Positions 1-64,000 of a DNA stretch of 64,000 nucleotides are shown piece by piece. Source of the stretch: Stappia indica (GTDB lineage Bacteria; Pseudomonadota; Alphaproteobacteria; Rhizobiales; Stappiaceae). The translations under genes and the position numbers were made by a program. Under the pieces are notes generated by a model. The model worked only from the letters and a program-made list of their open reading frames with translations. It was not told where the DNA came from and did no database searches. Every line of letters begins with the position of its first letter. The stretch's first letter is position 1. The stretch is taken from assembly GCF_009789575.1 (NCBI RefSeq), contig NZ_CP046908.1:1798001-1862000 (forward strand), in the 5' to 3' direction.

Positions 1-1
1 T

Positions 2-238
2 GCGCTGGCCGACCGGCTGCGCGATGCCCGCATCGCCTTCGGCCGGGTGAGCACCATGGACGACCTCGTCCGCCACCCGCAGAACCGCCATGTCGAAGCG
101 GACACGCCGACCGGCCCGGTGCGCCTGCTCGCCCCCGGCGCGCTGGTCGACGGCAAGTCGCCGGAATTCGGCCCGGTGCCGGCGCTCGGCGCCGATACCG
201 ACAGGGTCCGCGCGGAGTTCTCCCGTGTCGAAGCCTGA
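2..238 (+). CDS. CaiB/BaiF-type (class III) CoA-transferase, C-terminal end only
   Basis: The reading frame enters from the left edge, so the 5' part lies outside the window and only about 78 C-terminal residues are visible. The segment DARIAFGRVSTMDDL followed by a HPQ motif matches the end of family III CoA-transferases, in which this stretch packs against the large domain. Such enzymes move CoA between carboxylic acids in the cytoplasm; the substrate cannot be told from this tail. The stop codon overlaps the start of the methyltransferase by 14 bp, which suggests one transcript. The family call is from recognised motif style, not a search. Confidence 0.7.
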   Translation, partial: ALADRLRDARIAFGRVSTMDDLVRHPQNRHVEADTPTGPVRLLAPGALVDGKSPEFGPVPALGADTDRVRAEFSRVEA

Positions 239-920
239 GACGGTTCCGCAGACCGGCGAGCGGCTGCTGGCCATCCTGACCGAACGCAAGGCGCGCAAGG
301 TGCTCGACATCGGCTGCGGCCACGGCGCGCTGTCGCGCTCGCTGGCGGCCAAGGGCTTCGAGACGACCGGCATCGACCCGGACGCGGCGGCCGTTGCCGC
401 TGCCCGCAAGGCGGTGCCAGATGCACGCTTCGAGCGGGCAACCGCCGAGGCCCTGCCCTTTGCGGACGGCAGCTTCGACGCGGCCATCTTCCTCAACGCC
501 CTGCACCATGTGCCTGAAGCGGTGATGCGTCAGGCGCTTGCCGAGACCCGGCGGGTGATCGGGCCGGGCGGCGCGCTGATCGTCGTGGAACCGCTCGCCC
601 GCGGCACCTTCTTCGAGGTGATGCGCCCGGTCGAGGACGAGACGGAGATCCGGGCCGCGGCCCTGCGCGCGCTCGATGCCGATATCGCCTCCGGCAAGTG
701 GCACGTCGCCCGGCACGACACCTACGACCGGCTGTCGGACTTCGCCGCGCTGGAGGAGTTCATCGACTATCTCGTGGCCGTCGATCCGACCCGTAAGTCG
801 GTGGCCAATGAGCGCCGCGAGGAACTGGACGCCCTGTTCAAGGCCAATGCGACAGCGAGCGAAAAGGGCTTCCGGCTGATCCAGCCGCTGACGCTCTACG
901 AGCTGCACCCGGCAGGCTGA
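225..920 (+). CDS. class I SAM-dependent methyltransferase
   Basis: 231-residue cytoplasmic methyltransferase of the Methyltransf_11/UbiE type. Motif I, VLDIGCGHGALSRSL, lies about 25 residues in, followed by the acidic ribose-binding residue in GIDPD and a motif IV region FDAAIFLNALHHV. I chose the GTG at 225 because a GGAG lies 7 bases upstream and because the frame further upstream runs through the CoA-transferase gene. It overlaps that gene by 14 bp, so the two are probably co-translated. The methyl acceptor is unknown. The gene ends 3 bases before the convergent LysR gene. Confidence 0.75.
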   Translation: MSKPETVPQTGERLLAILTERKARKVLDIGCGHGALSRSLAAKGFETTGIDPDAAAVAAARKAVPDARFERATAEALPFADGSFDAAIFLNALHHVPEAVMRQALAETRRVIGPGGALIVVEPLARGTFFEVMRPVEDETEIRAAALRALDADIASGKWHVARHDTYDRLSDFAALEEFIDYLVAVDPTRKSVANERREELDALFKANATASEKGFRLIQPLTLYELHPAG

Positions 921-923
921 GGC

Positions 924-1859
924 TCAGCCGCCGGGCCCGAACGGGTCCGGCACCTCGCTGGAGAGATCGACGCCGCGCACCAGGTCGAGAAAGGCGGTGG
1001 CGGCCGGCGACAGCACATGGCCGGCCCGCCAGATGATGCCGACATGGCGCAGCACCTCCGGCTCCACCAGCCGGCGATAGATCAGATTTCCCGAACTCAG
1101 CACCGGCAGCGTCAGGACCGGCAGGGCGGTGACGCCCAGCCCCTGGGACACGAAGGCGCCGGCAGTGGCCAGATGCGCCACCTCGAAGCGCGGGCGGAAC
1201 GGCAGGTTCTGCTGCGAGCAGGCCGCGTCGATCAAAAGCCGCACGCTGGTGCCCTTCGCCATGGCGACCAGCGGCATTTCGCTGAGCTCCCGCCAGGTGC
1301 AGCTGTCGCGATCCTCCAGAATGCCGCCGGCCGCTCCCACCGCCACGAACGGGTCCGACAAGAGGGTGCGGAACGAGATCCGGTCGGAATTTTCCACCGC
1401 GCCGGCGGTGAAGCCGAGATCGGACTCGCCCTGCTCGACCGAGCGGATGACGCTGTCGGACAGCGCATCGTTGATCTGCACGTCGATATCGGGATGGCGG
1501 GCGAGAAACCGCGCGACCAGCGAGGGCAGCAGGCCGGCGGTCACCGAGGGCAGGCCGGCAATGGTCAGCCGGCCGCGCCGGGCCGCGAGATAGGCGTCGA
1601 ACTCCGCCCCCGCATTGGCCGCGGTGTTGAGCACCTGCTGCGCCAGCCGCAACAGGGTATGGCCCTGCGGGGTCAGCGAGACATTGCGCGTGTCGCGGTT
1701 GAACAGGCGCGTGCCGAGCCGCTCCTCCAGCCGGGCGATCTGGCGGCTGAGGGCGGAGGCGGACATGCCGATCTCGTCGGCGACGGCGCGAAACCGCCCG
1801 CCGGTGGCGAGGCTGGAAAAGACCCGCAGATCCTCCAGATCGAATTTGTTGCGCTCCAT
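924..1859 (-). CDS. LysR-family transcriptional regulator
   Basis: 311 residues, the normal length for the family. An N-terminal winged helix-turn-helix (about residues 7-65, with the typical [17 protein letters not shown] pattern) is followed by a substrate-binding-fold effector domain from about residue 92. It is divergent from the TAXI transporter gene at 2023, the usual arrangement for a LysR activator and its target. A TTAT-N6-ATAA inverted repeat just upstream of its start is a candidate binding site. Its ligand is probably the solute carried by that transporter or a breakdown product; this is inference from position. Confidence 0.85.
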
Positions 1860-1866
1860 GCATCAA

Positions 1867-1880
1867 TTATCGCAAAATAA
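1867..1880. promoter_or_regulatory. candidate LysR binding site in divergent promoter
   Basis: TTAT-N6-ATAA inverted repeat in an AT-rich patch 8 bases upstream of the LysR start, in the 163-bp gap before the TAXI binding-protein gene. It fits the T-N11-A core of LysR boxes (T1867, A1879). Short motif, so chance occurrence is possible. Confidence 0.35.
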
Positions 1881-2022
1881 GCACTTCTGACAACAAAGAT
1901 CCTGGGACACTCTTGCAAAGGGTACAGGTCCGCCGTCGGTGCGGGCGCCGGAGGAGCGGCGTCCAGGCGGAAGGACCGGCCCGAGATCGCTGCCCGCCAA
2001 GGGCACATGGGAGGAAATCACG

Positions 2023-2985
2023 ATGCGACTTTCACATCTCGCCATGGCGGGCGCGCTTGCGTTCGCCCAGCCCGCCAGCGCCCAGGAGAAGCTGCTGATC
2101 GGCTCCACCTCGGCCTCGTCCAGCCATTACGGCTATTTCGTTTCCGTCGCCAAGCTGGTGAACGAGAAGGCGGAAGGCCTCGAGGCCTCCGTCGTGGAAA
2201 CCGGCGCGACGCTCGACAACCTGCGCCGCATCGAGCGCGGCCAGGTCGACCTAGGCCTCGTCACCACCAATGTCGCCCAGCACGCCCATGCCGGCACCAA
2301 CGAGTTCGACGGCCGGCCGATGAAGCTCGGCCTGCTGTGGGTCTATACCGGCGCGCCGCAGAACGTCATCGTGCGCCAGGACGCCGAAGTCGGCAGCCTT
2401 GCCGAACTGAAGGGCGTGCGCTTCAACCCGGGCATCAAGGGCTCGGCGACCGAGAGCACCACCGAGGCGGTGTTCGAAGCGCTCGGCCTGTCGGCCGACT
2501 ATGTGCGCGGCTCGACCACCGACGTCGTCGACATGATCAAGGACAACCGCGTCGCCGGCTACGTGAAGTCGGGCGCCGGCACCAAGCTCGACGGTTCGAC
2601 CCTCGACATCGCCACCTTCACCCCGATCAAGGTGCTCGGCCTCACCGACGAGCAGAAGGCGGTGCTCGCCGAGAAGATGCCGGACGTTTCCATCGTCGAC
2701 GTGCCGGCGGGCGCTGCCGACGGCATCCCAGCCTATTCGACCTGGAGCTTCGGCGTCGGCGCGGCCGCCGGTCCCGCCCTCTCCGAAGAGGCGGCCTACA
2801 AGATCGTCAAGGCGGTGATGGAGGACAAGGAAGCCCAGGGCGCGGCGCTTGCCTCGGTCAAGGGCGCGGATCTGGCCCAGCTGACGCTGCAATACGCCAC
2901 GATCCCGCTGCATCCGGGCGCCGCCCGCTGGTACCGCGAGCAGGGCATCGAGATCCCGGCCCGCCTGCAGCCCGCCGCCAACTGA
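2023..2985 (+). CDS. TAXI-family TRAP transporter substrate-binding protein
   Basis: 320-residue periplasmic binding protein of the TAXI class of tripartite ATP-independent transporters. Residues 1-20 form a signal peptide ending ASA. The mature part has the family hallmarks: LLIGSTSASSSHYGY near the N-terminus, ETGATLDNLRRIERGQVDLG, and a C-terminal region with GAARWYREQGI. The ATG at 2023 follows a clear GGAGGA at 2010-2015; an in-frame upstream extension would have no signal peptide at its N-terminus, so I reject it. The fused membrane subunit follows 28 bases on. The solute is unknown. Confidence 0.85.
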   Translation: MRLSHLAMAGALAFAQPASAQEKLLIGSTSASSSHYGYFVSVAKLVNEKAEGLEASVVETGATLDNLRRIERGQVDLGLVTTNVAQHAHAGTNEFDGRPMKLGLLWVYTGAPQNVIVRQDAEVGSLAELKGVRFNPGIKGSATESTTEAVFEALGLSADYVRGSTTDVVDMIKDNRVAGYVKSGAGTKLDGSTLDIATFTPIKVLGLTDEQKAVLAEKMPDVSIVDVPAGAADGIPAYSTWSFGVGAAAGPALSEEAAYKIVKAVMEDKEAQGAALASVKGADLAQLTLQYATIPLHPGAARWYREQGIEIPARLQPAAN

Positions 2986-3013
2986 CAGTGACGCCTGACT
3001 TCGGAGGATCGCC

Positions 3014-4879
3014 GTGCTGAACCGGACCCGCGACGCCCTGGCGCTGCTGACGGGCATCTTCGTCTTCTACACGGCAGCGACAGGCCCGTTCGAGAGCCTG
3101 ATCCAGCGCGCGATCTTCCTGGCGCTCGTCGTCTGCCTCGGCCTTGCGGTCTATCCGCTGGGCCATGGCCGGCGGTGGCGCCCGCTCGGCCTTGCCGTCG
3201 ACCTTGCGGCCGCCGGCATCTCAATCGCCGCCTGCGGCTACATCGTCGTCAACTACGACCGGATCATGACGACCCTGCCCTGGGCGACGACGCTGGACAT
3301 GGCGCTGACCGTCGGCCTCGTCGCCTCGGTGCTGGAAATCGGCCGCCGCGCGGTCGGCATCATCTTCCCCGCCCTCGTTCTCGTCGGCCTCGCCTATGCG
3401 CTGTTCGGCGACATGCTGCCGGGAACGCTGGCCCATCGCGGCTTCGACAGCGCCTTCGTCACCGAGACCATCTTCCTCGGCGATCTCGGCATCTGGGGCA
3501 TGCTGACGGGAGTTGCCGCCACCGTCATCGCCGCCTTCGTGCTGTTCGGCTCGCTGCTGCTGCATACCGGCGGCGGCCAGAGCTTCATGGACCTTGCCAT
3601 GCGCATCGGCGGCCGCCAGGCGGGCGGCGCGGCCAAGATCGCCACCATCGCCAGCGGCCTGTTCGGCATGATCTCCGGCTCGGCCGTGGCCAATGTGGCG
3701 ACGACCGGCAACTTCACCATCCCGATGATGAAGCGCCTCGGCTATCCGCCGGCCTTCGCCGCCGCCGTCGAGGCCGTCGCCTCCACCGGCGGACAGCTCG
3801 CCCCGCCGATCATGGGCGCGGCCGCCTTCGTCATGGCAGAGATCCTCGGCGTCTCCTACATCCAGATCATCACCGCCGCGATCATCCCGGCGCTGCTGTT
3901 CTATCTCTCCGTCTTCGTCACGGTGCACATCGTTTCGGTGCGCAAGAACCTGACGCTGGTGCCCGAGGACGAGCTGCCGGCCTGGTCGACGATCCTCGCC
4001 CCGCGCCGGGTGCTGCCGATCCTGGCCGCCATCGGCGGGCTGGCCGTCGGCGTCTATCTCGGCCGCTCGGTCGCCACCACCGCCTTCTACGGCATCACCG
4101 GGCTGATGATCGCCTTCGTCGCCACCTCGCTCGGCCAGATGCCGGCCGCGAAGATGGCGAGCCTCGTCGTCGCCGGCATCAAGGACGCCGGCAAGGGCAT
4201 GGTGATCATCGGCGTGCTGCTGGCGGGAGCGCAGATCCTCGTCTCGATGATCAACCTCACCGGCATCGGCGTCACCTTGAGCTCGATGATCGTCTCGCTG
4301 GCCGGCGACTCCGCCCTGCTGGTGGCGCTGATCGTCGGCGGCGTCTGCCTGATCATGGGCATGGGCCTGCCGACGACGGCGGCCTATGTGCTGGTCGCCG
4401 CCGTGCTGGCGCCGGCCATGACCGCCGTCGGCATCGACCCGCTGGCGGCCCATCTCTTCGTCTTCTACTTCGCCACCATCTCGGTGATCACCCCGCCCGT
4501 CTGCGTCGCCGTCTTCGTCGGTGCCGGCATCGCCCAGACCAACTGGCTGCCGGCGGCGATGGAGGCCGTGCGCCTTGGCGCGGTCACCTATGTGGTGCCC
4601 TTCATGCTGCTGCTCTATCCCGGCATGACGGCACAGGGCGACTGGATGGCCATCGGCAACGCGCTCCTGTCGGGGCTGGTGCTGGTGGTCGCCATTCCGT
4701 CCCTGCTGAGCGGGCAGAAGCTCTTCGCCATTCCCGCCCTGGACATCGCCGTGTTCGTCACTTCCATCGCCCTCGCCATCTGGCCGCACCCGGCCGCACC
4801 GCTGCTCGCCGGCCTGCTGCTGGCCCTGTCCTGGCATTTCGGCAAGGCGCGCCGACCCTTGACGGGAGCGGCAGGATGA
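3014..4879 (+). CDS. TRAP transporter fused 4TM/12TM permease (TAXI type)
   Basis: 621 residues in which the small (DctQ-like) and large (DctM-like) membrane subunits are fused, as is usual for TAXI systems. An N-terminal part with about four membrane helices precedes the DctM domain, which has the conserved SGLFGMISGSAVANVATTG and GGQLAPPIMGAAAFVMAE segments and a second MGMGLPTTAAYVL repeat. It drives sodium- or proton-coupled uptake of the organic acid bound by the upstream protein. GTG start at 3014 with GGAGGA at 3003-3008. Its stop overlaps the ATG of the next gene (ATGA), so translation is coupled. Confidence 0.88.
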   Translation: MLNRTRDALALLTGIFVFYTAATGPFESLIQRAIFLALVVCLGLAVYPLGHGRRWRPLGLAVDLAAAGISIAACGYIVVNYDRIMTTLPWATTLDMALTVGLVASVLEIGRRAVGIIFPALVLVGLAYALFGDMLPGTLAHRGFDSAFVTETIFLGDLGIWGMLTGVAATVIAAFVLFGSLLLHTGGGQSFMDLAMRIGGRQAGGAAKIATIASGLFGMISGSAVANVATTGNFTIPMMKRLGYPPAFAAAVEAVASTGGQLAPPIMGAAAFVMAEILGVSYIQIITAAIIPALLFYLSVFVTVHIVSVRKNLTLVPEDELPAWSTILAPRRVLPILAAIGGLAVGVYLGRSVATTAFYGITGLMIAFVATSLGQMPAAKMASLVVAGIKDAGKGMVIIGVLLAGAQILVSMINLTGIGVTLSSMIVSLAGDSALLVALIVGGVCLIMGMGLPTTAAYVLVAAVLAPAMTAVGIDPLAAHLFVFYFATISVITPPVCVAVFVGAGIAQTNWLPAAMEAVRLGAVTYVVPFMLLLYPGMTAQGDWMAIGNALLSGLVLVVAIPSLLSGQKLFAIPALDIAVFVTSIALAIWPHPAAPLLAGLLLALSWHFGKARRPLTGAAG

Positions 4880-6213
4880 AGAGCCTGAGGATCGGAACCG
4901 GCGCCGGCTTTTCCGGCGACCGCATCGAGCCGGCGGTGGATCTCGCCGCGCGCGGCGAGCTCGACTATCTCGTCTTCGAGTGCCTGGCCGAGCGCACCAT
5001 CGCGCTGGCCCAGCAGGCGCGGCGCGCCGACCCGGATGCCGGCTACGACCCGTTGCTGGAGCGGCGCATGCGCGCGGTGCTTCCCGCGCGCGGACTATCC
5101 GGCCCCCGCATCGTCTCCAACATGGGCGCCGCCAATCCGCTGGCCGCCGCCCGCAAGACGCTGGACATCGCCCGCGAGCTGGGACTTCGGGGGCTGAAGA
5201 TCGCCGCCGTCACCGGCGACGACGTGCTGGCCGCCGTCGAGGGATCGGAGCTGGAGCTGCTGGAGACCGGCGGCACGGTGCGCGGCCTCAGTCGCCCGCT
5301 CCTCTCCGCCAACGCCTATATCGGCGCCGCCCCCATCGTCGCCGCGCTGGAAGCGGGCGCCGACATCGTGCTCACCGGGCGCGCTGCCGACCCGGCGCTC
5401 TATCTCGCGCCGCAGGTCCATGCCTTCGGCTGGGCGATGGACGACTGGCCGCTGCTCGGCCGCGGCACCCTGGTCGGCCACCTGATGGAATGCGGCGGCC
5501 AGATCACCGGCGGCTATTTCGCCGATCCCGGCTTCAAGGACGTTGCCGGCCTTGCCCGCCTCGGCTTTCCCATCGCCGAGGTGGAGGCGGACGGCACCGC
5601 GGTCATCACCAAGCTTCCCGGCACCGGCGGCGCGGTCACCGAGGCGACCTGCAAGGAGCAGCTGCTCTACGAGGTGCACGATCCGGCCGCATATCTGCAG
5701 CCCGACGTCATCGCCGACTTTTCCGGTGTCGAGATCGCCGCGGAAGGCCCCGACCGGGTGCGGGTCTCCGGCGGCTCGGGACGTGCCCGCACCGGCACGC
5801 TGAAGGTCTCGCTCGGCTATGTCGACAGCCATGTCGGCGAGGGACAGATCTCCTATGCCGGGCCGGGGGCGGAAGCGCGCGGACGGCTGGCGCTGGAGAT
5901 CCTGCGCGAGCGGATCGCAGCAGGCGGCGTGCCCTATCTGGAGACGCGCGGCGACCTGATCGGCGTCGACGCGATCCTCGGCGGATCGAACTCCGGCGCC
6001 CATGAGGCGCGCGAGGTGCGGGTGCGCTTTGCCGCGCGCGCCAGCACGGCGGAGGAGGCCCGGCTGGTCGCCGACGAGGTGGAGAGCCTCTATCTCAACG
6101 GACCGGCGGCCGGCGGCGGCGTGACGCGCCAGGTGCGCGAGATCGTCGGCATTCTCTCCACCCTGATCCCGGAGGCCGAGGTCTCCCCCGCCCTGACCCT
6201 GATGGAAAGCTGA
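4876..6213 (+). CDS. AtuA-like acyclic terpene utilisation family protein (DUF1446)
   Basis: 445 residues. The N-terminal RIGTGAGFSGDRIEPAVDLA and the following DYLVFECLAERT segment are typical of DUF1446/AtuA proteins. AtuA belongs to the acyclic terpene (citronellol/geraniol) cluster of Pseudomonas, but its chemistry is not settled, and many homologues sit beside organic-acid transporters. Here it is translationally coupled to the TAXI permease and followed by a separate small AtuA C-terminal-domain protein. I infer that it acts on the imported acid or its CoA ester; no terpene genes are near. Confidence 0.75.
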   Translation: MKSLRIGTGAGFSGDRIEPAVDLAARGELDYLVFECLAERTIALAQQARRADPDAGYDPLLERRMRAVLPARGLSGPRIVSNMGAANPLAAARKTLDIARELGLRGLKIAAVTGDDVLAAVEGSELELLETGGTVRGLSRPLLSANAYIGAAPIVAALEAGADIVLTGRAADPALYLAPQVHAFGWAMDDWPLLGRGTLVGHLMECGGQITGGYFADPGFKDVAGLARLGFPIAEVEADGTAVITKLPGTGGAVTEATCKEQLLYEVHDPAAYLQPDVIADFSGVEIAAEGPDRVRVSGGSGRARTGTLKVSLGYVDSHVGEGQISYAGPGAEARGRLALEILRERIAAGGVPYLETRGDLIGVDAILGGSNSGAHEAREVRVRFAARASTAEEARLVADEVESLYLNGPAAGGGVTRQVREIVGILSTLIPEAEVSPALTLMES

Positions 6214-6216
6214 GCC

Positions 6217-6528
6217 ATGCTGCTGCGCGACATCGCCCATTCGCGGACCGGCGACAAGGGCAACATCTCCAACGTCTCGGTCATCGCCTACGAGATGGCG
6301 AACTGGCCGCTGATCGAGGCGGCGGTGACGCCCGAGCGGTTGCGCGCCCATCTTTCCTGGCTGGAGATCGGCGAGATCGAGCGCTTCGCCCTGCCCCGGC
6401 TCGGCGCGCTCAACTTCGTGCTGCACGGCGCGCTGAAGGGCGGCGTCACCCGCTCGCTCGCGCTGGACGCGCACGGCAAGTGCCTGAGCTCGGCGATCCT
6501 CGACATGGAGATCGCCGGGCCGGCGTGA
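6217..6528 (+). CDS. AtuA-related small protein (ferredoxin-fold C-terminal domain)
   Basis: 103 residues starting 3 bases after the DUF1446 gene. The opening IAHSRTGDKGNISNVSVIAY and the closing GKCLSSAILDMEI are characteristic of the domain found fused at the C-terminus of long AtuA proteins. Here the domain is a free-standing partner, so the two genes together equal one full-length AtuA. No signal peptide or membrane helix. The catalytic role is unknown. It ends 7 bases before the convergent QuiC-like gene. Confidence 0.7.
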   Translation: MLLRDIAHSRTGDKGNISNVSVIAYEMANWPLIEAAVTPERLRAHLSWLEIGEIERFALPRLGALNFVLHGALKGGVTRSLALDAHGKCLSSAILDMEIAGPA

Positions 6529-6535
6529 TGCGTGC

Positions 6536-8428
6536 TCAGCGGCGCGGCACGGTCTCGGGGCGCAGGTGACGCTTCTGCGCGGCGATGCGGAACTGCGCAT
6601 TGGCCGCGCCGTAGCCGCGATAGCCGCCGCGCCGCTCGACGATCTCGAAGAAGAAGCCTTCGCCGTAGTTCGGGCCGTAGAGCTGGAAATATTCGCCCTC
6701 CCCGTCCCGGTCGTAGAGGATGTTCTCGGCCCGCAGCCTGTCGGCGAAATCCGGATCGAGGCCGAAGCGCGCCTCCAGGTCGTCGTAATAGTTGCGCGAG
6801 ATCTCCAGCGACGTGAAGCCGCAGGCCTTCAGCGCGGCGGCGGTCGCGAAGATGTCGCGGCTTTCGAAGGCGACATGCTGGACCGCCGAGCCGAAGCTTT
6901 CGGCGATGAAGCGGCCGGCGAGCGTGCGCCGGTTCTCCGCCCCGTTCAGCGTGATCCGCAAGGCCCCGTCCGCCGTCTCGATGGCCTGGCTGCGCACCAG
7001 CCCGGCCGGGTCGACCACATCCACCATCGGCGTCTTCGCTGTCGCGAAGATCGAGGTGTAGAACAGCGTCCAGGTCAGCATCTCCTCGTAGTTCATCGTC
7101 TGCGCCAGATGGTCGATGGAGACAAGCCCGGCGGCGGCGGCAGCCTGGCCGCCCTCGATGGGGCGGAAGTCGGTCTCCCACAGGCCGGCGAGCCCGCTCT
7201 TGCGGTCGATGAAATGCATCACGCCGCCGCCGACGCCCCGGATCGCGGGAATGGCGAGTTCGCCCGGGCCGACCGGCTGGTCGAACGTATCGGCGCCCAG
7301 CGCCCGCGCGCGCACCACGGTGGCTGCGGCATCGGCGACCCTAAGGCCGATGGCGCAAACGGACGTGCCGTGCACCAGGTAGGAGGAATGGGCAAAGCCC
7401 TCCCGCTCGGTGTTGATGAGCAGGTTGATCCCGCCCTGCCGCCACAAGGTGACGTCCTTGGAGACGTGGCGGCCGGCCTTGACGAAACCGAGGCCGGCGA
7501 ACATGCGCGCCAGCTCCTCCGCCTCCGCCTCGTCGACGGCGAACTCGACGAACTCGATGCCGTCGGCCTCGATCCGGTCGGGCATCTCGGGCAGCGGAAT
7601 GCGCAAGTCCGGCTCGCGCCTGCGCACCTGGTCCATCAGGTAGACGAGCGAGCGATGGCCGTCGACGGCGATGGATTTCGGCGAGCCGCCGCGGAACTGG
7701 TCGTTGAAGATCTCCAGCGACAGCACCCCGTCATAGCCGGTGGCGGCGACCGCCCGCATGAAGTCGGTGACCGCAAGGTCGCCCTCGCCCGGCATGTTGC
7801 GGAAGTGCCGGCTCCAGTAGAGCAGGTCCATGTCGATCATCGGCGCGTCGGCCAGCTGGACGATGAAGATCCGGTCGCCGGGGATCGCGCGGATCGTGTC
7901 GACATCGGTCTTGCGCGCCAGCGTGTGGAAACTGTCGAGGATGAGGCCGACATTCGGGTGGTCGGCCCGGCGCACCACCTCCCAGGCATCGCGGTGGTCG
8001 TTGACGTGCCGGCCCCAGGCCAGCGCCTCGTAGCCGACGCGAAGGCCGCGCGCCGCCGCCCGCCCGCCGAGCTCGGCGAAATCGTCGGCCGCGCGATTGA
8101 TGCCGCCGAGCGAGACCGGCGAGACGTTGGAGCAGACCAGCATCAGGTCGGTGCCCAGCTCCTGCATCAGGTCGAACTTGCGCTCCGCCCGGTCGAAGGC
8201 GCGCGCCCGGTGCGGCTCCGGCATGCCCTCGAAATCGCGGAACGGCTGGAACAGCGTGATCTCCAGCCCGGCATCGCGGATCATCGCGCCGACATCGCGC
8301 GGGCTGCCGTCGAAGGCGAGGAAGTCGTTCTCGAAGATCTCGATCCCGTCGAAGCCGGCGGCCGAGATCGCCGCCAGCTTTTCCCGAAGGTCGCCGCTGA
8401 TCGAAACGGTGGCGATGGACGTCTTCAT
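6536..8428 (-). CDS. quiC: 3-dehydroshikimate dehydratase, sugar-isomerase/HPPD-like fusion (QuiC type)
   Basis: 630 residues with two parts. Residues 1-280 are a xylose-isomerase-like TIM barrel with metal ligands visible as E134 (GYEALAWG), D165 (LDSFHT), Q191 and E239 (SLEIFNDQ). From about residue 290 there is a two-module vicinal-oxygen-chelate half resembling 4-hydroxyphenylpyruvate dioxygenase, keeping His in IDHLAQ, His in QHVAFES and Glu in FFEIVER. This layout is that of QuiC1 of Pseudomonas, which dehydrates 3-dehydroshikimate to protocatechuate in quinate/shikimate use. The start overlaps the upstream oxidoreductase by 4 bp. The role of the second half is not established for the family. 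Confidence 0.8.
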   Translation of the reverse strand: MKTSIATVSISGDLREKLAAISAAGFDGIEIFENDFLAFDGSPRDVGAMIRDAGLEITLFQPFRDFEGMPEPHRARAFDRAERKFDLMQELGTDLMLVCSNVSPVSLGGINRAADDFAELGGRAAARGLRVGYEALAWGRHVNDHRDAWEVVRRADHPNVGLILDSFHTLARKTDVDTIRAIPGDRIFIVQLADAPMIDMDLLYWSRHFRNMPGEGDLAVTDFMRAVAATGYDGVLSLEIFNDQFRGGSPKSIAVDGHRSLVYLMDQVRRREPDLRIPLPEMPDRIEADGIEFVEFAVDEAEAEELARMFAGLGFVKAGRHVSKDVTLWRQGGINLLINTEREGFAHSSYLVHGTSVCAIGLRVADAAATVVRARALGADTFDQPVGPGELAIPAIRGVGGGVMHFIDRKSGLAGLWETDFRPIEGGQAAAAAGLVSIDHLAQTMNYEEMLTWTLFYTSIFATAKTPMVDVVDPAGLVRSQAIETADGALRITLNGAENRRTLAGRFIAESFGSAVQHVAFESRDIFATAAALKACGFTSLEISRNYYDDLEARFGLDPDFADRLRAENILYDRDGEGEYFQLYGPNYGEGFFFEIVERRGGYRGYGAANAQFRIAAQKRHLRPETVPRR

Positions 8429-9549
8429 GGGGCACCGGCCTTGCTGTGGGAGGAAAGGGAAACGCCTGAAACGGACGCAACGGCCGCGCCGAGCGGCGGG
8501 GCAACCTCGACCTCGCCGCCGGTCTCGGCCGCCCGGCGGATGGCGGCGAGCACGTCGAGCGTCGCAAGGCCCTCCTCGCCGGGGACCAGCGGCACGGCAC
8601 GGCCGAGCGCGACCTCGCAGAAATGGCGCATCTGCAGCGCGAAGGGATCGCCGCCCTGGCGGGTCAGCACCTTGCGCGAGATCGGCTGCGCCCAGTCGGC
8701 GGCCCCCTCGTAGTGCCAGAGCCCGAGATCGGGCAGCGACAGCGACCCGGCCGTGCCGCCGATCGTGTAGCAGCTGGCCGAGGTTTCCGGATAATCCGGG
8801 TTCTCGCCGGCCGTCAGCTCCCAGCTCCAGGGCGCGGCGACCGCATCGGAAACGGTCATCGTGCCCAGCGCGCCATTGGCGAAGCGGAGCAGCACGGCCG
8901 CCGTATCCTCCACCGCGTGGCCGCGCGCCAGCGACGAGGCGCGCGCCTGCACGCTGGCGACGTCGCCGCACAGATGGCGGAGCAGGTCGATGTCGTGGAT
9001 CAGGTTGGTGAGGATCGGCCCGCCGCCCGGCTGGGTGCGCCAGGGCACCTCGAAATAGCTGTCCGGCTTGCGGAACCAGCACAGCGCGTTGACCGCGACC
9101 AGCCGGCCGATGGCACCGCTCTCGATCTCGGCCCGCGCGGCCGCGATCAGCGGATTGTGCCGCCGGTGATGGCCGACGAGGAGCGCAACGCCGGCCGCAC
9201 GCGCGGCCACCACCACCTCGCGCGCCGCCTCCGCCGTGTCGGCCAGCGGCTTTTCCACCAGCACCGGCACCCGGGCCGCGATGCAGGCGAGCGCCTGCGG
9301 CGCGTGCAGCCGGTTGGGCGTCGCCAGCACCACCCCGTCGGGGCGCAGCCGGGCCAGCATCTCGTCACAGCTCTCGAACCACGGCGCGCCAAAGGCCTCC
9401 GCCGCCTGCCGCCCGTCCGCGGACGGGTCGGCGACGCCGGCAAGCTCGCCCTCGCGAGCGACCTGAGCCATGTGCACGCGGCCGATCTTGCCGGCCCCGA
9501 CAATGGCGATGCGGGCTTTCGTCTTCATCTCTTCGCTCTTTCGCGCCAT
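8425..9549 (-). CDS. Gfo/Idh/MocA-family NAD(P)-dependent oxidoreductase
   Basis: 374 residues with an N-terminal Rossmann fold (IVGAGKIGRVH, about residue 15), the family catalytic motif VEKPLAD (about residue 97), and a C-terminal alpha/beta domain with GGGPILTNLIHDID. A methionine at residue 8 (MKTKARIA) is an equally good start. It is coupled to quiC by a 4-bp overlap, so it may oxidise shikimate, quinate or another cyclitol or sugar acid to feed the dehydratase. This is inferred from context; the substrate cannot be read from sequence. Confidence 0.8.
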   Translation of the reverse strand: MARKSEEMKTKARIAIVGAGKIGRVHMAQVAREGELAGVADPSADGRQAAEAFGAPWFESCDEMLARLRPDGVVLATPNRLHAPQALACIAARVPVLVEKPLADTAEAAREVVVAARAAGVALLVGHHRRHNPLIAAARAEIESGAIGRLVAVNALCWFRKPDSYFEVPWRTQPGGGPILTNLIHDIDLLRHLCGDVASVQARASSLARGHAVEDTAAVLLRFANGALGTMTVSDAVAAPWSWELTAGENPDYPETSASCYTIGGTAGSLSLPDLGLWHYEGAADWAQPISRKVLTRQGGDPFALQMRHFCEVALGRAVPLVPGEEGLATLDVLAAIRRAAETGGEVEVAPPLGAAVASVSGVSLSSHSKAGAP

Positions 9550-9608
9550 GAGGCCCGCCCCTTTCCGGGCGCGGCCTCAGGTCTCCGGCAGATCGGCCCT
9601 GCCGGCGA

Positions 9609-11135
9609 TCATCCCGCCCCGCGTCCCTGCGCCCGCCTTCCCCGCCATGCTTCGCGCGCCAATCGGCCGAGCGGCGTCTGCGAGATCAGCAGCGCCAGGA
9701 AGGCGATCAGCAGCACGCAGGAAATCGGATGCGACAGGAAATCCCAGATGAAGGTCGCCGGATCGTTGCGCGCCCCGATCATCGCCCGCCGATAGTTGGC
9801 GTCCATCATCGGGCCCAGGATGACGCCGAGGATCACCGGCCCGACCTGGAAGCCGTAGACCTTCAGGAAATAGCCGAACACGCCGAACAGCAGCATCCAG
9901 TAGATGTCGACCGGGTTGTTCTGGATGGCGTAGGAGCCGACCGCCGACAGGATGATGATCAGCGGCAACAGGATCGCCTTCGGGCACTCGACGATCTTGG
10001 TGAAGATGCGAATGCCGGTCAGGCCGAAGATCAGCAGGAAGACATTGGCGAGCGCCAGATTGCCGACCGTGAACCAGAACAGGTGCGGGGTCTCGACCAG
10101 GAGCAGGGGACCGGGCTTCAGCCCGTGGATGAACAGCGCGCCGATGATCACGGCGGTGACCGCATCGCCCGGAATGCCGAGCGTCAGCATCGGCACGAAG
10201 GCGCCGCCCACGGCCGCGTTGTTGGCCGCTTCCGGCGCCACCAGCCCTTCCTTGGCGCCCTCGCCGAAGGGCACTTCCGGGTTCTTCGTCGACCGCTTGG
10301 CATCGTCATAGGCCAGCAGGGCGGCGATGTCGCCGCCGGTGCCCGGCAGCGCTCCGATCACCGTGCCGATGCCCGAGGCGCGCAGGGCGACGCGGAAATA
10401 GCGGCGCACGTCGGCAAGGCGCGGGATCACCCGGTCGATCTTCTGCTTCACCGCCGGCAGGTCGAGCTGGTGCAGCTGCACGAAGGCCTCGGCGACGCCG
10501 AAGAAGCCGATCATCGCGACCACGTAAGGGATGCCGCCCATCAGGGTGATCGTGTCGAAGGTGAAGCGCCCTTCCGCCGTCATCGGATCGAGGCCGACCA
10601 TGCCGATCAAGACGCCGAGCGCACCGGCAAAGACGCCCTTGGCGAAGCTCTCGCCGGACAGGGTGCCGACCAGCAGGATGCCGATCATCGCCAGCAGCAG
10701 GTAGTCGCGCGAAGTGAACATCAGCGCGAAGTCGGACAGCATCGGTGCGAACAGGGCGAGCGCCGCGACACCGACGAAGCCGCCGAACACCGACATCACC
10801 GTGGTCAGGCCGACCGCCTCGCCGGCCTCGCCGCGCTTGGCCATCGGGTAGCCGTCGAGCGCGGTTGCGATGGCGCTCGGCGCACCGGGAATGTTGAGCA
10901 GGATCGCGGTGCGCGACCCGCCATAGACGCCGCCGACATAGACGCCGGCAATCAGCGCCAGCGCGTCGTTGACGCTCCACTTGAAGGTGAAGGAGATCAG
11001 GATCGACACGGCCATCGTCACCGACAGGCCGGGGATCGCACCGACATAGATGCCGGCAAGCGTGCCCGCCGCCGTGAGCATCAGCAGCCAGGGGTCGAGC
11101 CAGGAGATCGCCAGGTATCCGAAGGACTCGAGCAT
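9609..11135 (-). CDS. tctA: tripartite tricarboxylate transporter large permease, TctA family
   Basis: 508 residues with about 12 membrane helices. The N-terminal signature AGIYVGAIPGLSVTMAVSIL and the central GALPGTGGDIAALLAYDDAK are the two conserved TctA repeats, and GAPSAIATALDGYPMAKRGE is also typical. ATG at 11135; the frame upstream of it is not membrane-like. It is the last gene of a tctC-tctB-tctA operon and starts one base after the tctB stop. The downstream quiC/oxidoreductase pair lies 59 bases further on, so all five genes may be one transcript that imports and breaks down a hydroxylated ring acid. Confidence 0.88.
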   Translation of the reverse strand: MLESFGYLAISWLDPWLLMLTAAGTLAGIYVGAIPGLSVTMAVSILISFTFKWSVNDALALIAGVYVGGVYGGSRTAILLNIPGAPSAIATALDGYPMAKRGEAGEAVGLTTVMSVFGGFVGVAALALFAPMLSDFALMFTSRDYLLLAMIGILLVGTLSGESFAKGVFAGALGVLIGMVGLDPMTAEGRFTFDTITLMGGIPYVVAMIGFFGVAEAFVQLHQLDLPAVKQKIDRVIPRLADVRRYFRVALRASGIGTVIGALPGTGGDIAALLAYDDAKRSTKNPEVPFGEGAKEGLVAPEAANNAAVGGAFVPMLTLGIPGDAVTAVIIGALFIHGLKPGPLLLVETPHLFWFTVGNLALANVFLLIFGLTGIRIFTKIVECPKAILLPLIIILSAVGSYAIQNNPVDIYWMLLFGVFGYFLKVYGFQVGPVILGVILGPMMDANYRRAMIGARNDPATFIWDFLSHPISCVLLIAFLALLISQTPLGRLAREAWRGRRAQGRGAG

Positions 11136-11136
11136 G

Positions 11137-11619
11137 TCAGAACAGCCCCTGCAGCAGGGTGCCCTTGGGCAGCACCACCTGGAAGACGAGGCTGAACACC
11201 ACGTGGATCGCCGCCAGTCCGGCAAGGCTGACCAGAGCTGTCAGCCAAACCGCCCGCCGCCACAGGAACTGGATCGACACGAAGAGGAAGAGGCCAGAGG
11301 CGGCGAGGAAGCCGAGCCAGGGCATCGCCAGGATATAGAGGCCGACCAGCACCACCATCACGGTCTGGCGCAGCGGCGTGATGTCGGTGAGGAAACGGCG
11401 CAGGCCCCCGCCGGCCGGGGTCATCGCCAGCGCCTTCAACAGGATCACCAGCGAGCAGACGACCATCAGCCCGGTCGCCAGCATCGGAAAGATGCCGGGG
11501 GTCGACAGGCCGGAAAAGCCGGAAATCTTGTAGGCTTCGGCGAACAGCCACAGGCTGAGCGCGAGAAGGGCGACGGCGAAGGCGAGCTCGCCCGGCCGCC
11601 GCTGGGCTCGCGAGGACAT
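11137..11619 (-). CDS. tctB: tripartite tricarboxylate transporter small membrane subunit, TctB family
   Basis: 160 residues with four predicted membrane helices (about 13-32, 42-62, 85-108 and 118-150), the usual TctB size and topology. The motif STPGIFPMLATGLMV near residue 40 is a family hallmark. A GGAGG precedes the ATG by 6 bases. It supports the large TctA subunit in proton-motive-force uptake. It is separated from the upstream binding-protein gene by 67 bases that contain a strong hairpin. Confidence 0.85.
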   Translation of the reverse strand: MSSRAQRRPGELAFAVALLALSLWLFAEAYKISGFSGLSTPGIFPMLATGLMVVCSLVILLKALAMTPAGGGLRRFLTDITPLRQTVMVVLVGLYILAMPWLGFLAASGLFLFVSIQFLWRRAVWLTALVSLAGLAAIHVVFSLVFQVVLPKGTLLQGLF

Positions 11620-11643
11620 GATGACCCTCCTGGCAGCATGAGG

Positions 11644-11677
11644 GCTGCGGCCGGAACCCCGTCGTCCCGGCCGCAGC
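11644..11677 (-). other. intercistronic hairpin between tctC and tctB
   Basis: Perfect 11-bp inverted repeat (GCTGCGGCCGG, 11644-11654, and CCGGCCGCAGC, 11667-11677) with a 12-base loop, 10 bases after the tctC stop. No T-run follows on the minus strand, so it is more likely a 3'-end stabiliser or partial terminator than a full terminator. Confidence 0.6.
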
Positions 11678-11686
11678 GCTGAGGCG

Positions 11687-12679
11687 TTACGGGCGCGGGA
11701 TGCCCAGGCTCTCCGGGCTGACCTTGGCGGCGCCCGTGTCCTGCAGCGCCCAGGCCGTGACCTGCTGCCACTTGGCGAGGAAGGTTTCGGCCTCCTCGCC
11801 GGAGATGTTCATCATGACGTTGCCGCGATTGGCCATCAGCGTCTTGAATTCGTCGCTGCCGGCCGCCGTTGCGAAGGCGTCGACCAGCTTGGCCTTGACG
11901 TCGTCCGGCGTGTCCTTGCGCACGAAGACGCCGTAGAACGGGCCCCACGGCAGGTAGGACGACATGCCGGGAAGCGTGTCGGTCACCGCCGGAACGCCCG
12001 GCAGCGTGTCGACCGGCTCGGCATTGACCACGGCCAGCGCGCGCATCGTACCGGCCTTGATCTGCTCGGCCGCCGCCGACAGGCCCGACGGCATGAAGTC
12101 GACCTCGCCGCCCAGCATCGCGGTCAGGCCGGGGCCCTCGCCGTCGAAGGGAATGGCGGTGACGTCGAACGGCGCGGAGTTGGAGAGCAGCGCGCTGACC
12201 GTCGAGGGCAACCCGCCGGGGCCGGTGGAGCCCATCTTGACCTGGCCCGGATTGGCCTTGATGTCGTCCAGCAGCTCGGCCAGCGTCTGGTACTTGGAGG
12301 CCTGCGGCACGACGATCACGGCAACGCCGCGGCCGAGAATGTTGACCGGGTAGAAGTTCGAGTAGTCGAGCTTGCTGACGCCCATGATCGGGTGCAGCTG
12401 CGGGTTCTCGGCGCCATAGAGGAACGTGTAGCCGTCGGCGGGCGCCGCGTTCACATAGGCGGTGGAGATGGCGCCGGCGCCGCCGGACTTGTTGAGCACC
12501 ACGATGGGCTTGCCGAGCGCGGCTTCGGCGGCCGGGTTGACCGCACGGGCGACGACGTCGGTGGCACCGCCCGCGCCCCACATCACCACGCCCAGCATCT
12601 CGCGCTCGGGGAAGTCGGCGCTGGCAACGCCGGCGGACAGGGCAAGAGCAGCGACTGCTCCGGCAAGACTGCGGATCAT
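11687..12679 (-). CDS. tctC: tripartite tricarboxylate transporter substrate-binding protein, TctC/Bug family
   Basis: 330-residue periplasmic binding protein. Residues 1-20 are a signal peptide (AALALSAGVASA). The mature protein has the Bug features: a conserved GGATDVVARAV early helix, LNKSGGAGAISTAYV, and DGYTFLYG. I chose the second of two adjacent ATGs because it leaves 5 bases after the GGAGG. It delivers a carboxylate to TctAB. The family binds diverse aromatic and aliphatic acids; its link to quiC suggests quinate, shikimate or a relative, which is inference. Confidence 0.85.
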   Translation of the reverse strand: MIRSLAGAVAALALSAGVASADFPEREMLGVVMWGAGGATDVVARAVNPAAEAALGKPIVVLNKSGGAGAISTAYVNAAPADGYTFLYGAENPQLHPIMGVSKLDYSNFYPVNILGRGVAVIVVPQASKYQTLAELLDDIKANPGQVKMGSTGPGGLPSTVSALLSNSAPFDVTAIPFDGEGPGLTAMLGGEVDFMPSGLSAAAEQIKAGTMRALAVVNAEPVDTLPGVPAVTDTLPGMSSYLPWGPFYGVFVRKDTPDDVKAKLVDAFATAAGSDEFKTLMANRGNVMMNISGEEAETFLAKWQQVTAWALQDTGAAKVSPESLGIPRP

Positions 12680-12806
12680 CATTTCCTCCCAGGATCGTTG
12701 TTGCGGCCTGCCGGGTCCTCCCAGACCCTGAAGATGGCGGCCGCTATTGCCTGTCAAAAATCGCATGCCGAAAAACTTAACGCAAATACCAATAATGAAG
12801 AGATCA

Positions 12807-12821
12807 ATAACCTGTGGTTAT
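12807..12821. promoter_or_regulatory. palindromic LysR-type operator candidate upstream of tctC
   Basis: ATAACC-TGT-GGTTAT, a perfect 6-bp-arm palindrome that also satisfies T-N11-A. It lies in an AT-rich stretch 128 bases upstream of tctC and overlaps the stop codon of the preceding LysR gene. Position and symmetry fit activation of tctCBA by that LysR protein. Confidence 0.5.
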
Positions 12822-13744
12822 GTCGCTGTCCGCCGGGTCGCCGCCTCCATCTCGCCGCGCAGCAGCTCGACAAAGGCCTCGGCAAAGCCGGAGATCTCCA
12901 GGTCCGAGCGCCGCGCCACATAGGTGCGGAACGGCGTCGGCTCGGCGATCGGGATCAGGCGGATGTCCGGCTCGACGCGTGGCAGATCGGCGACGGTGAA
13001 ATTGTCGAGAACGGCAACGCCGAGGTTCTGCCGCACCAGCCCCAGCACCGTCGTGCCGAAGCGGGCGCGGATCTCGATGTGGAAGTCTAGGCCCTGGCGG
13101 GCGAAGATCTCGGCGAGGATCGCGCCGTAGGGGTCCGCCGGGTCGATGCCGATCAGCGGAAAGGCGGCGATCTCAGCCGCGCCGACGCTGCTGCGCGCGG
13201 CAAGCGGATGGTCGCGATGGGCGACGCAGAACAGGTGCCCCTGCGCCAGCGGCTCGAAGACGATGGAGGAATGCTCGAAGCGGTGGCTCATGCACACGAA
13301 CTGGCCCTTGCCGAGCAGCAGGAAGTCGATGGCCTCCTCGATCTTCAGGATCTCGATGTTCATGCGGATGTCGGGATAGCGGGCCTTCAGCCCGGCCGCC
13401 GCCAGCGGCACCATCACATTGGCGATGCTGGGCACGGAGGCGAGCGAGATCTCGACGTCGTGGCCGCGCTCCAGCTGGCCGATGGAGAGCTGCAGATGGA
13501 CGAGCTTCTTGTGAACCTCCTGCAGCTGCAGGAACACCTGCTGCGATTCCGGCGTCGGCACGTAGCGGCCGCCGCTGCGGGTGAACAGCTTGATGCCGAG
13601 CGAGGCTTCCAGATGCTTCATCGTCCGGCTGATGCCGGGCTGGGCGACGTTGAGAATGCGCGCGGCACCGGCAATCGAGCCCGCCACCATGACGGCGCGT
13701 AGCACTTCGATCTGGCGGAGCGTCAGCGGGGTCTCGTTGGCCAT
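12818..13744 (-). CDS. LysR-family transcriptional regulator
   Basis: 308 residues, with an N-terminal helix-turn-helix (LNVAQPGISRTMKHLE, about residues 32-47) and a C-terminal co-inducer domain. It is transcribed in the same direction as tctCBA and placed directly before it, separated by 138 bases with a palindromic LysR box, so it probably controls that importer and the quiC branch. It is a different protein from the LysR at 924-1859, with a distinct effector domain. Weak GTTCC-rich DNA separates it from the amidohydrolase gene upstream. Confidence 0.83.
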   Translation of the reverse strand: MANETPLTLRQIEVLRAVMVAGSIAGAARILNVAQPGISRTMKHLEASLGIKLFTRSGGRYVPTPESQQVFLQLQEVHKKLVHLQLSIGQLERGHDVEISLASVPSIANVMVPLAAAGLKARYPDIRMNIEILKIEEAIDFLLLGKGQFVCMSHRFEHSSIVFEPLAQGHLFCVAHRDHPLAARSSVGAAEIAAFPLIGIDPADPYGAILAEIFARQGLDFHIEIRARFGTTVLGLVRQNLGVAVLDNFTVADLPRVEPDIRLIPIAEPTPFRTYVARRSDLEISGFAEAFVELLRGEMEAATRRTAT

Positions 13745-13804
13745 GCGCGGGCAAGGCTACAGCCGCGCCCGCCGCTTGGAAAGCGGCAGCTTGCGGAACG
13801 GTTC

Positions 13805-14584
13805 CTAGGCGAGAGAAAGGCCGTAGAGCGCCTTCACTGCCGCAGCGTCATCGTCGATGCCGAAGGCCTCGCGGCCGGCCGCCGCCCGGTCGTAGTCGAC
13901 AATCGCCTCGTGCTGGGTGTGCGGCCAGTCGGTGCCCCAGACCACATGGTCCGGCGGCAACAGCGCAAGCAGCGCCCGCGCATGCGGAGCGACGTCGACC
14001 GGCGAGCGGTAGGGGGCGGAGAACTTCACGAAAAGCCGCGACAGGTCGCCGGCCTGCGCCAGTGCGCAAAGCCAGGGATCGCGGGCAGGATCGGCCTCCG
14101 CCGGCAGGCCGAAATGGTCGACGACGACGGTGACGCCGCGCGCAAGCAGCGGCCCGACGATGGCCGGCAGGCGCGGCCCCTCCAGCTGGATCTCCACATG
14201 CAGGCCGCGCTCGCGCAGGTGCTGAAGCAGCCCGGCGACGGCTGGGCTCTCAAGGTCGGGGAGCGGTGCCCCGCGCACCAGGTTCCAGCGGATGCCGCGA
14301 ATGCCGGCGGCGACCAGCGTGTCGAGCGCGGCCGCGTCGATCTCGTCCGGCACGACAGCGACGCCGGCAAAGCGCTTTGGGTCGAGCCGCGACAGGGCAT
14401 CGAGCAGCTGCGAATTGTCGAAACCGAGAAAGCTGACCTGGACGATGACGCCGCCGGAAAGGCCGTGCCGCGCCAGGCCGGCCTGCCAACTGGCGAGCGG
14501 CGCCGGCACCGCCGGCACGTAGCGCGCACCGCGCGTCGCCGTTACTTCCTCATAGACATGAACGTGGCAATCGAACCGGATCAT
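13805..14584 (-). CDS. amidohydrolase-2 family hydrolase (PDC-lactonase-like TIM barrel)
   Basis: 259 residues. The start FDCHVHVYE has the HxH metal motif of strand 1. Further His residues are in VVVDHFGLP and the catalytic Asp is in VVWGTDWPHT, the typical end of the amidohydrolase_2 group that includes 2-pyrone-4,6-dicarboxylate lactonase and sugar-acid lactonases. It is cytoplasmic with no signal peptide. ATG at 14584. It is divergent from the GntR regulator, with the operator region between them, so it is likely co-regulated with the plus-strand TctCBA importer and hydrolyses the imported lactone or a derivative (inferred). Confidence 0.75.
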   Translation of the reverse strand: MIRFDCHVHVYEEVTATRGARYVPAVPAPLASWQAGLARHGLSGGVIVQVSFLGFDNSQLLDALSRLDPKRFAGVAVVPDEIDAAALDTLVAAGIRGIRWNLVRGAPLPDLESPAVAGLLQHLRERGLHVEIQLEGPRLPAIVGPLLARGVTVVVDHFGLPAEADPARDPWLCALAQAGDLSRLFVKFSAPYRSPVDVAPHARALLALLPPDHVVWGTDWPHTQHEAIVDYDRAAAGREAFGIDDDAAAVKALYGLSLA

Positions 14585-14605
14585 CCGCAACTCCCGAGAA
14601 GAATT

Positions 14606-14637
14606 CATATATATGACTAGTTGACTGAATGGGTCAA
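14606..14637. promoter_or_regulatory. divergent operator region for GntR regulator
   Basis: The 87-bp gap between the amidohydrolase and the GntR gene contains CATATATATG (14606-14615), ACTAGT (14616-14621) and TTGAC-N7-GTCAA (14621-14637), three palindromes in a row in an AT-rich patch. The last has the spacing expected of a GntR/HutC half-site pair. Regulation of both directions from here is inferred. Confidence 0.5.
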
Positions 14638-14671
14638 CGTCCGCTAAGGAAGATGCGGAGGAGGAGACGGA

Positions 14672-15403
14672 ATGGCCCACAGGATACCCAGCGCGGACGA
14701 GCGGCTGCCGGCCTATGCCAGGCTGCGCGACGCCCTTGCCTCCCGCATCGCCAGCGGCGAGTGGGGCCCGAACCATCCGATCCCCTCCGAGGCGCGTCTG
14801 GCGCGCGAGTACGGCATCTCCATCGGCACGGTCCGCAAGGCGGTCGACGGGCTGGTGGCGGAAGGCCTGCTGGAACGGCGCCAGGGCTCTGGCACCTATT
14901 TGCGCCGCCCGTCCTTCGACGCGACGCTCTTCCGGTTCTTCCAGGTACGCGGCCCCGACGGCGCCCCCTCCTCCATCCCGACCAGCGAGCTGATCCTGCG
15001 CGCCCGCACCACGGCGCCGAAGGAGGCCGAGGTGGCGCTCGGCACGCACGACGTCATCGGCATCATCCGTCTGCGGTCCCTGTCGGACCAGCCGGTCCTC
15101 TTCGAAGAGCTCTACATTCGCGCGGATCGCTTTGCCGGCTTCGAAAGCCTGCCCGACAGCGCCTTCGGGCCGCTGCTGTATCCGCTCTACTTCGAGCGCT
15201 TCGGCGTGCTGGTGAAGCGCGCGACCGACGACCTGTCCTTCGGCCGCGCCGACGAGCAGGTCGCCGCCCGGCTGAAGCTCAAGGCCGGCGACCCGCTGGC
15301 GATCATCCGGCGAACCGCCTTCGACATCGACGGCACGCCCGTCGAGTGGCGCATCGCCCGCGGCAGTGCCGCGCAGTTCCACTACCGCAGCGAAATCGGC
15401 TGA
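14672..15403 (+). CDS. GntR/HutC-family transcriptional regulator
   Basis: 243 residues. The N-terminal winged helix (about 12-78) shows IPSEARLAREYGISIGTVRK, and the UTRA effector domain (about 95-240) ends with the conserved EWRIARGSAAQFHYRSEIG. It sits first in the operon with tctCBA set 2, 29 bases before tctC, and is divergent from the amidohydrolase, so it is probably a repressor released by the imported solute or its metabolite. GGAGGAG precedes the ATG. Confidence 0.85.
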   Translation: MAHRIPSADERLPAYARLRDALASRIASGEWGPNHPIPSEARLAREYGISIGTVRKAVDGLVAEGLLERRQGSGTYLRRPSFDATLFRFFQVRGPDGAPSSIPTSELILRARTTAPKEAEVALGTHDVIGIIRLRSLSDQPVLFEELYIRADRFAGFESLPDSAFGPLLYPLYFERFGVLVKRATDDLSFGRADEQVAARLKLKAGDPLAIIRRTAFDIDGTPVEWRIARGSAAQFHYRSEIG

Positions 15404-15432
15404 CAAAAGCCGCCTCACGGGAGAGAAACAAC

Positions 15433-16389
15433 ATGAAAATCAACAAGATCATTGTCGCAGCAGCCCTGCTCGGCTGCACCTCCATGCCCGCTCTTGCCGA
15501 CTATCCCGAGCGCCCCATCGAACTCACCATCCCGGCCGGTGCCGGCGGCGGCACCGACACCAGCGCCCGCAAGCTGGCCCTGCTGCTGGAAGAGAAGCTC
15601 GGCACCTCGATCGCCGTGCTGAATGTCGGCGGCGGCGGCGGCTCGGTCGGCGCCTCGCAGTTCATGCAGGCCAAGCCCGACGGCTACGCGCTCTTCGCCA
15701 CCTGGAACAGCCCGCTGACCACCGTGCCGCAGGTCCAGAACGTCGCCTACACGCTCGACAGCTTCACGCCCATCGCCTCGACCTCCGAAACGGCCTACAC
15801 GCTCTGCGTCCATCCTGAGTTTCCGGCCGAGACGGGCGAAGAGTTCCTGGCCGAGCTCGCCGCCAACCCGGACAAGTACACCTACGGCAACGACGGCATC
15901 GGCGGCACGATGCAGCTGGCGGCGGAACGGATCTTCCAGGCGCGCGGCATCAAGGCGGTCGCCATCCCGTTCGGCGGCGCCGGCGAGACGCTGCAGAACT
16001 TCCTCGGCAAGCATGTCGACATCTATGGCGGCTCGATCTCGCCGGTCCTGCCCTACGTCGAAGAGAAGCAGGCCAAGTGCCTCGTCGTGACCTCGGCGGC
16101 CGACGTGCCGGCGCTGCCGCAGGCCGCCGGCCTTGCAAGCCTCGGCCTCGGCGACAAGGAGACCCTGCTGTGGCGCGCGATCCTGGGTCCGAAGGGCCTC
16201 GACCAGGCCATCGTCGACAAGCTCGCCGCCGTCATCGACGAGGCGGTCAACGACCCGTCCTATGTCGAGTTCCTGGCCTCCAAGGGCGAGGTTCCGAACG
16301 TGGTCAAGGGCGAGGCGCTCGGCGCGCGGCTGAAGACCGAGTTCGACGCGCTGGCCGTCGTCTCCAAGAACCTGGGCCTGGCGAAGTAA
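15433..16389 (+). CDS. tctC: tripartite tricarboxylate transporter substrate-binding protein, TctC/Bug family (set 2)
   Basis: 318-residue periplasmic protein with a signal peptide (residues 1-20, ending PALA). It has Bug hallmarks GAGGGTDTSARKLA, LNVGGGGGSVGASQF and DGYALFATW. The Cys residues at about 114 and 215 are unusual for the family and may form a disulfide. The ATG at 15433 follows GGGAGAGA. The gene is one base from tctB. It is clearly not a recent duplicate of the minus-strand tctC, since only family motifs are shared. Solute unknown. Confidence 0.85.
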   Translation: MKINKIIVAAALLGCTSMPALADYPERPIELTIPAGAGGGTDTSARKLALLLEEKLGTSIAVLNVGGGGGSVGASQFMQAKPDGYALFATWNSPLTTVPQVQNVAYTLDSFTPIASTSETAYTLCVHPEFPAETGEEFLAELAANPDKYTYGNDGIGGTMQLAAERIFQARGIKAVAIPFGGAGETLQNFLGKHVDIYGGSISPVLPYVEEKQAKCLVVTSAADVPALPQAAGLASLGLGDKETLLWRAILGPKGLDQAIVDKLAAVIDEAVNDPSYVEFLASKGEVPNVVKGEALGARLKTEFDALAVVSKNLGLAK

Positions 16390-16390
16390 G

Positions 16391-16837
16391 ATGGAGCGCA
16401 GCCAGGACCTGGCCCTCGGCCTGCTCTTCGCGGGCCTCGGCCTGGCGGCCGCATGGCAGGCCGGCTCCTACCAGGGAGCCGGCGGCACCTACCCGATGGT
16501 GCTGGGTGTGGTCCTGGCGCTGTGCGGCGCTCTGGTGATGCTGCGCGCCGCCCGATCCAAGACCGATGCGCCGCGGCGGCTCGTCGACGTGCCGGCCAAC
16601 CTCGTCAAGGCACTGGCCGCCGGCGTCATCTACGTGGCGCTGATCCTACCGCTCGGCTTCTACACCGCCTCGGTGCTGCTGATGCTGGCGCTGCCGCCGA
16701 TGCTGGGCTTCCGCCGGCCGCTCTACACGGCGATCGTGGCGGCGAGCTTCATCGCGCTGGTCTGGATCGTCTTCTCGCTGGTGCTCAACAAGCCGCTGCC
16801 GGCCGAGCTTTGGGCCGCCTCGCGCCTGGGAGGCTGA
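16391..16837 (+). CDS. tctB: tripartite tricarboxylate transporter TctB family subunit (set 2)
   Basis: 148 residues with four membrane helices. The segment GAGGTYPMVLGVVLALCGALV near residue 30 replaces the STPGIFP consensus but keeps the pattern. It begins 1 base after the tctC stop and ends 1 base before tctA, so the three subunits are tightly coupled. The role is accessory membrane subunit for TctA. Confidence 0.8.
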   Translation: MERSQDLALGLLFAGLGLAAAWQAGSYQGAGGTYPMVLGVVLALCGALVMLRAARSKTDAPRRLVDVPANLVKALAAGVIYVALILPLGFYTASVLLMLALPPMLGFRRPLYTAIVAASFIALVWIVFSLVLNKPLPAELWAASRLGG

Positions 16838-16838
16838 G

Positions 16839-18347
16839 ATGGACTTCCTGCTGAACGCCGTCTCCGCCGTGATGGCAACCGGGCCGCTCGTCGCCATGCT
16901 GGGCGCGACGCTGCTCGGCGTGCTGATCGGCGCCCTGCCCGGCCTCAACCCGGTCATGGCCATCGCCCTCTTGCTGCCGCTGACCTACTCGATGGACCCG
17001 CTGGTGGCTCTGGCGATGGTCGCCGGCATCTACAACGGCTCGATGTATGGCGGCGCGATCCCGGCGATCCTGCTGCGCATTCCGGGCACCCCGGCTTCCA
17101 TCGCCACCACCTTCGACGGCTTCCCGATGGCCGAGAAGGGCGAAGCGGCCAAGGCGCTGAAGATCGCCTGCTGGTCGTCGGCCATCGGCGGCATCGCCAG
17201 CGCGCTGGCCCTGATGACCGTCGGGCCGCTGCTGGCCCGCGCGACGCTGCATTTCGGCCCGGCCGAATATTTCTGGATCGCCATGTTCGGCATGGCCTCG
17301 GTCGGCGTCATGGTCGGCAGCGACCCGGTCAAGGGCGTGATGGCGGCGGTGCTCGGCCTGCTGCTCGGCACGGTCGGCATCGACCAGCTGTCGGGCCAGG
17401 CACGCTACACGTTCGACCAGCCGTGGCTGCTCGGCGGCCTCGACCTGGTGGTCGTGCTGGTCGGCCTCTACGCCTTGCCGCCGGTGCCGCAACTGGCCGA
17501 AAAGTGCGATCTCAAGGGCCTTTCGGCAGCCCAGCTGCGGCTGGCCAGCGTGCCGTTCCGCAAGGGCGAGGTCAAAGGCCTGCTGCCGACCTGGGGCCGC
17601 TCGTCGCTGATCGGCATCTTCGTCGGCATCCTGCCGGGAGCGGGCGGCAACATCGCCGCGTTCCTGAGCTACAACGCCGCCAAGAACGCCAGTTCCGAGC
17701 CCGAAAGCTTCGGCAAGGGCAACCCGCAGGGCGTGGCAGCGGCCGAATGCGGCAACAATGCCGACAACGCCGCCTCGATGATTCCGGCGCTGACCCTTGG
17801 CATTCCTGGCAATGTCGTCGCCGCGCTGGTGCTGAGCGCGCTGATGATCCACGGGCTGCAGCCGGGACCGCAGCTGTTCCACCAGAACCCGGTGCTGGTC
17901 GGCGGCTTCATGATCGAGATGCTGCTGACCTCGGTGCTGATCCTCCTGGTGGGCGGCGCCGCCGCAACCAGAATCTTCGCGCAAATTCAAAGGCTTCCGG
18001 GCGTCCTGCTGGTGCCCTCGATCCTGGTGCTGATGTGCGTCGGCGTCTATGTGATCAACGGACGGCCGGTCGATCTGTGGGTAATGCTGGCGGCCGGTGC
18101 TGCCGGCTACCTGCTCGAAAAGCTGAACGTGCCGCTGGCGCCGATCATCCTGGGCATGATCCTGGGGCCGATGGCCGAGCAGAGCGTGCGCCGCGCGCTG
18201 CTGATCAGCCGGGGCGACCCGGTGGAGCTGCTGACCCGGCCGATCTCTGCGGTGCTGGCCGCGGCGACGCTGGCAATGATCCTGTGGCCCGTGATGAAGG
18301 CGCTGAAGCGCCGGCGCGACAAAAAGATGAGCGAAAACAACGCTTGA
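16839..18347 (+). CDS. tctA: tripartite tricarboxylate transporter large permease, TctA family (set 2)
   Basis: 502 residues with about 12 membrane helices. The two family repeats are seen as GVLIGALPGLNPVMAIALLL (about 24-43) and GILPGAGGNIAAFLSYNAAK (about 266-285). It is the translocation subunit of the GntR-controlled importer. The gene is followed by 237 non-coding bases with repeated TTTCGAGA boxes and no gene. Confidence 0.88.
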   Translation: MDFLLNAVSAVMATGPLVAMLGATLLGVLIGALPGLNPVMAIALLLPLTYSMDPLVALAMVAGIYNGSMYGGAIPAILLRIPGTPASIATTFDGFPMAEKGEAAKALKIACWSSAIGGIASALALMTVGPLLARATLHFGPAEYFWIAMFGMASVGVMVGSDPVKGVMAAVLGLLLGTVGIDQLSGQARYTFDQPWLLGGLDLVVVLVGLYALPPVPQLAEKCDLKGLSAAQLRLASVPFRKGEVKGLLPTWGRSSLIGIFVGILPGAGGNIAAFLSYNAAKNASSEPESFGKGNPQGVAAAECGNNADNAASMIPALTLGIPGNVVAALVLSALMIHGLQPGPQLFHQNPVLVGGFMIEMLLTSVLILLVGGAAATRIFAQIQRLPGVLLVPSILVLMCVGVYVINGRPVDLWVMLAAGAAGYLLEKLNVPLAPIILGMILGPMAEQSVRRALLISRGDPVELLTRPISAVLAAATLAMILWPVMKALKRRRDKKMSENNA

Positions 18348-18352
18348 GCGAA

Positions 18353-18392
18353 TTTCGAGAATTTTCGAGACGGATTTTGCAAAATTTCGAGA
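18353..18392 (+). repeat. three TTTCGAGA boxes around a TTTTGCAAAA palindrome
   Basis: TTTCGAGA occurs at 18353-18360, 18363-18370 and 18385-18392. The first two are exactly 10 bp apart, one helical turn. Between the second and third lies the palindrome TTTTGCAAAA (18375-18384). It sits directly after tctA. Function unknown; the phasing suggests protein binding. Confidence 0.45.
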
Positions 18393-18420
18393 AATCTTGA
18401 CGCAAGCGCTCTCAATCGTC

Positions 18421-18461
18421 TCAAAAAACGACGCCCGGACGAAGACCCGTCCGGGCGTTGT
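18421..18461 (-). terminator. rho-independent terminator for the peptidase operon
   Basis: 14-bp stem with one G-T pair (arms 18428-18441 and 18448-18461, core CGCCCGGACG), followed on the minus strand by a run of six T (A-run at 18423-18428). It lies 124 bases downstream of the M20 peptidase stop and would end the dpp-ggt-peptidase transcript. Confidence 0.7.
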
Positions 18462-18584
18462 CGTGTGCGGGGATATCTCGAACCTGTCCCCGCCCCCGCT
18501 CTCCAAGTAATCCCCGCCGGTCCGACCCGTGGCATGATGGCGACGGATCGGACGAGCGGGTTTGCCGATTGAGGCGGCGGCGTC

Positions 18585-20000
18585 TCAGGCGGTCGCTTCG
18601 GCCGTCTTGCCGGCGCGGGCCGCGTTCGCCTCGCCGATGTCCCAGAAGAGGCCGGCCATCATCGCCAGCGCTTCGCGGGTCATGGAATGGAGCGCGTGCT
18701 CGTTCGGCGCGTGCTGGGAGCAGCCGGGGTAGGAATGCGGCACCCAGACGGTCGGCAGGCCGAGAATGTCGGCGAAGGTCTCGTTCGGCAGCGAGCCGGC
18801 GAGGTTCGGCAGAATCGCCGGCTTCTTGCCCGTGGTCGCCTCGATGGAGGTCTTGACCCGCGTGACCCAGGGATGGTCGGGGTCGAGGCGCGTTGCATGG
18901 AAGAAGCCGCGGTCGGCGGGGACGATCTCGACCATCTGGAAGCCGTTGGCATCGAGATGACGACGCAGCGCCGGCAGGATGTCGTCGGGATCGGTGCCGA
19001 CCACATAGCGCAGCTGGCAATGGGCATGGGCGCGGCCCGAAATGGCGTTGACCGGAGCGGACGGCACGCCGCTGGTCTGGGCGAGAATGGCGAAGCTGTT
19101 CCAGCCGAAGACGCGCTCGGACGGGGTGAGGCTCTCCTCGCCCCAGTCGGTGTCGACGGTGGGTCCGTCGAAACCGCCGACCGGGCAGTCCTTCAGCGCC
19201 TCGCGCACGGCCGGCGTCAGGCTGGTCGGGCGCCACTCCGGCACCTGGATCTGGCCGCGGCGGTCGGTGATCGAGGCGAGCGCATGGGCCAGCACCATGG
19301 CCGGGTCGCGCAGCAACCCGCCCCAGTTGCCCGAATGGTGGGCGCCCTCGCGCAGCTCGACGCGCAGGTCGAAATTGACCGCGCCGCGCGAGCCCATGAA
19401 CAGGGTCGGACGGTCGGGATGCAGGCGCGGGCCGTCGGAGGCGATCAGCACGTCGGCGGCGAAGGTCTCGCGGTTCTGCGAGAACAGCTCGGCAAGGCCA
19501 GGCGAGCCGCATTCCTCGCCCATCTCGATGATGATCTTGCAGTTGAAGCCGAGCGAGCCGCGCTCCTCAAGGATCGTCCGCAGCGCCGCGATATTGATGC
19601 AGTGCTGCCCCTTGTTGTCGGCGGTGCCGCGCCCATAGAGCTTGTCGCCCTCGCGCACCAGGCGGAAGGGATGCAGCCCCTCGCGCCACTGGTCGGTCTG
19701 GGCGCGGATGACGTCGCCATGGCCGTAGGTGAGGACCGTCTCGAAGGCCGGGTCCTCGATGCGCTCGGCAAAGAGGAAGGGCACGGACGGGTCGACCGGG
19801 TTGGTCATGATGCGGCAGGCGAAGCCGAGCCCGGTGAGCTTGGGCTCCATCTCCTCGACCAGGTAGCGCATCAGCTCCGCCCGACGGGACGGGTCCTGGC
19901 TCTCGGTCTCGAAGGCGAGCATGCGGGCGAGCTCGGTCTCGTAACCGCCGCTCGAAAGGAAAGTGTCGATGCGCGCGATGACGCTCTCACGGTTTGCCAC
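18585..20000 (-). CDS. M20-family metallopeptidase
   Basis: 471 residues of the ArgE/DapE/CNDP dipeptidase type. Zinc ligands and catalytic residues are visible as H94 in [10 protein letters not shown]128 in GTADNKG, and the Glu pair E162-E163 in MGEECGSPG, with a dimerisation domain in the middle. No signal peptide, so it is cytoplasmic. I chose the GTG at 20000, which lies 1 base after the stop of the gamma-glutamyltransferase gene; the longer frame runs through that gene. As last gene of an operon with a peptide ABC importer, it likely splits imported dipeptides or acylated amino acids. Confidence 0.85.
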
Positions 20001-20001
20001 G

Positions 20002-21585
20002 TCAGGCTCCCTCGGTTTCGGGCACGGCGTCGCCCCATGGCGACATGATCTCCGTGCAGCCCATGTTGATGCCGTCCTGCCGCAGCACGCCGGCCGGGCA
20101 GGCGAAGGCATACGGGAAGACGGTGCGGCGGGTGGCCGTCACCGGATGGACGGCGGACAGCGCGGACACGACCGACTGCGGCAGCGTCTCGTCGGCGAGG
20201 ATCGCCCCGCCGCCGCTGTTGTCGATGCGCGGCTGGTGAAAGGCCTCCTCCAGGGACATGTCGAAGTCCATCAGGAAGGAGGTGAGATTGAGCACGGCCG
20301 GCAGGATCTTGCGGCCGCCGGACGCGCCGATGGCGAAGCGCCGGCCGGCCTTCTCGCCGATGGCCGGGCAGACGTTCATCAGGCAGGCCTTGTTCGGCGC
20401 CAGCGAGTTCGGCTTGCCGGGCTCGGGGTCGAACCACATGATGCCGTTGTTCATCAGGAGGCCCGTGGAGGGCGAGACGACGCGAGACCCGAACACCGCC
20501 AGCAGGGTCTGGGTGACGGCGCACATGTTGCCGTGCCGGTCGACGACGCTGAAATGGGTGGTGCAGGACGGGGTGCCGGAGCCTTCCGCCTCGCCCGTGT
20601 CGCCCATTTCGCGCAGCCGCCGCTCGTAAGCGGCCGACAGCGCGCGGGCCATCTCGGCATAGCTGGTGCCGTCCGGCGCGGAGGTCGGCGTGAAGGCGGC
20701 CTCCATCATCGCAAGACATTCGACGAGATTGGCGCCCGCCGTCAGGCCGCGCGCCGCATGGATCGTGCCGCCGCGATAGGAAGTCTCCAGCGCCGGGGCG
20801 AGCACCGCCCGGTAGGCGGCAAGGTCGGCCTGCGACAGCGAACCGCCCTTGGCCTGCACGTCGGCGGCCATCGCCGCGGCGATATCGCCCTCGTAGAAGT
20901 CGCGCGCACCGGCCTCGGCGATGCGCCGCAGCGTGCCGGCCAGCCGGCCCTGGTCGAGGCGGATGTTGGGAACCGCGGTCCAGCCGGAGGATTTCGGCCA
21001 GACCCCGTCGTCGAGGAACATGGCCGCCGCATCCGGATCCTTGGCGAGCTCGCGCGCCACCGACGAAATGATCAGCGAGGCGTACCAGTCGACCAGCATG
21101 CCCTCGGCGGCAAGGTCGGCCGCCGGCATGACCAGGTCCTTCCACCCCATCCGGCCCCAGGTGGCGTGCGCCAGTTCCATGCCGGCAACGGTGCCGGGAA
21201 CCGCGATCGCCGTGGCGCCCTGGACGTTGCGGTCCTCGACCACGGACGGCCAGGGGAAGAGGTCGTTCGACTTGCCTTCGCCCGACAGCGGGTAGTCGGC
21301 CGGATCGAGGGCGGCGGGCGAGCGCATGCCGAAATTGATGCTGTGCGCCTTCTGCTCGTCCTCGCGCCACAGGACCATGGCGCCGCCGCCCGCCGGGCCG
21401 CTCATCCACGGCTCCAGCACGCCGACGGCGAAGGAGACGGCAACCGCCGCATCCACCGCATCGCCCCCGGCGGCCAGGACGGCCGCGCCGGTCTCTGCGG
21501 CCACCCGGTGCTGCGAGGCGACGACGCCGCCGCGGGTCTCGATGACATGCTTGCGCACGGACTGGGTGCGCGAAAGATTGCTCAT
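20002..21585 (-). CDS. gamma-glutamyltransferase-family protein (cytoplasmic)
   Basis: 527 residues of the Ntn-hydrolase family that self-cleaves into two chains. The new N-terminal nucleophile would be T342 in CTTHFSVVD, matching the Thr of E. coli Ggt. A later [11 protein letters not shown] segment also matches. Unlike the classic enzymes there is no signal peptide: the protein opens [14 protein letters not shown]. Position between a Dpp importer and an M20 peptidase suggests it removes gamma-glutamyl or other acyl groups from imported peptides, for example glutathione. Substrate not proven; acylases share the fold. Confidence 0.8.
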
Positions 21586-21645
21586 GGGATGTTCCTCACC
21601 ACAGGCGGGACGACGGCGGGGCGACGATGGTCAGCGGGGCGGTGG

Positions 21646-22655
21646 TCAGCGGGCGGGCGCCGCGTGCAGATGGCAGTCGACATGGCCCTGCGGCCCGGCG
21701 ACATGGGGCGGCGGGGTGGTCTTGCAGATGTCCATGACCTTCGCGCAGCGCGGATGGAAATGGCAGCCGGACGGCGGGTCGATGGGGTTGGGATAGGCCG
21801 CGCCGAGATGGGTGTCGGGCACCGAAAGGTTCGGGTCCGGCGTCAGCACGGATTCCAGCAGCGCCTGCGTGTAAGGGTGGCGCGGGCCGGCGAAGAGTTC
21901 GGACGCCGGAGCCTCCTCGACGATCTTGCCGAGATACATGACGGCAACGCGGGTCGCCAGGTGCTCGACCACCGCCAGATTGTGGCTGATGAACAGATAG
22001 GTGAGGCCCAGCTCCTCGCGCAGGTCGCCGAGCAGGTTGAGGATCTGCGACTGCACCGACACGTCGAGCGCCGAGGTCGGCTCGTCGCAGATGACGATCT
22101 CCGGGTTCATCACCAGGGCGCGGGCAATGGCGACGCGCTGGCGCTGGCCGCCCGACAACTGGTTGGGATAGCCGCGCAGCACGCGCTGCGGCAGGCCGAC
22201 GAGATCGAGCATGCGCGCGACGGACTTGGCCCGCGAGGCGCTGTCGCCGATCTTGTGGACCACCAGCGGCAGGGCGATGATGTCCTCGATGCACTTGCGC
22301 GGATTGAGCGACGAGTACGGATCCTGGAAGATCGGCTGGATGCGCCGGGCGAGCACGGTGCGCTCGCGCGCGGTGACCTCGCGCCCGTCGATCAGCACCT
22401 TGCCGGAGGTCGGTGCCTCCAGGCCGAGCAGGATCTTGGCAAGGGTCGACTTGCCGCAACCGCTCTCGCCGACGAGGCCGAGCACGTCCTTGCGGTGGAT
22501 CTTCAGGCTGACGCCGCCGAGCGCATTCAGGGGCTTTGCGGCAGAGAACATGCCCTGCTTGACCCGGTAGGTCTTGGTGACGCCGACAAGTTCGAGGACC
22601 GGAGCGGCGCCGGCTTCGGGTGCGGCGGTTTCGCGCGTGACGGTTTCGGGCGTGC

Positions 22656-22659
<4 letters not shown>
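21646..22659 (-). CDS. dipeptide/oligopeptide ABC transporter ATP-binding protein (DppF type)
   Basis: 337 residues. Walker A GESGCGKST, Q-loop FQDPYSSLNPR, signature LSGGQRQR and Walker B IVICDEPTSALD are all present, followed by the C-terminal oligopeptide-binding domain with the Cys pair in CHFHPRCAKVMDIC that is usual in DppF/OppF. The ATG overlaps the stop of the DppD-type gene by 4 bp. It is the energising subunit with DppD on the cytoplasmic side. Confidence 0.87.
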
Positions 22660-23642
<983 letters not shown>

Positions 23643-23647
23643 GGATC

Positions 23648-24547
23648 TCAGCCCCTGTTTTCCGGTGCGGTGACGTCGCGCAGGCCGTCGCCGAGAAGGT
23701 TGATGGCCAGCACCAGGATGAACAGCGCGACGCCCGGAATGGCGATCAGCCAGGGCTCGAACAGCATCATCTGCTTGCCTTCGGAGATCATCAGGCCCCA
23801 GGACGGGGTCGGCGGCTGCACGCCGAGGCCGAGGAACGAGAGCGCCGCCTCCAGCAGGATGGCGTGCGCCATTTCCAGCGTCGCGACGACGATCAGGTTG
23901 TTGACCACGTTCGGCATGATCTCGCGCAGGATGATGCGACGGGTCGAGCAGCCGATGGCCCTGGCGGCGTTGACGTATTCGAGGTCGCGCACCTGCAGCA
24001 CGGAGGAGCGCATCACAACCGCGAACCGGTCCCACAGCAGCAGGCCGAGGACGCAGACCACCACCTGCAGCGAGCCGCCGAGAATGGCGACGACGGCCAG
24101 CGCCACCAGCACCACCGGCATGGCGAGGCGCACGTTGATCAGGAAGGTGACGACGAGATCCACCCGGCCGCCGAAATAGCCGGCGGCAACGCCCATCGCC
24201 GTGCCGATGAGGCCGGAGATCAGCGCGGCGAACAGGCCGATGGCGAGCGAGATGCGCGCGCCGTAGAGCAGCCGCGCGAGATAGTCGCGCCCCAGATAGT
24301 CGGTGCCCAGCAGATGGTTCGGGTCCGAGCCCGCCATCCAGAACGGCGGCTTCATGCGCGCCATCAGGTCCTGGGCGTAGGGGTCGTGCGGCGTCAAGAG
24401 CGGGGCGAACAGCGCCAGCGCGACGATGATCGTCAGGACGACGATGCCGAAGACGAGACCGTAATGGCCGAAGATGCGCTTGCGCAGGAGCGCGGCCGGG
24501 CTCGGGGTGCGGAGGTCTTCCGCGACGGTTTCGATGGTGCGTGCCAT
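23648..24547 (-). CDS. dipeptide/oligopeptide ABC transporter permease (DppC type)
   Basis: 299 residues with an N-terminal cytoplasmic tail of about 30 residues, then six membrane helices. The EAA-type loop is seen around EYVNAARAIGCSTRRIILREI, the interface with the ATPases. It starts 6 bases after the DppB-type stop. Together the two permeases form the channel. Confidence 0.85.
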   Translation of the reverse strand: MARTIETVAEDLRTPSPAALLRKRIFGHYGLVFGIVVLTIIVALALFAPLLTPHDPYAQDLMARMKPPFWMAGSDPNHLLGTDYLGRDYLARLLYGARISLAIGLFAALISGLIGTAMGVAAGYFGGRVDLVVTFLINVRLAMPVVLVALAVVAILGGSLQVVVCVLGLLLWDRFAVVMRSSVLQVRDLEYVNAARAIGCSTRRIILREIMPNVVNNLIVVATLEMAHAILLEAALSFLGLGVQPPTPSWGLMISEGKQMMLFEPWLIAIPGVALFILVLAINLLGDGLRDVTAPENRG

Positions 24548-24553
24548 GTCGGA

Positions 24554-25471
24554 TCAGCCCACCCGGATGCGCGGATCGAGCCAGGCATTGACCAGATCCG
24601 ACAGGAACGTGAAGACGATGTAGAACAGCGAGAAGATCAGGATCAGCGCCTGCACGGTCGGCAGGTCGTTGCGGGCGATCGACTCCCAGGCGAGATAGCC
24701 GGCGCCGTGCAGGGCGAAGATGGACTCCACCACGATGGAGCCGCCCAGCATGAAGCCCATCTGCACGGCGGCAAGGCTGACCACCGGCACCACCGCGTTG
24801 CGCAGCGCATGCTTGAACATCACCCGCGTCTCGCTGGCGCCCTTGGCGCGCGCGGTGCGGATGTAGTCGGCGTTCAACACCTCCAGCATGCCGGCGCGCG
24901 TCAGGCGCATGATCGCCGGCATGGCGTAGTAGCCGAGCACGACGGTCGGCATGATGAAGTGCTTCCAGGTCGAGGAGCCGGACGGCGGCAGCCAGCCGAG
25001 CTGGATCGAGAAGACGACGATCAGCACCAGGCCGAACCAGAAGCTCGGCATCGCCTGGCCCATCACCGACAGGAACAGCGCGGTGCGGTCGATCAGCGAG
25101 TTCGGGCGCATCGCCGCGGCAACGCCGAGCGGAATGGCGGTGACCAGCGCGAAGGAGATGCCGCACACGCCGAGCAGCATCGTCGTCGACAGGCGCTCGC
25201 CGATCAGCTGGGCGACCGGCACGCGGAAATAGTAGCTCTGCCCGAAATCGCCCGACAGCGCGCCGAACAGCCAGTCGGCATATTGCACCATGAACGGCCG
25301 GTCGAAGCCGTAGAGGACGCGGATCGCCTCGATGTCGGTGGCGGAGGCGTTCTCGCCGGCAATCGCCGAAGCCGGATCGCCGGACATGAACAGCAGGCTG
25401 AAGCTCAGCAGCGACACGGTGAAGGTCACCAGAATGGCGAGCCCCAGCCGTTTCAGGGTGAACATAAGCAT
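24554..25471 (-). CDS. dipeptide/oligopeptide ABC transporter permease (DppB type)
   Basis: 305 residues (303 if the second ATG at 25465 is used). The first membrane helix starts almost at once (LAILVTFTVSLLSFSLLF), followed by a periplasmic loop and the conserved DYIRTARAKGASETRVMFKH coupling loop. Typical DppB length and order. Separated from the binding-protein gene by 188 bases that hold a strong hairpin. Confidence 0.85.
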   Translation of the reverse strand: MLMFTLKRLGLAILVTFTVSLLSFSLLFMSGDPASAIAGENASATDIEAIRVLYGFDRPFMVQYADWLFGALSGDFGQSYYFRVPVAQLIGERLSTTMLLGVCGISFALVTAIPLGVAAAMRPNSLIDRTALFLSVMGQAMPSFWFGLVLIVVFSIQLGWLPPSGSSTWKHFIMPTVVLGYYAMPAIMRLTRAGMLEVLNADYIRTARAKGASETRVMFKHALRNAVVPVVSLAAVQMGFMLGGSIVVESIFALHGAGYLAWESIARNDLPTVQALILIFSLFYIVFTFLSDLVNAWLDPRIRVG

Positions 25472-25602
25472 CTCGGGTTCCGATCGTCAGGCGGCCGCAT
25501 CATGCGGGGGCGGAGCGAAACGGGCTTGCCAATGGCGCAAGGAGCCGCGCTCCGGAACGGAAGGCGGACGCTCGCTCAGGCATGGCGAAGCTGCGAAAGG
25601 CA

Positions 25603-25641
25603 CGATCCGCGCCCGGCGAGAGGAAGGCCGGGCGCGGGTCG
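25603..25641 (-). other. intercistronic hairpin between peptide-binding protein and permease genes
   Basis: 15-bp stem with one G-T pair (25603-25617 and 25627-25641; core CCGCGCCCGGC) and a 9-base loop, 18 bases after the binding-protein stop. No T-run follows on the minus strand. Probably protects the upstream mRNA or partly terminates, giving more binding protein than permease. Confidence 0.6.
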
Positions 25642-25659
25642 CAGGTCTCGGCTCGGCGC

Positions 25660-27174
25660 TTAGTTCCAGCGAACGTGGAAGAAGCGCACGACCTCGTCCG
25701 GGGTCGGGGTGAAGGTCGCCTCCTTCGTGAACACGTAGTTCGCGTTGTAGGAGAACAGCGGCACCCAGTAGGCCTCGTCGGCGATCTTGTTCAGCGCCTT
25801 GGAGTAGTTCTCCTTGCGCACCGCCGGATCGACGGAGGTGTCGGCGACGTTGAGCCACTCCAGCACCTCGTCGTCACGGGCGAAGTCTTCCTTGCCGTGC
25901 TTGAAGAACTGGCTGGTGATCGCCGAGGCGTCGTTGACCGAGTAGGAGCCCCAGGTCTGGAAGCTCATGCTGGTCTCGCCCTTGTGGCGCATGTCGCGCA
26001 GGGCCGAGTACTGCAGGAACTTCAGGTTGGCCCGGATGCCGACATTGGCGAGGTAGGAGAGCATCGCCTCGGCATAGGGCCGGTCGCGGTAGGCGTAGAA
26101 GTCGACCTCGAAGCCGTCCGGATAGCCGGCCTCCGCGAGCAGCGCCTTGGCCTTCTCCGGATCGAACTCGTACTTGGTCACGTCGAGGTCGCAGCCGAAC
26201 TGGCTCGGGAAGCAGGCCGAATGCACGACCTTCGAGGCGCCCTTGAGCAGGTTGTCGACGATGGCCTGGCGGTCGATGGCATGGGCGATGGCCTGGCGCA
26301 CCTTGGTCTTGGTCATCGGGTTGTCGGCGCCGCTGCGGCCAGCCGCATCGAGCTCCAGATAGCCGACGCGCATGGTGCTCTCGTTGACGACGTTGACCCG
26401 GTCCATCATCGCCAGCTTCTCGGCCTGGTCGGCCGGCACGCCCCAGATGAAGTCGAGGCCGCCGCTGAACAGCTCGGCGAGCTGGGTGTTGATGTCGGGA
26501 ATGGTGCGGATGTCGACGGTGCCGATATTCGCCATGCCCTTCGGGCCGCCGTGATAGCCCTCGTACTTCTTCAGCACGAAATGCTTGCCGGGCTCGACGC
26601 TCTCGACCTGGTAGGGACCGGTACCGACCGGCTTCAGCGCCATGCCGGCGGGACCGGCCTCGGCGTAATACTCGTTCGGATAGATCGAGACCGGGCCGGC
26701 GAGATACTCGAGCGCGGCCGGGAACGGACCATTGGTGAAGATGCGGACGGTGTACTTGTCGACCTTCTCCGCGCCCTTCATCCAGTTGACGTTGCGCTGG
26801 ACGACGACGCCGTTCTCCGGCTTGGAGACGAACTCGACCGTGTAGACCACGTCGTCGGCGTCGAACTCCTCGCCGTTGTGGAACTTGACGCCCTCGCGCA
26901 GCTTCAGCTCCAGCGTGGTGTCGTCGACCCAGGTCCAGGAGGTCGCAAGGTTGCCCTCGTACTCGCCGGTCTCCTGGTTGAGATAGAGCAGGCCGTCCCA
27001 GATGGACCGCTGCAGGATCACGCCCTCGCGGGCGGAATTGAAGTAGCTGTCGACCGATTCCAGTTCCTTGGTGAAGGCGGCATTCAGCGTGTCGTTGGCC
27101 TTGTCGGCCATGGCGCTGCCGGCAGTCATGACGACGGCCAGGGCAACGGTGCTCATCAGGAGGCGTGTCTTCAT
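25660..27174 (-). CDS. peptide ABC transporter substrate-binding protein (SBP_bac_5)
   Basis: 504 residues of the DppA/OppA cluster C. A signal peptide spans about 1-24 (ending SAMA), and the mature N-terminus starts KANDTLNAAF. Family features include the LKLREGVKFHNGEEFDADDV region near residue 95 and a long C-terminal lobe. The ATG at 27174 is chosen over a TTG four codons upstream. It is the first gene of the operon, divergent from the IclR regulator. Fits a di- or oligopeptide, or another amide-linked solute handled by the gamma-glutamyltransferase and M20 enzymes. Confidence 0.85.
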   Translation of the reverse strand: MKTRLLMSTVALAVVMTAGSAMADKANDTLNAAFTKELESVDSYFNSAREGVILQRSIWDGLLYLNQETGEYEGNLATSWTWVDDTTLELKLREGVKFHNGEEFDADDVVYTVEFVSKPENGVVVQRNVNWMKGAEKVDKYTVRIFTNGPFPAALEYLAGPVSIYPNEYYAEAGPAGMALKPVGTGPYQVESVEPGKHFVLKKYEGYHGGPKGMANIGTVDIRTIPDINTQLAELFSGGLDFIWGVPADQAEKLAMMDRVNVVNESTMRVGYLELDAAGRSGADNPMTKTKVRQAIAHAIDRQAIVDNLLKGASKVVHSACFPSQFGCDLDVTKYEFDPEKAKALLAEAGYPDGFEVDFYAYRDRPYAEAMLSYLANVGIRANLKFLQYSALRDMRHKGETSMSFQTWGSYSVNDASAITSQFFKHGKEDFARDDEVLEWLNVADTSVDPAVRKENYSKALNKIADEAYWVPLFSYNANYVFTKEATFTPTPDEVVRFFHVRWN

Positions 27175-27228
27175 CTGCTCAATCAACCGGCGCGGAACCG
27201 GTCCCTCTGGTTTTCGATTATTATATAC

Positions 27229-27262
27229 TAATACGTTTGACCGTATTATGGTTGAGCGTATT
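27229..27262. promoter_or_regulatory. candidate IclR operator in divergent promoter
   Basis: TAATACG-N6-CGTATTA (27229-27248) is a perfect 7-bp-arm palindrome. Its right part also forms a direct repeat, GTTTGACCGTATT (27235-27247) and GGTTGAGCGTATT (27250-27262), 15 bp apart. It lies between the dpp-type operon and the IclR gene, in a distinctly AT-rich stretch. Confidence 0.55.
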
Positions 27263-27351
27263 GTCCAGTTTGGAACGTGTCAAGAATCCAAAACTCACGT
27301 CATCCGCAAGATTATTGCGCCAAAGACGGAGCGAAAGGACAGGAAGGGTCT

Positions 27352-28128
27352 ATGCCGAAGGAAAAGCAGGACACTTTGTTCGTCGGCTCGCTCGACAAGG
27401 GGCTGCGCGTGCTCAGCCTGTTCAACGAGCATCACACGGTGCTGGGGCTGACCGAGATCGCCGAACTCACCGGGCTCGACAAGAGCGCGGCGCAGCGGCT
27501 GACCAACACGCTGCACAAGACCGGCTATCTCAACAAGGACCCGGAATCGCGGCGCTACAGCCCCTCGATCAAGTTCCTGGAGCTGGGCAACGCCTATCAA
27601 TGGGCCGACCCGCTGGTGCAGCTCGCCATGCCCAAGGCGATCGAGCTGGGGCGCTCGCTGGGCGAGCGGGTCAACGTCGCCAGGCTCGCCGGCCAGGAGA
27701 TCGTCTACGTGATCCGCATCCCGACCCAGCTCACCGCCTTCGGCGCGATGGTGTCCGGACGGCGGCTGTCGGCGCTGACCACCTCCAGCGGACGGGCGAT
27801 GATCGCAAGGCTGAGCGAGGCGGAGCGCAAGGTGGCGGTCGAGACCTGGCCGATCAAGCCGCTGACGCCCAAGACGACGACCGACCGGGCCAAGATCGCC
27901 GAGGCCATCGAGGAGGCGGTCGCCTGCGGCTACGGGCTGACACATAGCGAGAACATCATGAACGAGATCGGCATCGCCGCGCCGATCATGTCCGGCGACG
28001 GGCGGCCGGTCGCCACCGTGCAATGCTCGGTCTCGAGCCTGAAATGGAGCGTGGAGCGGGTGCGCGGGGAACTGGCCCCGCACCTGATCGAGGTCGCCAA
28101 CTCGATCCACCTGCCGCGCGGCGCGTAA
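27352..28128 (+). CDS. IclR-family transcriptional regulator
   Basis: 258 residues. The N-terminal winged helix (about 10-75, with LTEIAELTGLDKSAAQRL) is followed by the IclR effector domain with GYGLTHSENIMNEIGIAAPI. Translation most likely begins at the ATG 27352, which has AGGAAGGG just upstream; an in-frame extension to 27277 would read through the promoter DNA. Divergent from the peptide ABC operon, so it probably controls uptake and hydrolysis together. It converges on the kinase gene at 28157. Confidence 0.85.
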   Translation: MPKEKQDTLFVGSLDKGLRVLSLFNEHHTVLGLTEIAELTGLDKSAAQRLTNTLHKTGYLNKDPESRRYSPSIKFLELGNAYQWADPLVQLAMPKAIELGRSLGERVNVARLAGQEIVYVIRIPTQLTAFGAMVSGRRLSALTTSSGRAMIARLSEAERKVAVETWPIKPLTPKTTTDRAKIAEAIEEAVACGYGLTHSENIMNEIGIAAPIMSGDGRPVATVQCSVSSLKWSVERVRGELAPHLIEVANSIHLPRGA

Positions 28129-28156
28129 GGCCTCGAGCCCCCGTCAGGCGGCTAAG

Positions 28157-29434
28157 TCAGGCGGCGAACCGGTCGAAGAGATCGAGCGGGCCGACCTGCC
28201 CGCCCTTGAGCATCAACCGCATGCCGTCGAGCGGCGTGCCCGGCGCATGGCCGCGGCAGACGGCAACGCCCGAACCGGCGCGGGCGACGAAGGAGAGACT
28301 CTCGAAGCCGAGGCGGCGCACCACCGCCCCCGAGGTATCGCCGCCGGCGACCGCCAGCGCGGCAACGGGATGCAGGGCGAGGATGCGCGCGGCGAGCTCG
28401 GCAAGGCTCTCGGAAAGGGCATCGGGCGCAAGGCCGTAATCGGCGTGCGGATCGAGATGGGCGAGCACGTTGGTGCCGCCGGCCAGCAGCTGGGCGCAGC
28501 GCGCCGCGAACAGCTCCCGCCCCTCCCCCGTGATGTCGGACGCGCCGAGGGCAAGGCGCGTGTAGCGCGTCGCCGTGGCGACCTGCGCCGCGGTTGCCGC
28601 CGAGCGGCTGCCGGCCAGCACCAGGCGCGGACCGGGAACCGGGCCGAGCGCAGACGCATCCGGGACGCTTTCGCCCCCCGTCTCTGCGGCCCTTCCCGCC
28701 ACCGCCTCGGCAACGCCGCTGGCGCCGACCAGCAGCAGGGGCCGGCCATGGGTTTCCAGCAGCGACAGGGCAAGGCCCAGCATCTCGATATCCGTATCGT
28801 CGACCGCATCGACCAGCACGCGGCGCCCGCTGCCGTCCGCCATGGCGGCCACACTGGCTGCGGCATCCGCAAGCTCGGGCCGCGCCAGCAGCGCGACATC
28901 GCCGAGCCCTTGCGCGGCGAGATGACGGCGCAGGTCCGCCTCCCCCATCGGCGTGACCGGATGGCGGCTCATCACCGGATGGCGGTCGATGCGGTGCACC
29001 TGCCCGTCGGGGGCACGCGCGAACAACGTGCCGAACAGGCAGAAGCGCTGCAGGCTGGGCTGGCCGCCGACAATGACGGTGAGCGCCGGCGACAGCTCCT
29101 CCTCCAGCACGGCGACGGCCGCGCCGACATTGCCCACATGCGGGGCGGAATCGAAGGTGGAGCAGATCTTGTAGTGCACGAAACGGGGCAGGCATCCCCG
29201 CACCAGCGGCATCAGGGCGCGCAGGCGCGGCTCGACCTCAGACGGCGCGCCGGCGCGAAAGTCGGTGGCGATGCCGACGGCCGGAAACGCGCCCTTGCCG
29301 CGCGGCGTCTGCGGCAGACGGGCAAGGCCTTGCCGCTCCAGGCACAGGCGCGCGGCAATGCCGGCCTCGGCCAGCGTCGCCAGCGTGTCGGACGCGCCGG
29401 TGAAATCGTCTCCGATGAAGACGTAGCCGCTCAT
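28157..29434 (-). CDS. oiaK: four-carbon acid sugar kinase family (DUF1537), OiaK-like
   Basis: 425 residues. The DUF1537 N-terminal motif IGDDFTGASDT (residues 7-17) carries the catalytic/substrate Asp residues, and the C-terminal nucleotide-binding half has AGGDTSGAVVRRLG. Kinases of this family phosphorylate tetronates, 3-oxo acids or 3-oxo-isoapionate. The gene is directly downstream (5-bp gap) of a RuBisCO-like protein gene, the pairing described for OiaK (3-oxo-isoapionate 4-kinase) and OiaX in D-apionate catabolism. The family is sure, the exact substrate is inferred from this pairing. Confidence 0.68.
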   Translation of the reverse strand: MSGYVFIGDDFTGASDTLATLAEAGIAARLCLERQGLARLPQTPRGKGAFPAVGIATDFRAGAPSEVEPRLRALMPLVRGCLPRFVHYKICSTFDSAPHVGNVGAAVAVLEEELSPALTVIVGGQPSLQRFCLFGTLFARAPDGQVHRIDRHPVMSRHPVTPMGEADLRRHLAAQGLGDVALLARPELADAAASVAAMADGSGRRVLVDAVDDTDIEMLGLALSLLETHGRPLLLVGASGVAEAVAGRAAETGGESVPDASALGPVPGPRLVLAGSRSAATAAQVATATRYTRLALGASDITGEGRELFAARCAQLLAGGTNVLAHLDPHADYGLAPDALSESLAELAARILALHPVAALAVAGGDTSGAVVRRLGFESLSFVARAGSGVAVCRGHAPGTPLDGMRLMLKGGQVGPLDLFDRFAA

Positions 29435-29439
29435 GCCCG

Positions 29440-30738
29440 TTACCCGGCCTTTTTCCCGAAGAAGGAGAGCGCCCCGGCAAGCTCCGGCCGGGAGCGTGCA
29501 GCCTGCTCCAGATCCTCGTTCGCGGCGACCGCCTCCCAGGCCTGGCGCAGGCTGGCGACGCCAGCCGCCGGGCCCGAAGGATGGGCGAGGATGCCCCCGC
29601 CCGCCATGAACAGGAAGTCGCTCGACCCGGCGGCCTGCGCCGTAACCGGCAGCGTGCCGGCCCACTGGCCGGAGGAGAAGGCCGGCATCACCGCGTCCGA
29701 GGCATCCGGTGCGTCAACGGCGAGCGGCTGGAGGCAGCGGCGCGCCGCCTCCTCCACCTCTTGGGGAGCGTCGGAGAACTTGCCGCCGATGCCGTGCACA
29801 TGCATGTGGTCGACGCCGGCAAGGCGGTAGAGCGCCTGATAGGCGTCGAAGCCGATGCCGAGCAACGGATGGCGGGCGAAGGCGCCGAAGCCGTTGCGAT
29901 GGCCGTGCACGACGAGCGGCGTGGACCGGCGCAGCGACTGCATCGCCGACAGGCCGCACCAGTTGAGGCTGGCCATGACGCAGGACCCGCCCTCGCGCTC
30001 CACCAGATCCGCATGGCGGCGCATGGCGTCGAGCTCGTCGGTGATGTTGAAGGCGACCATGACAGTGCGGCCGCTGCGCTCGCGATAGGCCCGCACCTGA
30101 GCCATCACCGCGCGGACCCGCGCCTCCAGCGGCGCATGGTCCGGGTCGGCGCAGATCTCGTCGTCCTTGATGAACTCGACGCCGGCCTCGCAAAGATCCG
30201 CCACCAGCGCGGCGATCTCGTCGGCGCTCAGGCCGACATTCGGCTTGATGATGGTGCCGAAGAGCGGCCGACCAGCCACGCCGAGCACCGCGCGGGTGCC
30301 GCCAACGCCGTGCAGCGGCAGGTCGAACCGGGTGCGGCAGGCCTGCGGCAGGGCGACATCGACGAGGCGAAGCCCGGTGACCTCGCCGAGATCGTAGAGA
30401 TTGCCGGCGACCGTGGCGGCAAGGGTCGGCAGGTTGGTGCCGATATTGGCGAGCGGATAGGCGATGCGCACCCGTGCGCGCCGCCAGGGGCCGGGCGTGC
30501 CCTGCCGCTCGAGCCAGGCGCTGGCAAGGCTCGGGGCGCTCGCCGGCGCCAAGTCCTCGACGGACAGCACCTCGGCGCCGGCACGGGCGCGGAGTTCGTC
30601 GCTCTCGCCGGCAACACGCACGAAGGTGCCGCAGCTCTGCTCGCCGGCCATGATCGCCGCGACCTTTTCCGGCGCGAGCGGCGTCTCGATCAGATAGGTC
30701 GCCTCGACGCTGTCGGCTTTGAGGGGGATCGCCTGCAT
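29440..30738 (-). CDS. oiaX: RuBisCO-like protein (form IV), OiaX-like
   Basis: 432 residues of the RuBisCO large-subunit fold. Visible active-site parts are K165 in GTIIKPNVGL, the metal-binding K191-D-D-E in FIKDDE (the Lys that is carbamylated in RuBisCO), VVHGHRNGFGAF, a loop-6-like GIGGKF with Lys, and the phosphate-site AGGGILAHPSGPAAG. These look catalytically intact. OiaX acts on 3-oxo-isoapionate 4-phosphate to give 3-phosphoglycerate and glycolate, and the neighbouring DUF1537 kinase would make that substrate. It is not a CO2-fixing enzyme: no small subunit or phosphoribulokinase gene is present. Confidence 0.7.
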   Translation of the reverse strand: MQAIPLKADSVEATYLIETPLAPEKVAAIMAGEQSCGTFVRVAGESDELRARAGAEVLSVEDLAPASAPSLASAWLERQGTPGPWRRARVRIAYPLANIGTNLPTLAATVAGNLYDLGEVTGLRLVDVALPQACRTRFDLPLHGVGGTRAVLGVAGRPLFGTIIKPNVGLSADEIAALVADLCEAGVEFIKDDEICADPDHAPLEARVRAVMAQVRAYRERSGRTVMVAFNITDELDAMRRHADLVEREGGSCVMASLNWCGLSAMQSLRRSTPLVVHGHRNGFGAFARHPLLGIGFDAYQALYRLAGVDHMHVHGIGGKFSDAPQEVEEAARRCLQPLAVDAPDASDAVMPAFSSGQWAGTLPVTAQAAGSSDFLFMAGGGILAHPSGPAAGVASLRQAWEAVAANEDLEQAARSRPELAGALSFFGKKAG

Positions 30739-30746
30739 CGCCCGCC

Positions 30747-31286
30747 TCAGATCGCGGAAAGGTCGGGGAAGGGACGGACCGGATCGCTGCCGTCCCAGCC
30801 TTCCGAGGCAGCGCGGATCAGGTCGAACATCCGGCCCTTCGGCCCCATCACCTCGGACAGCTCGATCACCGTGCCGGGATGGGCCTCGCGGTCGAAATAG
30901 GCGAAGCGGCCGTTCGCCCCGACCTTGCCGCTCATCTTCACGCGGAAGCCTTCGGCCTCCATGCGGGCGAGATCCGCGTCGTAATCTTGCGTCCAGTAGG
31001 CGACATGCTGCAGCCCGCGATGGCCGGCGAGCCGGAAGTCGCGATACATCGACGGGGCGTCGTTGCGGGTCTGGATCAGCTCGACCTGCACCTCGCCGCT
31101 GTTGGCCAGCGCAACGGAATTGTGGACCTTGAAGGACTGGCCGTCATAGCGGTAGTCCTCGATGGGCACCTTGGGATTGTAGTACCACGGGCCGACGCCC
31201 ATGACCTTGTGCCAATGCTCCATCGCCGCCTCGATGTCGTCGACCACGTAGCCGAGCTGGCGGATTGCGCCGAGAAACCTGCTCAT
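30747..31286 (-). CDS. VOC-superfamily protein in the RuBisCO-like operon
   Basis: 179 residues, two-module vicinal-oxygen-chelate fold. Candidate metal ligands are H94 in GLQHVAYW and E142 in VIELSE; the first module has Gln (Q10 in RQLGYVV) where many relatives have His, and a further Gln at 67. No signal peptide. It lies 8 bases from both neighbours (DctM and the RuBisCO-like gene), so it belongs to the same pathway. Epimerase, isomerase or dioxygenase action on the imported branched acid is possible; function not known. Confidence 0.72.
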   Translation of the reverse strand: MSRFLGAIRQLGYVVDDIEAAMEHWHKVMGVGPWYYNPKVPIEDYRYDGQSFKVHNSVALANSGEVQVELIQTRNDAPSMYRDFRLAGHRGLQHVAYWTQDYDADLARMEAEGFRVKMSGKVGANGRFAYFDREAHPGTVIELSEVMGPKGRMFDLIRAASEGWDGSDPVRPFPDLSAI

Positions 31287-31294
31287 GAAGAACC

Positions 31295-32572
31295 CTATTG
31301 CGAGAGAAGTCGGGGAAGCCACGTCGACACGGCCGGCACGGCCGAGACGACCAGCAGCGACAGCGCGAGGGGCAGGAAGAAGGGCAGCACGCCGCGGATG
31401 ACCGAATGGACCGGCATCCTGGCGACGATGGAGACCATGTAGAGGCTCATGCCGATGGGCGGCGTCAGCAGCCCGATCATCAGGTTGAGCACGAAGACGA
31501 TGCCGAGCTGCAGCGGATCGACGCCGGCCTGGTGCAGCGCCGGGGCGACGATGGGCGCGATGATCAGGATCGCCGCGATGGATTCCAGGAACATGCCGAC
31601 GACGAGCAGCAGCACGTTGACCAGCAGCAGCAGCACGAGCGGATTGTCGGAAAGCCCCAGAAGCATCTGCCCGGCCATCGCCGGGACCTGGTCGAGCGTC
31701 AGCACCCAGGCGAAGACGGCGGCCGTCGACACGATGAACAGGATGCCGGCGGTCGCCTCCACCGTTTCGCGCAGGCTCTCCCACACGGCCTTGAGGGTGA
31801 GCGAACGGTAGACGAGGAAGCCGATGGCCAGCGCATAGGCGACCGTGACGCCGGCGACTTCGGTGGGGCCGAAATAGCCGCTGAGCAGCCCGCCGATCAG
31901 GATCACCGGGGCGACCAGCGCCGGCAGCGAGATCACCGCCTTGCGGGCGACGGCGCGCAGCGACGGGCTGACCGTGTCGCGCGGCAGGTTGTAGATGCGC
32001 GCCATGACGGCGACCTGCACCATCAGGAAGGCCGTGATCAGCAGCGCCGGGACGATGCCGGCGACCAGCAGCTGCACCGCCGAGACATTGGTGACGCTGG
32101 CATAGATGATCAGCGGGATGGAGGGCGGGAAGATCGGCCCGATGGTCGCCGCCGCGATGGTGATGCCGGCGGCGAAATCGCGCCGGTAGCCCTGCGCCGA
32201 CATCTGGTCGATCTGGATCTTGCCGAGCGCGCCGATATCGGCGAGTGCGGCGCCCGAGACGCCGGAAAAGATCAGGCTGACGAGGATCGACACCTGCGCG
32301 ACCGCGCCGCGGATGCGCCCGACGACGAGCCGCACCAGGTCGAAGATATGGGTTGTGACGCCCATCGCGTTGAGCAGGCTCGCCGCCAGGATGAACAGCG
32401 GCACGGCGAGCAGCGGCGTCGAATCGAGCGCGTTGATGCCGCGCTGCGCCAAGACATGCACCGGCAGGTCGAAGGCGGCGATGGCCAGTGCCGAGGCAAG
32501 GCCGAGGGCAACGGCAATCGGCGCGCCGAGCAGCAGCGCGGCGGAAAAGACGAGGAGAAGCAGGAGGCTCAT
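31295..32572 (-). CDS. dctM: TRAP transporter large permease, DctM family
   Basis: 425 residues, about 12 membrane helices, standard DctM length. Conserved segments are FSGVSGAALADIGALGKIQI (about 104-123), ATIGPIFPPSIPLIIYASVT and GLLTPPIGMSLYM. It starts within the DctQ stop (4-bp overlap). It is the ion-coupled translocation subunit for the sugar acid fed to the kinase and RuBisCO-like pair. Confidence 0.88.
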   Translation of the reverse strand: MSLLLLLVFSAALLLGAPIAVALGLASALAIAAFDLPVHVLAQRGINALDSTPLLAVPLFILAASLLNAMGVTTHIFDLVRLVVGRIRGAVAQVSILVSLIFSGVSGAALADIGALGKIQIDQMSAQGYRRDFAAGITIAAATIGPIFPPSIPLIIYASVTNVSAVQLLVAGIVPALLITAFLMVQVAVMARIYNLPRDTVSPSLRAVARKAVISLPALVAPVILIGGLLSGYFGPTEVAGVTVAYALAIGFLVYRSLTLKAVWESLRETVEATAGILFIVSTAAVFAWVLTLDQVPAMAGQMLLGLSDNPLVLLLLVNVLLLVVGMFLESIAAILIIAPIVAPALHQAGVDPLQLGIVFVLNLMIGLLTPPIGMSLYMVSIVARMPVHSVIRGVLPFFLPLALSLLVVSAVPAVSTWLPRLLSQ

Positions 32573-33123
32573 GGCAGGGCCTGATCGGAACCGGGGAGCG
32601 TCTGGCCGCGAAGAAGCGCGAGCAGGCGGGCAAGGGTGACCAGCGCCAGCAGCACCATCGCGACGATGGCCGGCGCGTAGAACACCCAGTTGGGGATGCC
32701 GAGGGTCGGGGTGGCGAATTTCCACGCCCGGCCGAGAAAACGGTAGAGCCCGTAGAGGAAGAAGAGCGAGAAGGCGAGGACGCTGAGCTCGACCAGCAGG
32801 CCGGTCCAGCGGCGGGCAGGCGCCGGCAGCGACATCGGCACCAGATCCACCGCCACATGCCGGCCCTGCAGGGCGAGCAACGGCACGCAGAGGAAGACGA
32901 GCGCGACGCCGCAGAAGCGGGCGAGCTCGTCCGCCCAGGGCATGCCGAGATCGAGCAGGTTGCGGCCGAGCACCTGGCCGACGACCAGCACGCTCATCGC
33001 CATCAGCAGCAGCACGGCGAGGGTGCGGCAGCACGCCGCCGCACCTGCAAGGAGCCTGCCGCCCGGGGGGACGGGACCGGCCCCTCCGGAATCAGGGGAG
33101 ACGGGGTCAGTCGCGCCGGTCAT
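32569..33123 (-). CDS. dctQ: TRAP transporter small permease, DctQ family
   Basis: 184 residues with an extended Pro/Gly-rich N-terminus of about 30 residues and then four membrane helices. The loop GMPWADELARFCGVALVF is the DctQ signature. The gene lies between dctP (30-bp gap) and dctM (overlap), forming a standard dctPQM order. Confidence 0.83.
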   Translation of the reverse strand: MTGATDPVSPDSGGAGPVPPGGRLLAGAAACCRTLAVLLLMAMSVLVVGQVLGRNLLDLGMPWADELARFCGVALVFLCVPLLALQGRHVAVDLVPMSLPAPARRWTGLLVELSVLAFSLFFLYGLYRFLGRAWKFATPTLGIPNWVFYAPAIVAMVLLALVTLARLLALLRGQTLPGSDQALP

Positions 33124-33153
33124 GGCCGCACTTCTCGCTCAACGTTCGGGCGA

Positions 33154-34173
33154 TCAGGAGATCGCGCGGATCTTCTCATAGAGGGCGCCGTATTTTTCGC
33201 CGAAGCGCTCGTTGACGAGCTTGCTGACCGAGGCGCGGAAGGCCTCCACGTCGAGCCCGTCTTCCGGCCCGATCACCGTCATGCCGGCCTCGCGCAGCGC
33301 CTGAGTATCCTTGGCCTCGTTGTCCTGGATCGCCTTGGTGGCGCGCTCGCGGATCTCCAGCGCAGCGGCGGCAACCGCCTCCTTCTGGGCCGGCGACAGG
33401 GCCTGCCAGGCGTCCTCGTTCATCACCACGACCTCGGCATTGGACATGTGGCCGGTCAGCATCAGATGCGACTGCACGTCGTAGAGCTTGACGTTGAGGA
33501 TGACGTTGACCGGGTTCTCCTGGCCGGCGACGACGCCGGTGGCAAGCGCGGTGGGCACTTCCGACCAGTCGACCGGAACCGGAGCTGCGCCCATGCCCTC
33601 GATGGCGGCCTGGTAGATCGGGAAAGGCACGGCGCGGATCTTCTCGCCGGCAAGGTCGGCCGGCTTGTAGACCGCCTTGTTGGCGGTGAGATTGCGGCGG
33701 CCGAAATAGTGGGCGTAGATCACGCGGACATTGGCCGCCTGGATCAGGCCCTGGTTGAGCTCCTGCATCACCGGCGAATTGATGTCCATCACCTTCATCA
33801 GGTGGTCGACGTCGCGATAGAGATAGGGCGTGTCGAGCGCCGCGAAGGGCTCGTAGAGCGAGCCGATGCCGCCGGCGGTGTTGTGCGAGAAGGCGATGGT
33901 GCCGAGCGAGACAGCCTCGGCCAGCTCCTGCAGCTTGCCGAGCTGGGAGGAGGGATAGACCTGCACGGCGACGTCGCCGCCCGAATGCTTGGCCACCGCT
34001 TCCGCGAACCAGTCGGCCTGGGCACCGGCGACGCTGGCCGGCTCGTTGTTGTGGCCGTAGCGCAGGGTGAGCGACTGGGCGCGGGCGAAGCCCGGCGCCA
34101 TGGCGAAGGCACCCGCACCGAGACCGAGCGCAAGGGCGCCGCGCCGCGTGACGGAAAACAGCTGTCTGGTCAT
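33154..34173 (-). CDS. dctP: TRAP transporter substrate-binding protein, DctP family
   Basis: 339-residue periplasmic protein. The signal has a twin-arginine look (TRRGALALGLGAG) and ends FARA, so Tat export is possible. The mature domain has RYGHNNEPAS, the long helix region with ELAEAVSLGTIAFSHNTAG, and the carboxylate-pairing Arg region around GEKIRAVPFPIY. The ATG at 34173 follows GGGAGGA; upstream in-frame codons lie in the promoter. First gene of the operon, divergent from the LacI-type gene. Confidence 0.86.
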   Translation of the reverse strand: MTRQLFSVTRRGALALGLGAGAFAMAPGFARAQSLTLRYGHNNEPASVAGAQADWFAEAVAKHSGGDVAVQVYPSSQLGKLQELAEAVSLGTIAFSHNTAGGIGSLYEPFAALDTPYLYRDVDHLMKVMDINSPVMQELNQGLIQAANVRVIYAHYFGRRNLTANKAVYKPADLAGEKIRAVPFPIYQAAIEGMGAAPVPVDWSEVPTALATGVVAGQENPVNVILNVKLYDVQSHLMLTGHMSNAEVVVMNEDAWQALSPAQKEAVAAAALEIRERATKAIQDNEAKDTQALREAGMTVIGPEDGLDVEAFRASVSKLVNERFGEKYGALYEKIRAIS

Positions 34174-34220
34174 TGCATCCTCCCAAGATGGTTCCATGGC
34201 CCGGCTTTTCCGAAGGCTCA

Positions 34221-34343
34221 TGAGGTATTTTGACGGCCTTGAATAGATGGAGACCGCCGAAATCCGTTCCTCTTGACAAAAGGCTACGAAGCCGTGAGCA
34301 TCACGTCAAACATCAAATATTGAGGTATTTTGAGGTGCCCTCA
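34221..34343. promoter_or_regulatory. paired operator candidates between dctP and the LacI-type gene
   Basis: TGAGGTATTTTGA occurs twice, at 34221-34233 and 34321-34333, exactly 100 bp apart and in the same orientation. The second copy is joined to TCAAATATTGA (34313-34323) and TGAGG-N3-CCTCA (34331-34343), both perfect palindromes; the first copy starts in CTCATGAG (34217-34224). Two operators in one divergent promoter would suit repression by DNA looping. Also TTGACA at 34273-34278 could be a -35 box. Confidence 0.5.
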
Positions 34344-35402
34344 GGAGAGATCCAGCTCCCGTCCCAGATCCCGTCCCAGATCCCATCCATGGCGGACCTG
34401 GCCGAAGCGGCCGGCGTGTCGCTGGCGACCGTCGACCGGGTGCTGAACCGCCGCAAGGGCGTCAAGGACCGCACGGTCGCCCGGGTGCTCGCGGCGGCGG
34501 TGGAGCTCGGCTACATGAGCGCGGAGGAGCGCGACAAGCTGGGCGGCCAGCGCCCGCCGAACGTCGCCTTCCTGCTGCCGATGGGCAGCAACCCCTATCT
34601 GCGCCTGCTGGGCGACAAGGTGCGCGGCGTCGCCGACACCCAGACGCGCGATGCATCGCCGCTGCGCTGCTTCTTCATCGAGAGCTTCGATGCCGGCGCG
34701 CTGGCCGCGGCCCTGCGCCACCACGCCCGCTGGGCCGACGGCATCGCCTTCATGGCCATCGACCACCCCTTGGTGCGCGAGGCGGCGGAAGAGGTGAGCG
34801 CGGCCGGCACCCGGCTCGTCACCATCGTCTCCGACCTGCCGCACCCGGCGCGCGAGGCCTATGTCGGGCTCGACAACCAGGCGGCCGGGCGCACGGCGGC
34901 CCTGCTGCTCGGCCGGTTCTGCGGCGCGCGCGAGGGCAGCGTCGCGCTGGTCGCCGGCAGCCGCACCTACCGCGCCCACGCGGAGCGCGAGATGGGGTTC
35001 CTCGGCCTGCTGGAGGAGAGCTACCCGGACCTCAGGGTCGTCGGCATGCGCGAGGGCCACGACGACCGCAACGAGAACTACAACCACACCCGCTCGCTGC
35101 TGGAGCAGAACCCGGACCTCGTCGGCATCTACAATGTCGGCGGCTCGTCCGACGGCATCGCCCGGGCGCTCGCCGAAAAGGGGATGGGCGAGCGGGTCGT
35201 GTTCATCGGCCACGGCCTGACCGCCGACACCCGCCGCCTGCTGATCGAGGGCACGATGGACGCGGTGATCAACTCCGACCCGGACCAGGTGATCGGCGAG
35301 ACGCTGGCCCGTTTCGCGCAGCCGGCAGGCGGCGCCGGCCTGCGCCCGCCGCTGAAGATGGACCTGATCTTCCGCGAGAACATCCCCTCGCAATATCTTT
35401 AA
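34335..35402 (+). CDS. LacI-family regulator with sugar-binding (periplasmic-binding-like) domain
   Basis: About 355 residues. The helix-turn-helix ADLAEAAGVSLATVDRVLNRR is clear, and the effector domain begins about PNVAFLLPMGSNPYL and continues to the end. LacI proteins need a few residues before the helix, so I favour the GTG at 34335 (GAGG 9 bases upstream) over the ATG at 34389, which lacks a ribosome site and would clip the first helix. The N-terminal extension holds a SQIPSQIPS micro-repeat made by a 12-bp tandem duplication. It probably represses the divergent TRAP/oiaXK operon. A weak AACCG/CGGTT hairpin overlaps its stop. Confidence 0.78.
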   Translation: MPSGEIQLPSQIPSQIPSMADLAEAAGVSLATVDRVLNRRKGVKDRTVARVLAAAVELGYMSAEERDKLGGQRPPNVAFLLPMGSNPYLRLLGDKVRGVADTQTRDASPLRCFFIESFDAGALAAALRHHARWADGIAFMAIDHPLVREAAEEVSAAGTRLVTIVSDLPHPAREAYVGLDNQAAGRTAALLLGRFCGAREGSVALVAGSRTYRAHAEREMGFLGLLEESYPDLRVVGMREGHDDRNENYNHTRSLLEQNPDLVGIYNVGGSSDGIARALAEKGMGERVVFIGHGLTADTRRLLIEGTMDAVINSDPDQVIGETLARFAQPAGGAGLRPPLKMDLIFRENIPSQYL

Positions 35403-35465
35403 CCGGCTAATTCGGTTTTCTCCGGAAGCCCCTGCACCCGCTTGCAAACTTTCCGTAACGTCGCG

Positions 35466-35491
35466 GGAACCAAATCGCCCCGACGCACGTT
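35466..35491 (+). promoter_or_regulatory. EcfG-type general stress promoter (GGAAC-N17-CGTT)
   Basis: GGAAC at 35466-35470 and CGTT at 35488-35491 with a 17-base spacer, an exact match to the known alphaproteobacterial EcfG promoter consensus. It drives the small PLDc_N-domain gene at 35615, leaving a leader of about 115 bases. Confidence 0.75.
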
Positions 35492-35614
35492 CATCTCCCG
35501 ACATCGCCTGTTTTGACAGGGCGGAACGGCGGCCACCGGCCGCGCCCCGCACCGCAAAGTGACGCGGTCGACCGACGAGCACGCCGCCTGCGCGGCCGCA
35601 AAAGGAGTATGAAC

Positions 35615-35806
35615 ATGGGTATCGAGGTGGGGGGCCTGCTCGGCCTCATCATTCTGGTTCTGGACGTCTACGCAATCATCAAGATCGTCGGCTCGGGTGC
35701 CTCCACGCTCGCGAAGGTCATCTGGGTCGTCCTGATCCTGGCACTGCCCGTCCTCGGCTTCCTCATCTGGCTTGTGGCCGGCCCGTCGCGCCCCGCAACC
35801 GTTTGA
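35615..35806 (+). CDS. small membrane protein with PLDc_N (phospholipase D-nuclease N-terminal-like) domain
   Basis: 63 residues, two membrane helices (about 5-25 and 36-57) with the LPVLGFLIWLVAGPSR ending characteristic of PLDc_N proteins. The ATG at 35615 is 7 bases from AAAGGAG; an ATG two codons upstream is too close to it. Preceded by an EcfG-type promoter, so expected to be induced by stress. Molecular role unknown; likely inner membrane. Confidence 0.7.
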   Translation: MGIEVGGLLGLIILVLDVYAIIKIVGSGASTLAKVIWVVLILALPVLGFLIWLVAGPSRPATV

Positions 35807-35860
35807 GCACCGTTCGCCAGCCCCGCAACGTCCGCATCGGTAAAAAGTACGGCGCCGGAT

Positions 35861-35885
35861 GGAACCAAGTCCGACACCGCGCGTT
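35861..35885 (+). promoter_or_regulatory. EcfG-type promoter of nepR1-ecfG1 (GGAAC-N16-CGTT)
   Basis: GGAAC at 35861-35865 and CGTT at 35882-35885 with a 16-base spacer, exact consensus. It implies that ecfG1 activates its own operon, as known for this system. It also shows that translation of nepR1 cannot begin at the in-frame ATG at 35859, which would lie inside the promoter. Confidence 0.85.
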
Positions 35886-35918
35886 TACGGTGCGGAGCTG
35901 AAGAAGGATTTGCTGCCT

Positions 35919-36110
35919 ATGCTAAATTACAGCGAGAAGTCCCTGAAAAAAGCGCCGCCAAACGCATCGGATGGCGATGTCCACTCTCGCATCAGCAACC
36001 AGCTGCAAACCTACTACAACGAGGTGCTGACCCAGCCCCTGCCCCAAAGGTTCGAGGACCTGCTGAGGAAACTGGACGAAAACGGCGGTTCCGAGGGGGA
36101 GACCCGGTAA
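35919..36110 (+). CDS. nepR: NepR-type anti-sigma factor (copy 1)
   Basis: 63 residues from ATG 35919. The conserved NepR core is seen: ISNQLQTYYNEVLTQPLPQRFEDLLRKLDE (quoted in part: QLQTYYNEVL and PLPQRFEDLL), two helices that clamp EcfG and, in stress, phosphorylated PhyR. The start is fixed by the EcfG promoter at 35861-35885; AAGAAGGA lies upstream of the ATG. The stop overlaps the ecfG1 start by one base (TAATG), giving tightly coupled anti-sigma and sigma synthesis. Confidence 0.85.
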   Translation: MLNYSEKSLKKAPPNASDGDVHSRISNQLQTYYNEVLTQPLPQRFEDLLRKLDENGGSEGETR

Positions 36111-36688
36111 TGAGCGAGCACAGCGTCGAGCTGAAAGACGAGATGGTGGCCTGCATTCCCAGCCTGCGCGCCTTCGCGGCGTCGCTGGTCGGGATGGGCG
36201 ACCGCGCCGACGACCTGGTCCAGGAAGCCTTGATGAAGGCGTGGTCCAATCTCGGCCGCTTCGAGCCCGGCACCAACATGAAGGCCTGGCTGTTCACGAT
36301 CCTGCGCAACACGCTCTACTCGACGCACCGCAAGCGCAAGCGCGAGGTGCAGGACGTGGACGGCCGCTATTCGGCAACGCTCGCCTCCCATCCCAATCAG
36401 ATGGGGCATCTCGACCTCGACGACTTCTGCCGGGCTCTCGACCAGCTTCCCGACGACCAGCGCGAGGCCTTGATCCTCATCGGGGCCTCCGGCTTTTCCT
36501 ATGAGGAGGCCGCCGAGATTTGCGGCTGTGCCATCGGCACGGTAAAAAGTCGCGTCAACCGCGCCCGCGCCCGGCTGGCCGACATCATGGGAACAGAGTC
36601 GACGAGCGAGTTCGGACCGGATCGAGCCGTGGAAGCTGTCCTCGCCCTTTCTCCCGGTTCGACGGTGAAGATCAGTGCCATGGAGTAA
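36110..36688 (+). CDS. ecfG: EcfG-type ECF sigma factor (copy 1), general stress response
   Basis: 192 residues. Region 2 (about 15-80) has DDLVQEALMKAWSNLGRF and the -10-binding TNMKAWLFTILRN; region 4 (about 115-165) has LPDDQREALILIGASGFSYE and the recognition helix IGTVKSRVNRARARL. These are hallmarks of the ECF15/EcfG group. It directs RNA polymerase to GGAAC-N16/17-CGTT promoters when NepR is removed by PhyR-P. It has a C-terminal tail of about 25 residues rich in Ser/Ala not shared with copy 2. It overlaps the downstream kinase gene by 14 bp. Confidence 0.9.
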   Translation: MSEHSVELKDEMVACIPSLRAFAASLVGMGDRADDLVQEALMKAWSNLGRFEPGTNMKAWLFTILRNTLYSTHRKRKREVQDVDGRYSATLASHPNQMGHLDLDDFCRALDQLPDDQREALILIGASGFSYEEAAEICGCAIGTVKSRVNRARARLADIMGTESTSEFGPDRAVEAVLALSPGSTVKISAME

Positions 36689-38327
36689 ACTGCCGCCCAA
36701 CAGCACCCGGCTTGATCGACGGCTGTTCGCGCATATTGCGGCAGCCCTCATCCCCCTCGCCGCTCTCGCCTTCCTGCTGTCCTATTCCGATCTCGAGCGA
36801 CGGTCCCAGGAGGAGCACAGGCGCTTCCTGGACTATGCCCGCCTGATCGGACAGTCGAGCGCCAAGGCGATTGCGCGTGCCGAAGGCTATGCCAGCGCGC
36901 TGACCTCCCAGGACCCCCAGGTCCTGGGAGATTGCCGTCGTGTCTTCTCCGCCATGCGCGAGGACCTGATCGAGGCGACCGAACTTGCCATCTTCCGCGG
37001 CGAGGTGCCCGTGTGCAGCCTCGGCCTCGGCGAGGACGGTCAGGTGGTGCAGCGCCCGCTGGGAACGCCGGGCGACGCCGTTTCCGGCCCCTCCGCCAAG
37101 ACCATCACGATCTCCAGGACCAACGAGGCCAGCGGCACCCGCATCGATATCGGCCTGCGGCCGCAGACGCTGCTGATCGCCCCGATCACCGCGACGGCGG
37201 CGACCAATATCGGCTTTGCCCTCGTCGACAAGAACAGTGCGGTGCTCGCCTCCCATGTCTACGAGGAGAACGACATCGGCAACTTCCTGCAGATCGTCGG
37301 CGAAACGCGCGCCGACGGGGCGGACTTTTCCGAAAGCGACCGCGGCTGGTTCGTTGGCTCCAGCGTGCTGCCCGGCACCGAATACCGGGTCGTGACCGCC
37401 AGCCGGTCGTCGGAACACCGGCTGGAACTGTGGCTGACCGTAATGCGCGCGCTGTTGCCGCCGCTCATCCTGCTGGCGGTCGTCTTCGTGGTGCTGCGCT
37501 ACGGCATCCAGCGGTTCCTGCTGCGCTATCTCAGCCACATCTATTCGACCTTCCGCCAGTACGGCACGGGAAACACACGCGCGCGCGTCGGGCAACTGGC
37601 GGGCGCCGCGCCGGAGATCGACCTGCTCGGCGTGACCTTCGACATGATGGCCGACCGGATCGAACGGCGCACCCACGACACCGAGGCCGCCCTCGCCGAA
37701 CAGCGCCGGCTGAGCCGGGAACTGCATCACCGCATCAAGAACACGCTGCAGATGATCATCAGCCTGGTCAGCATGCAGCGCCGCGACGCGACGGGCCCGC
37801 GCGAGAAGGCGGCCCTTCGGGTGACGCTGGAGCGGATCCTGGCGATCTCGGCCGCCTACCGGGTGTCCTACGCCTCGACCGAGGGCACCAATGTGGCGCT
37901 GACGGCGCTGGTGCACGAGGTGGTGGAGGCCTTGCGGGGACCGGCAACGCTGCCGCAGGGCCGTGTCCGCATCCAGACCAATGCCGGCGCCAATGCCGCG
38001 GAGATCGACCTCGACCGCGCGATCCCGCTCGCCTTCATCCTGGCCGAGCTGCTGCCGCCGCGGTTCGACTGCCTGCTGCCGGGAGAGGTCCTCACCATCG
38101 AACTGGCCGGGGCCGACAGGATCGCCATGGTGATTTCCGGCGCCAGCCAGATCAACGACACGCTGGACGGCAACGAGACGGGCACGCCGGCCTCGCTGCG
38201 CTCGCGCCTGGTCCATGCCTATCTCCACCAGCTCGACGCGACCTGCGGCATGGAGGATGCAACGGCCCGGCTGGAGATCCCGCTGCACCCGGTTCCCGGA
38301 CCGCAGGCCTCCGCCTCGATGCACTGA
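36675..38327 (+). CDS. membrane HisKA_2-type kinase homologue with degenerate ATPase domain (PhyP/PhyK-like)
   Basis: 550 residues. Membrane helices at about 17-37 and 258-276 flank a periplasmic sensor domain of about 220 residues; a HAMP-like linker leads to the dimerisation helix with the phosphoacceptor H351 in ELHHRIKNTLQM. The C-terminal domain is odd: where HisKA_2 kinases have the N-box ELVTNALKH, this protein has ELLPPRFDC, so the Asn that binds magnesium-ATP is Pro; the D-x-G of the G1 box is also missing (VISGASQIN). It can hardly bind ATP in the usual way, and may act as a PhyR phosphatase like Sphingomonas PhyP. GTG start inside ecfG1. Confidence 0.78.
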   Translation: MPWSKLPPNSTRLDRRLFAHIAAALIPLAALAFLLSYSDLERRSQEEHRRFLDYARLIGQSSAKAIARAEGYASALTSQDPQVLGDCRRVFSAMREDLIEATELAIFRGEVPVCSLGLGEDGQVVQRPLGTPGDAVSGPSAKTITISRTNEASGTRIDIGLRPQTLLIAPITATAATNIGFALVDKNSAVLASHVYEENDIGNFLQIVGETRADGADFSESDRGWFVGSSVLPGTEYRVVTASRSSEHRLELWLTVMRALLPPLILLAVVFVVLRYGIQRFLLRYLSHIYSTFRQYGTGNTRARVGQLAGAAPEIDLLGVTFDMMADRIERRTHDTEAALAEQRRLSRELHHRIKNTLQMIISLVSMQRRDATGPREKAALRVTLERILAISAAYRVSYASTEGTNVALTALVHEVVEALRGPATLPQGRVRIQTNAGANAAEIDLDRAIPLAFILAELLPPRFDCLLPGEVLTIELAGADRIAMVISGASQINDTLDGNETGTPASLRSRLVHAYLHQLDATCGMEDATARLEIPLHPVPGPQASASMH

Positions 38328-38356
38328 GCGCCGCGCATCTCGTCTTCAATCTTTCG

Positions 38357-38383
38357 GGCCGGCAGGGATCTGTCGGCCTTTTT
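38357..38383 (+). terminator. rho-independent terminator after the nepR1-ecfG1-kinase operon
   Basis: 8-bp stem with one G-T pair (GGCCGGCA, 38357-38364; TGTCGGCC, 38371-38378) directly followed by TTTTT, 30 bases after the kinase stop. Confidence 0.75.
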
Positions 38384-38413
38384 CGTCTGTCGTCCGGCAC
38401 GAGGCGGCCCAAC

Positions 38414-38450
38414 ACAAAAAGGCGCCGCGGGGGTTGAGACCCCGCGGCGC
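38414..38450 (-). terminator. rho-independent terminator for the DUF1328 gene
   Basis: Perfect 11-bp stem (GCGCCGCGGGG, 38422-38432, and its complement 38440-38450) followed on the minus strand by a T-run (A-run at 38416-38420). It lies 66 bases downstream of the minus-strand DUF1328 stop. Confidence 0.8.
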
Positions 38451-38516
38451 AGCAGGCAGGCGGACAGACGAGGGAGGAGTGAGCAGGCCGCCTGCGTCGA
38501 CGGTCGATGGCTGCTG

Positions 38517-38696
38517 TCAGACCGTCGGCGGGCGCCGGCCGCTGATGAGACCGTAGACCAGCGAAATCACGAAGAGGATGATCGCGATGACGAAGATGAG
38601 CTTGGCGATGCCCATGGCCGTACCGGCGATCCCGCCGAAACCCAACACCGCCGCAATCAACGCGACAACCAGGAAGGTCAGAGCCCAACCGAACAT
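38517..38696 (-). CDS. DUF1328 small membrane protein
   Basis: 59 residues, two membrane helices (about 4-22 and 28-50) with the DUF1328 pattern [27 protein letters not shown] lies 8 bases before the ATG at 38696. Proteins of this family (such as E. coli YtjA) are small, stress-linked and of unknown function. I found no exact EcfG promoter upstream, although all neighbours are stress genes. It has its own terminator. Confidence 0.8.
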
Positions 38697-39316
38697 GTTA
38701 TTTCTCCTTTGAACAGCGTCCCGGTAGCGCAAATCCGTTTCGCGGAACCGGTACTCGTGTCCCATGCGGCGACAAGAACGGGTCGATTACTGAAGCAACC
38801 CTGCTTGCCTTGCGCTTGCACCATCGTGCATGGTCATGAAGTCAACCCGCCAGCAGAAGATTTGTTCAATCCGGTCTGAACTTTTTTTGAAGAGGCGCGC
38901 GATCGACAGCGCCTCCCGCCCTGACAGGCCGGAACGCGGGAGAGCGGATCGGCCGGGCGAAGGCCGAAGCCGGACCGGCCGGCATTTTTTCCAAAAACAC
39001 CTGCCGCAGGCGCAGGCTCGCCCCCCCTTACGCCCCCCTTTCGCGCGCGCCTTACGCGCGTGCATGACGCGCGCGTCAAGTCGCGCCCGCGCGCACCTGT
39101 TCTTTTTGCCGAGGCGCCCGCCACTGTTGCCGAGTGGCGCCTGCAGGACCTGCCCATAAAGAAGAAAAGCACACGGAAAATCGAAGAATCGTGATTGCGG
39201 CCGGAACCTTTCTCCGGCGAGAGGGTTCTTCTACCGTGACCGGAACGAAACCTGAGCCGAACCCAAGATCGGCACGCAGGTTCGGGTTACGAGACATCAA
39301 TCAGGAGACTAAAGAC
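38697..39316. other. 620-bp non-coding region with GC palindromes
   Basis: No credible gene on either strand. It holds the leader of the DUF1328 gene, a T7 run near 38881, a GC-rich stretch with the 12-bp palindrome GACGCGCGCGTC (39066-39077) and ACGCGCG/CGCGCGT arms (39054-39060, 39070-39076), polypyrimidine C-runs at 39021-39040, and an EcfG-like promoter at 39203-39227 for the PRC-barrel gene. The alternating CG tracts stand out even in this GC-rich genome. A small RNA here cannot be ruled in or out from sequence. Confidence 0.5.
39203..39227 (+). promoter_or_regulatory. EcfG-like promoter variant (GGAAC-N16-GGTT)
   Basis: GGAAC at 39203-39207 and GGTT at 39224-39227, correct 16-base spacing with one mismatch to CGTT. 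It lies 90 bases before the PRC-barrel gene. The same GGTT variant occurs before csbD in this island, which supports it. Confidence 0.5.
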
Positions 39317-39886
39317 ATGATCCGCACGCTTCTGACGACCACCGCCCTCGCCGCCGCCCTGACCACCGGTGCCCTGGCGCAGGACCAGAAACTCAAGGAA
39401 GACACCGGCATGACCCCGGCGGCTCCCGAGATGAACGCGACGCAGCCGGCTCCGGCGGGTGACGCCGCCGCGCCTGCCGCTGCCCCGAGCGCGACCCCGA
39501 GCATGGACGCTCCGGCGACCACCGGCGACACGGCCGCCGCTCCCGCAACCCAGGAGCGCGACATCCTGGCCGAGGTCGGTGTGACCACCGCCGAGGAGCT
39601 GATCGGCAGCACCGTCTACAGCGCCGACGACAGCGACATCGGCGAGGTTTCCGATGTGGTCGTGTCGAGCGCCGGCAAGATCGAGTCCCTGGTGATCGAC
39701 GTCGGCGGCTTCCTGGGCATCGGTGCCAAGCCGGTTGCCGTGGAGCTCTCCTCGCTGGAGGTCCGTCGCGACGAGAATGGCGATCCGCGCATCTACACCA
39801 CGCAGACCCAGGAGACCCTGGAAGCGATGCCGGAGTTCTCGGCCGACGCCGTTGACGGTGTCCGCAACGCCGCGCCGGTCGAGTAA
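39317..39886 (+). CDS. exported PRC-barrel domain protein
   Basis: 189 residues. Signal peptide 1-21 (ending ALA), a linker of about 60 residues rich in Ala, Pro and Thr, then a PRC-barrel (about 93-175) with ELIGSTVYSADDSDIGEVSDV and the GIGAKPVAVEL strand. Expected in the periplasm. PRC-barrel proteins of this build are common in alphaproteobacterial stress regulons; their molecular role is not established. ATG 39317 with AGGAG upstream. A hairpin terminator follows. Confidence 0.8.
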   Translation: MIRTLLTTTALAAALTTGALAQDQKLKEDTGMTPAAPEMNATQPAPAGDAAAPAAAPSATPSMDAPATTGDTAAAPATQERDILAEVGVTTAEELIGSTVYSADDSDIGEVSDVVVSSAGKIESLVIDVGGFLGIGAKPVAVELSSLEVRRDENGDPRIYTTQTQETLEAMPEFSADAVDGVRNAAPVE

Positions 39887-39909
39887 TCGATCGACACAGG
39901 CAGTCAAAG

Positions 39910-39940
39910 GGAGGTGCCGGCGCAGTCGGCGCCTCCTTTC
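39910..39940 (+). terminator. hairpin terminator after the PRC-barrel gene
   Basis: 10-bp stem with one G-T pair (GGAGGTGCCG 39910-39919; CGGCGCCTCC 39927-39936), 7-base loop, then TTTC. The T-run is short, so termination may be partial and the next two genes could be read through. Confidence 0.6.
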
Positions 39941-39993
39941 TCCGTTGCCCGCCGCAGGACGGCGGCAACGTTTCTTTCCTGAAGGAGACCCCC

Positions 39994-40344
39994 ATGCCGA
40001 CCACCGCCGACACCAAGTCTGCTGCCGCCACCGCCAAGGCCGCCCGCGCCGACGACGAAGCCGCGTCGATCCAGGAGAACATCGAGCGCCTGCGCGGCGA
40101 CATCTCCTCCCTCGCCAAGTCGATCTCGCGCTACGGCACCGAGAAGACCGGCGAATATTCCGAGCGCGCCAGCAAGGCCGGCAAGGACATTGCCGACGTC
40201 TCGCAGCAGACGCTCGACAGCCTGCACGAGGAGCTCAACCGCCTCGAGCACTCGCTGACCTCCCATATCCGCCGCAAGCCGCTGCAGTCGCTCGGCATCG
40301 CCGCCGGCATCGGCTTCCTGATCGCCATGCTGGCGCGGCGTTGA
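39994..40344 (+). CDS. DUF883/ElaB-YqjD-like membrane-anchored protein
   Basis: 116 residues: a charged, probably coiled-coil part (about 20-90, with SIQENIERLRGDISSLAK and later LDSLHEELNRLEHSLT) followed by the RRKPLQSLGIAAGIGFLIAML membrane anchor that defines the ElaB/YqjD/DUF883 group. The E. coli relatives are stationary-phase, inner-membrane proteins that bind ribosomes. AAGGAG precedes the ATG. Five bases separate it from the next membrane protein gene. Confidence 0.78.
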   Translation: MPTTADTKSAAATAKAARADDEAASIQENIERLRGDISSLAKSISRYGTEKTGEYSERASKAGKDIADVSQQTLDSLHEELNRLEHSLTSHIRRKPLQSLGIAAGIGFLIAMLARR

Positions 40345-40349
40345 CCGCA

Positions 40350-40775
40350 ATGTTGCGCCTTGCCTCTATCCTGGCATCGATCCTCTCGGTGGACCTCGGC
40401 GCAGCCCTGCGCCGAGCCCGCCGCTCGGCGCTGTTCTGGGCGCTGGCCGGGCTGTTCGCCCTGGCCGCCTATGCGGCCGCGCTCGTCGCCGCCGGCCTGG
40501 CGCTCGCAGCCCACTATCCGCCGGCGACCGCGGCGCTGATGGTCAGCCTGTCGCAGGTGGGACTGGCCGCACTGGCGCTGCTCGGCCTTGCGATCAGCAA
40601 TGCGATGGAACGGCGGCGCCAGGAGAAGAGAGACAGCCAGAGGAACCTGGCAACGACGGCGGTGCTCGCCGCGGCGCTGCCGATGCTGCAGTCGCGCAAG
40701 GGCCTGGCCTTCGCCGCCCTCGCCGGCCTTGCCGTCATCCTGGCGACCCGGCGCGGCGACAGCGACGCGGACTGA
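40350..40775 (+). CDS. small membrane protein, phage-holin-3-6-like topology
   Basis: 141 residues. A Ala/Leu-rich N-terminus, two close membrane helices (about 29-53 and 61-83), a charged stretch MERRRQEKRDSQRN and a last hydrophobic segment (about 116-133) ending in ATRRGDSDAD. This resembles the holin-superfamily/DUF1469-like proteins that often follow DUF883 genes. ATG 40350 lies 6 bases after the DUF883 stop. Function unknown; membrane stress role is inferred from its place. Confidence 0.6.
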   Translation: MLRLASILASILSVDLGAALRRARRSALFWALAGLFALAAYAAALVAAGLALAAHYPPATAALMVSLSQVGLAALALLGLAISNAMERRRQEKRDSQRNLATTAVLAAALPMLQSRKGLAFAALAGLAVILATRRGDSDAD

Positions 40776-40780
40776 TGATC

Positions 40781-41320
40781 CTATACGGAGGAGCCCGCCG
40801 CCTCGTCCGCCTCGTCTTCGGGAAGCGCCATGAGCTCGCGCAGCCGCGCCCGCGCCCGGTGCACGCGGCTTTTCAGCGTTCCGGTAGCGCAGCCGCAGAT
40901 CTCGGCCGCCTCCTCGTAGGAAAACCCGGACGCCCCGACGAGCACGATCGCCTCGCGCTGGTCGCTCGGCAGGGCATCGAGCGCGTGGCGGAATTCGTTC
41001 ATGGCGATGGACGCGTGCTGGCTGGGCGCCACGGACAGCTGCCCGGCGAGCTTTTCGTCCTCGTCCTGGACCTCGCGGGAGGATTTGCGCAGGAGGCTGT
41101 AGAAGCAGTTGCGCAGGATGCGAAACAGCCAGGCGCGCATGTTGGTGCCGGCATTGAAGCTCGCCCTAGCTTTCCAGGCGTTGAGAATCGCGTCCTGGAC
41201 AAGGTCGTCGGCCAGATCGGCGCGCCCGCACAGCGATACGGCGAAGGCCCGCAAGGCCGGAAGCTGCGCCAGCATCTCGCGCTTGAAATCGGCCGAGGAA
41301 AGCGCAGTCACCGCTGTCAT
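40781..41320 (-). CDS. ecfG2: EcfG-type ECF sigma factor (copy 2)
   Basis: 179 residues. Region 2 shows LADDLVQDAILNAWKARASF and TNMRAWLFRILRN; region 4 shows LPSDQREAIVLVGASGFSYE and TGTLKSRVHRARARL, nearly the same recognition helix as copy 1, so both should read the same promoters. The ATG at 41320 overlaps the nepR2 stop by 4 bp; the frame upstream of it reads through nepR2. It ends 5 bases from the convergent membrane-protein gene. I saw no EcfG consensus in front of this operon, unlike copy 1. Confidence 0.88.
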   Translation of the reverse strand: MTAVTALSSADFKREMLAQLPALRAFAVSLCGRADLADDLVQDAILNAWKARASFNAGTNMRAWLFRILRNCFYSLLRKSSREVQDEDEKLAGQLSVAPSQHASIAMNEFRHALDALPSDQREAIVLVGASGFSYEEAAEICGCATGTLKSRVHRARARLRELMALPEDEADEAAGSSV

Positions 41321-41553
41321 TTGCCGGACTTCTCCGAGGCTGACTTCTCCGACGCCGCCTTCTCCGCCTCGTCGAGCTGTTCCAGCAAGTCGAGGAACCG
41401 GCCCGGGGTGCCCTCCTCCTGCACGGTGTCGTAAAGCTCCCGCAGGCGCTGCGTGATATATTCCTGGCTCGCGGCCTCGTGCGCCTCCGAGACGGCGGGC
41501 CCCGTTTTTCCCGGCCCCGCATTTCCCGGTCCCGTCTTCTTCGTTCCGTTCAT
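41317..41553 (-). CDS. nepR2: NepR-type anti-sigma factor (copy 2)
   Basis: 78 residues with a flexible Lys/Gly/Pro-rich N-terminus, the NepR core YITQRLRELYDTVQEEGTP and RFLDLLEQLDE, and a low-complexity tail with repeated SEKSASEKS. The core is shorter and more divergent than copy 1. Four-base overlap with ecfG2. It is divergent from phyR. It probably binds EcfG2, and may also bind EcfG1 and PhyR. Confidence 0.78.
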   Translation of the reverse strand: MNGTKKTGPGNAGPGKTGPAVSEAHEAASQEYITQRLRELYDTVQEEGTPGRFLDLLEQLDEAEKAASEKSASEKSGK

Positions 41554-41620
41554 CCCAAAGCACCCGGTTCGTCCGTTTGACCCACTATAACCACCGAAGA
41601 AAAAAAATGGGGCGAGGCAG

Positions 41621-41645
41621 GGAACTTTTCTCGGGCACCCACGTT
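41621..41645 (+). promoter_or_regulatory. EcfG-type promoter of phyR (GGAAC-N16-CGTT)
   Basis: GGAAC at 41621-41625, CGTT at 41642-41645, spacer 16, exact consensus, 45 bases before the phyR start. It gives positive feedback on PhyR. Confidence 0.85.
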
Positions 41646-41689
41646 AGATTGAGTGTTGAGCGCCCGGACGGGCAGACAGGGAGTTCCAC

Positions 41690-42484
41690 ATGCCACTTTC
41701 GAACCGCATTGCGCCCCACCTTCCCTACTTGCGTCGATACGCAAGAGCGGTGACGGGGTCGCAGCAGTCGGGCGATGCCTATGTCGCCACCACACTGGAG
41801 ACGCTGATTGCGGACGTCTCCTCGTTTCCCGAGACCGGCAACGACCGCGTCTCGCTGTACAAGGTCTTCGCGGCCGTGTTCGGATCCGTCCAGATGGACA
41901 TTCCGCCCCTCGATTCGCCCTTCGCCTGGGAACGCCGGGCAACGGCGAACCTGTCCATGCTCCCCTCGCCGGAGCGCCAGGCGTTTCTCCTGACATCCGT
42001 GGAAGGCTTCGCGCCGGAGGAAACCGCGCAGATCCTCGACGTACCGGTCGACGAGGTGGAGGTCCTGCTGTCGGACGCGGCCCGCAACATCTCCCAGCAG
42101 ATCGCGACGGACATCCTCATCATCGAGGACGAGCCGCTGATCGCCATGGATATCGAGCATATCGTGACGGAGCTGGGCCACCGGGTCTGCGGCGTCGCCC
42201 GCACCCACAAGGAAGCCGTCGAGCTGTTCACCCGCAAGAAGCCGCGGATGATCCTCGCCGACATCCAGCTGGCCGACGGCAGCTCAGGGATCGACGCGGT
42301 GAACGACATTTTGAAGAGCGAGCCGATGCCGGCGATCTTCATCACCGCCTTCCCCGAGCGCCTGCTGACGGGCGAGCGCCCCGAGCCGGCCTTCCTGATC
42401 ACCAAGCCGTTCAATCCCGACATGGTGCGGGCCCTGATCAGCCAGGCCCTGTTCTTCGACCAGACGGTCGAAGCCGCGGCCTGA
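41690..42484 (+). CDS. phyR: PhyR-type response regulator, anti-anti-sigma factor of the general stress response
   Basis: 264 residues. The N-terminal half (1-135) is an EcfG-like sigma mimic; the C-terminal receiver (about 140-260) has the acidic pair E146/D147, phosphoacceptor D191 in ILADIQLADG, the FITAFPE segment and K239. Phosphorylation opens the protein so that the sigma-like half captures NepR and frees EcfG. Length and order are exactly those of PhyR. It has its own EcfG promoter. Confidence 0.93.
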   Translation: MPLSNRIAPHLPYLRRYARAVTGSQQSGDAYVATTLETLIADVSSFPETGNDRVSLYKVFAAVFGSVQMDIPPLDSPFAWERRATANLSMLPSPERQAFLLTSVEGFAPEETAQILDVPVDEVEVLLSDAARNISQQIATDILIIEDEPLIAMDIEHIVTELGHRVCGVARTHKEAVELFTRKKPRMILADIQLADGSSGIDAVNDILKSEPMPAIFITAFPERLLTGERPEPAFLITKPFNPDMVRALISQALFFDQTVEAAA

Positions 42485-42574
42485 TCGGGCCTGAATGGTC
42501 TTGTCTGCCGTCCAGATCCGGCCCCGCGCCACCGATGAGGTGGCGCGGGGCATTTCATGCGGGGCGCCGGAGGC

Positions 42575-42772
42575 TTACGGACGGCTCAGCCAGTCGTCGA
42601 CCTCGCGCTCGGCTTTCTCTTCCGCGATGCCGTAGCGCTCCTGGAGCTTGCCCACCAGCTGCTTCCGGTTGCCGGCAATCACGTCCATGTCGTCGCCGGT
42701 GAGGTCTCCCCAGCGCTCCTGGACCTTGCCCTTGAATTGTTCCCAGTTGCCTTCGATCTGGTTCCAGTTCAT
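42575..42772 (-). CDS. CsbD-family stress protein
   Basis: 65 residues, the usual CsbD size. It has WNQIEGNWEQFKGKVQERWG at the start and the family repeat LVGKLQERYGIAEEKAE later. The ATG at 42772 has AAGGAGAG just upstream. CsbD proteins are small, soluble and among the strongest general-stress markers; function unknown. A GGTT-variant EcfG promoter lies 46-70 bases upstream on the minus strand. Confidence 0.85.
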   Translation of the reverse strand: MNWNQIEGNWEQFKGKVQERWGDLTGDDMDVIAGNRKQLVGKLQERYGIAEEKAEREVDDWLSRP

Positions 42773-42817
42773 GAAACTCTCCTTGTACTTCAACGCGAGT
42801 TCGCCTCGCATGAAATG

Positions 42818-42842
42818 AACCCCCGGCCGGGAAAAAGGTTCC
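42818..42842 (-). promoter_or_regulatory. EcfG-like promoter variant before csbD (GGAAC-N16-GGTT)
   Basis: On the minus strand GGAAC is at 42842-42838 and GGTT at 42821-42818, spacer 16. One mismatch to the CGTT consensus; the GGAACCTTT start matches the PRC-barrel promoter. Confidence 0.55.
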
Positions 42843-42941
42843 GCCGGGGCTGCAGACGTGCCGTTTCCGCGGGGGCCGCAGCGGGACGGAGCGCAGGCGA
42901 GGCTGCGCAAACGAGGGGCTTCGGCACGATGGAAAGATGAC

Positions 42942-44552
42942 GTGATCCGGCTTCTGCCTCCGAGCATTCTGATCGTCGTCGCCCTGGCCGGCGCCGGGAT
43001 GACGATGGTCGTGTACCGGGCGGAAAACGCCGCCGACCGGATCCGTTTCGAAACCATCGCGCAGGCGGCGGCCGACCGCGTCGTCAACCGCGCCCATCAG
43101 CACATCGCCCTGCTTGTTTCCACCCACGCCTTCTTCGTCGCCCACGAAGGCGAAGTGGCGCGCGAGGCCTTCGCGCGCTTCACCGCTTCGCTTGGCCTGA
43201 CGGAGGACTACGAGGGCATCCGCGGCATCGGCTATGCGAGGCTGATCCGCACCGGCGAGGAGGCCGGGGCCGAGCGCGACATCGCCGAAGCCTACGGGAT
43301 CGACCGGGCGGTCTGGCCGGACACCGCGATGGACCGGCGCACGCCGATCGTCATGCTGGAGCCGCCGGACGAGATGAACCGCGCCGCCCTCGGCTTCGAC
43401 ATGTTCAGCGAGGCGCGCCGGCGCGAGGCGATGCTGGCGGCGCTGGAAAGCGGCGCGCCGCGCGCCAGCGCGCCCGTCGAGCTTGCCCAGGAGATCACCC
43501 AGGAGATCGAGGAGGACAAGCAGGCCGGCTTCCTCGTCTACATCCCCTTCCGCGCGGCAGCGGACGGCCCGGTCGCCGGTTTCGTCTACTCCCCCTTCCG
43601 CGCCGGCGACCTGCATGCCGCCGCGCTCGGCGGTCCGGACCGCCTGCCGCTGACCTTCCAGACCGCCGACACGACCGGCGAGGAGCCTGTTCCCCTCTTC
43701 CGCTCGCAAGGCTTCGGCGAGAGCGAGCCCTTCAAGAACCTGAAGACCCAGCGCGTGATGGACATCGCCGGGCGCCAATGGACGTTCAGCGCCCATGCGA
43801 CGCCGGACTTCCGCGGCCGGGACCAGCATCTCTATTCCATGGTGACGGGCGCGATCTCGCTGCTGCTGGCGCTGGCGCTGGCCATGTCGACGCGGTTCCA
43901 GATCAAGTCCGTGCAGGCGGCCCGCGCCCTGCAGGCCGCCTCGCAAAAGGCCGTGCAGGAAAAGGACCTGATGCTTCAGGAGATGAAGCACCGGATCAAG
44001 AACTCCATCTCCCGGGTGCTGGCCATCGCCCGCCAGACGGCTGCGAATTCCGAGAGCATCGACGAGTTCTCCCAGTCCTTCTCCGCCCGGTTGCACGCGA
44101 TGGCGAATGCCCAGGACATGCTGACCCGCTCGCATTGGCGCCGGGCGGACCTGCGCGAGCTGCTGACGACCGAGCTGAACCAGGTGCTGGGCGCCGATTT
44201 CGGCGAGGAGCGGGTCGAGGGGCCCAAGGTCCTGCTCGACGAGCGCACCACCCAGGCGCTCGGCCTCACCTTCCACGAACTCGCCACCAACGCGCTGAAA
44301 TACAGCGGCATCGCCAGCGGCGAAGGCGACTTGCGGATTTCCTGGACCCTCGCCGGCAAGCGCAGGCACCGGGAGCTGCAACTCGACTGGGTGGAGACCT
44401 CCTCCGCGCCGGTCGAGCCTTCGGGCAGCGCCGGCTTCGGCACGCGGCTGATCGACGCCAATATCCGCGGCGAACTGGGCGGCCGGCTGGAGCGCGAACA
44501 TCGCCCCGACGGGGTGCGCGTGCACATGGCGATCCCGCTGAAGGATCTCTGA
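42942..44552 (+). CDS. membrane-bound HWE-family sensor histidine kinase with CHASE-like sensor
   Basis: About 536 residues. A first membrane helix (about 5-24) and a second near 310-330 enclose a CHASE-type periplasmic domain (with GIRGIGYARLI and a later AGFVYSPFRAGDL). The cytoplasmic part has the phosphoacceptor H350 in EMKHRIKNS and an intact N-box with N450 in HELATNALKYS, ending in GFGTRLIDANIRGELGG. So, unlike the kinase at 36675, it can phosphorylate. It is a candidate donor for PhyR. GTG 42942 is preferred because the helix follows at once; a GTG at 42858 is the alternative. Confidence 0.82.
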   Translation: MIRLLPPSILIVVALAGAGMTMVVYRAENAADRIRFETIAQAAADRVVNRAHQHIALLVSTHAFFVAHEGEVAREAFARFTASLGLTEDYEGIRGIGYARLIRTGEEAGAERDIAEAYGIDRAVWPDTAMDRRTPIVMLEPPDEMNRAALGFDMFSEARRREAMLAALESGAPRASAPVELAQEITQEIEEDKQAGFLVYIPFRAAADGPVAGFVYSPFRAGDLHAAALGGPDRLPLTFQTADTTGEEPVPLFRSQGFGESEPFKNLKTQRVMDIAGRQWTFSAHATPDFRGRDQHLYSMVTGAISLLLALALAMSTRFQIKSVQAARALQAASQKAVQEKDLMLQEMKHRIKNSISRVLAIARQTAANSESIDEFSQSFSARLHAMANAQDMLTRSHWRRADLRELLTTELNQVLGADFGEERVEGPKVLLDERTTQALGLTFHELATNALKYSGIASGEGDLRISWTLAGKRRHRELQLDWVETSSAPVEPSGSAGFGTRLIDANIRGELGGRLEREHRPDGVRVHMAIPLKDL

Positions 44553-44616
44553 GACGAAGCGCCGCAAAGCCTCGCCCTTTCCCCTGTCCGCCGTGCCGCC
44601 CCGTCTTTTCCCAAGG

Positions 44617-44641
44617 GGAACCTTTTGCCGGCTTGCGCGTT
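44617..44641 (+). promoter_or_regulatory. EcfG-type promoter of the AI-2E transporter gene (GGAAC-N16-CGTT)
   Basis: GGAAC at 44617-44621, CGTT at 44638-44641, spacer 16, exact consensus, ending 23 bases before the chosen ATG. Confidence 0.8.
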
Positions 44642-44664
44642 GAACATCGGAGGTCGTGCGCCGC

Positions 44665-45897
44665 ATGTTGTCGGGACAGTCGGGCGACCGGACGGGCGGG
44701 CCGCCGGGCGAAACCCTCGGCACCTTGCACGACCTGCATTCGCAACTTTCGGGGGAGACGACCTTGTCGGCAACGGATTGGGAAACGGTGCTGGCCAATG
44801 CGGCGCGCCTTGCGGTGATCGTCCTCGGCCTTCTGGCCCTGCTGCTGGCCATCGACCACGCCCAGATGATCCTCGCGCCGATCTTCCTCGCCGTGGTCAT
44901 CGGGCTGATGTTCGGCCCGCTGTCGGACAGGATCGAGCAATTCGGCATTCCCAGCTGGATCTCGGCGCTCGGTGTCGTCGCCGCCTTCCTCACCCTCATC
45001 GCCATGACCGGGACCGCCTTCGCGGTGCCGCTGTCGGACTGGATGGACAAGCTGCCGGAGATCTGGGCGAAGCTGCAATCGCAGCTGACCAGCTGGCAGG
45101 GCGTCATCGCCTCCTTCGGCGGCATGCAGGAGGAACTGCGCTCCGCGCTCGGCCAGACGACGGGCATGAAGGTGGAGGTGGACGACACCTCGGCGGTGGA
45201 AAGCGTCGCCTATTTCGCCCCGGCGCTGACGGCGCAGATCGTTCTGTTTCTCGCCAGCATGTATTTCTTCATCGCCACCCGGAAGCAGTTCCGCGAGGCG
45301 GTGCTCGCCTTCTGCCCGACCTCGGCCCTGCGCGCCAGCGCCAGGCGCATCTTCGAGGATGTCGAGGCCAGGGTGTCGCGCTACCTGCTGTCGATCACGG
45401 CGGTGAACATCATCCTCGGCCTTGCCGTGTCGCTGGCCCTGTGGGTGCTGGGTGTGCCCTCGCCCATGCTGTGGGGCCTGCTCGCCGGGGTGCTGAACTA
45501 CGTGATCTATATCGGCCCGGCGGTGATGGCCCTGCTGCTGACCGGCGTCGGCCTTGCCACCTCCGAGACGACCTTCGGCATCCTGGCGCCGCCCCTCGTC
45601 TACCTGTTCCTCAACCTGATGGAAGCGCAGTTCCTGACCCCGGCGGTGCTGGGGCGCACGATGACGCTGAACCCGTTCGTCGTGCTGCTGTCCATCGCCC
45701 TGTGGATCTGGCTGTGGGGGCCGGTCGGCGGCTTCATCGCCGTGCCCTGCCTGCTGATCCTCGACACGGTGCTGACCAACATCCTGCCGCTGAACGAGGT
45801 GACGCAGGACGAGAACGCGCCCGTCGGATTGCCCGTGCCGCGACCTGCCTCCGGCGCTTCGTCTCAGGCGCCGTCGGCGCCCTCGGGCAGCGCGTAG
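44665..45897 (+). CDS. AI-2E family transporter (PerM/TqsA type)
   Basis: 410 residues with about eight membrane helices. Family marks are the paired N-terminal helices around IFLAVVIGLMFGPLSD, the long amphipathic middle, and the C-terminal block with LLAGVLNYVIYIGPAV and GPVGGFIAVPCLLI. Such proteins export small molecules or ions; the AI-2 role is proven for few. GGAGG at 44649-44653 precedes the ATG; a GTG at 44656 is too close. The EcfG promoter makes it a stress gene. Its 3' end overlaps the 3' end of the convergent ABC ATPase gene by 34 bp. Confidence 0.8.
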   Translation: MLSGQSGDRTGGPPGETLGTLHDLHSQLSGETTLSATDWETVLANAARLAVIVLGLLALLLAIDHAQMILAPIFLAVVIGLMFGPLSDRIEQFGIPSWISALGVVAAFLTLIAMTGTAFAVPLSDWMDKLPEIWAKLQSQLTSWQGVIASFGGMQEELRSALGQTTGMKVEVDDTSAVESVAYFAPALTAQIVLFLASMYFFIATRKQFREAVLAFCPTSALRASARRIFEDVEARVSRYLLSITAVNIILGLAVSLALWVLGVPSPMLWGLLAGVLNYVIYIGPAVMALLLTGVGLATSETTFGILAPPLVYLFLNLMEAQFLTPAVLGRTMTLNPFVVLLSIALWIWLWGPVGGFIAVPCLLILDTVLTNILPLNEVTQDENAPVGLPVPRPASGASSQAPSAPSGSA

Positions 45898-46643
45898 GTC
45901 GTCACGAACTGGCCCTCCAGCCGGTGCGCCGCGATGGGAATGTCGTAGATCGCCGTCAGGTTGGCGCCGGTCATCACCTCGCCGGCACTGCCGTGGCACA
46001 GCACCCGCCCGTCCTTCATGCCGATGATGCGGTCGGAGAAGTTTCCGGCGATGTCGATGTCGTGCAGGACCACCACCACCGCCTTGCCGAAGCGCCGCGA
46101 GGCATCGCGCAACAGGTGCATCATCGACACCGCATGGCGGATGTCGAGGCTGGCGAGCGGCTCGTCGAACAGCATGTAATCCGTGTCCTGGGCCAGCACC
46201 ATGGCGACATAGGCGCGCTGGCGCTGGCCGCCGGAGAGCTCGTCGAGGAAGCGGTCGGCGATGGGCTCCAGCCCGAGATAGGAAAGCGCCCGGCCGATCA
46301 TCGCGTGGTCCGCCTCCCCAAGGCGCCCGCGCGAATGCGGGTAGCGGCCGAAGGCGACGAGATCGCGCACGGTGAGCCGGGCGGCGATACTGTTGTCCTG
46401 CTTCAGGACCGAGAGCCGGCGCGACAGCGCCTCACCGGGCGTCGTGGCGACATTCAGCCCGTCGACGGTGATCGTGCCGCGATCGGCGGCGAGCAGCCGG
46501 GCGATGAGGCCGAGCAGGGTCGACTTGCCCGCCCCGTTCGGCCCGATGATGCCGGTGAGCCCGCCGCGCGGGATGGTCAGGCTGACGCCGTCGACGACGA
46601 CATGCCCGTCATAGGCCTTGGTCAGTCCCTCGATCTCGATCAA
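45864..46643 (-). CDS. ferric-siderophore ABC transporter ATP-binding protein
   Basis: 259 residues of the FecE/FhuC type: Walker A GPNGAGKST, Q-loop LKQDNSIAARLTV, signature LSGGQRQRA, Walker B YMLFDEPLASLD and a switch His in VLHDID. I chose a TTG at 46643, 4 bases inside the permease stop; no ATG or GTG is better placed. Its sequence style is that of the catecholate transporters of the Vct/Fat/Ceu group. It is the last gene of the siderophore operon. Confidence 0.83.
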   Translation of the reverse strand: MIEIEGLTKAYDGHVVVDGVSLTIPRGGLTGIIGPNGAGKSTLLGLIARLLAADRGTITVDGLNVATTPGEALSRRLSVLKQDNSIAARLTVRDLVAFGRYPHSRGRLGEADHAMIGRALSYLGLEPIADRFLDELSGGQRQRAYVAMVLAQDTDYMLFDEPLASLDIRHAVSMMHLLRDASRRFGKAVVVVLHDIDIAGNFSDRIIGMKDGRVLCHGSAGEVMTGANLTAIYDIPIAAHRLEGQFVTTYALPEGADGA

Positions 46644-47665
46644 CGCGCCATTCCCCTCAGCAGCATGACGATGAACAGCACGCCGCCGATGAACTCGGTG
46701 ACGATGCCGACCGCCGAGCCGAAGCCCAGCATCTGTTCCAGCACCAGCTGGCCGCCGGCCAGCAGCAGGATGCCGATGAGCGCCGCCCCGACCAGCACAT
46801 GCGCATGGCGAAAGCCCGGCACCAGCAGATAGGCGACATTGGCGACCAGAAGGCCGAAGAAGCTGACCGGCTCGAAGCCGTTGAGCGGGCCGACAAGGGC
46901 GGTGGCGACGCAGACCTGCAGCGAGACGAGAATGAGGATCAGCGAGACGGTGCGCCGGTAATCGAGCCCCAGGTTGATCGCCTGGTCGCGGCCGAGCAGC
47001 AGCACGTCGAGCCGGCCGCGCAGGCGCCACAGCGCCAGCGACACGGCGACGATCACCAGCGTGGCGATACCCAGAAGGTCCGGCGCGACGCCGTTGAAAC
47101 TGGCGAAGAGGCGGTCCTGCAGCACGACGAACTCGTTCGGATCGATGACCCGCTGCAGCAGCACCATCATGCCGCGGAACAACAGGCCGAAGACGACGCC
47201 GACCAGCAGCAGCACCTGCAGGCCCCGCCGCGCGCCGAGGAACAGCCAGCGATACAGCGCCAGCGAGAAAGCCAGCATCGCCAGCGTTTCCACCGCGAAC
47301 AGAAGCCGGTTGTCGACGCTGGCAAGCCGCGCGGAGCCGAGGAAGAAGACGAAGCACGTCTGCAGCAGCGCATAGAGCGCGTCGAACCCCATGATCGAGG
47401 GCGTGAGGATGCGGTTGCCGGCAATCGTCTGGAAGATCACCGTCGAGATGGCGATGGCGCTCGCCACCACGCAGATCGCCAGCAGCTTGCGGCCGCGAAA
47501 GGCGAGCGCGAACTCCCAGTTGCCCTTGACCCCGACGGTCATGAAGGCGGCCGCCACGACGAGGACCGCCAGCGCCAGCAGCGACAGCACCACGGCGGGC
47601 CGGCGCAGGGCCGCCTTGAGGCCACTGCCGGAGGGCGCGGCCGAAAGGGCGCGGTCATGCGGCAC
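46640..47665 (-). CDS. ferric-siderophore ABC transporter permease 2 (FecCD family)
   Basis: 341 residues, about 9-10 membrane helices, with the conserved TVIFQTIAGNRILTPSIMGFDALYAL region near residue 80 (quoted in part: QTIAGNRILTPSIMG) and ALVGPLNGFEPVSFFGLLVAN near the ATPase contact. GTG start at 47665 overlaps the first permease by 11 bp; the longer frame runs through that gene. It pairs with permease 1 as a heterodimer. Confidence 0.83.
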   Translation of the reverse strand: MPHDRALSAAPSGSGLKAALRRPAVVLSLLALAVLVVAAAFMTVGVKGNWEFALAFRGRKLLAICVVASAIAISTVIFQTIAGNRILTPSIMGFDALYALLQTCFVFFLGSARLASVDNRLLFAVETLAMLAFSLALYRWLFLGARRGLQVLLLVGVVFGLLFRGMMVLLQRVIDPNEFVVLQDRLFASFNGVAPDLLGIATLVIVAVSLALWRLRGRLDVLLLGRDQAINLGLDYRRTVSLILILVSLQVCVATALVGPLNGFEPVSFFGLLVANVAYLLVPGFRHAHVLVGAALIGILLLAGGQLVLEQMLGFGSAVGIVTEFIGGVLFIVMLLRGMAR

Positions 47666-48656
47666 GGGAGGGGCGCCCCAGCAGGAGATAGAGGAAGACG
47701 AGGCTGCCGAGCACGCCGAAGACGGTGCCGGCAGGGATCTCGTAAGGAGCGACGATGAGGCGGCCGGCAATGTCGCAGGCCAGCACCAGGCCGGCGCCGC
47801 ACAGCGCCATCCAGGGCAGCGAGCGGCGCAGGTTGTCGCCCATGGCGAGGCTGACGAGATTGGGCACCACCAGCCCGAGGAAGGGAATCGAGCCGACCGT
47901 CGTCACCACCAGCGCCGAGATCAGCGAGACGATGACGAGGCCGACGGCGAGCGTGCGTCCGTGGTCGAGGCCGAGATTGCGGCTCATGTCGCGGCCGAGC
48001 CCGGCGATGGTGAAGCGGTCGGCGGCGAGATAGGCAAGGATGCTCAGGGCCAGCGTCAGCCACAACAGTTCGTAGCGGCCGGCGATCACCACCGAGAAGT
48101 CGCCGTTGCGCCAGGCGCCGAGCGACTGGATCAGCCCGTAGTGATGGGCGATGTAGGCGGTGAGCGAACCAATGATGCCGCCGAACATGATGCCGGTCAG
48201 CGGCACGAGAAGCGGCGAGCCGGGCGGTATCGCACGCAGCAGGCGCAGGAACAGCGCAGTGCCGGCACAGGCAAAGCCGGCAGAGACCAGCGACTTCACC
48301 ACCACCGGGCTACCTGGAAAGAACAGCAGCATCACCAGCATGCCGAGGCCCGCCGCCTCCGTCGTGCCGGCGGTGGTCGGCTCGACGAAGCGGTTGCGCG
48401 TCAGCATCTGCATGATGACGCCGGCAATCGCCAGGCACGAGCCGGCCAGCATCAGCGCGGCGGTGCGCGGCAGCCGGCTCTCGAGAAGCGCGAGCATGGC
48501 CGCCTCGCGCGTTGCCGGATCGAGCAGCCGGCCGGGCGTCAGGTCGGCGACGCCGACGAAGAGGCTGACGCTCGCCAGCGCCAGCAGGGCGAGGAGCCCC
48601 ACGGCAAGGCCTCCTGCCGCAAGGCCGTTCGGGGAGCCGGAACGTCTCGTCGCCAT
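47655..48656 (-). CDS. ferric-siderophore ABC transporter permease 1 (FecCD family)
   Basis: 333 residues, about 9 membrane helices. Typical marks are ESRLPRTAALMLAGSCLAIAGVIMQ (part: RLPRTAALMLAGSCLAIAG), the VEPTTAGTTEAAGLG loop and FLGLVVPNLVSLAMGDNLRR. It lies 42 bases after the binding-protein gene, with which it forms the operon core. Confidence 0.85.
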   Translation of the reverse strand: MATRRSGSPNGLAAGGLAVGLLALLALASVSLFVGVADLTPGRLLDPATREAAMLALLESRLPRTAALMLAGSCLAIAGVIMQMLTRNRFVEPTTAGTTEAAGLGMLVMLLFFPGSPVVVKSLVSAGFACAGTALFLRLLRAIPPGSPLLVPLTGIMFGGIIGSLTAYIAHHYGLIQSLGAWRNGDFSVVIAGRYELLWLTLALSILAYLAADRFTIAGLGRDMSRNLGLDHGRTLAVGLVIVSLISALVVTTVGSIPFLGLVVPNLVSLAMGDNLRRSLPWMALCGAGLVLACDIAGRLIVAPYEIPAGTVFGVLGSLVFLYLLLGRPSRAA

Positions 48657-48698
48657 GTCAGGTGTCGCTGTTCATCGAAGGGGCCGCGCAGGACACGG

Positions 48699-49634
48699 TC
48701 AGTCGAGCGCGGCGGCGATCTCGTCCACCATCGCCTGCATGGCGGTGAGGCCGGTGCCGCTGAGATACCAGCTGTCGGGATCGAGATAGACCACCCGGCC
48801 GTTGCTCCAGGCCTTGGTCCGGCGGACGATCTCGTTGTCGAGCAGGACGCTGGCCGCCTGGCCGCGCTGGCCGATGGCCGCGTCGCGGTCGATGACGAAG
48901 AGCGTGTCCGGATCGGTCTTGAGGATGAACTCGTAGGAGACCGCCTGGCCGTGGGTCGCAACCGCAAGGTCGGCAGCAGCTGGCGCAACGCCGAACACCG
49001 TGTGGATGATGCCGAAGCGCGAGCCGGGGCCATAGGCGCTCATGCGCCCGCCCGTGGTCATGAGGATGAGGCCGGTGCCGGCGCCCTTCGCCTTGTCCTT
49101 GAGCGCGGCGATGGAGGCATCGAGCGCGGCGATGCGGCGCTCGGCCTCCTCCTCGCGCCGGGTGATGCGCGCCAGGAGCCGGACCTTGTCCTTGGCGTCC
49201 TCGATGTAGCGGGAGGCATCGACCGTGACGTCGACGGTCGGGGCGATGGCGGCAAGCTCGGCATATTTGGCGGCCGAGCGCCCGCCGGTGACGATGAGAT
49301 CGGGCGCGGCGGCCGCGACCGCCTCGAAATCCGGCTCGAACAGCGAGCCGATCTTGGGATAGGCGGCCTCATTATAGTGGCGAAGATAGGCCGGCTTCAC
49401 CCCTTCCGGCACACCGGCGACCGGAACGCCCAGCGTATCCAGCGTGTCGAGCGCGGCAAGGTCGAAGACGAGGATCGTCTTCGGGTCGAGCGGCACCTCG
49501 CTGGTGCCCTGCGCGTGCTGGATCGTGATCGTCTCGGCGTGCAGCGGCGCGGCAGGGGCAAGAAGCAGGGCGCAGGCCGCAAGGGCGGAGAACAGGGAGG
49601 AGCGGAAGCGGGCAGGAACGGGCATGTCGTCCAT
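48699..49634 (-). CDS. siderophore-binding periplasmic protein (FatB/VctP/CeuE type)
   Basis: 311 residues. Signal peptide about 1-33 with LLLAPAAPLHA. The mature part begins ITIQHAQGTSEVPLDP and has DTLGVPVAGVP and APDLIVTGGRS, a pattern of catecholate binding proteins for petrobactin, enterobactin fragments or vibriobactin. Two start codons (49634 and 49625) are equally possible; neither has a good ribosome site. It hands the ferric complex from the TonB receptor to the permeases. No siderophore synthesis genes are in view, so foreign siderophores may be used. Confidence 0.82.
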   Translation of the reverse strand: MDDMPVPARFRSSLFSALAACALLLAPAAPLHAETITIQHAQGTSEVPLDPKTILVFDLAALDTLDTLGVPVAGVPEGVKPAYLRHYNEAAYPKIGSLFEPDFEAVAAAAPDLIVTGGRSAAKYAELAAIAPTVDVTVDASRYIEDAKDKVRLLARITRREEEAERRIAALDASIAALKDKAKGAGTGLILMTTGGRMSAYGPGSRFGIIHTVFGVAPAAADLAVATHGQAVSYEFILKTDPDTLFVIDRDAAIGQRGQAASVLLDNEIVRRTKAWSNGRVVYLDPDSWYLSGTGLTAMQAMVDEIAAALD

Positions 49635-49669
49635 CCGTTGGATGTGGGAGGGGGGCATGGGCCGCGGGC

Positions 49670-50650
49670 TCACTCGGTGCAGTCGATGGCGAACTGCACC
49701 GCATCGAGCGCGGCAAGGATGCGGGACGTCTGGTGGGTGCGGCCCTCGTATTCCTCGTAGGAAAAGCGCAGGTGCCCCTCGCCCTTTTCCGCAACAAGGG
49801 CAGCAAGCGCGCGGGCATTGGTCACCATCGCGTTGTTGGCGATCCAGCGGCGGCGCGCCTCCGCCCCCTCGCCGGCGCGCGCGTCCTGCGGGCCGAACTC
49901 TTCCTCCGCGCCGCCGACGGTGACGCGAAGACCCGGCACGGGCGCATCGGCGGAGGCGGCCGGCGGGCGGGCGATGGCACGCTCCAGATCGGCCAAAATC
50001 TGCCGGTCGTCGACCCAGATCGAGGGGCTGCTCGCCGCATAGCAGGAGAAGCTGTCCGGATCCGTGGCGAGGCGGTGCAGCACCATCAGCCCGCCGAGCG
50101 AATGGCCGAACAGGGTCTGCGGCCCGGTGCTCTCGCCGAGCAGGCTGCGCACCAGCGGCTTCACCTCGTCCTCGATGAGGGCAAGGAAGGCATCGCCGCC
50201 GCCGAGCTGCGGCCAGGGCTGGCCGTTGGGCCGCTCCGGCATGACATGGGCGCCGCCCGCCCGCGATGTCGGCGGGGTCATGTCGTAAACGCGCCGGTCG
50301 ATGCTGGCACGGCCCCTCGGCCAGGCGATGGCGACAATCGCGACCGGCGAGCGGCCCGTGCGCGCGGCCAGCGGATTGAGCGTGCGGGCGATGTCGGTGA
50401 GGAGCGCGAAACTGTCCTCTCCGTCGAAACTGTAGAGCACCGGCCAGCCGCCGGCCGGCGCCTTGCCTTGCGGCCGGTAGACCAGCAGGCGGAAGGCCTC
50501 GCCGCCCGCCTTGGCGGTGAAGGCGATCTCCACCGCGCCCTCGATCCGCACGGGCGCAGCGGAAGGCTCCGAAGCACGCGCGAGCGTGCCCGCCGCAATC
50601 AGCGCGGCGAGGGCAAGCACGATCAGGGATCGCAGGGCAGGCAGCGGCAT
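49670..50650 (-). CDS. exported alpha/beta-hydrolase esterase, siderophore esterase (IroE/Fes-like)
   Basis: 326 residues. Signal peptide about 1-26 (ending ARA), then an esterase-D fold with the nucleophile Ser in FGHSLGGLMV (about residue 179) and a catalytic His near the C-terminus in GRTHQTS. IroE and BesA-type enzymes cut trilactone siderophores in the periplasm. It lies 35 bases before the binding-protein gene, so it could trim a cyclic catecholate to the linear form that the FatB/VctP-type protein binds. Role inferred from context and fold. Confidence 0.75.
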   Translation of the reverse strand: MPLPALRSLIVLALAALIAAGTLARASEPSAAPVRIEGAVEIAFTAKAGGEAFRLLVYRPQGKAPAGGWPVLYSFDGEDSFALLTDIARTLNPLAARTGRSPVAIVAIAWPRGRASIDRRVYDMTPPTSRAGGAHVMPERPNGQPWPQLGGGDAFLALIEDEVKPLVRSLLGESTGPQTLFGHSLGGLMVLHRLATDPDSFSCYAASSPSIWVDDRQILADLERAIARPPAASADAPVPGLRVTVGGAEEEFGPQDARAGEGAEARRRWIANNAMVTNARALAALVAEKGEGHLRFSYEEYEGRTHQTSRILAALDAVQFAIDCTE

Positions 50651-50656
50651 CGAGGC

Positions 50657-50944
50657 TCAGTCCTTGGTTTCCCAGACGATCTCCGGCTTTTCCCGCCAGG
50701 AAAAGCGCTCGAGATGATCGTGGACGACGAATTTGGTGCGTGCCAGCGTCTCCTCGGTCTTCGAGACGCATTCGATCTTCAGCTGCTCCGCGTCCGCCCA
50801 CAGGCGGCAATCGCCGAAGGGAAAGTCGACCTCGCCGCTCGTCGCGTCGAAACGGGCCTCCACCTTGTGGGCGAAGTGCTTGCACAGCTGCTGCAGGTAG
50901 CGCGACGCATTGGCGGTCGCAACGGTGGTCTGAATGCCCGGCAT
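50657..50944 (-). CDS. DUF2218 family protein
   Basis: 95 residues from the ATG at 50944 (110 if the ATG at 50989 is used). Motifs ATANASRYLQQLCKHFAHK near the start and FPFGDCRLWAD identify DUF2218. No signal peptide or helix. Members often sit in siderophore-uptake operons; function unknown. It is 6 bases before the esterase gene and 90 bases after the TonB receptor, so it belongs to the iron operon. Confidence 0.75.
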   Translation of the reverse strand: MPGIQTTVATANASRYLQQLCKHFAHKVEARFDATSGEVDFPFGDCRLWADAEQLKIECVSKTEETLARTKFVVHDHLERFSWREKPEIVWETKD

Positions 50945-51034
50945 GAATGGCTGTCCGCTATCAGGTTGCGCGGGACGGGGCGACGTCATGTCTCCGCCCC
51001 GCCTGTGTCTTGTGGTGCTTCCTTGAGGAAGCGG

Positions 51035-53215
51035 TCAGAACTTCGCCGAAAGCCGGAAGGTCGCGCTGCGCGGCTCGCCGTAGAAGTTGAACACCGAATT
51101 GCCGCCGACGCGCGAATAGTACTTCTCGTCGAAGATGTTGTTCACGTTCAGCGTCGCGGTGAAGTTGTCGTTGATCCGGTAGCCGGCCATCAGGTCGGCG
51201 GTGACATAGCCCGGCGCCTTGATGGTGACACCGCCCGACACGCTCGAGAAGGAGCTGAACGCGGTGACGCCGCCGCCCACGAACACGCCCTCGAAGGCAC
51301 CGAAGCGCTCGTCGAACGCGTATTTGGTCCACAGCTGGAACATGTGCTGCGGGGTGTAGGTGCTGAAGGTCTGGCCGGCCTGGGCCGTGTTGAGATAGGT
51401 GCTGTCGGTATAGGTGTAGCCGCCGGCGATCTCCCAGCCCGGCAGCGGCGAGCCCGAGGCCTCGACCTCGATGCCCTGCACCTCGACCTCGCCCTGGGCG
51501 ATGGAGGCGCCCGGCGTCGTCGGATCGGCGACCGCCCGGTTCGTGTCGCGCAGGTTGAAATAGGCGAGCGAGGCGTTGACGCCGCTGTCGAACAGCTCCG
51601 CCTTCAGGCCCGCCTCGTACTGCCGGCCCTCGCGCGGGTCGATCATCTTGCCGGCGACGTCCGTCGCGGTCTGCGGCTGGAAGATCTCGGTGTAGCTGGA
51701 ATAGGCGGAGAGCCAGTCGGTCAGGTCGAAGACGACGCCGGCATAGGGCGTGAACTTGGCATCGACGTCCTGCTTGCCCGTCACAGCACCGGTGATCAGG
51801 TTGGTCGTCGTGGCGCTGTACCAGCTGAAGCGGCCGCCGCCGATCAGGGTCAGGCGCTCGATCGGCTTCACCCGCAGCTGGCCGTAGACGCCGAAGCGGT
51901 CGGAATCGGTGCCTGTCTGGACGGTGTAGTTGACCGTGGGCTCGGGCAGCGCGGAGTTCCAGTTGTAGATGTTCTGGTTGCCGGCGATGGTGCCGGCGCC
52001 CTGCAGCAGCGTAGCGTCGGTGTTCTGGTAGTCGACGCCGACGATGATGTTGTGCTCCTGGCCGAACAGCTCGAACGGCTTGCTGACATGCGCATCGAGG
52101 GCGAGCGAGCCGGCCTGGTAGTCGCGCGCCAGCCAGCGGGTGTCGGCCGTGTCGCCGCCGCCGGAGACGATGTTGCCGCCCGCGCCGACATAGCCGTTGG
52201 CCCAGGCGTAGAGGAAGTCGACATCCGTATCCTGGTAGCGGGCCGAGACCTTGGCATGGCCGCCGTCGTCGAACTTGTGCTCCAGCTCGGCGATGTAATC
52301 GGTGACGGAATTGTCGAAGCGGTTCCAGTCGGCGCCGGTGAAGGTGGAGCGGTCGAGATCGAGCAGCGTGCCGTTCTGCGTCGTCGGCAGGCCGTTGAAC
52401 GGGGTGATGTCGCGAACCTGGTGGCTGACCGACAAGGTCGCCGTGGTGCTCTCGCCGATATCGGCCTGGATCGTGCCGTAGGCGACGCCGACGCCGTTCT
52501 CCGTCGTGTCGACGAAGCCCTTGTCGTGCTGCAGGACGCCGACGAAGCGGCCGCGCACCGAGCCGGACTCGTTGAGGCGGCCGGTCACGTCGACCTCGCC
52601 GCGCTTGTGCTCCCACGAGCCGAACGCGCCCTCGAATCTAGCCTCGAAGTCGCTCTTGGCCTGCTTCAGGCGCATGTTGATGGCGCCCGCCGGCTCGCCG
52701 GCGCCGCCGAACAGGCCGGCCGGGCCGCGCAGGATTTCCACATGGTCGATGATTGCCATGTCGGGCTGGGTGCCGTAGACGCTCGACAGCGGCGCCGGCA
52801 GGCCGTTGAAGTAGAGATTGTCGAACTCGAAGCCGCGCGAGAACAGGCTGGACCGGCCGTTGTCGTTGTTCAGCACGACGATGCCGGGCGTCTCCCGCAG
52901 GGCCGTGTCGAGCGAGGTGTAGCCGCCGTCCTCCAGCCGCTCGCGGGTCAGGACGGTGGTCGACTGCGGGATCTGGCGGACGGGGACGACATCCTTCTCG
53001 CCGACGCTGACGAGATTGGTGGTGTAGCTGTCGCTCTCGTCCGTCTCGTAGCTGGCGCCCTGCACGACGATGCGCTCGAGCACGGTCGGAGCCACGTCCT
53101 GCGCCAGCGCCGAAGCGGGAAGGACGAGACCGAGCGCGGTCGTCGCGAGCAGAAGCCGGCCAATCCGGGGCGAAGCCTCGCCCGGTACCGCCTGGCGGCC
53201 AATCTTCGTAGTCAT
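51035..53215 (-). CDS. TonB-dependent ferric siderophore receptor
   Basis: 726 residues. Signal peptide about 1-38 (ending ALAQ). The plug domain has the N-terminal ERIVVQGASY TonB region, QIPQSTTVLTRE, DTALRETPGIVV and GSxRGF-like FSRGFEFDN; a 22-strand barrel follows and ends in TFRLSAKF with the aromatic last residue needed for outer-membrane insertion. FhuE/FpvA-like class. ATG 53215 lies behind GGGGGTG. It takes the ferric complex across the outer membrane. Divergent from the AraC gene with an iron-box-like palindrome between them. Confidence 0.88.
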   Translation of the reverse strand: MTTKIGRQAVPGEASPRIGRLLLATTALGLVLPASALAQDVAPTVLERIVVQGASYETDESDSYTTNLVSVGEKDVVPVRQIPQSTTVLTRERLEDGGYTSLDTALRETPGIVVLNNDNGRSSLFSRGFEFDNLYFNGLPAPLSSVYGTQPDMAIIDHVEILRGPAGLFGGAGEPAGAINMRLKQAKSDFEARFEGAFGSWEHKRGEVDVTGRLNESGSVRGRFVGVLQHDKGFVDTTENGVGVAYGTIQADIGESTTATLSVSHQVRDITPFNGLPTTQNGTLLDLDRSTFTGADWNRFDNSVTDYIAELEHKFDDGGHAKVSARYQDTDVDFLYAWANGYVGAGGNIVSGGGDTADTRWLARDYQAGSLALDAHVSKPFELFGQEHNIIVGVDYQNTDATLLQGAGTIAGNQNIYNWNSALPEPTVNYTVQTGTDSDRFGVYGQLRVKPIERLTLIGGGRFSWYSATTTNLITGAVTGKQDVDAKFTPYAGVVFDLTDWLSAYSSYTEIFQPQTATDVAGKMIDPREGRQYEAGLKAELFDSGVNASLAYFNLRDTNRAVADPTTPGASIAQGEVEVQGIEVEASGSPLPGWEIAGGYTYTDSTYLNTAQAGQTFSTYTPQHMFQLWTKYAFDERFGAFEGVFVGGGVTAFSSFSSVSGGVTIKAPGYVTADLMAGYRINDNFTATLNVNNIFDEKYYSRVGGNSVFNFYGEPRSATFRLSAKF

Positions 53216-53255
53216 GCACACCCCCATACACTGCCCGGCAGCGGGTGCCGAGCAG

Positions 53256-53280
53256 AAACTTGATAAAAACACTCATGTTT
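53256..53280. promoter_or_regulatory. iron-responsive operator candidate (TGA-N9-TCA in a longer palindrome)
   Basis: AAACTTGA-N9-TCATGTTT, 8-bp arms with one mismatch, centred in the divergent promoter 41 bases upstream of the receptor gene. The core TGA-N9-TCA is the IRO-box bound by RirA in rhizobia; a Fur or PchR-like site is also possible. Confidence 0.5.
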
Positions 53281-53380
53281 GTTAGAGGAAGCACCCGACC
53301 AATGCCACCGCCGGACCTTTGCGCAGGCGTCAAAGATGTTTGCGCGGCCCGCGGTGCCCGCAGGAGAGGCGGCCACGACA

Positions 53381-54385
53381 ATGTCAACCGGCTGCAATAT
53401 CAGGGATAACGACGTTCTGGCGAACGACTTGCAGGACTGCGCGGCAGTTACCGGCCCCGGATTCCAGCTGTTGCGGCCGCTGAGATCCTCGCGCGCGGCG
53501 GTGCTGCACGGCGATCACCGGATGACGCGCCTGCGCACGGGGCTGAACGTCCACACCTCCGACACGGTGACGTTGCAGGACATCGCCACGACCATCGAGC
53601 AGCCGCCGGGGCTGACGATCATGATCTTCCTCGACGGCGGCGTCGACGCAACGATCGGCGGGGTGCCGCTGAATGTCGGCCGGCACGAGGACGAGCCGGT
53701 GCGCGGCGTGATGATGTCGCGCACGCGGCCCGACCGCTTCGTCCGCCATGCCCGCAAGGGCGACCGGCTGCGCAAGGTGATCGTCACCATGTCGCCGCAG
53801 TGGCTGGCGGAAAGCGGCATCGACGACATTGCCGGCTGCGAGACGGTGCGCGCGTTCTGCAACACGCATCTTGCCCGCTTCGACTGGGTCGCCAGCCCGG
53901 CGATGATCGCCATCGCCGAGCAGATGCTGCATCCCCCGCACGACGGCAGCTATCCCGAGAGCCTGTATCTGGAAAGCCGGGCGCTGGACCTGGTCGCCGA
54001 GGCCTTCGCCGCGCTGGCAAGCGAAGGGCGCGAGGCGCTGCGCACCGAGCTCTCGCCGGTCGAGCAGCGCCGCCTGCAGGCGATCAAGGACATGCTGGCC
54101 GACCCGGAAGCCGACGGCCTGTCGCTGGAACAGGTCGCGCGGCAATGCGGGGTCAGCGTCAGCAAGATGCAGCGCCTGTTCCGCCTCGCCCATGGCGGCA
54201 CGGTCTCGGAATATGTCCGCAGCACCCGCCTGGTGCGGGCGCGGCAGCTGCTGGAGCGCGAGGGCATCACCGTCGCCGAGGCGGCGCATGGCGCCGGCTA
54301 CAGCAGCCCGGCCAATTTCGCCACCGCCTTCAAGCGGATGTTCGGCATCTCCCCGCGCGAGGCGCGGCGCAGCGCCCGCGCCTGA
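53381..54385 (+). CDS. AraC-family regulator (PchR-like)
   Basis: 334 residues. A sensor domain of about 230 residues is followed by two AraC helix-turn-helix motifs, LSLEQVARQCGVSVSKMQRLF and VAEAAHGAGYSSPANFATAF, with FGISPREARR at the end. PchR-type proteins bind a ferric siderophore and activate its receptor gene, and here the receptor is divergent. ATG 53381 with AGGAG upstream; an in-frame extension to 53279 would cover the promoter. Confidence 0.82.
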   Translation: MSTGCNIRDNDVLANDLQDCAAVTGPGFQLLRPLRSSRAAVLHGDHRMTRLRTGLNVHTSDTVTLQDIATTIEQPPGLTIMIFLDGGVDATIGGVPLNVGRHEDEPVRGVMMSRTRPDRFVRHARKGDRLRKVIVTMSPQWLAESGIDDIAGCETVRAFCNTHLARFDWVASPAMIAIAEQMLHPPHDGSYPESLYLESRALDLVAEAFAALASEGREALRTELSPVEQRRLQAIKDMLADPEADGLSLEQVARQCGVSVSKMQRLFRLAHGGTVSEYVRSTRLVRARQLLEREGITVAEAAHGAGYSSPANFATAFKRMFGISPREARRSARA

Positions 54386-54432
54386 GGCAGGAGAGGCATT
54401 TCCGCCCGGCACAAAACCTTGCGCCCCATGCA

Positions 54433-54468
54433 ATCGGCCCGGAAACCGCGATGGGTCTCCGGGCCGAT
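54433..54468. terminator. hairpin between convergent regulator and phosphodiesterase genes
   Basis: Perfect 11-bp stem (ATCGGCCCGGA, 54433-54443; TCCGGGCCGAT, 54458-54468), extendable inward to 15 bp with one mismatch. It lies in the 139-bp gap between two converging genes and may stop transcripts from both sides, although T-runs are poor. Confidence 0.5.
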
Positions 54469-54524
54469 ACCGTGTTTCAGACCGTCTGGTCGTCCTTGCC
54501 GCGCCGTGAAAGACGCAGCGCGCT

Positions 54525-55334
54525 TCAGACGCCGAGGAACGGGTGCGGCCCGTCGAACCGGCCGACCGGGATCCAGTGGCTGAGCAGCACGCCGTCGCGC
54601 AGCTCGTGCAGCATCATCGCGCCCGGCTCCACCGTCAGGCTGTTGCCGGCAGTGGCGCGCTGGTCGAGCGTCACCGCATGCGAGGTGCCGGGGCAGACCT
54701 GGCAGATGCGCCCGTCGACAAGACCGGCGATGGAGCGGTGCAAGTGGCCGCAGACGATGCGCACCTCGCCCTTGTAGCCGGCGATCACGTCGCGCAGCGC
54801 AGCCGCATTGTGGAGGTTGTTGGCGTCCATCGCGGCAATCCCCGAAGTGATCGGCGGATGGTGCAGGCCGAGCAGAACCGGCTTGTCGCCGAGGCTGGCG
54901 AGACGCGCCGACAGGCTCTCCAGGCTCTGCGGCGCCAGCTCGCCATGCGGGCGCCCCTCGACCAGCGTGTCGAGGCAGATCACCGCCAGGTCGTCGAACT
55001 CGGCCACCCAGTCGATGGGACCGCTTTCCGGCATCCAGCCGCTGGCGGCAAGGCTTTCGCGCATCGGCTCGCGGGCGTCATGGTTGCCCGGCACGGCGCG
55101 CCAGGGCAGCTGCAGCGGCGCCATGATCTCCTGGAAGCGGCGATATTCGGCTTCGGTACCGTGCTCGGTCACGTCGCCGGTGACGATGACCATCGCCACC
55201 GGACCGATGGCCGGCAGCCAGCGGTTGATGGTCGCGACCGTCTCTGCGAGCGCTGCGGCGGTATCGACCTTCTCGTAGGCCAGCTGGCCTTCGGGAACGA
55301 TATGGATGTCTGAAATCTGGATGATCTTGGTCAT
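54525..55334 (-). CDS. GpdQ/CpdA-like metallophosphodiesterase
   Basis: 269 residues, cytoplasmic. The five metal motifs are present: SDIH (about 8-11), GDVTEHG, GNHDARE, LHHPP and GHLHR, followed by PGTSHAV. Overall order and spacing resemble glycerophosphodiesterase GpdQ more than cAMP phosphodiesterase CpdA, including the paired HHPP...MDANN region. It ends an operon with an ABC importer, so a phosphodiester such as a glycerophospho-alcohol may be the imported solute. Substrate inferred. Confidence 0.75.
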   Translation of the reverse strand: MTKIIQISDIHIVPEGQLAYEKVDTAAALAETVATINRWLPAIGPVAMVIVTGDVTEHGTEAEYRRFQEIMAPLQLPWRAVPGNHDAREPMRESLAASGWMPESGPIDWVAEFDDLAVICLDTLVEGRPHGELAPQSLESLSARLASLGDKPVLLGLHHPPITSGIAAMDANNLHNAAALRDVIAGYKGEVRIVCGHLHRSIAGLVDGRICQVCPGTSHAVTLDQRATAGNSLTVEPGAMMLHELRDGVLLSHWIPVGRFDGPHPFLGV

Positions 55335-55361
55335 GCGAAGAACAAGGCCCTGAGCTGGGAT

Positions 55362-56390
55362 TTACGAGCGGTCCTGGGGAAGAACGAGAAGGTCGCCGGC
55401 ATCGATGCGCAGGCGCACGCTGTCGCCCGGACGCGGCGCCTGCCGGCCCGGATGGGTGGCGAACAGCGTCTCCCCGGTGATGCCGGCAATGCCGATGCGG
55501 TAGTGGCCGCCGGAAAAGGCGACGGTCTCGACGGTGCCCGACAGCGGCCCCGCATCGTCGAGATGCACGTCCTCCGCCCGCACGAAGACCTCGGCGCCGG
55601 AAGTGCCGGCCGGCAGCGGCAGGTGCCCGCCGGGCAGCACCAGGCGCCCGTCGACGATGGAGCCGGGAAGCGGCATGGCATTGCCGATGAAGCGGGCGAC
55701 GAAGGAGGAGACCGGCGTGCGGTAGAGCTCCTCCGGCGGTCCGACCTGCTGCATCCTGCCCTGCGACATGACCGCGATGCGGTCGGCGATGGCGAGCGCC
55801 TCGGCCTGGTCGTGGGTGACGAAGACCGCGGTGATGCGGAACTGGCGCAGCATCGCGGCAAGCTCGTCGCGCAGGCTGTCGCGCAGCGCCGCATCCAGCG
55901 CCGACAGCGGCTCGTCGAGCAGCAGGATGCGCGGTCGCGGCGCCATGGCACGGGCCAGCGCCACGCGCTGGCGCTGGCCGCCGGACAGCGCGGTCACCGC
56001 ACGCTCGGCATAATCGCCGAGCCGGCACAGGGCCAGCACCTCGTCGACGCGCTGCTCGCGCTCGGCCCTCGGCACCTTCCGCACCTTGAGGCCGTAGCCG
56101 ATATTGGCCCTGACCGACATGTTGGGGAACAGGGCGTAGGACTGGAACACCATGCCGACATTGCGGCGCTCGACGGCAAGCCGCGTCACGTCCTCGTCGT
56201 CGAAGCGCACCTCGGTACCGGCGTCCGGCGTCTCCAGCCCGGCGATGATGCGCAGCAGCGTGGTCTTGCCGCAGCCCGAGGGGCCGAGCAACGACAGGAT
56301 CTCGCCCTGCCCGACCGTCAGGTCGGTCGGCAGCAGGGCGCGGGTGCCGTCGGGATAGGTCTTGCTGGCATTGCGGATGGTCAGCGTCAT
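55362..56390 (-). CDS. ABC transporter ATP-binding protein (PotA/FbpC/UgpC-like)
   Basis: 342 residues: Walker A GPSGCGKTT, Q-loop VFQSYALFPNM, signature LSGGQRQRV, Walker B ILLLDEPLSALD and a C-terminal TOBE regulatory domain (about 270-340). The ATG at 56390 overlaps the permease stop by 4 bp. It powers the two permeases encoded upstream. Confidence 0.85.
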   Translation of the reverse strand: MTLTIRNASKTYPDGTRALLPTDLTVGQGEILSLLGPSGCGKTTLLRIIAGLETPDAGTEVRFDDEDVTRLAVERRNVGMVFQSYALFPNMSVRANIGYGLKVRKVPRAEREQRVDEVLALCRLGDYAERAVTALSGGQRQRVALARAMAPRPRILLLDEPLSALDAALRDSLRDELAAMLRQFRITAVFVTHDQAEALAIADRIAVMSQGRMQQVGPPEELYRTPVSSFVARFIGNAMPLPGSIVDGRLVLPGGHLPLPAGTSGAEVFVRAEDVHLDDAGPLSGTVETVAFSGGHYRIGIAGITGETLFATHPGRQAPRPGDSVRLRIDAGDLLVLPQDRS

Positions 56391-57178
56391 CGGGAAATCC
56401 TCTGTGCCCTGTCGGTGGCCCACTGCATCGCCATCAGCAGCGGCACGATCATCACGAAGAAGACGAGCGTGTAGGCCGAGGCGATCTCCAGGCGCATCGA
56501 GGCGTAGCTGTCGGCGAGGCCCACAGGCAGCGTCTTCAGGTAGGGGGTGTGCAGCATCCAGGTCAGGTTGAACTCGCCGATAGACAGCGTGACCACGGTC
56601 AGCGCGCCGGCGAGAATGCCCGGCATGGCATTGGGCACGACGATGGTGCGGAAGCGCGTGGGCGCCGAAGCGCCGAGCGTCGCCGCGCTTTCCTCCAGCG
56701 ACTTCAGGTCCATCGCCATCAGCACGGCCAGCACCGAACGCACCATGAAGGGCAGCGTGTAGAGCACGTGGCCGACCAGGATGAAGGTCCAGGACGTGCG
56801 GAAACCGGTCATCGAGCCGTAGAGCTGCAGCAGGGCGAGCGCCAGGGCAAGGCCAGGCACCGCCAGCGGCAGCGAGATGAACTCCTCCAGGATCCGCGAC
56901 AGGCGGCCGGGATTCTTGGCCAGCGCATAGGCCGCCGGCACGCCGATCACCAGCGTCACGCCAAGACAGGCGACGGCAAGGCCCATCGACAGCAGGATGC
57001 TGTCCGCATAGAGCCGCCAGACCTCGCCGACCCAGCGCAGGGTCATGCCCGACGACAGGCCGCGGAAATAGTTGACGGTGAGACCGGCGAGGATCGACTG
57101 GATCGCCGGGACGATGAGGAAGGCCGCCGTCAGCAGGGTGACGGCAAGCTGCAGGAACCGGGGAAGGGTCAGGCGCAT
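56387..57178 (-). CDS. ABC transporter permease (PotC-like)
   Basis: 263 residues, six membrane helices with the coupling loop EESAATLGASAPTRFRTIVVP. ATG 57178 lies 4 bases after the first permease's stop. Second membrane subunit of the Fe/polyamine/phosphonate-type importer. Confidence 0.83.
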   Translation of the reverse strand: MRLTLPRFLQLAVTLLTAAFLIVPAIQSILAGLTVNYFRGLSSGMTLRWVGEVWRLYADSILLSMGLAVACLGVTLVIGVPAAYALAKNPGRLSRILEEFISLPLAVPGLALALALLQLYGSMTGFRTSWTFILVGHVLYTLPFMVRSVLAVLMAMDLKSLEESAATLGASAPTRFRTIVVPNAMPGILAGALTVVTLSIGEFNLTWMLHTPYLKTLPVGLADSYASMRLEIASAYTLVFFVMIVPLLMAMQWATDRAQRISR

Positions 57179-57182
57179 CGCA

Positions 57183-57986
57183 TCAGCCCCCCGCCGCGAC
57201 GGTGGCACCGGCGAAACTGCGCGCGAGCAGCAAGAGCACCCAGGTGGCGATGCCGAGCAGCACCGACAGGGCCGAGGCCATGGCGATGTTCGCCGACAAG
57301 GTGAACTCGGTGTAGATCACCATCGGCAGCACGTCGATGTCGGTCGCCAGCGTGAAGGCCGTGCCGAACGCGCCCATGGCGGTGGCGAAGGCGATCGCCC
57401 CGGCCGCGACCAGCGAGGGCGCAAGTCCGGGCAGGATCACGTCGAAGATGATCCGGTAGGGCGAGGCACCGAGCGTGCGCGCGGCTTCCTCCAGCGAGGG
57501 ATCCAGCTTCTCCGTCGCCGCCATCACCGTCAGCAGCACGCGCGGGATGGAGAAGTAGAGATACCCGAGGAACAGGCCGAGCAGCGAATAGGCGAAGACC
57601 ACATGGCCCGGCAGCATCATGTTGAACAGGCCCTGGCGGCCGCCCAGCAGGATGATCAGGAAGCCGACCACCACGCCGGGAAAGGCGAGCGGCAGGGTCA
57701 GGATCGACAGCAGCGCACCGCGCCCGGGGAAACGGTTGCGCGCCAGGAACAGGCCTGCGGTGGTCGAGATCGCGAGCGCCGCGACGCTCACCGCCAGCGA
57801 GACGAGCACCGTCTGCAGCAGGGTCTGGAGATAGCGCGGGGTCTGCAGGATCTGCAGGTAGATGCCCCAGCCCTCGGTCCCCTCGCCAGAGGCCATCACC
57901 AGCCGCACCAGCGGCAGGGCGAGAAAGGCGAGCGAGAAGACGGCAAGCGGCAGCAGGCAGAGCGCAATGAAGGTGCGGTTGGCCAT
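57183..57986 (-). CDS. ABC transporter permease (PotB-like)
   Basis: 267 residues, six membrane helices, EAA loop EEAARTLGASPYRIIFDVILP. It follows the binding-protein gene after 119 bases that hold a hairpin. First membrane subunit. Confidence 0.83.
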   Translation of the reverse strand: MANRTFIALCLLPLAVFSLAFLALPLVRLVMASGEGTEGWGIYLQILQTPRYLQTLLQTVLVSLAVSVAALAISTTAGLFLARNRFPGRGALLSILTLPLAFPGVVVGFLIILLGGRQGLFNMMLPGHVVFAYSLLGLFLGYLYFSIPRVLLTVMAATEKLDPSLEEAARTLGASPYRIIFDVILPGLAPSLVAAGAIAFATAMGAFGTAFTLATDIDVLPMVIYTEFTLSANIAMASALSVLLGIATWVLLLLARSFAGATVAAGG

Positions 57987-58052
57987 GGCGGTCCGTCGTC
58001 ATGTTCATGTCGGAAGGCGCGCGCCGAAACCGGCACGCGGGCAAGACCCACG

Positions 58053-58088
58053 GGGTTCCGGGCGCACGTTGCCGCACGCCCGGTTCCC
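58053..58088 (-). other. intercistronic hairpin after the binding-protein gene
   Basis: Arms 58053-58064 and 58077-58088 pair as GGG, a 2-base internal loop, and CCGGGCG/CGCCCGG, with a 12-base loop, 17 bases after the binding-protein stop. No T-run on the minus strand. Confidence 0.5.
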
Positions 58089-58105
58089 ATGGGAGGATGG
58101 CAGCG

Positions 58106-59101
58106 TTACTTGACTTCGTTCAGGTAGCGCTCGCCGAAGGCCGCCTGGGCCTTTTCCATCTCGGCATAGTCGACCGCGACGGCCCGCTCGTAGTCCGAGG
58201 CGGGAAGGAACTTCGCCGCGACCTCGGCCGGCAGCTCGACCGGACGGGCCGGCTGCAGGTAGGCGTTGGTCCAGATCGCCTGGCCTTCGTCGGACAGGAT
58301 GAAGTCGAGCACCTTCTTGCCCGTCTCCTCATGCGGCGCGCCGGCCACCAGGCTCATCACGTAAGGCACGCGGACCGAGCCCTCGCACGGCAGGACGAAC
58401 TCGAAATTGCCGTCCTCCTCGTACTTGCCGCGATAGGCGTTGAAGTCGTAGTCGAACAGGATCGGGATCTCGCCGGACACGACGCGGGCGAACGAGGTCT
58501 GCTTGGGGACCATCGGATCGTTCTGCGCCAGCTCCTTGAAGAACTTGATGGCCGGATCGAAATTCGTCAGGTCGCCGCCGAAGGCGATGTTCGCAGCCAC
58601 CGCACCGGCATAGCCGACAAAGGCCGAGGACGGGTCGAGATAGCCGACCATGCCGCGATATTCCGGCTTCTTCAGGTCGGCGAAGCACTGCGGCACCGGG
58701 GCCCCGCCCAGCGCGTCGACATTCACGAAGAAGCCGAGCGTGCCGTAATGGACGGCGAACCAGCGGCCGTCCGCATCCTTGAGGCCCGCGGGGATCTCGT
58801 CGAAGCCGGCCGGCTTGTAGGGCGTGACGACGCCCTCGTTGCCCGCCTTGATGCCGGTGGTCACGCCGTAATAGGCGACATCGGCCACCGGGCTCGCCTT
58901 CTCCGCCAGCAGCTGGCTGAGGGCCTGGCCCGAGTTCTTGTTGTCATGCGGCATCTTGACGCCGAGCTTCTCGTCGATGGCCTTCAGCATCGAGGCCCAG
59001 TCGGCCCATTGCGGCGGACAGTTGTAGCAGACGGCATCTTCGGCCTTTGCCGGCAAAACGGCGACCATTGTCATTGCGGTTGCAAAAAGCATATGTTTCA
59101 C
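58106..59101 (-). CDS. ABC transporter substrate-binding protein (Fe3+/thiamine/polyamine cluster D)
   Basis: 331 residues. Signal peptide about 1-25 (AVLPAKA), then an unusual Cys pair in DAVCYNCPPQWADW that could form a disulfide, and a type II fold with FAVHYGTLGFFVNVDALGG and FARVVSGEIPILFDYDFNAY. The GTG at 59101 is chosen because GGAG lies 8 bases upstream; an ATG three codons later is the alternative. 31 bases after the LacI gene, so the two are co-transcribed. A phosphodiester or polyol-phosphate solute is inferred from the GpdQ-like last gene. Confidence 0.78.
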   Translation of the reverse strand: MKHMLFATAMTMVAVLPAKAEDAVCYNCPPQWADWASMLKAIDEKLGVKMPHDNKNSGQALSQLLAEKASPVADVAYYGVTTGIKAGNEGVVTPYKPAGFDEIPAGLKDADGRWFAVHYGTLGFFVNVDALGGAPVPQCFADLKKPEYRGMVGYLDPSSAFVGYAGAVAANIAFGGDLTNFDPAIKFFKELAQNDPMVPKQTSFARVVSGEIPILFDYDFNAYRGKYEEDGNFEFVLPCEGSVRVPYVMSLVAGAPHEETGKKVLDFILSDEGQAIWTNAYLQPARPVELPAEVAAKFLPASDYERAVAVDYAEMEKAQAAFGERYLNEVK

Positions 59102-59132
59102 GGCGGTGACTCCTGCGGTTCGGTAGCTCGGG

Positions 59133-60197
59133 TTACTGTCTCGACGGCGGGGAAGTTGCCGCTTCTCCGCCGTCCGTGCTTCCCGGCGCAGGCGGTCCGA
59201 GACTGCCGCCTTGCCGGAAACTGAAAGTCCTGGCCGGATCCGGTCCTGCCGGCGGCGTCTCGCCGGCAAGCTGTGCCAGGACGGTGCGTGCCGCCCCCTC
59301 GCCCATCGCCCGCGGATCGGTCACCACGGTGGCAAGGTTCGGCTCCACCATCAGGCCCGTCGAGATGCCGTCGAAACCGACGATCGACAGGTCCTGGGGA
59401 ATGCGCATGCCAAGGCCGCGAGCCGCCTTCATGGCCGCGAGCGCCAGGTAGTCGTTGGATGCGAAGATGCCGGTGACGTCCCGGTTGGCGGAGAGCAGGG
59501 CGCGCAGCAGTTCCAGCAGCTGGCCCTCCTGCTCGGCGATCTCCAGCAGCACGGGCGGCGCCATGCCGAGCGCAGCGCAGGCCTCGGCAAAGCCCTCGAA
59601 ACGCTCGCGCGAACGGTCCGAGCGGCCGAATTCCAGCGCCAGGAAGCCGGTATGCCGATGGCCCCTTGCCGCGAATTCGCGCGCCACGGCCGCAGCGGCG
59701 GCCCGGTTGTCCACCGTCCAGGCGGGAAGATCGCCGCAGGAGCGGTTGTAGACCAGCGCGCAAGGCACGCCGCGCGCCCGCACCTGCTCCAGCCCCTCGC
59801 TCTCATCGACATTGCTGACCGTGACGATCAGCCCGTCGACCTGCTTGGCGAGCAGCGTGCGGATGGCCCGGCTCTCCAGCTCGGTGTCGTAGTCGGAACA
59901 GGCGAGGATGAGCTGGTAGCCGGCGCGGTTGGCCTGCGCCTGCGCGGCCTGCACCACATCGGCGAACACCGGATTGGCGAGCGAGGGCACGACGCAGCCG
60001 ATGGTGCGGGTTGTGCTGCTTTGTAGCGAACGCCCGAGATCGCTGAACTCGAACCCGAGATCGGCGGCCGCGGCGAGCACCTTCTTGCGCGTCTTCTCGC
60101 TGGCCGGCCCCCGTCCGTTCAGGACGCGGCTGGCCGTCGCGATACCGCAAGCGGCGCGCTCTGCCACATCCTTGATCGTAGGTGGCCGAATTTTCAC
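59133..60197 (-). CDS. LacI-family transcriptional regulator
   Basis: 354 residues. The helix-turn-helix TIKDVAERAACGIATASRVLNGRG is canonical (quoted in part: DVAERAACGIATASRVLN), including the hinge KVLAAAADLGFEFSDLGRSL. The effector domain ends about residue 325, followed by a Pro/Ser-rich tail of 25 residues. GTG start at 60197 behind GGGAGGG. First gene of the operon with the ABC importer and the GpdQ-like enzyme, and preceded by an 18-bp perfect palindrome, so autorepression of the whole operon is likely. Confidence 0.87.
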   Translation of the reverse strand: MKIRPPTIKDVAERAACGIATASRVLNGRGPASEKTRKKVLAAAADLGFEFSDLGRSLQSSTTRTIGCVVPSLANPVFADVVQAAQAQANRAGYQLILACSDYDTELESRAIRTLLAKQVDGLIVTVSNVDESEGLEQVRARGVPCALVYNRSCGDLPAWTVDNRAAAAAVAREFAARGHRHTGFLALEFGRSDRSRERFEGFAEACAALGMAPPVLLEIAEQEGQLLELLRALLSANRDVTGIFASNDYLALAAMKAARGLGMRIPQDLSIVGFDGISTGLMVEPNLATVVTDPRAMGEGAARTVLAQLAGETPPAGPDPARTFSFRQGGSLGPPAPGSTDGGEAATSPPSRQ

Positions 60198-60248
60198 CAG
60201 TCCCTCCCAAGCCGGCTACGTATCGCTACAATACCGCCGAATTTCGAA

Positions 60249-60266
60249 AATGGAAACGTTTCCATT
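60249..60266. promoter_or_regulatory. LacI-family operator (18-bp perfect palindrome)
   Basis: AATGGAAACGTTTCCATT, perfectly symmetric about a central CG as in known LacI-family sites, 52 bases upstream of the LacI start. Strong candidate for the autoregulatory operator of the LacI-ABC-GpdQ operon. Confidence 0.8.
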
Positions 60267-60370
60267 CTCAATATACCGGGCCGATGTCAGTTTGATGAAG
60301 GCACGGCCCCTGCCCGGCCCTGGACAGCCCCCTGCCTAGAAGCGAGGCAGTGCGGCCCGGACGGGACAAT

Positions 60371-60401
60371 AAAAATGGCGCCGTCCGGAGACGGCGCCAT
60401 T
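60371..60401 (-). terminator. rho-independent terminator for the Fbp-type ABC operon
   Basis: Perfect 11-bp stem (AATGGCGCCGT 60374-60384; ACGGCGCCATT 60391-60401), 6-base loop, followed on the minus strand by a T-run (A-run 60371-60375). It lies 26 bases after the ATPase stop. Confidence 0.82.
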
Positions 60402-60426
60402 GTCGTGAGCACGGGAAAACAAGGCG

Positions 60427-61536
60427 TCAGCGGGAGAGGACCACGCCCTGTCCCGGCATCACGCGCAGCATCACATTGGTGCCGGCCGCACGCCGGTCGC
60501 CGCCGCGCCGGTGCACCTCGTCGACCAGCACCGAGCGGTCGCCGATCTCGACGAAGTAGCGAATCGTGTCGCCGAGGAACTCGCTGCCCGAGATGGTGCC
60601 AGGGATCGTACCGGCAATTTCGCCCGCGCCGTCATCCGCGAATTCCAGCCCGCGCGGCCGCAGCACGAAGCTCGCCTCGCCCTCACCATGCGTGCCTTGC
60701 AGCGGGATCGAGGAACGCTCGTCGAGCACGAAGCGGCAGGCGCCGTCGCGCACGATCACCCGGCCGTCGAGGATATTGGCCGTGCCCAGGAACCGCGCCA
60801 CGAAGCTGTTGGCCGGCTGGTCGTAGACATGATCGGGCTCGCCGACCTGCTGCACCACCCCGTCCGACAGCACCGCGATCCGGTCGCAGATCGTGTTCGC
60901 CTCTTCCTGGTCGTGGGTCACGAAGATCGTCGTGATCCCGAGCCGGCGCTGCAGCGCCAGAAGGTCCTGGCGCATCTGGACACGCAGGTTGGCGTCGAGA
61001 TTGGACAGCGGCTCGTCGAGCAGCAGCACCTTCGGCTCGATCACCACGGTGCGGGCCAGCGCCACGCGCTGCTGCTGGCCGCCCGACAGCTGCGAGGGAT
61101 AGCGGTCGGCATAGGCGTCGAGCCCGACGAGCTCCAGCGCCTCGCGCACCCGGCGGCGGATCTCCTCCGCCGGCCGGCGCCGTTCCTCCAGCCCGTAGGC
61201 GACGTTCTGGCGGACGGTCATGTGCGGCCACAGCGCGTAGCTCTGGAACACCATGCCGACATCGCGCTTCCACGGCTGCAGGCCGATGACGTTGCGCTCG
61301 CCGAGCAGGATCTCGCCGCTCGGCCGCGGCCCGAAGCCGGCAATCGCCCGCAACAGGGTCGACTTGCCGGAGCCGGACGGGCCGAGGAAGGCGAAGAACT
61401 CGCCCGCGCCGATGTCGAGGTCGATGCCCTTGAGCACCTTGGTGGTGCCGAAGGACAGGGTCAGGTTGCGGATCCGGATCGGCGTCGCGCCGCTGGAGGC
61501 AGCAAGCTGGCCGGTGGTCTCAATCGCTTGAAGCAT
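60427..61536 (-). CDS. ABC transporter ATP-binding protein (FbpC-like)
   Basis: 369 residues: Walker A GPSGSGKST, Q-loop VFQSYALWPHM, signature LSGGQQQRV, Walker B VLLLDEPLSNLD, and TOBE domain from about residue 285. It lies 15 bases after the permease gene and ends the operon, with a good terminator behind it. Family members carry ferric ion, phosphonates or polyamines. Confidence 0.85.
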   Translation of the reverse strand: MLQAIETTGQLAASSGATPIRIRNLTLSFGTTKVLKGIDLDIGAGEFFAFLGPSGSGKSTLLRAIAGFGPRPSGEILLGERNVIGLQPWKRDVGMVFQSYALWPHMTVRQNVAYGLEERRRPAEEIRRRVREALELVGLDAYADRYPSQLSGGQQQRVALARTVVIEPKVLLLDEPLSNLDANLRVQMRQDLLALQRRLGITTIFVTHDQEEANTICDRIAVLSDGVVQQVGEPDHVYDQPANSFVARFLGTANILDGRVIVRDGACRFVLDERSSIPLQGTHGEGEASFVLRPRGLEFADDGAGEIAGTIPGTISGSEFLGDTIRYFVEIGDRSVLVDEVHRRGGDRRAAGTNVMLRVMPGQGVVLSR

Positions 61537-61551
61537 GGCTGTGCTCCCTGG

Positions 61552-63282
61552 TCAGTGCGAGCCGGCGGACGCGGATTGCTCCCGTCGCGCCTTCTCCACG
61601 AGATGTTGGGCGAAGTAGGTGGCAAGGCCGACGATCACGACCGTGATCACGCCGAGGGCAGCACCGGGCCCGCGCCCCGCCGCCGACTGCATGAACAGGT
61701 AGAGGCCGTAGGCGAGCGGCGCGTCGCTTTCCTGCGCCACCAGCATGATCGTCGCCGACAGTTCGACGGCGGCCGTTGCGAAGCTGGTGACGAAGCCGGC
61801 GACGAGACCGGCGGCCATCAGCGGCAGCACGATCCTGCGCACCGTGCGTACCTTCGGGGCACCGAGGTTCTCCGAGGCCTCCTCCAGCGACGGGCTCACC
61901 TGCTGCAGCGCCGCCGAACAGGAGCGCAGCGCATACGGCAGTCGCCGTGTCGCCAGCGCGATGACGATAATGCCCCACCATGTGGCGAGAGGCGCACCGG
62001 TGAACGGCATGTCGACGCTGTAGAACAGGCGCAGATAGCCGATGCCGAGCACGACGCCGGGAACCGCGAGCGCGGCCATGGCGATATAGTCCAGCCATTT
62101 GCGCCCGATCAGCGTCGTGCGCGCCGCCAGATAGGCGATGGCCGTGCCCAGCAGCACGTCGATCAGCGCGGCGATGCCGGCATAGAGCAGCGTGTTCTTG
62201 ATGAAGGGCCAGGCCTTGTTGACCGCCACCGCATAGTGCTCGGTGGTGAAGCCGTCCGGCAGCACCGAGAAGGACCACACCGTGCCGAGCGACAGCAGCA
62301 GCAGGCCGATATGCGGCGCCAGCACGATGGCCAGCAGCGCCAGCACCACGAGATAGCAGCCGGCCGTTTCCAGCGCGCCGAGATCCCGCTTGGACAGCCC
62401 CCCGCCGCCCTTCTGGGTGGTGGAATAGTCCTTGCCGCGCATCGCGCTGATCGACACCCACATGGCGAAGATCGAGCAGACGATAAGGATGACCGAGATC
62501 ACGTAGCCCATCGGGTCGGAAATGCCGACCGAGGAGATGCGCAGGTAAGCCTGCGGCGCCAGCATGTTGTTGACGTTGAGCAGCAGGGGCGTGCCGAGGT
62601 CGTCGAACACCTTGACGAAGACCAGCGAGGCGCCCGCGATGTAGCCCGGCATGGCCAGCGGCAGCACGATGCGGCGGAACAGCCGCATGCCGTGCGATCC
62701 GAGCATCTGCGCAGATTCTTCCATCGACCGGTCGATGTTGCGAAGGCTCGCCGACAGGTTGATCAGGATGAAGGGGAAGTAGTGGATCGACTGGACGAGG
62801 ATCACCCCGTTCAGCCCTTCCATGAAGGGCAGCGTGATGCCGAACCAGTCGCGCAGCAGCAGGTTGACGCTGCCGTTGGAGCCGAACAGCAGCTGCATCG
62901 CCACCGCGCCGATGAAGGGCGGCATGATCAGCGGCACGAAGCCGAGCGTCTGGATCAGCACCGCGCCGCGGAAGTTGAAGCGCGAGGTGATGTAGGCGAG
63001 CGGCAGGGCGAAGACGGTGGCAAGGACCACCGACATCGCCGCCACGTAGAAGGAATTGTAGAAGGACTCGCGGAACAGCGCGCTCCGGAAGAAGTCCATG
63101 AAGTTGGCAAGCGTCAGCTGGCCGCTGCCGGGATCGGTGAAGGCGACATAGATCACCATCGCCACGGGCAGGATCAGGAAAGCGACAAGGAAGAGCAGGA
63201 TACCGAGCGCGGCCGTCAGCGGCCCCCAGGATATGCGCTGCCCGAAACTTGCACGCGAAGAGACGGTCGACAGCGCAGCCAT
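61552..63282 (-). CDS. ABC transporter fused permease (FbpB/ThiP-like)
   Basis: 576 residues with 12 membrane helices in two repeats, each with a coupling loop (EESAQMLGSHGMRLFRRIVLP near 190 and EEASENLGAPKVRTVRRIVLP near 475, first quoted in part: EESAQMLGSHGMRLF). The fused form is typical of ferric-iron (FbpB) and related importers, so one protein replaces the usual pair. Between it and the binding-protein gene lie 95 bases with a hairpin. Confidence 0.85.
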   Translation of the reverse strand: MAALSTVSSRASFGQRISWGPLTAALGILLFLVAFLILPVAMVIYVAFTDPGSGQLTLANFMDFFRSALFRESFYNSFYVAAMSVVLATVFALPLAYITSRFNFRGAVLIQTLGFVPLIMPPFIGAVAMQLLFGSNGSVNLLLRDWFGITLPFMEGLNGVILVQSIHYFPFILINLSASLRNIDRSMEESAQMLGSHGMRLFRRIVLPLAMPGYIAGASLVFVKVFDDLGTPLLLNVNNMLAPQAYLRISSVGISDPMGYVISVILIVCSIFAMWVSISAMRGKDYSTTQKGGGGLSKRDLGALETAGCYLVVLALLAIVLAPHIGLLLLSLGTVWSFSVLPDGFTTEHYAVAVNKAWPFIKNTLLYAGIAALIDVLLGTAIAYLAARTTLIGRKWLDYIAMAALAVPGVVLGIGYLRLFYSVDMPFTGAPLATWWGIIVIALATRRLPYALRSCSAALQQVSPSLEEASENLGAPKVRTVRRIVLPLMAAGLVAGFVTSFATAAVELSATIMLVAQESDAPLAYGLYLFMQSAAGRGPGAALGVITVVIVGLATYFAQHLVEKARREQSASAGSH

Positions 63283-63333
63283 GCGCGGTCCTCCTCATCA
63301 ACGGGCGGAATGTGCGGGACTTAAGGAACCGGG

Positions 63334-63362
63334 GCGGGCGATCCCGTGCCGGGACCGCCCGC
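63334..63362 (-). other. intercistronic hairpin after the Fbp-type binding-protein gene
   Basis: 12-bp arms with one mismatch (GCGGGCGATCCC 63334-63345; GGGACCGCCCGC 63351-63362), 5-base loop, 15 bases after the binding-protein stop; no T-run. Confidence 0.55.
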
Positions 63363-63377
63363 AGACACTTTGGGGCG

Positions 63378-64000
63378 TCAGTTCGCGGACTTCGCCTTCT
63401 CGGCGAGGTCCACCGCCTTCGCATAGTTCTCGACGATGCGGGCGTCCCACTCCTGCTCGACCTCGGCCTGGCGACCGCTGGACTTGTCGTCCTCGCTCTT
63501 GCGCTTGGTCGTGAAGATCGCGCCGAAGGCCGGGTCGTTCGCCGTCTCCAGGTCGACCGGGGTCCAGGCCACCAGGGCGCGCGCCTCGGCAATCAGGTCC
63601 TTGGCTGCCTGCGAGCCGCCCTCGCCCACTGCCGCTTCGGCCTCGTGGATGGCCTTCACGGCCGCGGCCAGCTCCTTGTGGCGATAGGTGATCATGCTGT
63701 CGAACAGCGCGTTGACCGCGTTGTAATGCGCCTTGGAGGCGTCGCTGTCGAAGCTGACGCTGGCCTTGATCGTGTCGCCGACGAACGGGTTCGGGAAGCC
63801 TTCAGGCGCGTTGGCATAGGCTTCCGGATTGACCGGCAGACGCATGATCTTCGGATCGAGCAGCAGCTCCTGGCCCTTTGCCGACAGCAGGAAGTCGACG
63901 AACTTCCGGGCATTGTCCCCGTTCGGCGCGTTGGTCACGACGCCGACATTGGCCGGCACCAGGGCGGTCACGTCCGGATAGACGAAATCGACCGGGAAGC
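63378..64000 (-). CDS. ABC transporter substrate-binding protein, Fbp-like, C-terminal part (5' end beyond window)
   Basis: The frame is open to the right edge, so the signal peptide and first lobe are missing; about 207 residues are seen. The segment PANVGVVTNAPNGDNARKFVDFLLS followed by KGQELLLDPKIMRLPVNPEAY (part: ANVGVVTNAPNGDNARKF) is typical of the C-terminal lobe of iron(III)/AfuA-type binding proteins. A C-terminal helix-rich extension of about 100 residues with many Glu, Lys and Ala follows and is longer than in FbpA. It is the first visible gene of the operon. Confidence 0.78.
   Translation of the reverse strand, partial: FPVDFVYPDVTALVPANVGVVTNAPNGDNARKFVDFLLSAKGQELLLDPKIMRLPVNPEAYANAPEGFPNPFVGDTIKASVSFDSDASKAHYNAVNALFDSMITYRHKELAAAVKAIHEAEAAVGEGGSQAAKDLIAEARALVAWTPVDLETANDPAFGAIFTTKRKSEDDKSSGRQAEVEQEWDARIVENYAKAVDLAEKAKSAN

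What the first reader, a model, noticed from the sequence alone, without database searches (positions are those of the whole stretch)
28157..34173. RuBisCO-like protein, DUF1537 kinase and TRAP importer in one operon: apionate-type pathway with a new VOC member
The operon dctPQM-VOC-RLP-kinase contains the OiaX/OiaK pair known to split 3-oxo-isoapionate 4-phosphate, but no ApnO-type oxidoisomerase, transaldolase or decarboxylase lies near. The VOC protein, wedged between transporter and RLP with 8-base gaps, could supply the missing isomerisation step or mark a pathway for a different branched acid. The RLP keeps the Lys that is carbamylated in RuBisCO.
Basis: partly seen in the sequence, partly recalled or inferred. 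Interest (0 to 1): 0.78.

Follow-up and report, generated by a model that had tools for sequence, protein, structure and literature searches.

The report
Glyoxalase-fold enzyme coupled to RuBisCO-like protein
A small bacterial operon probably imports and breaks down an unidentified organic acid with a RuBisCO relative, using an unstudied glyoxalase-type enzyme where the known plant-sugar (apiose) pathway uses an unrelated enzyme.

Summary
The operon is real: TRAP importer (dctP-Q-M), VOC protein, RuBisCO-like protein (RLP) and DUF1537 kinase, with 8-base gaps on both sides of the VOC gene. The labels OiaX/OiaK are too specific: both proteins score far below those curated cut-offs. The RLP keeps 12 of 15 RuBisCO active-site positions compared. 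The genome holds a second RLP-kinase pair beside an ApnO-family gene, 1.3 Mb away.

The VOC-RLP-kinase trio is strongly conserved. Of 80 loci found with the VOC protein alone, 78 carry RLP and kinase; none has an ApnO-family hit. Conversely, all 7 close RLP relatives among 398 genomes, and all 18 listed on plasmids, have the VOC next door. Window-type RLPs form one clade (100/100), yet L108 and L217 pair the VOC with RLPs of another, mostly ApnO-associated clade, in genomes without an ApnO-family hit. Importers are swapped; the trio stays. VOC and ApnO thus look like alternative entry steps.

Best mechanism (inferred): a metal-dependent VOC isomerase makes, without redox, the 3-oxo acid that kinase and RLP consume. 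The substrate is unknown. The boldest guess is a branched aldehyde acid such as aceric acid.

The parts
34230..35402 (+). LacI-family regulator, divergent from the operon; homologues start near codon 31 (about 34320)
   Evidence: PF00356 47.3 and PF13407 129.7 bits; LacI hit in 78 of 80 related loci
33154..34221 (-). dctP, TRAP solute-binding protein
   Evidence: PF03480 199.9 bits; nearest solved relatives by sequence 4p9k/4pak, 4pdh, 4pdd
32569..33123 (-). dctQ, TRAP small permease
   Evidence: PF04290 96.2 bits
31295..32572 (-). dctM, TRAP large permease; start inferred at the Met three residues inside the 31295-32581 stretch that was scanned
   Evidence: PF06808 362.8 bits; TIGR00786 378.5 against cut-off 268.45
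30747..31286 (-). VOC protein (179 aa), proposed metal-dependent isomerase; candidate ligands Q10, E69, H94, E142
   Evidence: PF13669 88.4 bits; ligand candidates invariant in 93 of 93; AF2 model pLDDT 93.4; best fold match 3gm5, Z 17.1
29440..30738 (-). RuBisCO-like protein (432 aa); clade signature IIKPN and HRNG[FY]
   Evidence: PF00016 211 bits; PDB 3nwr 642.7 bits; residues
28157..29434 (-). DUF1537 four-carbon acid-sugar kinase (425 aa)
   Evidence: PF07005 161.4 and PF17042 68.9 bits

Best explanation
A LacI-controlled catabolic operon for a small carboxylic acid. The TRAP importer brings in the acid. The VOC enzyme, using a bound metal, converts it by enediolate (proton-shift) isomerisation into a 3-oxo acid; it stands where ApnO stands in the apionate pathway, but without NAD. 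The DUF1537 kinase phosphorylates the 3-oxo acid. The RLP then cleaves or decarboxylates the phosphorylated beta-keto acid, more probably by the transcarboxylase/hydrolase route (3-phosphoglycerate plus a small hydroxy acid) than by the OiaX decarboxylase route. Shown here: gene content, trio conservation, absence of ApnO-family hits at the VOC loci, pairing of the VOC with RLPs of two clades, retained RLP catalytic residues, invariant VOC ligand candidates. Inferred: LacI control, order of steps, VOC reaction, RLP reaction, substrate.
For: Trio: 78 of 80 loci fetched with the VOC protein carry RLP and kinase hits, 0 of 80 an ApnO-family hit (loci of 3.6-18.5 kb); the misses are L057 and the 3.6-kb contig L120. 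In the 77 loci with a window-type RLP it lies on the VOC strand and its aligned start is within 140 bases of the VOC stop. Converse: all 7 genomes with an RLP of at least 63% identity among 398, and all 18 listed plasmid RLPs of at least 62% (19 counted at 60-80%), have the VOC adjacent. Re-pairing: window-type RLPs form one clade, 100/100 (35 rows, 38 rows); L108 and L217 carry the VOC beside RLPs at two different places in another clade (17 rows, 100/97), where 11 of the 15 other rows have an ApnO-family gene in the stretch read; neither genome has a PGDH_C hit. ApnO independence: 33 of 53 distinct VOC genomes have no PGDH_C hit (repeats counted once; many are drafts). Importer swapped while the trio stays: two unlike TRAPs, and an ABC transporter with SBP_bac_3 in L105. 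L105 fuses RLP and kinase. VOC stays with importer and LacI where no RLP is near (L057, L150), as expected of an entry step. RLP: E60, N123, K201, D203, E204, H294, R295, H327, K334, S379 and G403 in 35 of 35, K175 in 34 of 35 (one gap); the one above-cut-off OiaX aligned (L167) has D, G, Q, C at 60, 123, 327, 379.
Against: No enzyme was assayed and no ligand is known. The window-clade RLP does not match RuBisCO at 3 of 15 positions compared (173, 177, 298), and differs at 177 and 298 from 20 of 23 and 22 of 23 other RLPs; its kinase differs at four fixed positions from six other kinases, one of them from L108. This suggests a different substrate rather than convergence on 3-oxo-isoapionate. 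L108 and L217 keep the residues of the other clade, so the VOC product may not be one compound everywhere. In the trees L108 is nearest to two plasmid RLPs (L177, L183) with dehydrogenases and no annotated ApnO-family gene nearby, so its link to ApnO is weak. L057 has no RLP at its VOC locus but an RLP-kinase pair with an ApnO-family gene elsewhere. Against a redox-free route: L148 starts its operon with a dehydrogenase, and 7 of 80 loci have an SDR-type hit within about 9 kb, on either strand, none inside the operon. The candidate metal ligands also occur in 9 of 9 relatives of 40-56% identity without RLP hits nearby, so they do not single out this reaction. L150 has VOC and importer beside an OiaK-like kinase, PdxA and an aldolase, with no RLP in the 24.5 kb read.
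Confidence: 0.48

Rival explanations
1. VOC is a C2-epimerase of a 3-oxo (beta-keto) acid, like methylmalonyl-CoA epimerase acting between two carbonyls; the imported acid is already a 3-oxo acid of the wrong configuration, and kinase and RLP follow.
For: Nearest solved fold is a putative methylmalonyl-CoA epimerase, 3gm5, Z 17.1, 1.9 A over 138 residues, then S. coelicolor epimerase at Z 12.8; sequence hits point the same way.
Against: TIGR03081 27.7 bits against 114.95; the genome has another gene above that cut-off, 170.8 bits. First and second ligand positions read Q and E, whereas P. shermanii epimerase has His12 and Gln65 (recalled; E69 aligns with position 65 of chain 1jc4). A branched 3-oxo-isoapionate has no proton at C2 to exchange.
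Confidence: 0.15
2. VOC replaces ApnO for apionate itself: it carries out the hydroxymethyl migration (ketol rearrangement) on 2-oxo-apionate made by a dehydrogenase encoded elsewhere, giving 3-oxo-isoapionate.
For: No ApnO-family hit at 80 of 80 VOC loci; an RLP of a mostly ApnO-associated clade sits in one operon with the VOC in L217, in a single-contig genome without PGDH_C hit.
Against: No dehydrogenase was seen inside the operon except in L148. At least 20 of 53 VOC genomes also carry a PGDH_C gene and would not need it. RLP and kinase residues differ from the ApnO-associated types.
Confidence: 0.15
3. VOC is accessory: it removes a reactive by-product (dicarbonyl or lactone) or helps sense the substrate, and is not a pathway step.
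For: Glyoxalase-like proteins often detoxify dicarbonyls (general knowledge); VOC stays with importer and LacI in L057 and L150.
Against: VOC is better conserved than RLP and kinase (84-85% against 71-72% and 48-49% between two genera), is next to every close RLP examined, and also occurs with RLPs of another clade.
Confidence: 0.12

Closest known systems
ApnO-OiaK-RLP routes for D-apiose/D-apionate (Carter et al. 2018; paper not held; known here through passages of PMC6302742, NCBIfam models, and recall)
   Same: RLP plus DUF1537 kinase plus importer; same protein families
   Different: ApnO-family gene absent from 80 of 80 VOC loci, a VOC protein there instead; RLP and kinase far below OiaX/OiaK cut-offs
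RLP of PDB entry 3nwr
   Same: 642.7 bits over nearly the full length; same clade signature IIKPN and HRNGY
   Different: Listed only as 'a rubisco-like protein', no function named. Source organism Burkholderia fungorum is recalled
Methylmalonyl-CoA epimerase / glyoxalase I (VOC superfamily)
   Same: Fold; ligand order Q-E-H-E is that of human glyoxalase I (recalled)
   Different: Below the epimerase cut-off; operon without CoA or glutathione enzymes
3-oxo-tetronate pathway (OtnI/OtnK/OtnC; recalled)
   Same: Isomerase, DUF1537 kinase, beta-keto-acid cleavage, in that logic
   Different: Kinase 161.2 bits against the 3-oxo-tetronate kinase cut-off 350; VOC and RLP in place of OtnI and OtnC

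Membership tests
OiaX (NF042437) | Curated cut-off 700 bits | tested here: not met
   387.8 bits; the genome's other RLP 411.6; L167, a true member, 791
OiaX (NF042437) | Active-site residues of a true OiaX (D60, G123, Q327, C379 in L167; one sequence only) | tested here: not met
   E, N, H, S in 35 of 35 window-type RLPs
OiaK (NF042436) | Curated cut-off 700 bits | tested here: not met
   220.5 bits
RuBisCO superfamily | PF00016 cut-off and carbamylation/metal motif KDDE | tested here: met
   211.0 bits against 30.1; K201, D203, E204 in 35 of 35
Type III RuBisCO (TIGR03326) | Curated cut-off 497.45 bits | tested here: not met
   237.5 bits
RLP transcarboxylase/hydrolase (Xanthobacter type) | Conversion of 3-oxo-isoapionate 4-phosphate to 3-phosphoglycerate and glycolate (products recalled) | not testable with these tools
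   No model or sequence of that enzyme was at hand; suggested only by retained catalytic residues
ApnO-dependent apionate pathway | ApnO-family (PGDH_C) gene at the locus | tested here: not met
   0 of 80 VOC loci; none in the window; own genome has one 1.3 Mb away
DUF1537 kinases | PF07005 and PF17042 above cut-off | tested here: met
   161.4 and 68.9 bits
VOC superfamily | PF13669 cut-off and glyoxalase fold | tested here: met
   88.4 bits against 27; fold
VOC superfamily | Bound metal | not testable with these tools
   Ligand candidates Q10, E69, H94, E142 in 93 of 93; binding not shown
Methylmalonyl-CoA epimerase (TIGR03081) | Curated cut-off 114.95 bits | tested here: not met
   27.7 bits
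HPPD-type VOC dioxygenase | Iron ligands two His and one Glu (recalled) | tested here: inconclusive
   Candidate ligands are Q, E, H, E, but HPPD folds match at Z up to about 11.8 and no metal site was modelled

The most novel reading that the evidence does not exclude
The VOC protein is a metal-dependent aldose-ketose isomerase, a chemistry for which I recall no VOC example, acting on a branched aldehyde acid. Isomerising aceric acid (3-C-carboxy-5-deoxy-L-xylose of the pectin RG-II; structure recalled) would give exactly the methyl homologue of 3-oxo-isoapionate; kinase and an RLP of the transcarboxylase/hydrolase type would then give 3-phosphoglycerate plus lactate, with no redox step and no other enzyme. 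An oxidised apiose ('apiuronate') would give 3-oxo-isoapionate itself. The Trp to Phe/Tyr change at RLP position 298 could make room for the extra carbon (geometry recalled, not modelled). Against it: none of nine glycoside-hydrolase-locus proteins used as probes rang near the VOC loci, L108 and L217 keep Trp, and no source links the operon to aceric acid.
Probability: 0.14. Interest if true: 0.85.

Novelty: new variant of a known kind. Interest (0 to 1): 0.62.

Why it matters
It separates a widespread RLP clade (Alpha-, Beta- and Gammaproteobacteria) from the characterised OiaX family and ties it to one specific unstudied enzyme. It gives context to a solved structure whose listing names no function (3nwr). 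If the VOC enzyme is the entry isomerase, it is a redox-free alternative to ApnO and a likely new activity for the VOC superfamily, in a pathway short enough to rebuild in vitro from three proteins.

Tried and rejected

Literature: searches listed no paper that by title or abstract start deals with a VOC-RLP-kinase pathway or with aceric acid breakdown by an RLP. They cover only the open-licence library; I saw listings, plus passages of PMC6302742. The four papers listed for aceric acid were not opened.

Rejected: 'the pair is OiaX/OiaK'; 'the VOC is the genome's methylmalonyl-CoA epimerase'; 'VOC neighbourhood is chance'. More distant VOC relatives (40-56%) lie in other neighbourhoods, so only the close group was used for counts.

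Dropped rows, double counts, limits: the second tree leaves out form I RuBisCO, L172 and L185, all long branches in the first. Two plasmid counts exceed their listings by one: 19 RLPs counted at 60-80%, 18 listed; 20 VOCs counted at 60% or more, 19 listed. PGDH_C counts: 5 of 16 VOC genomes (which also searched three others), 14 of 32, 2 of 7; minus two repeats, 20 of 53 with and 33 without. The window's own genome was not searched with PF16896. RLP signature: L057, L111, L120 unread. Of the 21 places listed, 13 regions were fetched.
Full report
What is there. In transcription order on the minus strand it is dctP, dctQ, dctM, VOC, RLP, DUF1537 kinase, with a divergent LacI gene upstream. Gaps are 8 bases before and 8 after the VOC gene and 5 before the kinase. 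The window lies at G000:C1:1798001-1862000 of a 5.1-Mb single-contig genome; the closest named relatives of the operon, 96-97% in the VOC protein, come from Stappia.

Not OiaX/OiaK proper. NCBIfam gives the RLP 387.8 bits and the kinase 220.5 bits against cut-offs of 700 each. RLPs above the OiaX cut-off exist as separate genes in two genomes, G050 and G069, that also carry the window-type operon; one of them, L167, scores 791 bits. In an alignment with a form I RuBisCO I compared 15 positions (spinach numbering recalled). All 35 window-type RLPs keep E60, N123, K201, D203, E204, H294, R295, H327, K334, S379 and G403, and 34 of 35 keep K175 (one gap); positions 173, 177 and 298 differ from RuBisCO. 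L167 has D60, G123, Q327 and C379. PDB entry 3nwr is a close homologue, 642.7 bits, with the same clade signature.

A second locus in the same genome. A paralogous RLP and kinase lie at about C1:3.12 Mb, next to a PGDH_C gene (236.4 bits; the ApnO family, by recall) and about 5 kb from a second TRAP importer. A third DUF1537 gene lies at 3.135 Mb. The window operon is thus an additional RLP-kinase route.

The VOC gene belongs to the pathway. A scan of genome contigs with the VOC protein alone kept 80 loci (the cap; 106 encoded relatives), 71-97% identical. Of these, 78 have RLP and kinase hits; L057 and the contig-end L120 do not; none of 80 has an ApnO-family hit. In 77 the RLP is of window type, on the VOC strand, with its aligned start within 140 bases of the VOC stop (negative values in that list reflect overlaps or alignment offsets). 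From the other side: in a phylum sample of 398 genomes, 7 hold an RLP of at least 63% identity and all 7 have the VOC next to it; on plasmids the 18 listed RLPs of at least 62% all have it. Of 19 listed plasmid VOCs of at least 65%, 18 are beside such an RLP; the exception is L150. In the phylum sample all 8 genomes with a VOC of at least 69% have RLP and kinase beside it (own genome); three of these are also among the 80 loci.

Swaps show what the VOC gene goes with. The importer changes from one TRAP type to another, and to an ABC transporter in L105, while VOC-RLP-kinase stays. In L105 RLP and kinase are fused in one 861-residue ORF. Window-type RLPs form one clade with 100/100 support in two trees (35 rows; 38 rows). 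Two exceptions bear most on function: L108 and L217 have the VOC gene beside RLPs that fall at different places inside another clade of 17 rows (100/97). Of its 15 other rows, 11 have an ApnO-family gene in the stretch read (OWN, L026, L030, L166, L168, L169, L170, L171, L173, L174, L182) and in 4 none was seen (L176, L177, L178, L183). L217 groups with the ApnO-bearing L168 (96/74); L108 groups with L177 and L183, which have dehydrogenases instead. In L217 regulator, importer, VOC, RLP and kinase sit together. Neither genome has a PGDH_C hit (L217's is a single contig, L108's a MAG). Over three searches 33 of 53 distinct VOC genomes have no PGDH_C hit. VOC and ApnO thus look like alternative entry enzymes of related RLP-kinase modules. 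Several other RLP-kinase modules on plasmids carry dehydrogenases or reductases nearby.

What the VOC protein could do. The AF2 model (pLDDT 93.4) matches a putative methylmalonyl-CoA epimerase best (3gm5, Z 17.1), but the protein is far below the epimerase cut-off and the genome has another gene above it. Q10, E69, H94 and E142 are invariant in 93 of 93 pathway VOCs and present in 9 of 9 more distant relatives, so they mark the subfamily. Fixed in the pathway group and different in all seven 47-56% relatives compared are P41, I42, Y45, N56, M118, V122, V146, P149, F173 and L176. A Q-E-H-E order is that of human glyoxalase I, whose metal holds an enediolate (recalled). A dehydrogenase was seen inside a VOC operon only in L148; SDR-type hits lie within about 9 kb in 7 of 80 loci, outside the operon. 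From this I infer a redox-free isomerisation yielding the 3-oxo acid for the kinase.

Evidence that the substrate is not 3-oxo-isoapionate. In 76 of 77 readable RLPs from VOC loci position 177 is N and position 298 is F or Y; L108 has S and W, and so does L217. Of 23 other RLPs compared, 20 have S and 22 have W. Kinases differ at four fixed positions between 11 window-type sequences and 6 others, one of the six from L108. These changes favour a different, perhaps larger substrate; L108 and L217 argue for a common one. I leave this open. The bold reading in the section on the most novel reading (aceric acid) fits the chemistry and nothing here excludes it, but nothing here shows it either, and no probe from two glycoside-hydrolase-rich RLP loci rang near the VOC loci.

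Verdict. A real, widely conserved variant of the RLP/DUF1537 acid-sugar module, with a VOC enzyme as probable entry step, for which the ten library searches listed no description.

Noticed in passing
window 36110-42484: ECF-type sigma factors at 36110-36688 (+) and 40781-41563 (-), an HWE/HisKA_2 sensor kinase at 36675-38327 and a PhyR-type response regulator at 41690-42484: looks like an alphaproteobacterial general stress response cluster.
   Followed up: partly
window 21646-27186 (-): Peptide-type ABC transporter (SBP_bac_5 binding protein, BPD permease, ATPase with oligo_HPY) on the far side of IclR from the operon.
   Followed up: no
L105:9592-12177: RLP and DUF1537 kinase fused in one 861-aa ORF in Paenalcaligenes.
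   Followed up: partly
L150:3477-12543: Azospirillum thermophilum plasmid: VOC-TRAP-LacI without RLP in the stretch, beside an OiaK-like kinase (473 bits, below the 700 cut-off), PdxA and a DhnA-type aldolase.
   Followed up: partly
L176:5172-9525: Croceibacterium plasmid: RLP-kinase pair directly after a beta-L-arabinofuranosidase-domain gene, among fucosidase and galactosidase genes, with no ApnO-family or VOC gene annotated.
   Followed up: no
L219, L220, L221, L222, L224: A second VOC group, 54-56% identical with the same candidate metal ligands, in other neighbourhoods without RLP hits.
   Followed up: partly
L172:6405-8991: A divergent RLP-kinase pair in a same-genus genome (G084) with neither ApnO-family nor VOC hits in the 17 kb read.
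   Followed up: no
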